From NCBI GenBank assembly GCA_027576995.1, contig JANBQC010000388.1, positions 1 through 26,969 of the forward strand: a stretch of DNA of 26,969 nucleotides, given 5' to 3'. This DNA is from Dimargaris cristalligena. Lineage: Eukaryota; Kickxellomycota; Dimargaritomycetes; Dimargaritales; Dimargaritaceae. A model generated the notes under the pieces. The model searched no databases. It was given only the letters and a program-made list of their open reading frames with translations, and had not been told where the DNA came from. The translations under genes were made by a program, and so were the position numbers. Each line of letters begins with the position of its first letter. Positions within the stretch are counted from its first letter, which is position 1. Positions 1 to 26,969 of this stretch are shown here, one piece after another.

Positions 1-217
1 TTTCATTTAGGCTTCCTCTTTCAAGTATAAATACTCCCCCTTGCTGCCACCTCTTGGAATAGCAAGTCTATCATCACCTTTTCCTTTTATTATCTATCTT
101 TTCAAATAAAGTTCAGTTTTCAAGGATTTGAGTTCAGTTCTTTACACTCAGCCCTAATGTCTATAAATCAACTCCTTAGGCATAAGATGGAGCCTAGTTG
201 TTTAATTCCCCAATTGA

Positions 218-898
218 TCCGAGGGTATTCTGCTGTCCCTTTGTAAACACCCCTGGCTTGACACTGCCCATATCCATATTCCACTCCCTCAATTCACCAC
301 TTATTTTAAAGAACTCAGTCTTTCATCCACCCCTGAGACCCTCCAAGATGCAGCCCTAATAACTTTCGGCCTCCTAGGTGGTCTGTGTGCTGATACTCTA
401 GCAAAACTAACAAGTGAACAATTATTTATGGATATATCATATATATCCATCTGATTACAACAGCCGAAGAGCCACTGGACCCATCCAGATAGGGTACTTC
501 ACCTTAGTATCTATTCCTCTAGTAGTGGTCAACTAATCCAACATTATTTAGAAACAAGACTAGCACATGTGGTCTCTGCTTGGTACCCAGCATTGCCTTT
601 GACCCCACAAACCACCCACCATGGGCTAATAGCCCAAACACTGACTTGGGCTCTTACTAGACTCAGGCTATCGGAATCTATGATTTCGATGCTAAAACCA
701 CATGCCCTTCGATACACCTTTATATCAGCTGCCCATGCCCTTGGTGTCTCGGATGCAAGAATAATGCAAATGGGCAACTGGGCTACATTAAGTTCAATGC
801 AGTGATATATAGATACTTCTTATACTCGCTCCCTTGATGACATTACATTTTATGCTTTTCTCCTTCCTACTGTCATTCCTCCAAACAGTAGGCAATAA
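218..898 (+). pseudogene. Decayed tyrosine recombinase (DIRS/Crypton-like transposon relic)
   Basis: A single frame reads through this stretch with only two stops (TGA at 452-454 and TGA at 803-805) before a final TAA. The translation shows the C-terminal catalytic layout of tyrosine recombinases: a box-I-like segment GLLGGLCADTLAKL (about 368-409), the second box HALR (701-712), then QMGNW (about 767-781) and a YID tyrosine segment just after the second stop (806-814). In the family, box I carries a catalytic Arg; here it is Cys (TGT, 386-388). Homologous-looking sequence may begin in another frame at an ATG at 157, implying a frameshift near 215. These enzymes mobilise DIRS, Ngaro and Crypton elements in fungi; I cannot assign the subgroup. 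The gene is clearly dead: Arg lost, two stops, probable frameshift. No flanking element ends were recognised. Confidence 0.7.
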
Positions 899-962
899 TG
901 AGATGGTATCCCTCCTTTTAGAGGGGACTCTGCCTTTATTGACCAATAATAACAGAACAATA

Positions 963-1100
963 TGGATGAAATTCAAACCGGCTGTATAGGGCTTTACATA
1001 ATATGTGTATGGGTGAACATATGTGAAAATAGCTTTTAACCAGTAGTATTGGCCTCATCTAATGGATTTTCCATTATACAGCCTGAATGAACTTCTCCCA
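963..1100 (+). mobile_element. MITE copy 1 (138 bp)
   Basis: This is a 138-bp non-coding element with imperfect terminal inverted repeats: left end TGGATGAAATTCA, right end TGAACTTCTCCCA, whose reverse complement is TGGGAGAAGTTCA. It is flanked on both sides by TA (961-962 and 1101-1102), consistent with a 2-bp target-site duplication. Three more copies of identical length lie at 9982, 10218 and 22110. It has no coding capacity, so it would depend on a transposase supplied elsewhere. It sits just downstream of the decayed recombinase. Confidence 0.85.
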
Positions 1101-3323
1101 TATAGGACTGGTTGGCCTTGCAGACTGCCCTCTTTTCCCTTATCTTTTCTCTTTTTTCATTGGGGTTCACCCATCCTCACCTCTTACCCCATGCCTGCAC
1201 TCTCCCTTTACTGCGCACAGGTTCTCTTTTCTCTTTTTTTCCCTTTTAAAATCAGTTTCTCTTTTAGCCATATCTTAGTGACCAGTTTACTGGTCCTCCC
1301 CTATAATGTATCGAAATTAGTTAATAAATTGTCGTGCAGGCAATAAACACTATTATGGGACCATTGTAATAAAAGCTGGCCTGATTTAAACCATTAACAT
1401 TACAAATTGAGTTGGGTGCTTTTTAAGCATTGGTTAGAATAAAACTTTGCAACTGATGATGCATCAACAGACACTGTTGTCCAATCTGACAACATCCCCC
1501 CCCTCCCACATCTCAAACACATATGTGAAATCAATGCATAACTTGGCTAAATAAGACATGGGTTTCTTCCATGCCTTCTACTATAGGTCACTTTAGTGCT
1601 CTCATAATACTATTTAGTAGGGTAAGTTAGCTAGTGTGTCCACGTCTGAAACCACTTCCGCCCCACAAAAGTGCTACATAGGGCTGCTTCCATAGGCGAT
1701 AAGCTGTAATTATAACCCTAGATTGGTGCTGATGAGCCTTGGGTACAGAATTGCTATTGAGCTCCACCATTACAAGTGACCTTCTCCTGCTGTCGTAGGC
1801 TCCCCATGTGCCACAGGGGACCCCAGTCCCAGACAAGGCTAGTGGTGTGAATAGTTTTATCAGTCCTAGCAATGACTGTCCTACATTTACTATTATGGGC
1901 GACTTTTCTTATAGTAATATATGACTATCAATTCATCCTTCTCTCACTTGAACTCCCCCAGTCTCTAATATATTCGCTAAATTCGGAAAAAATACCCGCT
2001 ATCCTCATCTTAACCAGCGGCGCTAAACACCACTAATGGATTATAAAGCCATATAGCCCCATTAGCCCCAGTGTATAAACGAGGACCGACGGGCCATCTA
2101 TAGTAATCTGGAATCATTTTATCCTCCGAAAAGCCCGACTTATCGTTCAGTCGCCCAGAAAGTGAAGCCGCCGGTACCACAATGTCACAAAAGGGGGATG
2201 AATGGGTGGTGGGATACAATAGCGGTTCAGCTGAGGCCCCCAGTCGTTACACGCCTCTCTATATAGGGTTTTATTAACGGGGTGGAAGGCTCGAATGACA
2301 CACTCAGTTTCCCTAGGCTAGACAAATTCGCCAGTGGGTCCGCTAGTCGAATTATGGGCCTGTCGGAATAAGGCTGTAGAGCCAAGATCCAAGTGTTCAT
2401 CTTGCGTGCTCAGTGGTTTGCAATACTTGGCACTGGGAGGGCTCAAATTAAACCAGCCATCTACCCAACCCCTCAAAATAGGGGAGGGTAAGTAGAGTAA
2501 GTGACCAAAAAAAAATACAACACGGATATGGGACCTGAGAAGGGACATGAGCCCCCTGTCTTCCGCTAATGTCTTGGGACCAATGCCATCGTTCCCTGAC
2601 TCGCAATAGGACGAAGCCCCGGTCCCGAGTTGGCTAGTTTGAATCGCGCCGCTGATAAAGCAAGCGGACACCGATTCGCCATCGCCAATGCAATGGAACT
2701 ATTGTCAGCCGGCTATACGAACAGGTGACTATTCATTAGGGGAAAGGCGAAGGGGGGAACCAAAATAGCCCAAGTGGACAGTGAAGCAGAAATGATAATT
2801 AATTAGTAGTTAGGTTACCCGAACTTCCCGCTGGCCGAAAATGGCAACAGGGATTCCGGAATCAAAGGGGGAGTAGGAGGGTCGCCAATATCGGGTAAAG
2901 AAGCAAGTCATCGCTCGCCAAAGGAAAGGGGAGCTATCACAGATAGTCGGGGACATGGTTTGATATGGTAGTATGTTGGTGAGTCTAACAATAAGGGAGA
3001 TGAAAACGCCGTCGACGCCCCCCTACTGGTGTATTTAAATGGGGCTGTCGCCCACCCCTAATAAAAATGAATGTGGGTCACAGTAACATCTCATTATTTT
3101 ACCCTTTTTTTCCGACCATACCGCTTTGGTAGTTATTTTCACTATTTTTAGATTCTTAAGGGACTGGCTGCAATTACTCCACCTCGCCCATCCCTAAAAG
3201 CCTTAATTCGGGTTCTCCTAGCTTTAGTTTAAAATTGCTTCGTAAGCACTACACTCACGACGACACCTAAGTCATTTATTAATTTTCTCGTTTACACCTT
3301 CGCCCTCATAGTACCGACTAAAA
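1101..3323. other. Intergenic region with no recognised gene
   Basis: Short open frames on both strands (for example 1062-1346, 1627-1872 and 2318-2671) show no recognisable motifs, signal peptides or repeat-family similarity. Base composition changes from AT-rich and CpG-poor near the recombinase relic to more mixed after about 2000. The last 300 bases should hold the promoter of the gene starting at 3324. A TATTTAAA at 3032-3039 is a weak TATA-like candidate, about 285 bases before the start codon. I see no tRNA, rRNA or tandem array here. Confidence 0.5.
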
Positions 3324-5312
3324 ATGGTCAAACCCACTTACTGTGTATGGTTGCTAGGCCTCCATTTGGCACAACTTCCCGTGCACTTATGTATAGGACA
3401 GGACACTGCCGTTACCGTCTCGCCGCCGATCGATAATCCGTCTCCACAAGAACCTCCTCTTTCTCCTCCAGAATACAGTACCTGGGATCCTAGGGCAATA
3501 TCTCCCGGTTACGACGAATCCATCGGACGACCAGAGAACGGCAGATACCCCATCGAGGTCGGCTACGCAGATGAAACAGCGACAGACGAAAATTTGATCA
3601 ATGTGCCCGAGTATACCGACGAATACGTATATCCCTTGCAAGTTCTGCAACTAGACGACCTTCCCATCCCTGTAATAAACCTGTTGAAATACCCTGGAAC
3701 AATTAACTCTCTCAAATCTAGGCGCAGTCAGATACAAGAAAAACTAATCAATAACGTAAGCCACCATTTACATCATCTATAACTTATAGGGCCCATATGA
3801 ACAAAAACGAATTGCTACTAGCTATATCACTATTCTTGGATAGGTTTCAAGGCTTTGACCAGTATTGACCAAGGAACATTCCCAATGAGTCACCAATCCC
3901 CTCAGGCTTATTCTGCCTCGGACTTTATACTATACCCAACTAATGCATAACTAACCGCCACTCTCATACATATTGGTTTGTCATGCATTGCCCCTACCGC
4001 CCCAACGAAATCTTGGTTGCATGTCGGTAAATTATAGGCTACAGACAGCCTGGTTACGTATATTGCCAAGACAACGGACACCCAAAAGTACCAAAGCATA
4101 CGCAAGCTGATCCAAACGGCCCCTAGCAACAAAGTGTTACATTTGGTATACTATATGGACACCGAATTTTTTGTATCCAAAACCGTCCCCATAGTCCAAA
4201 ATAAGGAAATCATGATGATTCCGTTTAAGGATGGGGAAAATGATAGTGGTGGTACCATTCACAAGGAAAACCAGCAGTGGTACAGGGCATATCTATCCAC
4301 GGTTCTTGTTTACGAGGGTCGGGGCGAATTGGCTGCAGATATTCTCGAGGCGCGCCTGCGCTTGCTAGGTGACGGTTTCAACTTGAGTGATTATGAGGCG
4401 AAGACCATGCGAGAAGTGACGACTATCACCACCCTCACTGACTGCATCCGGGCCTCTATTTTGACCAATGACATATCGACGCTTGGCCGTCTGCTCATGC
4501 TAAACCAGTCCCCCACGAACAGCCAGAGGCGCGGCCCCAATTTTATTCGGCGATTCAGCCAGCTTGAATACCACGGTTTCCTCATGATGAGCCTTTATTG
4601 GAAACGCTATGAAGCCGCGGCGCTCATTCAGGCCCTAGTCATCCCGGGCACACTCAAGAAAGAGGCATTACGAGATATTGGTGATCGGCTATATAGATGG
4701 GTAGACAAAAAACGTAGGGAGCCGGAGTTGACGGAGGCGGAGTTGGAGGAGTCCAACCGTGATGAGCCCACCCAATATTATCACAGATGGGAGACGACCT
4801 TCAAGAATAGTTTTGTACAACAAAAAGATGTGTCTAGACTGAAGCCCTGGAAATGGCAACATCTCATTACACAGTTTCCGAAGTACCTTGTCGGAATCCC
4901 CTCCGGAAACGAAGTATCGGATTTTAAGAGTGTTCAAGACCTGTACTATACCGTAACCAACTACGGTGATTTCACGAAAGACGCAGTACTCGAAAAAATT
5001 AAAATAGTCCAAGCCGAATCGAAACAAGCCGCGAAGACTATCCAGCAAAGGCTGGCGGTGGAGGGCCCATCCACCGGCCCGTCGTTTCGAAATGGCTCTC
5101 CCACCACTGGGCGTGCCCAGATGGCCCCAGTAGTCCCGACAACAAGTCGGCCCAACTCCCAGGCAGCCAACAACCGGCAACGCCCAACCGGCGAATCGAG
5201 TTCCCGCCCACCAATGAGCGTGTGGGAGCGACTAAGCCAACCAAATCAACGACAGTCCCGTGGCACTTTAGCCGGCTCAGCAGGTCGGAACCCCCCCCCC
5301 CCAAGTAGCTAA
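3324..5312 (+). CDS. Putative secreted orphan protein, 568 aa, two exons
   Basis: Proposed structure: exon 1 3324-3755, intron 3756-4037, exon 2 4038-5312. The ATG at 3324 has A at -3 and G at +4. Residues 1 to about 25 form a signal peptide: basic MVK, then a hydrophobic core through LLGLHLAQLPVHLCIG. A proline-rich segment follows (about 33-52), then a long hydrophilic, helix-prone region (about 100-480). A low-complexity Pro/Ser/Gln/Arg tail runs from about residue 486 to the stop. The mature part has only one cysteine that I can see, which is unusual for a secreted fungal protein. NATD, spanning the splice junction, and NLS are possible N-glycosylation sites. I recognise no domain, so the function is unknown. 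The exons are joined because both are in phase 0 at good GT-AG sites and exon 2 has no convincing ATG of its own until 4155. It runs tail-to-tail with the peptide gene ending at 6081, and a broken copy of its 3' end lies at the far right of the window. Confidence 0.65.
3756..4037 (+). other. Predicted intron of the secreted orphan gene
   Basis: The donor is AAC|GTAAGC and the acceptor ends TTATAG at 4037. The upstream exon ends in phase 0, and the frame immediately after the acceptor is open to the stop at 5312. In that frame the last stop codon is the TAG that forms the acceptor itself. Length is 282 bases; CTAAC at 3951-3955 is a possible branch site but is rather far from the acceptor. The upstream frame unspliced ends in a stop at 3780-3782. 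Confidence 0.65.
5291..5302 (+). repeat. Poly-C tract of 12 bases at the end of the secreted gene
   Basis: Twelve consecutive C bases encode the prolines just before the Ser-Ser-stop end of the 568-residue protein. The corresponding place in the right arm has an interrupted, shorter C tract (AAACCCCACCAAG) and reaches the same stop. Length error in sequencing or slippage here would change only the last few residues and the stop. Confidence 0.9.
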
Positions 5313-6080
5313 CCGACCTGTCGAAGGGACCCCTCCTCCACCCCAATAACCTGCTTGGCTGAATATTTCCCCTTCTACTACCCCCTTTTCATCGACCCGC
5401 TCTCGCCTGGGACCTTCCATATACGAGTCCCGGCCGAGACCTCCATCTATTATGTAACCGGAGGTCGATGTTTCCCCCTATTATTATTGCTCTTTCTACT
5501 CTTTCTGCCCACTGTTAAGTTGCCGCATTGGTTTTTTTCGATTTCTGAAACTTAGTATTCGTTCAATTAAATAATTATATTTTTCCCCAGTAATGACATT
5601 CAATCTCTCATGCAGACTTTATCCTGGTAGGCGCAATCCGTTAAACCGCTAAGGAGTAGGAGCTGATTTACAGCTAATAACTGCCGGCAGGTGGTTCAGG
5701 TTTGAAGACGGGCAATGACACGCTTGGAGGGGTAATATGGCCTCGGACCACTGGTATCGAATTAGGAGCTAATGTGGATATTGAGTCGCTCCGACGTGGT
5801 CCTGGCCTATAGCTTACATACACGAGCACAATGACCATTAGAATTTATTAGGATATAAAAATCTGGAGTGACCAAGATGGCCGATGGGTAGGAAAATGAA
5901 GTCCAGTGAAGTAAGTATGAGTTGGCAGAACAATGTATAGCGTAGCAAGAGACTAAAAAGTCGCGATACGAAGTCGGCGGTCCAGTCCAGCCAGGGGCAG
6001 TGTGAGGTTCGCTTGGACGTAGAGAAAGAGACGCTTGAACACCAGGGACACAGGGGCTATGAGGATCCAGCGAGGAGGGC
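5313..6080. other. Convergent intergenic region between secreted gene and peptide gene
   Basis: This holds the 3' flanks of two tail-to-tail genes. An open frame at 5355-5555 has a counterpart in the right arm (26506-26703, minus) ending in the same HWFFSISET, but most differences between them change the amino acid, so I do not treat it as a gene. Near 5800-6080 lies the 3' untranslated part of the minus-strand peptide gene. Confidence 0.5.
5844..5849 (-). terminator. Polyadenylation signal AATAAA, peptide gene copy A
   Basis: Read on the minus strand this is AATAAA in the context CCTAATAAATTCTAAT, about 230 bases after the stop of the peptide gene. The same element occurs at the matching place in the other copy (26219-26224). 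Confidence 0.65.
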
Positions 6081-6272
6081 TTAGCAGACCATCCACCAGC
6101 CTTTGCGCCAGCAGGAGCTCCAGCCTGGACCGGTACCGGACCCATTGTCGTCCGGACCACCCGACATTTGGCGCCTGGCCACGGCGGTCTCTTGGTGATG
6201 GACGGGATGGGCCTGGACAACCACAGGGGCAACAGCGAGCACGGCTACAATTGTGAAGCGAAGGGAGACCAT
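6081..6272 (-). CDS. Secreted Kex2-type peptide precursor, copy A, 63 aa
   Basis: A 63-codon frame starts at an ATG with A at -3 and G at +4. Residues 1-21 form a signal peptide: MVSLR, a hydrophobic core, and a likely cut after VQA. Residues 22-34 are a His-rich pro-segment ending in the dibasic pair RR, a Kex2-type cleavage site. The remaining 29 residues would be the mature peptide. It begins with Gln, which can cyclise to pyroglutamate, has a Gly/Asp/Asn/Pro spacer, and ends in WSSCWRKGWWMVC, four Trp and two Cys that could close a 10-residue loop. Copy B (25799-25990) differs in about 17 of 192 bases, and the 29-residue part differs at two residues. A TATA box lies 143 bases upstream and AATAAA about 230 bases downstream. 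The layout recalls ascomycete alpha-factor-like precursors, whose peptides also carry a small Trp/Cys loop, but there is no direct match. An effector or antimicrobial peptide is equally possible. It has one exon and lies inside an inverted-repeat arm. Confidence 0.8.
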   Translation of the reverse strand: MVSLRFTIVAVLAVAPVVVQAHPVHHQETAVARRQMSGGPDDNGSGTGPGWSSCWRKGWWMVC

Positions 6273-6414
6273 GATAACGAGGGGTAGTATGGTTGAACAC
6301 GGGGTCTTTGAGTGTAGAGAATGGCATGGAGGGCGAGCTTTGTTAAGGCAGCAGGAGACGGCCGAATAATAGATAATTGCGAATAACTGAAGGTAGTAGG
6401 CGGCCGGGGAGGGG

Positions 6415-6422
6415 CTTATATA
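6415..6422 (-). promoter_or_regulatory. TATA box, peptide gene copy A
   Basis: On the minus strand this reads TATATAAG, 143 bases upstream of the ATG at 6272. The other copy has TATATAAA at an almost identical distance (25648-25655), although the sequence between box and start codon has diverged. Conserved spacing supports a real core promoter. Confidence 0.7.
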
Positions 6423-6504
6423 CGCCCGCTCATGGTATACGTGCGTACCCTGGAATAAAGCAGTACGACGAGTTCTCCTAATTTGCCACCGCTCCACACC
6501 GCTG

Positions 6505-6648
6505 CTCGTGAGTCTCGAATTACAATCCTAGGGTGGGGGTGCGTTAATTGGGTTAATACGGGGTGATTGGCCACTGGGGAGCACAATACACGATACAGTA
6601 CCAATCAGGGCCACACACTCCGGCCAATTTGCCCTGCGACAGGTCCCT
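6505..6648 (-). promoter_or_regulatory. Conserved 144-bp upstream block, copy A
   Basis: This block aligns without gaps to 25441-25584 (inverted), with 10 differences in 144 bases by my count (93% identity). That is far better than the leader next to the coding region. It lies 233-376 bases upstream of the peptide start. It holds the run CTAGGGTGGGGGTGCGT and, in gene orientation, CCAATCA, which resembles a CCAAT box in this copy but is altered to TCAATCA in the other. A control region is the simplest reading; a short non-coding RNA cannot be excluded. Confidence 0.5.
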
Positions 6649-8208
6649 TCAAAAGCCAAAGCGCTTGGCACTCGTGTAACTTGAAACAGTGCTAGACATC
6701 CCTAACGAACATCCCCGAGAGAGGGGAGTGACAATCAACCCAGTGTCAATCCGTTGGCCCGTCCTACTGCGCGTTCGATGACAGAGGATAGACTACTTGA
6801 GCGCATAGTGGTGGCGAATATCTCGCCGGAAAAGGTTCGACAGCGGGCAATCCCGCCACTAAATCCAAGTTGCGTGAGTATCAATCGGACGACGTTAATG
6901 CTATATAGATCAGCGAAGCCTAGACCATCCCCTAATGGCAGCGCATTTCCTGCTCCACTAGCTCACTCCCCCCCCACTTGTGGTGACACTTTGCCCAAGG
7001 CAAAATATTCACGGTTAATGGTCATCATTTCTAATCAGCCATGTTAACTGAGGCGGATAGATAACCAGTGATGGACCAGTTAGTTAGTTTGGAGACAATA
7101 GGCGGTGCCGACAATTTAGGTGACAAAGTAATGATTATCTCAGGTCCTGTGGGCGAAACCAGGAGGGGCATTAGCCCGTGAGCTCAATCAACTTTTTCTC
7201 GGGGCTTTGTGACCCTAATCCCCAACCAAAAGGGCCGCGTATTACCCAGCCCCTGGCCTTAATGGATCATTTATATTTTGGAGGTACAAAGACACTCTGG
7301 TCTAGCTATGCAAATAGTAGGTATGTCGAATGGCTAATAAGATATGGATAGTCGGAAGATTCACTATCTTGGACCAGGTCGACTGGCTTAGTGCATGAGT
7401 AATATTCATAAAGTGGCTAACGACTGAAAACCTAGTAGAATTAGGAAAATTTAAGCCAACCATGTACATGGCCTACAAAGACTGGTTAGAGAGATTGCAA
7501 ACATCACTGAGACTAGAATGCAGCCAACGAAATCACACACCTCCCCCCTCACTGAAGGGTCACGCTGGACTACCCTAAAAGGATAAAGACACCAGGACTT
7601 AGAACGTTAGACATGTTTGAAAGCAGTTACCGTTTATGCCCAAATAAGTGTACATTTTGCTCTTCTAGGCCTTTTTCCTCACCCCTAACACAATCTCCCA
7701 GGTCTACTAATGTAGGTCAGATACTTCAAAGCTGCAGTGGAGGTCAGTGATGGGGTGGTTGGTAAATCATGCATCCCTGATAATCAACTATAGCTCTCCG
7801 TGCTATCAACTATGGTAATGAAGACACACCCTTTAGCGAATAGACCAAAAGTCGCCTTTCAACGATGAGCAGCATCGCGGTCCTAACCGTATGTAAAATA
7901 GATACTATACTATCGTCAAGAAGGTAAAGTTTCCTTAATTGGTTAGGAAGGGGTAGCTATGATTGAGATAAACAGGAGGGGGGGTTGTTGGTCAATTCAA
8001 CAAAAGAGACCGCATAAAATAACTTTTCTCGATGACCATGGGGACAGCCGTAGGACTGGTCCGTTATTTCCGGCGGGATTATTAAAGAAATCGGCCTTGA
8101 TGGGTTTAATACGACTATATTAAAATCCAACCGTGTAAGCCACCCACTTGAAAAATAAAATGCGGCCGGGTTACGTCTATTACAATATTACGCGATTTTT
8201 GAATCGCT
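6649..8208. other. Region without recognised genes, spanning inner end of left arm
   Basis: Up to about 7120 this is still inverted-repeat arm. The open frame at 6754-7047 has only a broken, frame-shifted counterpart in the right arm, so it is unlikely to be a gene. From 7121 to 8208, where the prephenate dehydratase gene ends on the minus strand, I see no convincing coding frame, RNA gene or repeat. Confidence 0.5.
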
Positions 8209-9255
8209 CTAAGTTAGGCGCCAAAGACTTGAATAGGAGCCTAGCACACCAACTTTTTCGCAGACCGATTGAAGGGCAGCTACCACGGCCTTTACTCTAG
8301 CTTGCGAGTAATGGCCGTCGCACTCCACCATGAAATAAAAATGCCAAGGTTGTAGATGGCTGGGCCGGGTGTCGATTTTGGATAGATTGAGGTGACCCAC
8401 TCGGAAGGCATCGAGTGCTTGGCACAAAGAGCCGGGTTTGCTGTGATCTAAAGTAAAATACAGATAGGTTCGATCTTCGGCCGTTGGTCGGCCTGGACTT
8501 TGATGGAGGACAAAGAAACGGGTTACGTTATCTGGTTATACGAACGGAGGCAAGAGGCGGAGAGTTCAAATGGATATATGGGTTGATTAATTGAACGTAA
8601 TTCCAAGGATAAGGGGGGTATAATCGGACCAGGGTAGAGTTGGCCAACCTAGGATAACTCTAAAGGAAATGGGTTGGGAATGACGGGTTATAACTATACC
8701 TGACTGATCTTCAATGTTGGGCAGCCACACGCGAACTTTATAGAGCTGGGTAGTCGCCTGGCTGCCAATAGCCACGGTGCCCGGATTAAGCGCGGCCAAC
8801 TCGGCGGCCTTCGACGTAGATGTCACCTCGACTCGTTCCGCGTGGGGCAAATGTTGCAGTAGCCACTGACTGCACTGACTGAAACCCATAGGATGTGAGT
8901 ACACCTGTGTAACGTCAGCCAAAGTTAGCAAGTCGTCGCGAGCCAACAGGCACTGATGAATGGGTAAGTAATACTGATCGATGATGTGGATTCGACCCGG
9001 GAAGGTGCGGGCCGACAACAGCAGGCGGTCCAGGGTCGGTTGGACGGACCCCGCCGACGAATTTTCAAAAGGGACTACCCCAAAGGTAGTTGTCCCCTGC
9101 TCCACGGCCGTTACCACGGCTTCAATGGTTGTTTCGGCCACTAGCTCGTGGGCACTTGGGTTGGCGAAGTAATTCAGGGCGGCCTGATGGGTGAACGAGC
9201 CCGGAGGACCGAGGAAGGCCACGGTGGGGGGTTTGGCGGTAGGTTCGTCGGCCAT
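8209..9255 (-). CDS. PHA2: Prephenate dehydratase, two exons, 292 aa
   Basis: It converts prephenate to phenylpyruvate, the committed step of phenylalanine synthesis, in the cytosol. Exon 1 is 9255-8700, exon 2 is 8531-8209, with a 168-base intron between. The catalytic domain begins with AFLGPPGSFTHQAA (residues 13-26), followed by GVVPFENSSAGSV (59-71), YSHPMGFSQC (119-128), STSKAAELAA (146-155) and the NIED turn (180-183). The hallmark TRF (189-191) appears only when the exons are joined: exon 1 ends GATCAGTCA-G and exon 2 starts AT-AACGTAACC, restoring DNVTRF. Exon 2 then encodes an ACT domain (about 207-285) with PGSL (218-221) and DTRP (239-242), matching the GAL and ESRP motifs that bind phenylalanine for feedback inhibition, and ends near VLGSY as family members do. 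The ATG at 9255 has a strong context (ACC-ATG-G) and gives a normal length. In-frame ATGs at 9345 and 9387 would add a hydrophobic leader. Divergently placed from PSF1. Confidence 0.93.
8532..8699 (-). other. Intron of the prephenate dehydratase gene
   Basis: On the minus strand the donor is TCAG|GTATAG and the acceptor ATAACCAG|ATAACG, preceded by a pyrimidine-rich tract (CTCTCCGCCTCTTGCCTCC). It splits the Asp-186 codon after its first base. Removing it restores the TRF catalytic motif and the ACT-domain frame, which is strong support. Confidence 0.9.
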
Positions 9256-9981
9256 GGTCGCTGAAGTACAATAAATCGCGATAAATAGTAAGGTTAATGG
9301 GGCGAATTTCCAAAGTAAGTGGGTAGGATGGGGGCGGTAGTTCATTGGGCGAAGGAAAGGTCTGAAACGAAAAGTAGCGGAAGGCATGGAGGCCCTGGAC
9401 CAAGTAGTACTGGGCAAGGGTGTTTGTATGTGGGTGAACGGTTGGGTGTGCTAGTGAGGTCAATACAGAGAGAACGGTTTAAACCGTATCCGAGCAACTT
9501 TGGGGTAAAGGAGGAGAAAATGGTGAGTCATATGGCGGGTAGACGGACAGTGACTATGCTTATTTGATATTCCGGTATTATATGGTATCTGTGAGTCAGG
9601 TTAAGTTAAAGACACGCCTAAAAGAATTCACCCCGTTGCCTGGCCGTGAATATAGGGGGCCACATATACTTAATGATGTCACCAAACCACATTGGTTTAG
9701 ACTGGTAAATGCCCCACCAACGCCACTATTTTTGCGACTTGAGGGCAATTTAGCTGCTCCCCTTCCTTTTAGCCAAATTGGATATCACGAAGAATCAACT
9801 AAGAACAAGTAGAATATAGCTACTATTTTTAATTGGGTTATGGTAGACCCCATAATCTAAGAGTCGGTCGTCTGTCTGATAATTCCAGCAGCTAGAACTA
9901 AGAGAGTATAGAAGAGAATGGTAGGCAGCATTGGCTAAATCTTGGTAGTAAGTCTTTTCGCTTGCAGTTCGAGCATATATA

Positions 9982-10119
9982 TGGGTGAAATTCAGCCCAG
10001 CTATATAAGGGTTTACATTATATGTGTATGGGAGAATATATGGGAAATTTATTTTTAACTAGTAATATTGGCCGAATCTAATGGATTTTTCGTTATACAG
10101 CTTGGATGAACTTCTCCCA
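9982..10119 (+). mobile_element. MITE copy 2 (138 bp)
   Basis: The left end TGGGTGAAATTCA and right end TGAACTTCTCCCA form imperfect terminal inverted repeats that extend inward to about 27 bases (22 of 27 positions pair by my comparison). TA flanks both sides (9980-9981 and 10120-10121). Length equals the other three copies exactly. It is in the same orientation as copy 3, only 98 bases away. Confidence 0.88.
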
Positions 10120-10217
10120 TATGGTGGTGGTGGTATAGCCCTGCTGCATGGGAGGAAGTGTACGGTATGGGAAATATTCTACCAATCACACAAATTTCCC
10201 GGATTTTTTTTTCCGTC

Positions 10218-10355
10218 TGGGTGAAATTCAAGTCAGCTGTATACCATTTTACATGATTTGTGTATGGGAGAGTATGTAGGAGTAACCATTTTAACCAGTA
10301 ATGTTGGCCCCATCTAATGGATTTTTCGTTATACAGCTTGGATGAACTTCTCCCA
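10218..10355 (+). mobile_element. MITE copy 3 (138 bp)
   Basis: Same ends and length as copy 2, and an identical right-hand run from CTAATGGATTTTTCG to the end. Here the flanking dinucleotide is TC on both sides (10216-10217 and 10356-10357), not TA. The matching flank still supports a 2-bp target duplication. Confidence 0.88.
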
Positions 10356-11077
10356 TCTGCATCACCATCAGTGTAATTGGCAGTTGGGTACTAATTTAAC
10401 TGCCCGATTTCTATTTCATTTTTTTCCGGTATTGTTTCCCACAACCTCTACCAAGGACTCCTTTGTCCCCACCCTCCCCCATAAAAAGAGGGAGTCCCGC
10501 CACCTCCATGAATAGCATCGACTGTACTTTACAGGATCATGTTAATAGTTTCTACAACTAAGCTGCTCCATTATTAATTTACAGCCGTTGACTAAAGTTG
10601 GTTGAGGAATGACAACCTGCCGTTCGTAAAGGGAGGTTTGTGGGTTTCGGTTTCACGACCGGGGCTCATTCGATGATCTTACCGGCCTTGATTCGCTGCT
10701 CCTTTGAAGAAGCAATTGATATTGGGGTTCGGTGAGGACGGCTAGGTATTCTGACAACTTTAGCCACATCCCCCTCTCTATTTTTAACAAAACAACACAA
10801 ACATTACTTTCATATTATTAACTAGTAAATTCAACTAGTGTTTTTCTTTACTACTGGTTTGGTCGGCTACGATTGAACCCCTCGCTCCCTGCAGCTCTAA
10901 TTCCAGGCTTGTTGTCTACGCCAACTATTACTAGATTGTGTTTATTCTTAGCTGTCGTCTACGCTCTCGCTGTACCACAGTTCCCTCCTAAACGCAACCA
11001 GAATCACTCTCGATTCTCTCGACCTTCTAATGACACTCCTTGCGCCCATTTAATTTATTATTGGGTTTTTATTATCC

Positions 11078-11106
11078 TATTATTATTATTATTATTATTA
11101 TTATTT
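11078..11106 (+). repeat. ATT trinucleotide microsatellite
   Basis: About 29 bases of uninterrupted TAT/ATT repeat end 11 bases before the PSF1 start codon, in its leader or core promoter. If translated from an upstream non-ATG codon it would encode polyisoleucine, which is not expected in Psf1. Confidence 0.9.
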
Positions 11107-11117
11107 TACGTTCTGAC

Positions 11118-11705
11118 ATGCTAGGAGATTCTGCTTACAAGCTGGCCCTGGAGACCAAGCGCACCCAGACCCATTTGCCGTCCTACAATGAAGCCCTTGT
11201 TCACCATCTCTGTCGTGAAGCGCGCCATGCCCTAAACCGCATCGAAGAAAGCCTGGTGGCCTTGGAAACCCTGCCCCTGTCCGGACAGCAGGACACCCGT
11301 GCACTGGCCGCCCAGCTCGCCGTTCTGCATGCCTCGGTCAAGCGTACCAAACGGTCCTTACTAGCTTACCATGTCCAGCGCCTGCGATTCCTCAAGGAGA
11401 TCTTCTGGACCGTGGGTACCATTCCCGAGGAGATTAAGCCCCGCCTATCGCCCGCGGAACTTGACTTCTTTAGCCACTACGCCATTGCCATCAACCGCTA
11501 CCGGGCCCCGTTTATCGATGTGGACCTGACGGCGTTGGAGGTACCGCCCAAGGATCTGTACATTGAGATACGCGTACTACAGGATTGCGGCGAAATTCAG
11601 CTGGAGAACGGCTCCCTGTTGCTGTCCAAGAACAGCCAGCACCATGTTAAACGCTCCGACGTGGAACACCTGATTGCTCAGGGTTTACTCCAACACCTTG
11701 CGTAG
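11118..11705 (+). CDS. PSF1: GINS complex subunit Psf1, 195 aa
   Basis: Psf1 is one of four subunits of GINS, which binds Cdc45 and the Mcm2-7 ring to form the replicative helicase in the nucleus. The N-terminus MLGDSAYKLALETKR fits the family's start, with its Gly-Asp near the first residue and basic ETKR. LPSYNEALV (20-28) is the conserved loop before the helical A domain. The helical part runs to about residue 130, with the basic stretch VKRTKRSLLAYHVQRLR (74-90). The short C-terminal B domain starts at PPKDLYIEIRVLQDCG (143-158), then has LLSKNSQHHVKRSDVEHLIAQG (168-189) and ends QHLA. Full length, single exon, close to the approximately 196 residues usual for animals. The ATG at 11118 is the only start giving the normal N-terminus; upstream lies an ATT microsatellite. 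Confidence 0.95.
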   Translation: MLGDSAYKLALETKRTQTHLPSYNEALVHHLCREARHALNRIEESLVALETLPLSGQQDTRALAAQLAVLHASVKRTKRSLLAYHVQRLRFLKEIFWTVGTIPEEIKPRLSPAELDFFSHYAIAINRYRAPFIDVDLTALEVPPKDLYIEIRVLQDCGEIQLENGSLLLSKNSQHHVKRSDVEHLIAQGLLQHLA

Positions 11706-13415
11706 TTGGAGCAAGAGAAAAAATATCACCACCTCCCCTCCCATCAGTCCAATGTGCACCCCTTGGCTATTTAGTTATTTAGTGGCGGTGGACACTGATC
11801 ATCCCCTGTACTTTTGTTTATAATTCATCTGATCAATGGAGTAATATTAAATATACGGTGTGTCTTTGCTATGAACCTAGTTGGCCGTCGGTCTAATGTC
11901 ATTTCCAAGTGTTTGACGAGATTCTCTCTTTTATTGATTTTAATGAGTGGGTGGGGGGGGGATAAATCAATGACCAGCCAAACCTATTGGGGCGAGGTGG
12001 TTTTAAATTCCAGCCTTTAGGCCTCAATCCGGAAACTTCTTTATTAAGCGAGATTATATTTTTTTGACGTGGACTATAGTTCGCCGAAAACGGCTATTGG
12101 ATAATCTTCTTTCCAGGGAATCTAGGTGCACCATTCCTTTTATATCACCCAACCCCGACGCACCGGTCATGGAATTTAGGCATGTTGAATGATGCAGGGT
12201 AAAATTGGCGCAAGACTTCGCTAATTCCCCAATAATTGTGCACTATATATTTATTTTGTGGGCGGATATTCCCAAATATGTTGGGAAAATTTGAAAATGG
12301 CTGCTTCATGCTGGTAATTTGGTTGTTCAAGTGGGCGGCGCGACACGTGAGGAGGTATTGGTGGGAATTAGATTCACATAGCTATGGGTGGGATGGAATG
12401 CCCCCCTCTTCAGTGTAAGTCTGTGGAGAAGGGTTCGCTTTAGCCGAACAATGGGGCAATGAGGGTGTCAAGTCAGAAGATGATGATGATTCAGACAGGG
12501 GTTACGGACTGAGAGGTATCTAGACGGTCGGTCGATTAGGGGTGCCATGCCACTAAAAGGAAGAGCCTGGTTTGCCCAATGAAATTATCCTATATTTAAA
12601 TCATGTCAACCCAGATATGATTATTATTATTAATTAACAGCGGCCTGCGTAGCCACTGCAGGATGAGGGGGGTTAAGGAAATGGTATGTTGTTCTCTTTC
12701 TAATATTGCTGTGGGGGTCTGTCTTGGTGCTATTGGTACAGGCCAATGTTTGTAGCAGGGCTGTTCAATGGGATATAGGATCGCCTCAGGCCCCATGGCA
12801 ATTGGGGTTAATTATAATAAGGTAGATGACATCTGGACATATTGGCGAGCCGACCTATGGGCAAAGATGTTCGACACCCATGGGGAACCAACCACTGTCA
12901 AGGGTGAAAAGGGGGGACCTCAACTGCAGAGTGAATGGTGTATATCCGCCAGCTAATCCATTGTTGCGCGCGATTGCTTGCTATTGGTGCGTGGATGACT
13001 AGGCCCGACGCGCCTGGAAACCCTGCCAACTCCGCACTATTCTCAACCGACGCACCCCAAGCCGTTCTGGGTTTCTCCCTCTTCTTTCTCTCCCTTGGCC
13101 GTTCGTTTGTTAGTTCGCCCCTTTGCCGACATTCCGTTTCTTCTTTCCAGCCGCGTTCTTTAGCCCTCTTATCAACCTCACCACACGGGCTTGGGTTACA
13201 CACCTGCACTTTCCTCTCGTTAAACCATATCGTTCTACTGTTATTTAGCCGCGTGTACCACTTGACCACCGATACCTTTTTTATATTCGTGAACTCTGCC
13301 GCGTACGCCAGTCACCTGGCAGTCCATACCCGCCCACCTCTTCTTCGGTACCCCGCCTATTACCGATACGACAGCCCCCAATACTCCGATCCCCCCTTGT
13401 TTGCCCAGCTCCACC
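11706..13415. other. Intergenic region and leader of the 2609-aa gene
   Basis: No gene is recognised between 11706 and about 12930. The final 400 bases are strongly pyrimidine-rich with many CTTC and CCTC runs, as is common upstream of fungal start codons. An open frame at 12935-13444 overlaps the next gene's start in another frame and looks like a by-product of this composition. Small GAT (about 12480) and ATT (about 12620) runs occur. Confidence 0.5.
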
Positions 13416-16400
13416 ATGGAGGACTCCCAGCAGCAAGCCGCTAACAAATCAATATTTACTGTCTTGACTTTTCTAGGCAAGGCTCGTCGACGGGAGCGAC
13501 TCCGCAGGGAGAATAGTTTCCCCAAGGCCCCCAAGTTTGATATTTTTGCCCCATTACCCCCCGAAGCCTACCGTCCTCCGCCCACACAGCCGCTGACCCC
13601 GACGGTCACGGTAACACCGGCGCAAGCGCCGACACCAACTGCTAGCCCAGATCGGTATCTGGGCCGCGCCACCTCCGAAGCTGGCCCGTCCTCCCAACCC
13701 GCGCGTCCCTCTTTCGCCACCCGCCGGACTCTGCAGCCGTCGGCCAGCGCCCGGTCCCATGTGCCTAACCCCGTCGACACCCGCTACATACCGCGTCCCC
13801 AATCGACTATCACTGCTGAATATGTCGGCCCTTTCCATCCAGCAGCCCCCCGCCCCCCGCCGGCGGCGGTGGCTGCCTCCTCCATGGAACCCGATCGGCG
13901 GTCCGTGTCGTCGGCGTCCACCTGGGATTCCCAAACCAGTGCGGTAAGCCACTTCGGGTCCCGGCGGCCGCGGTTGTTCGGCAAGCCCCTCTTCCCCATG
14001 CTGCGGAAACGATCCAAGCACTGGCGACCCACCCGGACCACCGCCATCCAGACCCACTCCCGGTCCACCCTATTCTCCCAGCCCCACAATTCCAGTCGGT
14101 CCCGCGTCCCGCGAACCCCGCGGAACGGGTCGCGAACCCAGTTTTCCCCCCGGACTTCCCGGAAAAAGCGGCACGGTGGGGGGGTCACTTCAACGGGAGT
14201 GGGAACCACCACCGAGATGGGTACGGATCCATTAGACGTCGATGACCACCCCGTGCCCCCCTATCATCCCCAGTCTACGCCCGGTCCTTCGGCTCCGGCC
14301 CGACGAATCACCGTCGCCGAGGGCGTGAATCAGCGGGGTTCGGGAAAAGAAGCAGCGGAACGGCTGCGCGCTGCTTTGCGACCCTCCCATACCGTGCCCC
14401 AGCATAATCCCCAAATGTACCCCCATCCACCGGGCTATGATGTCCCCGGTGAACCCACTCAGCACGACGAATGGGTGGATACGGGTCCCTCGCACGATCC
14501 CGCGACGGCTTGGCGTATGCGACGCCGTAAAAAGGAGCGTGCGCGGCTCAATGTGAAAACCTCTCCGCGGGCCCGCTCTCCCTTGGCCGAGCAACTGGGG
14601 CCATCCGAACTCGAGCCGGTGCCGGAACTCGAACCTGACCCCGAGCTCGAACCAGAGATGGAGGTGGACCCGTCATCGGTCAACCCCAAAGACTTACCGC
14701 GACGCACTTCATCCATGGCTCTGCATGCCCAGTTCCAGGAAAAACCCCATACAGTGGTTCGGACGGTTAAACGTACCCAGACCCGAACCTCTATTCGGCC
14801 TCAGCCCTCCCACCACTCGGGGGTCTCCTCCGCCCACCCCCATAGCGGCGGTCCACTCTCCGAGGAAACGGATTACGGTAAACCCATTCGGTCAACCACC
14901 ATCACCCGAACTACCGCCCGGCTATCTCCCCCTGGTCGCGCCCAAACCATGTATGTCCCAGCCGGCCAGCCCCACCCCAATATTGACGAGGATCCCGAAC
15001 CGATGAGCTACCCCGCCGGTAGTCTAGGCCGCAAGTCGTCCCTACAGGAACGGACTCGGGGTCGGGATAGTGCCTATGGCGACCTAACAACCGCCACCCA
15101 CGTTATGAAAGCCTACCAGCCCTCTTCGGCCTTTACCCCCTACCATTCGCAAGTCCCCACGCGGCCGGCCCCGTCCCAGGCCTCCGCCTCCCAATCGGCC
15201 AATATCTATGCCCCTGTCTTGACGTCCCGCCCCCAGGAGTGGTTCCCAATGAGCAGTGCTGGCGCCCCGCAATACCCCACGACTATCATGATGCCTCCCT
15301 TGGCCAACCTGGTCCTGCCGGCCCCGATTTCCCTCTCCTCTCCCCCCGAGCGGGAGGCACCGTTACACCACAAAGGTAGCGATAACTCGCCTCGGGTCCG
15401 GAGCGGCAAACCCCCTCCCCCATCAGCTGGGGGCCATTCGAGCGACTCGGAACATTCTCCCTCGTCCGAGCGGACAGTTGAGGCTATTCATCGCCAAACC
15501 TCCCGCCTCCAAGTGATTGGTGGCGGCCCCTTTTCCGCCCTGCCACCTCTGGGCACCTTGCCCTCTCTACCCTCCACCGTTCATTTGCAGCAGGCCCTAA
15601 ACCTTGAGCCATTAACTTTGGATGTGAATCCGTCAACCACCCAAGTTATACCCAGTGCAGCGACAGTAGCCGTGGGCCGAGCTCCCGAGCCCGAGTCTAA
15701 ACTTGAACCGATGGCTGATTCCGATCGCGAGTCCCCCAAAGTATCGGACGATCCCCCGTATCTTTCCCTGCGATTCCTGAAAAGTAATACCCCCGAGGCC
15801 TATCGACTGGCGCCTTCCCTGTTCGACCAGCCCTTTGAAGAGTTCCTGACGAAGCAGGAGCGTAAACTCAATCGGCAGGTGTCCACCGCTTCGTATCACG
15901 CGGCCCAGGGTCCCATCACCACGACTATAAAACCCCAATTTGCCGCCACTTCGCCCCGGGGCCGGCCCCCGAGTTACACCCCACGGGCGACTACTGCCGC
16001 TATTTTACCGGACTTGAACATGTTTTCCCGGGCCGAAATCAACCAGGCTAGCGACGGCGAGACCAATTTAGTGCAATTGGCCGAAGATTGTATGACCGGG
16101 CCGGAACTAACCGAAGAACAGCAGGCTTTAGCTAATGCCTTATTCCCTGACGTCATTCCCGACGGCTGTATCCGGGACCTCCTGGACATGCCGGACTCGA
16201 CGGGCCTGGCATCACCCTTTGAAATCGCCGCGGACCTGGATTCTGCCTTCGAAGACCACGACTACCACCAAGATCAAGATCAAGCCCACGGCCATGATCG
16301 AGACCCCCGCTCGTATCGCACTCACGAGCATGATCGTAATTATGCGACTGAGGAATTACAGTACCGCCAGGCCCAAACCCAGGCCTGGGCCAATTCCATC

Positions 16401-19400
16401 CCTTCCACCAGCCCGCATATCGACCCCTTATCCGAAGACCAAAGCGACCTGTCGCAACTCTTACGGCGGGCGGCCCCCGAGTTTCCATCCCCGCGCTCTT
16501 ACCACCCGGCCTACCCCGAATCCTCCATGGAAGCCGCGGTCGATGACGAAGTCATGTCCATGCCCGACGAAGGGAACGAATTTAATACCGACAGTCTGGT
16601 CGAATCGCGGCCGACCGCCTTGTTTCTCCAATCCACCGGGCCATTATTGGGGGGCGGCGCCGGTGGTGGTGGTGATCATACCTCCACGTCGACGACGTCC
16701 TTCCCCCCGCGGCAGCAGCCCACTTCGACGACATACCCCACGGAAACGAGCCCACCCGACCGAAGAAAAGCACGGGCCGCCGCACGGATGTCGGTTACGC
16801 AGTCCCCACCAACTCGTTCTACGGGTTCAGGAGAGGCCCGTTCACTGGCTCTTAGTTTGTCCCCTCGCACCCTACCCACCACCGGACCATCCGATAAGCT
16901 TCGCCACCGCGGGTCAATTTTCGACGGGGTGGCGGACCGACCCGGTACCGAACGTACCATTAGTCGGAAAGTTTATCACGATGGGCCGTACCAAGTTGTG
17001 GAGGAAATCGAGGAAGTCGTGGAGATTGTCACGGACACGGAGGAGGCGCGGGATAAGCACCCCGCATTAGACACTGCCGAGGGGAGGGACCAATACACCC
17101 AGCCCTATGAATCTGAAACCGGCGCGGTTCCATCGGAATCAGAGCTAGAGTCGGAGCCAGCCACGGAATCCCACCGTGCCATGAAATCCCATCATTCGGA
17201 TCCTCTAACCCCGTCCGCGTTTCACGATCTATCTCTGGCCACGGACGAGAGTTTGCCACCGTTGACCTCGGAATTACCCTCTCTACCGTCTTCCTTTGAC
17301 AATGCCTTGGGTGGTGGGTCCGGTAGTACGGGGTTACCATCCGACCAGGCTTTCCCTACCGCTCGTGGAGGAGCCCCGTATTCCCAACCCGAGCCTCGCC
17401 TCCTGTCACCGCCGCTTGCACCCCGGTCCGAAAAAGCCCGGGGTAAACAACCGGCGGCTGGTAGTCAAAGTGGCTCCTATCATCTGCCGCTCTCTTTCAC
17501 GCCTCCGTCATCGTCCTTACCGTTACCCGCTCCACCGGTTGCCCGACCGCAGTCTCCGCCCCGCCCTAAATTGTGGGAACAATACGCCCGGACTATTCAT
17601 GGCGGAGGTCACACCCCGAGATCTGTCTCGGACGTCTCCGATCCTCTAACCCATCCTGGTGCCGGTGCCGGTCCTGGATACCCCCAGACCTACTCCCCCC
17701 CGCAACTCCATCAGCGAACGGCCCTACCAGACTTCACCCCCGCCACTGACGCTGCCACCAATTCGTCCACCGAATACAATATCGCCACCCCCATCCGAGT
17801 ACCCTACCTCGACGGACAATCCGTGTCCCTAAGCGCCGAATTCAAACGCGGTCTCCTCCAGGATTTATCGGGTACCCAGCCGAATGTTCCAACCCGGTAC
17901 TATCGCTATGATCCCTCGGCCAATACTAAAGTTGAACCGTCCCCCCCGGCGGTCCCGGCCACGGATATGGCTACAACGGCCCCGGAATCTGATTCGTCCC
18001 ATTTGGTGTCGACTATGGACCATGTCAAGTTCAGGTTGTCCATGTTGGAAAATCAGCTACAGGGTAAACAATCCATGAAAAGTTTCTATGAAGCTCGGCC
18101 TCCTACCGGACCGCAGCCCGCTGTTCCAACGACCGGGTATACCCGCTCTGCTGCTCCGAAGTCTGATGGACGTAACCTTGGATCCAAGTCTACTACTAAG
18201 ATGGTTAATCAGGGAAGTCGACCGAAATCAGTGGGTGCTTCTGCAGGCGGAGGAGGAGGAGGTGGTGGACCAGGTGTTACTTGGAACCCTACCAATAATC
18301 TCAGTCCTCCTCAACCAGGTCTTTTGAAGCCATCCGTATCTACTTTGGGAGGGGGCCAAGAGGAACTATATAGTCGCCGGGAATTCGATCCTTCTTCGGT
18401 TGGCGCCGATGGTCACTCAACGTCGTTGCCGCCCTTATCCGAATATCCACCCCCACCCCTACTTCCACTCCCGCCCCCACCCGTTAAGCAGCCGCAAGCC
18501 ACCGGCCCTTCGCCGAAAATTGCCCTACCACCACGGAGGAGACCATCCCAGTCTACGGCAGCGAACCATGCTAATCCTATTGCTGCTAAATACCAGTCGC
18601 CCATTCATTTGCCCGTGCCACAAATTGATACTACGGCTCCCACTCCCCCCGAAAGTCAAAAAGAGTTGGCGGCCGTCTCGGTGCATGTCTATTCACGCCC
18701 ACCATCCCATCCGGTCAACAGAGCAATCGCCAGTAGCCCACGTACCTCGGAAGATTGGGGTAGTCCGGGTCGTTCGAACACCACCACCACCAATAGTACC
18801 CTATCTACCGGCAATGCCACAGCCGGGTCGGCGGGGGTGGCCGTTCAGCGCCGGGTCAGCTGGCTCCCGAGCCACCGGCCCACATCACCCATTCCCGTGT
18901 CGGAACACTTGCCCCGTACCCCTATATCACCGACCCGTCCGAACGCCATGTTCCTAGACTCCCCTCCCTCGGCGAGCGTGCGCACCAAGAGTCCCCTTAA
19001 TGTGAAGTTCTGGTATCATTTGGACGATCCCGGTCATCCGCTGAGTACGGATGCACGTCGGGAGGCCCGGCGACTCAGTCAGGGATTGGGGGTCAATGTA
19101 GACCTCCAGAACGACCCGACAGCGGCGGCGGATACCCAGGCGGGAATGCAACGGCGGCGGAGTTCACAGTCGGCTCGATTTAAGCCCCCACCCTCGCCCT
19201 CTCCACCACCGGCGGGGGAGGATGTCTCCGAAGAACTGTCCGCCCGTAGCTCCTCATCTCTGCAAAATGAATCCGGGGTACTATACCCCCACCCCAAGTC
19301 CCCCCGTCCCCACCTCCCCCCTTCGACTAAACCGCGTTCCGCGGATGACGAGGGCCAACTGACGGACCTCGAAACTCACGTCAAAATTGCCCTCTTGGAA

Positions 19401-21245
19401 GCCATGGCCCTGTCTAATAATCGGGAGGAGTTACGTCATAATAATAGTCTGGGCGGAGGGGGTGATCGCTCTCACCGGCCAAGGAGTTCCCGGCGTTCGC
19501 GTGCAAAAACGGTGACGGCCCGGCAGGCGTCAGCCAGGCCCCACCATAATATTGCTAACCCAACTCTAAAGGCGACCTCAACACCCAGTTCGCCTGTTGT
19601 AGTACCCCCGGGGAACCGTGGAACCACTGTAGGAAGAGAAGGGGACCGAGGGGCTGCTTTACTACCCATGTCCCATCCCCCTGTCACCACCGTGACTATG
19701 CTGGCCTCACCCCCAAATCAGGATCACCATAGTAGCGGTTATTATAATGCCAACAACCGGAACAACAACAATGATAATAATAATACGATGAGTGCTAACG
19801 CGGACCGGCCTAGCCTGCGCGACCGGTGGCAGCATTTGACCTCATGGCAGAAGTCGTCCCGGCCACCCAAACACGTCAATATGGCGGACATCATGGCCCA
19901 ACACACCGATATAGAAGCTGCCCCTACTCCGGCAGCCCTGCCCGTTCATTCGACCCCCGCGGCCCATAATAGCCGGATGGCCGACGTACGCCGCACTACC
20001 TCCTCGTCCGCGCGCCCCAGCCGCCGCCCCTCGCGTAGCCAGACACCGAATCCCACCACCAAACTGCCTACGCCCGACGTGGCTTTCGATAAGGCCTTCA
20101 CACCCCGGTCGTCCGAGAGTCAACTGAACGACAGTCGGATCCAGTACATCACCCCGAATCCTGATCCACCGGCGGAACTAGCTCCCGTTCCGCTCCCTGC
20201 TACCGCGTGGTCCCAGCGCTTGCCAATACCCAAGAAAAACCGCCCCACCCACTTCCGAAGTGGAGCCACCCCCTCGGACCCAACGCGCCACCCCTCACCC
20301 ACTACTACACCGGGTAATTCTCGACCCCATTCGATAGCTGTTGCCACAATGAGTACCACCAAGGACCAACCCCAAAACCCGCCTTCGGCTATCCCGACCG
20401 GTCCCGCAGGGGGAGTAGGTAGACGGGGGACCATTAGTGGTGGTAGTGGTTCTGGTGCAGGTACGGGTAAACCGCCAGGGGTACAGTTTGTTTTGCCGGC
20501 CGGCCTGCCTTCCGCTCACCAACAATCCACCCGTTCAGCGGTTGTCCCCCTTTCCCGTCTCGCCGGGTCCAGTTCGGTCAATTATTACACCTCTTTAACT
20601 GCCCCCTCGAATACTTCCCACTCCCATTCCTACACCAACGATCCTTCCCAGCAGCCGCACCGTTCGTCCCTCATTCACTACGAGCTGCAGTCCCCTGGGG
20701 AAGCGAATTCGACTAATTATCCCATTGATCGGGTCCTGGTCAAAGGCCCCCTGCAGGTAACGAACCGGAACCACAACGATTACGAAAGTGTGAAGAGTCG
20801 GAATTCAACGACCCAGGAAAGAGGCACCGTACCTGGACTTCAGGAGGGAGGATTTAGGCCTCGGGCAGTGGAAGTTGGCGGTGATGAACTGCCGCCGGCC
20901 TCGCATGGTAGTCGGCGGTTCCGTAACTCGGTCAGTCGTCGACGCGGTAATACGATGACTACAAATACTATGCCTACGGCTGGTCATTCTGCCCCCGTTC
21001 CCTTAGCAACACCGGCACCGGCTTCCCGATCGGCAGTAGCCACCGCTAAGCCGGTCCAGGGCCCTAGAAACGAACGACCCGACTATTGGTCCCCACCCGC
21101 TGAAGTACCCTCCCAGATTCACCACAGCCGCGATTTAGAACGGGTTCAGTCGGTGCGACCCGTCTCCAACTCCCTGTCGGCTAGATCACCTAATAACAGT
21201 CGTGGTCTGCGCTTACCACTTTTCCAAATTAAGAATACTTCCTAA
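13416..21245 (+). CDS. Giant disordered Pro/Ser/Thr-rich protein, 2609 aa, no intron
   Basis: The start is ATG in CCACC-ATG-G. The frame is uninterrupted for 7830 bases and GC-rich at third positions. The N-terminus is basic (GKARRRERLRREN, about 21-33), then nearly the whole protein is low-complexity, rich in Pro, Ser, Thr, Arg and Gln, with many PPxP and S/T-P sites. Possible ordered islands are: LSLRFLKSNTPEAYRLAPSL (about 783-802) with a helical follow-on, EEIEEVVEIVTDTEEARDK (about 1195-1215), VKFRLSMLENQL (about 1537-1548), VKFWYHLDDPGHPL (about 1863-1876), LETHVKIALLEAMALSNN (about 1985-2002) and LRDRWQHLTSWQK (about 2134-2146). Simple runs include alternating ELEP (398-419), His/Asp-rich (about 948-976), polyGly (about 1611-1619) and polyAsn. 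No catalytic domain, signal peptide or membrane segment is seen. A cytoplasmic scaffold or signalling hub is a plausible but unproved role. I recognise no orthologue. Confidence 0.85.
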   Translation: MEDSQQQAANKSIFTVLTFLGKARRRERLRRENSFPKAPKFDIFAPLPPEAYRPPPTQPLTPTVTVTPAQAPTPTASPDRYLGRATSEAGPSSQPARPSFATRRTLQPSASARSHVPNPVDTRYIPRPQSTITAEYVGPFHPAAPRPPPAAVAASSMEPDRRSVSSASTWDSQTSAVSHFGSRRPRLFGKPLFPMLRKRSKHWRPTRTTAIQTHSRSTLFSQPHNSSRSRVPRTPRNGSRTQFSPRTSRKKRHGGGVTSTGVGTTTEMGTDPLDVDDHPVPPYHPQSTPGPSAPARRITVAEGVNQRGSGKEAAERLRAALRPSHTVPQHNPQMYPHPPGYDVPGEPTQHDEWVDTGPSHDPATAWRMRRRKKERARLNVKTSPRARSPLAEQLGPSELEPVPELEPDPELEPEMEVDPSSVNPKDLPRRTSSMALHAQFQEKPHTVVRTVKRTQTRTSIRPQPSHHSGVSSAHPHSGGPLSEETDYGKPIRSTTITRTTARLSPPGRAQTMYVPAGQPHPNIDEDPEPMSYPAGSLGRKSSLQERTRGRDSAYGDLTTATHVMKAYQPSSAFTPYHSQVPTRPAPSQASASQSANIYAPVLTSRPQEWFPMSSAGAPQYPTTIMMPPLANLVLPAPISLSSPPEREAPLHHKGSDNSPRVRSGKPPPPSAGGHSSDSEHSPSSERTVEAIHRQTSRLQVIGGGPFSALPPLGTLPSLPSTVHLQQALNLEPLTLDVNPSTTQVIPSAATVAVGRAPEPESKLEPMADSDRESPKVSDDPPYLSLRFLKSNTPEAYRLAPSLFDQPFEEFLTKQERKLNRQVSTASYHAAQGPITTTIKPQFAATSPRGRPPSYTPRATTAAILPDLNMFSRAEINQASDGETNLVQLAEDCMTGPELTEEQQALANALFPDVIPDGCIRDLLDMPDSTGLASPFEIAADLDSAFEDHDYHQDQDQAHGHDRDPRSYRTHEHDRNYATEELQYRQAQTQAWANSIPSTSPHIDPLSEDQSDLSQLLRRAAPEFPSPRSYHPAYPESSMEAAVDDEVMSMPDEGNEFNTDSLVESRPTALFLQSTGPLLGGGAGGGGDHTSTSTTSFPPRQQPTSTTYPTETSPPDRRKARAAARMSVTQSPPTRSTGSGEARSLALSLSPRTLPTTGPSDKLRHRGSIFDGVADRPGTERTISRKVYHDGPYQVVEEIEEVVEIVTDTEEARDKHPALDTAEGRDQYTQPYESETGAVPSESELESEPATESHRAMKSHHSDPLTPSAFHDLSLATDESLPPLTSELPSLPSSFDNALGGGSGSTGLPSDQAFPTARGGAPYSQPEPRLLSPPLAPRSEKARGKQPAAGSQSGSYHLPLSFTPPSSSLPLPAPPVARPQSPPRPKLWEQYARTIHGGGHTPRSVSDVSDPLTHPGAGAGPGYPQTYSPPQLHQRTALPDFTPATDAATNSSTEYNIATPIRVPYLDGQSVSLSAEFKRGLLQDLSGTQPNVPTRYYRYDPSANTKVEPSPPAVPATDMATTAPESDSSHLVSTMDHVKFRLSMLENQLQGKQSMKSFYEARPPTGPQPAVPTTGYTRSAAPKSDGRNLGSKSTTKMVNQGSRPKSVGASAGGGGGGGGPGVTWNPTNNLSPPQPGLLKPSVSTLGGGQEELYSRREFDPSSVGADGHSTSLPPLSEYPPPPLLPLPPPPVKQPQATGPSPKIALPPRRRPSQSTAANHANPIAAKYQSPIHLPVPQIDTTAPTPPESQKELAAVSVHVYSRPPSHPVNRAIASSPRTSEDWGSPGRSNTTTTNSTLSTGNATAGSAGVAVQRRVSWLPSHRPTSPIPVSEHLPRTPISPTRPNAMFLDSPPSASVRTKSPLNVKFWYHLDDPGHPLSTDARREARRLSQGLGVNVDLQNDPTAAADTQAGMQRRRSSQSARFKPPPSPSPPPAGEDVSEELSARSSSSLQNESGVLYPHPKSPRPHLPPSTKPRSADDEGQLTDLETHVKIALLEAMALSNNREELRHNNSLGGGGDRSHRPRSSRRSRAKTVTARQASARPHHNIANPTLKATSTPSSPVVVPPGNRGTTVGREGDRGAALLPMSHPPVTTVTMLASPPNQDHHSSGYYNANNRNNNNDNNNTMSANADRPSLRDRWQHLTSWQKSSRPPKHVNMADIMAQHTDIEAAPTPAALPVHSTPAAHNSRMADVRRTTSSSARPSRRPSRSQTPNPTTKLPTPDVAFDKAFTPRSSESQLNDSRIQYITPNPDPPAELAPVPLPATAWSQRLPIPKKNRPTHFRSGATPSDPTRHPSPTTTPGNSRPHSIAVATMSTTKDQPQNPPSAIPTGPAGGVGRRGTISGGSGSGAGTGKPPGVQFVLPAGLPSAHQQSTRSAVVPLSRLAGSSSVNYYTSLTAPSNTSHSHSYTNDPSQQPHRSSLIHYELQSPGEANSTNYPIDRVLVKGPLQVTNRNHNDYESVKSRNSTTQERGTVPGLQEGGFRPRAVEVGGDELPPASHGSRRFRNSVSRRRGNTMTTNTMPTAGHSAPVPLATPAPASRSAVATAKPVQGPRNERPDYWSPPAEVPSQIHHSRDLERVQSVRPVSNSLSARSPNNSRGLRLPLFQIKNTS

Positions 21246-24200
21246 TCCATACCCCTCCCCCCCACCCTTGCCCTGTTACATTATTCACCCATTTCTATTT
21301 GCCTATGTTTATTACTTCTTTTTGATTTCTTGATCTCGGCTTATTTATTTTCGCCCTCACTTCATCCAATTTATCCTAGCCTGTATTCAATATTGATTCT
21401 GCATGATTTAGCATTTTTTTTTCTCGTCAAAATTGGTGGTTCATCTTTTTAATACCTATACCTTACTGATGCTCCAACAACCTCTTAAATCTATCTTTAC
21501 ATCGCGCTTTCAATTTTTCTAGCTTGTCTAATATATCGGTCCGTTTGCCTCAGTTCACTCAATTGTTGCATGTTTCTATTTTACATCATACATACATATA
21601 TTTATATGTATACCCCTTTGTGTTTGTTCGTCCTTTAGTTTCACGATGTTTTTTTCATATATACCTTATTAAACCCAAGTGGGAGGTAATCGTCCCAGCT
21701 ATTTCCAAATATTTGGCCCAGTGCAAAGCCTGTATATTGGTAGTCACCTTATAATGCCTTGAGCTCGGTAATATGTACATGTGGTGGTTTATGTGAAAAT
21801 CAGATGGGAAGTCTGTGATTTAAAAAAATCAATTCATGCAAAGGGACAATATGAGCAGTACCAAGGTCTAACAAGTTGAGGGCCATTAGCTGCAGCTGAA
21901 TGAATTGGGGATCCTAAACATTGGGTGCTATCCGATGTATTTGTCACTTCTACCACAGCAACCAAAACAGCCCCCCAATTGCTAACGAGGTATCTCCTCC
22001 AACTGAGACTACTACAGCCGAACATCAAGATAACCAAGGTCGCGGCCATGCACCGACCCTGGTCATGAATAACTGAGCTGTTGCCGCTGTCATTATATTT
22101 TGGTGCATATGGGTGAAGTTCAGCTTGGTTGCACAAGGTTTGAACCAATATGTGTATGGGAAAATCGGTGGGATGTTTATTTTCAACCAGTAGTATTTGC
22201 CCTATCAAATGGATTTTTTGTTATACAGCCCTATTGAACTACTCCCATATAATGGGCTTTGTGAGAGTAGTCCCCCAACGAGGAAAAAGCCAATCCACTA
22301 GGAACTAACAGCACTAGTCTACCAATTTTGCTGCTTCTAGAAATGGGCCAAGGGGAGCCGTGCGGCAGAAAAGAAGGGAGAGAAAACACCAATGATCTTG
22401 GAGATGCTGGTATACTTTTATTAAGGTTAAATGCATTGTGGTTATCGGGGACCAGGCTACTTCTCCCATATTTTATCCATACCTAGTTTAATGAAGGGGG
22501 AGAGGGATCTCCTGGGGTGGGGAATAAGTGCGCAGTGCCACGGGGCTGGTAAGAGACGCCCCGGTGGGATCCGGTGTTGACGGGTCTCTTTGTCCTTAGA
22601 GTCACCCATAGCGGGTATTGCTGCAGGACCGTTGTGCTACCTCTGGTTGTATAACAAATCGACCTATATGGTACATGACAATTTAAGTCAGAATTTCCGG
22701 GCCCTAATGCACTGTTGTGAGAATGGCCCATGTCCCACATTACCCGGTGTTACCAACCATCACCCTGAGACACGCTTATCTTTTGAATAGGCCGGCCCCA
22801 GTTAAAAAATTAAGATTTGTCCATCCCAATAGCCAGGAAGTGAAGGTATGTCTCTTTGGGAATAATTGCGTGCACTCTACCCAGAGTGGCCTGGTACAGC
22901 CATTGCGGAGTTCGTTGAATTGGCTGTTTTGTTTTTGCTGGATGGGATTGCGTAGATGGGAGTGTAGGAGTACTTTAACACGGGACGGTGTGCAATTTGG
23001 ACAGCGCTATGGTTAAACTGGGTGCTCGTACTCCATAGTATAAGTGTATAAACATTTAAGCGAACTATTCCAAAATGAAAACATATACTGTGGAATGGGA
23101 TTGGGTTGTTCACTATGATGGAGGTCAGCCGTTTTTGATCATACTATGATCTTCAAAAGTCGGATTAAGTTGGGGAACTTACCAAATTAAGTGCTATGGG
23201 GGAGGAGTGCCCCGACAGTAGTCAGGGAGGAAATCAACGGATCACCCTGTGGCAATAGACGGCTAGCCAGCTGGCGGGGGGTTAGAATACATAAAAAGGG
23301 GTATAGGCTGTTTTTATCTAATCAATTGACTATTTGTTAGGAACATCTCGTAGGAACCATGCCAAGGTATTTAAAATATACATGGTGTGCAGGTATTGGT
23401 GTGGGGTCGTAGTTTTATAGAAGATGTGGCGTACAAGGCGTTTCAGAAGTGACATTCTTGACCGACTGATGTTAAACGAAGCCTGCCTACGAAAGAAGTG
23501 GTCGCGGACCTAGTTTCCATGTTAGCAACATAAAGGTGGGGCAATCCCTCCAAGAAGTTGACGATTGGATAGAAGCATCCGCCAACATTCGCTTTCAACT
23601 AAAACCAAAGATTGCCCGAGCTTATTTCTCAGTTTGGGTGCTACATAAAGTTACAGAATATAAAACAACCTATTTAAAAATACACCTGTAAAATAACCCT
23701 GTTCTCCACAGGCCGGATAAAAATCGCAAATTTTTGTGGTTAAATGGGTTCCTAATTGAGTCCACCAAGGAAGGGTTACTCCCACGAAACCTTAGCTCGC
23801 GAGTCGCCCATTTTCCCTTAATTGGCCTTTAAATTATTCAAAGATGGGTGTTGGCGTGAGTATTATCGCACTGCAATTGTTACAGCGCCACAGGGTTAGT
23901 GATTGGCCTTATCCTTGTATTGGTCAGATAAATTCGGACGATTACTGATTTTCGACACGTCCATGGCCACCTACGTTTTCGTTTCACCAAACCTCCTGAG
24001 GAACATAAAAATAGCGAGGGGTATGGATGCCACCGTATCCCAAAGTGACAGTGGAGCTACGCCAAGTCGATTTTCATTGGAATTGTTAGTACCGCTATAG
24101 GAAGAATGTAAATCTGAGGGTCTAAAACAGTAAATTTGGAAGTGAGAATACGCATTTTAGGACATGGATGTATAGATAAGGTATAATAAGGTTTGCTTTT

Positions 24201-24974
24201 CAGTATAATATTTATTCCAGCTGGCTGGCCTGATATTGGTTGTCCTCTTTGAATAAACCAATCACACCCACTTGGTTGTTTACTGCTATTCTGTATTGGG
24301 TATAGGGAAAGAGCGACGGCCGAGAAAATCAGGAATACAGTTTTAGATATAAAGGATAGCTACATTGATATATGCCTATATATTTAAAATTATGGGGTTC
24401 CCATCCTATTAGGGTATTCCAGAGTGAACATTCGGTGATGGGGGCCAGTTTATTTGTATAATTCAAATAGTCCCCATATCGTCGGTTGCGATATCATACT
24501 TGAGATGTTAGCTGTCTACTGGATCAATTTTTGAAGACCGTGTACATGGTTGGTTTAAATTCTATTTATGCGACTAATTATTCAGCCATCAATCACTTTG
24601 GTAATATTTTTCATGCACTAAGTCAGTCAACCCAATCCAAAGTAGTATAGCATGCGAGTATCCATTTCTAAGTAACTACTCGATGTACTTCCTATTTGCA
24701 CAGCCAGGCTATAGTGCGTTTGTACCTCAACAATGTAAGTAATCCGCTGAGGCCAGGAACTAGGTAATATAGGGCCCATCTGGCTGGGGATTAAGGTAAC
24801 AAAGCCTCAAGAAATAGTGGATTGAGCTTACGGCCTCATCTCCTCCCAGTTTTGCCCACAGTACTTTAGATAATTATTACTCCATAACCTCCCGGGTGAA
24901 ATTATCTATCACATCCACTTCCTTTTTCTCCAGGCTGCTCATATATTTGTAGCTATTGGTGAGAGGGCTGGCCC
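21246..24974. other. Long intergenic region with one MITE and no recognised gene
   Basis: The first 500 bases are T-rich and include the 3' flank of the large gene. After the MITE at 22110-22247 there are only short open frames (for example 22717-23016 and 23903-24100) without start context, motif or repeat partner. The AT-rich stretch at 24100-24950 holds nothing I can identify. No tRNA-like fold was noticed. Confidence 0.5.
22110..22247 (+). mobile_element. MITE copy 4 (138 bp)
   Basis: The left end is TGGGTGAAGTTCA and the right end is TGAACTACTCCCA, with TA on both sides (22108-22109 and 22248-22249). Length is 138 bases as in the other copies. It is the most diverged of the four internally but keeps the core TATGTGTATGGG and the TTATACAGC near the right end. 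Confidence 0.82.
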
Positions 24975-25440
24975 CCTAAACTATAGGCGCCGCCTATTGT
25001 CGCCAATATGCTCATCTGGTCCATCACCGGCCATCCGTTTCAGTTGCCACGACTGATTCGAAATGATGGTCATTAACCGTAGACGTTTTGCCTTGGGCAT
25101 GGCGTCGCCACAAGAGGGGGAGGTGGCTAAGTAGGGCTGGAAATGCGTTGTTATCAGGGGACAGTCCAGGTTTCGTTGATCTATGTGGCACTACTATGTC
25201 GTTGGATTGGCACAACCGAATTCGGCCTTCAGTAGCTGGATTGCCAACCGTCGAATCTTTTCGGCGGGATGTTCGCCATCACTGTGAGCTCAAGTGACCT
25301 TTTCTGTCATTGAACACGCAGTAGAACTGGCCAACGGGTTAACGCTGGGTTGATTGCCGCCCCCTCCCTCTTCAAGATGTTCGTCAGGGATGCCTAGCAC
25401 TGTTTCAGGTTACGCGAGTGCTAAGAACATTGACTTTTAA

Positions 25441-25584
25441 AGGGACTTGTCACAGGGCAAATTGGCCGGAGTGTGTGGCCCTGACAGGGACTGTATCGTG
25501 TATTGTGCTCCCCAATGGTCAATCACCCCGTATTAACCCAATTTACGCACCCCCACCCTAGGGTTGTAATTTGAGACTCACGAG
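25441..25584 (+). promoter_or_regulatory. Conserved 144-bp upstream block, copy B
   Basis: This is the gap-free counterpart of 6505-6648, at a matching distance upstream of the peptide gene (215-358 bases before the ATG). It keeps the run ACGCACCCCCACCCTAG and TGTATCGTGTATTGTGCTCC. The CCAAT-like motif of the other copy is altered here. Confidence 0.5.
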
Positions 25585-25647
25585 TAGCGGTGTGGAGCGG
25601 TGGCCAATTAGTAGAACTCATCGTACTGTCATATTCTAAAGTACACA

Positions 25648-25655
25648 TATATAAA
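25648..25655 (+). promoter_or_regulatory. TATA box, peptide gene copy B
   Basis: TATATAAA ends 144 bases before the ATG at 25799, the same spacing as in copy A. The surrounding leader has diverged, so box and spacing appear selectively kept. Confidence 0.7.
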
Positions 25656-25798
25656 CACCGTCCCCCGCCTACAATATTAAGTCATTCACAATTATTAACT
25701 ATTCTGCCGTCTCCTACTGCCTCAACAAAGTTCGCCTTCTACTCCATCCCCCACGCCCCAAAACTCCGTGTTCATCCACTCCACAACTCTCCGTCACC

Positions 25799-25990
25799 AT
25801 GGTTTCCCTTCGCATTCCAATCGTAGCCGTGCTCGCTGTTGCTTTCGTGGCTGTCCAAGCCCATCCCGTCCATCACCAAGAGATCGGCGTGGCCAAGCGC
25901 CAAATGTCGGGTGGCCCTGACGACAATGGGTCCGGTACCGGTCCAGGCTGGAGCTCCTGCTGGCGCAATGGCTGGTGGATGGCTTGCTAA
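25799..25990 (+). CDS. Secreted Kex2-type peptide precursor, copy B, 63 aa
   Basis: Same architecture and length as copy A. The ATG in CACC-ATG-G is followed by MVSLRIPIVAVLAVA, a hydrophobic signal peptide with a likely cut after VQA (residue 21). The pro-segment HPVHHQE runs to the dibasic KR at 33-34, a better Kex2 site than RR in copy A. The predicted 29-residue mature peptide starts with Gln and ends WSSCWRNGWWMAC. Relative to copy A it has Asn for Lys and Ala for Val in the loop. Amino-acid changes are concentrated in the signal and pro parts. It has its own TATA box, upstream block and AATAAA, so it is likely transcribed independently. A longer frame overlapping in another phase (25839-26321) has no signal peptide and is not preferred. 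Confidence 0.8.
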   Translation: MVSLRIPIVAVLAVAFVAVQAHPVHHQEIGVAKRQMSGGPDDNGSGTGPGWSSCWRNGWWMAC

Positions 25991-26218
25991 AATCTCCTCG
26001 CTGAATCCTCATAGCCCCTGTTCCCTTGACGTCCCAGTGCTTCTTTCTCTCCGTCCGAACGGCTCCTTATTGCCACTGTCTGGACTGGACTTCAGGCTGC
26101 ATGCCCCGATTTTCAGACCCTTGCTACGCTATTCATTGCCCCACCGACTCATACTCACTTCGCTGGACTTCACTATCCTACCCGTCGGCCAACTTGACCT
26201 TCCAACTTGTTATATCCT

Positions 26219-26224
26219 AATAAA
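26219..26224 (+). terminator. Polyadenylation signal AATAAA, peptide gene copy B
   Basis: AATAAA in the context ATATCCTAATAAAATCTAAT lies about 230 bases after the stop codon. The same core is conserved at the matching place in copy A, while the rest of the 3' region has diverged more. Confidence 0.65.
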
Positions 26225-26324
26225 ATCTAATCATCAATCAGTTCGTCTATGTGGTATATGTGGTGGAACTGGTGTGGGAGCGACACATTCGCCTCATCAG
26301 TACCTTCTTCCAGACCCGTGACTA

Positions 26325-26815
26325 TCTATTTGTTTAAATTATGACATCTGTACTAAAACCTGCTCCATCCGATGTCAGTTATTAGCTGAAAGATATCCCT
26401 TACTCCTTGGCGTTTCGACGGATAGCGCCTACCAGGATAAAGGCTGCATGAGAGATCGAATGTCATTAGCGGGGGAAACTATAAAAGTATTTAATTGAAC
26501 GAATACTAAGTTTCAGAAATTGAAAAAAACCAATGCGACAATTCAACTGTGGGCCGAAAGAGTAGTACGGGAAATGATAAATGAGGGGAACATCGACCTC
26601 CGGTTAAATAATAAATGGAGATCTCGGCCCGGACCCGGGTAGGGAAAGTCGCAGGCGAGAGCGGGTCGGTGAAAAAGGAAGTAGTGGAAGGGGAAATATT
26701 CATCCGTTGGTTGGGTAAATTACCCCAACGGCCGATTATAGAGCGAGTCTAGCGGATACACTGGCGTACTTAGTCGAGCAGGTTTTTGGGGTGGAGGTAT
26801 CCTTCGGCAGGTCGG
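26325..26815. other. Outer part of right arm without a gene
   Basis: This is the right-arm counterpart of the convergent intergenic region at 5313-5800. It includes an open frame at 26506-26703 (minus) matching 5355-5555 in its last codons, rejected as coding because most differences are amino-acid-changing and a one-base indel lies near its start. No other feature is seen. Confidence 0.5.
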
Positions 26816-26935
26816 TTAGTGACTTGGTGGGGTTTCCGACCCGCCAAGCAGGCTTAAATGCCATGTTGTGACAGGTACTGAACACCCTTAAGCTTTGGTG
26901 ATGTCACCGATGATGTACCTAACGTCCATTAATCA
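26816..26935 (-). pseudogene. Relic of the 3' end of the 568-aa secreted gene
   Basis: On the minus strand this stretch ends with a Pro-Pro-Ser-His-stop sequence aligned to the Pro-Ser-Ser-stop end of the secreted gene, followed by the shared CTAACCGACCTG (stop at 26816-26818). Further in, TAAGGGTGTTCAGTACCTGT matches TAAGAGTGTTCAAGACCTGT at about 4924-4943, but the roughly 300 bases between (the low-complexity tail) are missing. An in-frame TAA at 26888-26890 breaks the frame. The relic may continue past the window edge, and the outer boundary is uncertain. Confidence 0.6.
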
Positions 26936-26969
26936 AATTACTACCGTTTTACTATATTTAGCTTAGTTT

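Follow-up and report, generated by a model that had tools for sequence, protein, structure and literature searches.

A multicopy family of single-peptide, Kex2-type precursor genes in Dimargaris cristalligena

The 63-codon gene examined here lies in a 26,969-nucleotide stretch of Dimargaris cristalligena DNA, the whole of which was analyzed (the window). It belongs to a family of eight loci in the genome, and these loci are genes. Kex2-matured secreted peptides are a known kind of product, and this family is one without a Pfam match. As a conserved, multicopy, secreted-type peptide of a haustorial mycoparasite, it is a concrete candidate for partner signaling or host interaction. It is also an example of the single-copy precursors that repeat-based surveys can miss.

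The precursor gene in the window

The open reading frame (ORF) translates as MVSLRIPIVAVLAVAFVAVQAHPVHHQEIGVAKRQMSGGPDDNGSGTGPGWSSCWRNGWWMAC. A preliminary description of this DNA had proposed a 63-codon gene with a signal peptide, a pro-segment, a KR pair, and a 29-residue peptide with Gln at its N-terminus, and this layout was confirmed (Table 1). The hydrophobic core of the predicted signal peptide begins at residue 6 and has a best 14-residue Kyte-Doolittle mean of 3.01, which was reached by a fraction of only 0.0002 of 5,000 shuffles. The predicted signal peptidase junction is AVQA followed by HPV. The 29-residue end part reads QMSGGPDDNGSGTGPGWSSCWRNGWWMAC, with its N-G-S sequon at position 9 of the mature peptide, and the tail W-S-S-C-W-R-N-G-W-W-M-A-C agrees with the W-x2-C-W-x2-G-W-W-M-x-C pattern described before. 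The TATA box, the start context (GTCACCATGG), and the polyadenylation signal were likewise found as described. The window contains 47 ORFs that start with ATG and encode 60 or more amino acids (aa), so ORF length by itself proves nothing. The second copy that had been reported is present and closely similar; its dibasic pair is RR instead of KR.

Table 1. Features of the peptide precursor gene and its surroundings in the window
Feature	Position	Strand	Remarks
Peptide precursor gene	25799..25990	+	63 aa, single exon, Cys-loop class
Predicted signal peptide	25799..25861	+	21 aa, V-Q-A at its end; hydrophobic core
Pro-segment	25862..25900	+	13 aa, dibasic KR (Kex2-type site) at its end
Mature peptide (predicted)	25901..25987	+	29 aa; Gln1, QMxGG, N-G-S sequon, G-W, C-x8-C with Trp
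TATA box	25648..25655	+	two overlapping TATAWA motifs, 151 and 149 nt before the ATG; sequence TATATAAA
Polyadenylation signal AATAAA	26219..26224	+	228 nt past stop
Second gene copy (P0001)	6081..6272	-	63 aa, 86% identical to the 25799-25990 product; RR replaces KR
Inverted duplication arm with the 25799-25990 gene	24530..26863		other arm 5261-7479; pieces 75-78% alike
Probable two-exon gene, secreted-looking product	3324..5312	+	convergent neighbor of the 6272 copy; intron and signal peptide by eye

Eight loci and two C-terminal classes

A protein search of the D. cristalligena genome (27.09 Mb, 779 contigs) gave eight loci, the query itself counted, with E values from 1.4e-40 to 3.2e-7: the window pair and the copies C118, C611, C681, C29, C450, and C177. 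Genome searches with a cut version of the protein P0007 and with the protein from Dispira simplex (see below) gave 8 and 5 places, respectively, and no additional loci. P0007 has no locus in the genome searched, and the copy number may therefore reach nine or more.

Over 67 alignment columns, the residues invariant in all eight loci are M1, V2, S3, R5, A13, V14, V17, Q20, A21, P23, R34, Q35, G38, G39, G46, G48, G50, W51, S53, W55, and W60. The dibasic pair before Gln is KR in seven loci and RR in one. Every precursor holds a single peptide behind a pro-segment of 12 to 13 residues, and the length of the mature peptide ranges from 23 to 29 residues. The C-terminal part is of two kinds. Five loci form a Cys class with the tail C-W-x3-W-W-[MV]-x-C, which is C-W-R-[NK]-G-W-W-M in the window pair and C-W-N-G-S-W-W in the other three, and the remaining three loci form a Gly-Trp class. 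The Cys-Trp loop is not the family hallmark, because three of the eight loci end in a Gly-Trp tail without Cys. The earlier view of the Trp-rich Cys loop as the mark of the family thus applies to five loci and fails for three, and the His-rich pro-segment that had also been pointed out is confined to the window pair. AlphaFold2 placed a hairpin (residues 53-56/59-62) in the Cys loop at low confidence, with pLDDT means of 70 to 71 over residues 51 to 63; the model of the whole precursor had a mean pLDDT of 61.9 and a pTM of 0.25.

In all eight loci, as well as in P0007 and the Dispira protein (P0008), the stretch from Gln1 to the first Trp contains an N-x-S/T sequon, located at peptide position 8, 9, or 11. 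The chance of such a sequon per member was 6 to 21% in spacer shuffles and 14 to 29% in whole-peptide shuffles, and the spacer-shuffle values of four groups, multiplied by hand, give roughly 7e-4 if the groups are independent. This apparent conservation was spotted post hoc and is a lead. Net charge, computed for 10 mature peptides, ranged from -3 to 0.

Evidence that the loci are genes

The loci are genes, as indicated by similarity confined to the coding sequence (CDS), an excess of synonymous changes, TATA and AATAAA signals, and five matching public entries. Six 9.9-kb neighborhoods and the window were compared by blastn (hits of at least 60 bp, E ≤ 1e-5). Unlinked copies were alike in the CDS alone, apart from dispersed repeats. 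The matches were 198 bp at 81% for C118/C611, 193 bp at 79% for C118/C681, and 200 bp at 85.5% for C611/C681, with edges within a few nucleotides of ATG to stop. The window copies matched C118, C611, and C681 over 145 to 207 bp at 66 to 74%. C177 has only the CDS and a dispersed repeat in common with C29 and C450, and the latter two share 2.2 kb.

Between C118 and C611, 25.5 of 44.7 synonymous but only 10.5 of 144.3 nonsynonymous sites are changed (dN/dS 0.07), and the mature part has 9 synonymous changes versus 1 nonsynonymous change (dN/dS 0.02). The dN/dS values were 0.14 for C118/C681, 0.11 for C611/C681, 0.18 for C29/C177, and 0.19 to 0.34 for the window copies versus C118, C611, and C681. 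The synonymous excess was examined by Fisher's test on rounded counts (7 tests), with P values of 2.9e-12 (all) and 4.3e-7 (mature part) for C118/C611, 6.9e-7 (all) for C611/C681, and 6.6e-6 (all) and 0.0056 (mature part) for C29/C177. Selection was modest in the window pair, with a dN/dS of 0.31 (P = 0.02) overall and 0.15 (P = 0.058) in the mature part. Between the Cys class and the Gly-Trp class, the whole-CDS dN/dS was 0.33 to 0.71 in all 15 comparisons, with one mature-part value of 0.98; these between-class ratios are less certain, with whole-CDS dS values of 0.63 to 1.30.

A TATAWA motif is located 107 to 151 nt before the ATG in seven loci (300 nt upstream searched). Among 804 background stretches of 140 nt, 97 contained the motif; the window is counted twice in this figure, and a background stretch is about half as long as the stretch searched at the loci. 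Upstream of C118 there is only a weaker ATAAATA, found by eye. All eight loci start with ATGG, and all have AATAAA within 400 nt past the stop, in the form CTAATAAA in six, with the background uncounted. Within 600 nt upstream, CCCCTCC is shared by five of the six groups and CCCCTCCC by four, compared to a mean of 0.1 each in a crude control; shared 7- to 9-mers in this stretch showed no clear excess beyond these two motifs.

The public Dimargaris entries P0002 to P0006 correspond to five family loci. P0002 and P0003 both agree with our readings of C681 and C611, respectively. However, the tails of P0004 to P0006 all differ from the unspliced frames: P0004 extends past the C450 stop, P0005 swaps the last residue of C177 for others, and P0006 replaces the C29 tail. 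These divergent ends are probably annotation errors, by splicing as far as they can be read. We prefer the unspliced reading, because all three loci then agree on a Gly-Trp tail followed by a stop. For the window copies and the C118 copy, there is no named protein among the eight database matches listed in the next section.

Distribution

A search of 5.8 billion proteins gave 1,511 candidates, of which 8 passed E ≤ 10: seven Dimargaris proteins, one of them the window's own copy, and one protein of Dispira simplex (IWQ61_001404, P0008; E 3.2e-3). A profile including the Dispira protein found the same eight among 154 candidates. The Dispira protein was thus the only relative found beyond Dimargaris in this collection, whose fungal coverage is uncertain. 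Dispira belongs to the same family as Dimargaris (Dimargaritaceae), and D. cristalligena itself to the Dimargaritales in the Kickxellomycota. According to the part of PMC10386755 on this order, the Dimargaritales form haustoria and mostly attack Mucoromycota.

P0008 resembles the family in its size (60 aa), its signal-like start, its 13-residue pro-segment, the stretch QMEGGPSDDGNDSG, and its Gly-Trp tail. It differs in that PR replaces KR before Gln and Cys is absent, and it is annotated as a hypothetical protein. Its hydrophobic start is weaker (shuffle fraction 0.043), and its tail is that of an automatic gene model. P0008 is probably a true relative (E 3.2e-3). Homologs with conserved loop residues, whose absence would have counted against the preliminary description, exist at five of the eight loci in the genome, but the homolog from a related species lacks the loop.

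None of the eight members matched any Pfam family at E ≤ 1, in line with the earlier statement that the family is not a recognized one, and no description of it was found in the titles and abstracts retrieved by searches of open-license PMC literature. Profile matches to solved structures (E of 0.015 and above), namely, to a beta-lactamase signal peptide and a Gly/Trp stretch of streptavidin, look like composition matches. The same applies to an NCBIfam streptavidin match and to the NCBIfam AimP match of one member (18.3 bits versus a cutoff of 35).

Processing of the precursor

The genome has a single P-domain match (C159, E 1.2e-27), located in a 991-aa frame with a P-domain and a subtilase (S8) match followed by a transmembrane stretch and an acidic tail (the latter two by eye). 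These features identify C159 as a kexin locus. Kex2 maturation of the family precursors is well supported, though not proven, by the sequence features. The pattern KRQxxGG occurs at 16 places in the genome, compared to 17 for the backward control; the KR loci of the family account for seven of the places, and a different secreted-looking protein (C124) accounts for another. In the latter (L028, around G000:C124:2119-2138, minus strand), a signal-like start is followed by SLTKRQMTGGPD and then by a longer chain, with the same junction as in the peptide family. Subtilase (S8) matches were found at 22 places in the genome, one with an internal stop and most in frames of 816 to 991 aa.

Like the Kex2-processed repeat proteins (KEPs) described in parts of PMC6339444 and PMC7329392, the family products are predicted to be secreted and to yield short peptides through Kex2. 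A KEP precursor carries three or more similar peptides between dibasic sites, whereas all eight loci encode one peptide each, and membership in the KEPs under this definition is not supported. The pipeline section of PMC6339444 states that precursors with at least three repeats were kept, so a single-copy precursor of the kind found here would be left out. PMC7329392 gives a mean of 11.56 KEPs per strain in 16 Zoopagomycota strains, raised by a few rich strains, and no word in its main text begins with "Dimargar."

Possible function

We favor, with about an even chance of being right, the reading that these genes encode precursors of a small secreted peptide ligand whose addressee is the fungus itself or its fungal host. 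By established biochemistry, the precursor would enter the secretory pathway, signal peptidase would cut after V-Q-A, and Kex2 would cut after KR or RR in the Golgi, leaving an N-terminal Gln that would close to pyroglutamate. The sequon in the Gly-rich spacer may be N-glycosylated, and one disulfide would close the Trp-rich C-terminal hairpin in the Cys class. The products would then combine a constant N-terminal half with two alternative C-terminal heads, a Cys-closed Trp hairpin or a Gly-Trp tail. The released peptide would act as an extracellular ligand recognized by a specific partner, either the fungus's own (in development or mating) or one on the parasitized fungal host. Within the C118/C611/C681 group, the mature part is strongly conserved, as would be expected with a fixed partner and less so in an arms race. 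The Kex2-type architecture, the conserved mature part, and the low charge together favor a ligand over a coat, an antimicrobial peptide, a sex pheromone in the strict sense, or a ribosomal natural product (RiPP); an antimicrobial or structural role would also fit these data. A more specific and fairly unlikely proposal is a signaling family peculiar to the mycoparasitic Dimargaritales, in which Kex2 peptides capped by pyroglutamate and N-glycosylated would join a constant address half to one of two exchangeable Trp heads, the disulfide hairpin or the Gly-Trp tail. Such peptides would serve either as the first peptide pheromone of the Kickxellomycota or as a signal to the fungal host.

It is unlikely that the peptides instead coat aerial sporophores as Gly/Trp-rich, nearly neutral hyphal-surface or aerial-structure peptides, like the Rep1 repellents of Ustilago maydis. 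Strong expression is suggested by the eight copies, seven of which have a TATA box, and the Gly- and Trp-rich composition with a charge of -3 to 0 is consistent with a coat. In the passages of PMC7329392 that concern them, the Rep1 peptides are water-repellent, Kex2-released secreted peptides of a fungus and are needed for aerial hyphae. However, Rep1 is a repeat protein (compared here by description), in contrast to the one peptide per precursor of this family. The mature part here has only 23 to 29 residues, and most or all members contain acidic residues and a sequon. An antimicrobial or antifungal role, against competitors or in permeabilizing the fungal host, would suit small, secreted, Trp-rich peptides with two Cys in five of the eight loci. 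Typical membrane-active peptides are cationic. The members have no clear positive charge (net charge -3 to 0), and this low charge argues against a membrane-lytic cationic peptide, so that such a role is also unlikely, although the mycoparasitic lifestyle stated in the relevant part of PMC10386755 would accord with it. A precursor of a cyclized RiPP of the UstYa/DUF3328 type is very improbable. The signal peptide, the Kex2 site, and an aromatic core peptide are present, but there is one core and no repeats, and the only common neighbor among ORFs of at least 90 residues in the six 9.9-kb neighborhoods and the window is the one shared by C118 and the window. The genome also gave no UstYa match, a search in which the control genomes were silent too.

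A role as a sex pheromone of the Dimargaritales, comparable to alpha-factor in ascomycetes, would be a case of overlap with the ligand reading and is in itself quite improbable. The resemblance lies in the architecture: like the MF-alpha precursors of ascomycetes, the family has a signal peptide, a pro-segment, a dibasic Kex2 site, and a short peptide, with a kexin in the genome and the cleavage predicted from sequence features. Some alpha-type pheromones have two conserved Cys, according to the part of PMC6339444 on these peptides, and the loop found here, with its two Cys, Trp, and Gly, is similar to some of them. In contrast, the peptide here is Gly-rich, 23 to 29 residues long, and present once per precursor, without a Pfam match and in a species outside the Ascomycota. 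The Ste13 signature as given in that source (XA or XP after the Kex2 site) is absent from all eight loci, which have QM or QL there, and the curated alpha-factor profile matched none of the eight members (Pfam, E ≤ 1). Membership in the alpha-pheromones is not supported, given the single copy, the absent Ste13 signature, and the lack of a profile match. Of the preliminary description, the secreted Kex2-type precursor with a single peptide copy stands at all eight loci, whereas its tie to alpha-factor is not supported: the species belongs to the Kickxellomycota and not to the ascomycetes, the Cys loop is missing at three loci, and the Ste13 signature is missing at all. Genome searches gave no convincing STE2 match and no STE3 match, and the control searches for both receptors were likewise silent. 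The sole STE2 profile match (E 0.03) was below the cutoff, and 14 control genomes gave no match. The frame that holds it is 392 aa long, has a transmembrane stretch and, near its C-terminus, a RING-like motif, and reads as a PA-TM-RING protein; it was rejected as a receptor. As background, PMC6339444 describes pheromone chemistry as largely unknown in early-diverging fungi outside the Mucoromycotina and Blastocladiomycota, and PMC10386755 describes Zoopagomycota mating genetics as not well understood, each in the portion dealing with the subject.

Genomic surroundings of the loci

The product of the two-exon gene next to the 6272 copy (Table 1) gave no Pfam match over the cutoff. A relative of this gene stands convergent to the C118 peptide gene (34% and 33% identity in two compared frames), and neighbors of this type were found at these two loci only (genome searched, E ≤ 1). 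The peptide gene and its convergent neighbor were thus probably duplicated together at C118 and the 6272 copy, as the arrangement occurs at both loci and nowhere else in the genome. The peptide is 65% identical between them and so is less changed than the neighbor protein (33 to 34%). A structure model of the convergent neighbor protein was unusable as a guide to its fold (mean pLDDT 36.5). The other loci had no common neighbor at E ≤ 1e-4 (ORFs of at least 90 residues in the six 9.9-kb neighborhoods and the window), except for frames overlapping the peptide genes.

The C611 peptide gene also has a convergent, possibly secreted two-exon neighbor, read by eye (L038 5620-7321, minus strand; P0009). 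Its long frame had no Pfam match, and no sequence likeness was found between it and the C118 neighbor (E 7.4). A Pfam search of nine frames from the surroundings of the loci, including P0009 and P0010, gave a SPRY protein, a phosphoglycerate kinase, NUDIX, and MARVEL, together with a weak zinc finger and a subthreshold prenyltransferase, and indicated no pathway. An Rfam search of the six locus neighborhoods gave no match.

The C29 and C450 genes (L040 4891-5064 and L041 4898-5071, respectively) lie in a 2.2-kb duplication that is 79% alike. The peptide CDS differ at only 2 of 171 nt (dS 0.02). About 300 to 500 nt upstream lies a second block that is 96 to 98% alike and that looks by eye like the 3' end of a different gene. 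It would seem from this comparison that synonymous sites change far more slowly here than noncoding DNA or that the coding stretches were converted.

A dispersed repeat of about 145 to 153 nt (69 to 96% alike) is present in the window at 960-1112, 9979-10131, 10215-10367, and 22107-22259, and further copies lie beside other peptide-family loci (L039, L041, and L042). It is possibly a SINE-like element. The window also holds a prephenate dehydratase gene (PF00800; 8587-9387, minus strand), a U3 snoRNA (10518-10759, plus strand; 47.6 bits), a gene for the GINS subunit PSF1 (PF24997; 11118-11705, plus strand), and a 2,609-aa open frame (13416-21245, plus strand) without a Pfam match that is Pro/Ser-rich and apparently disordered.
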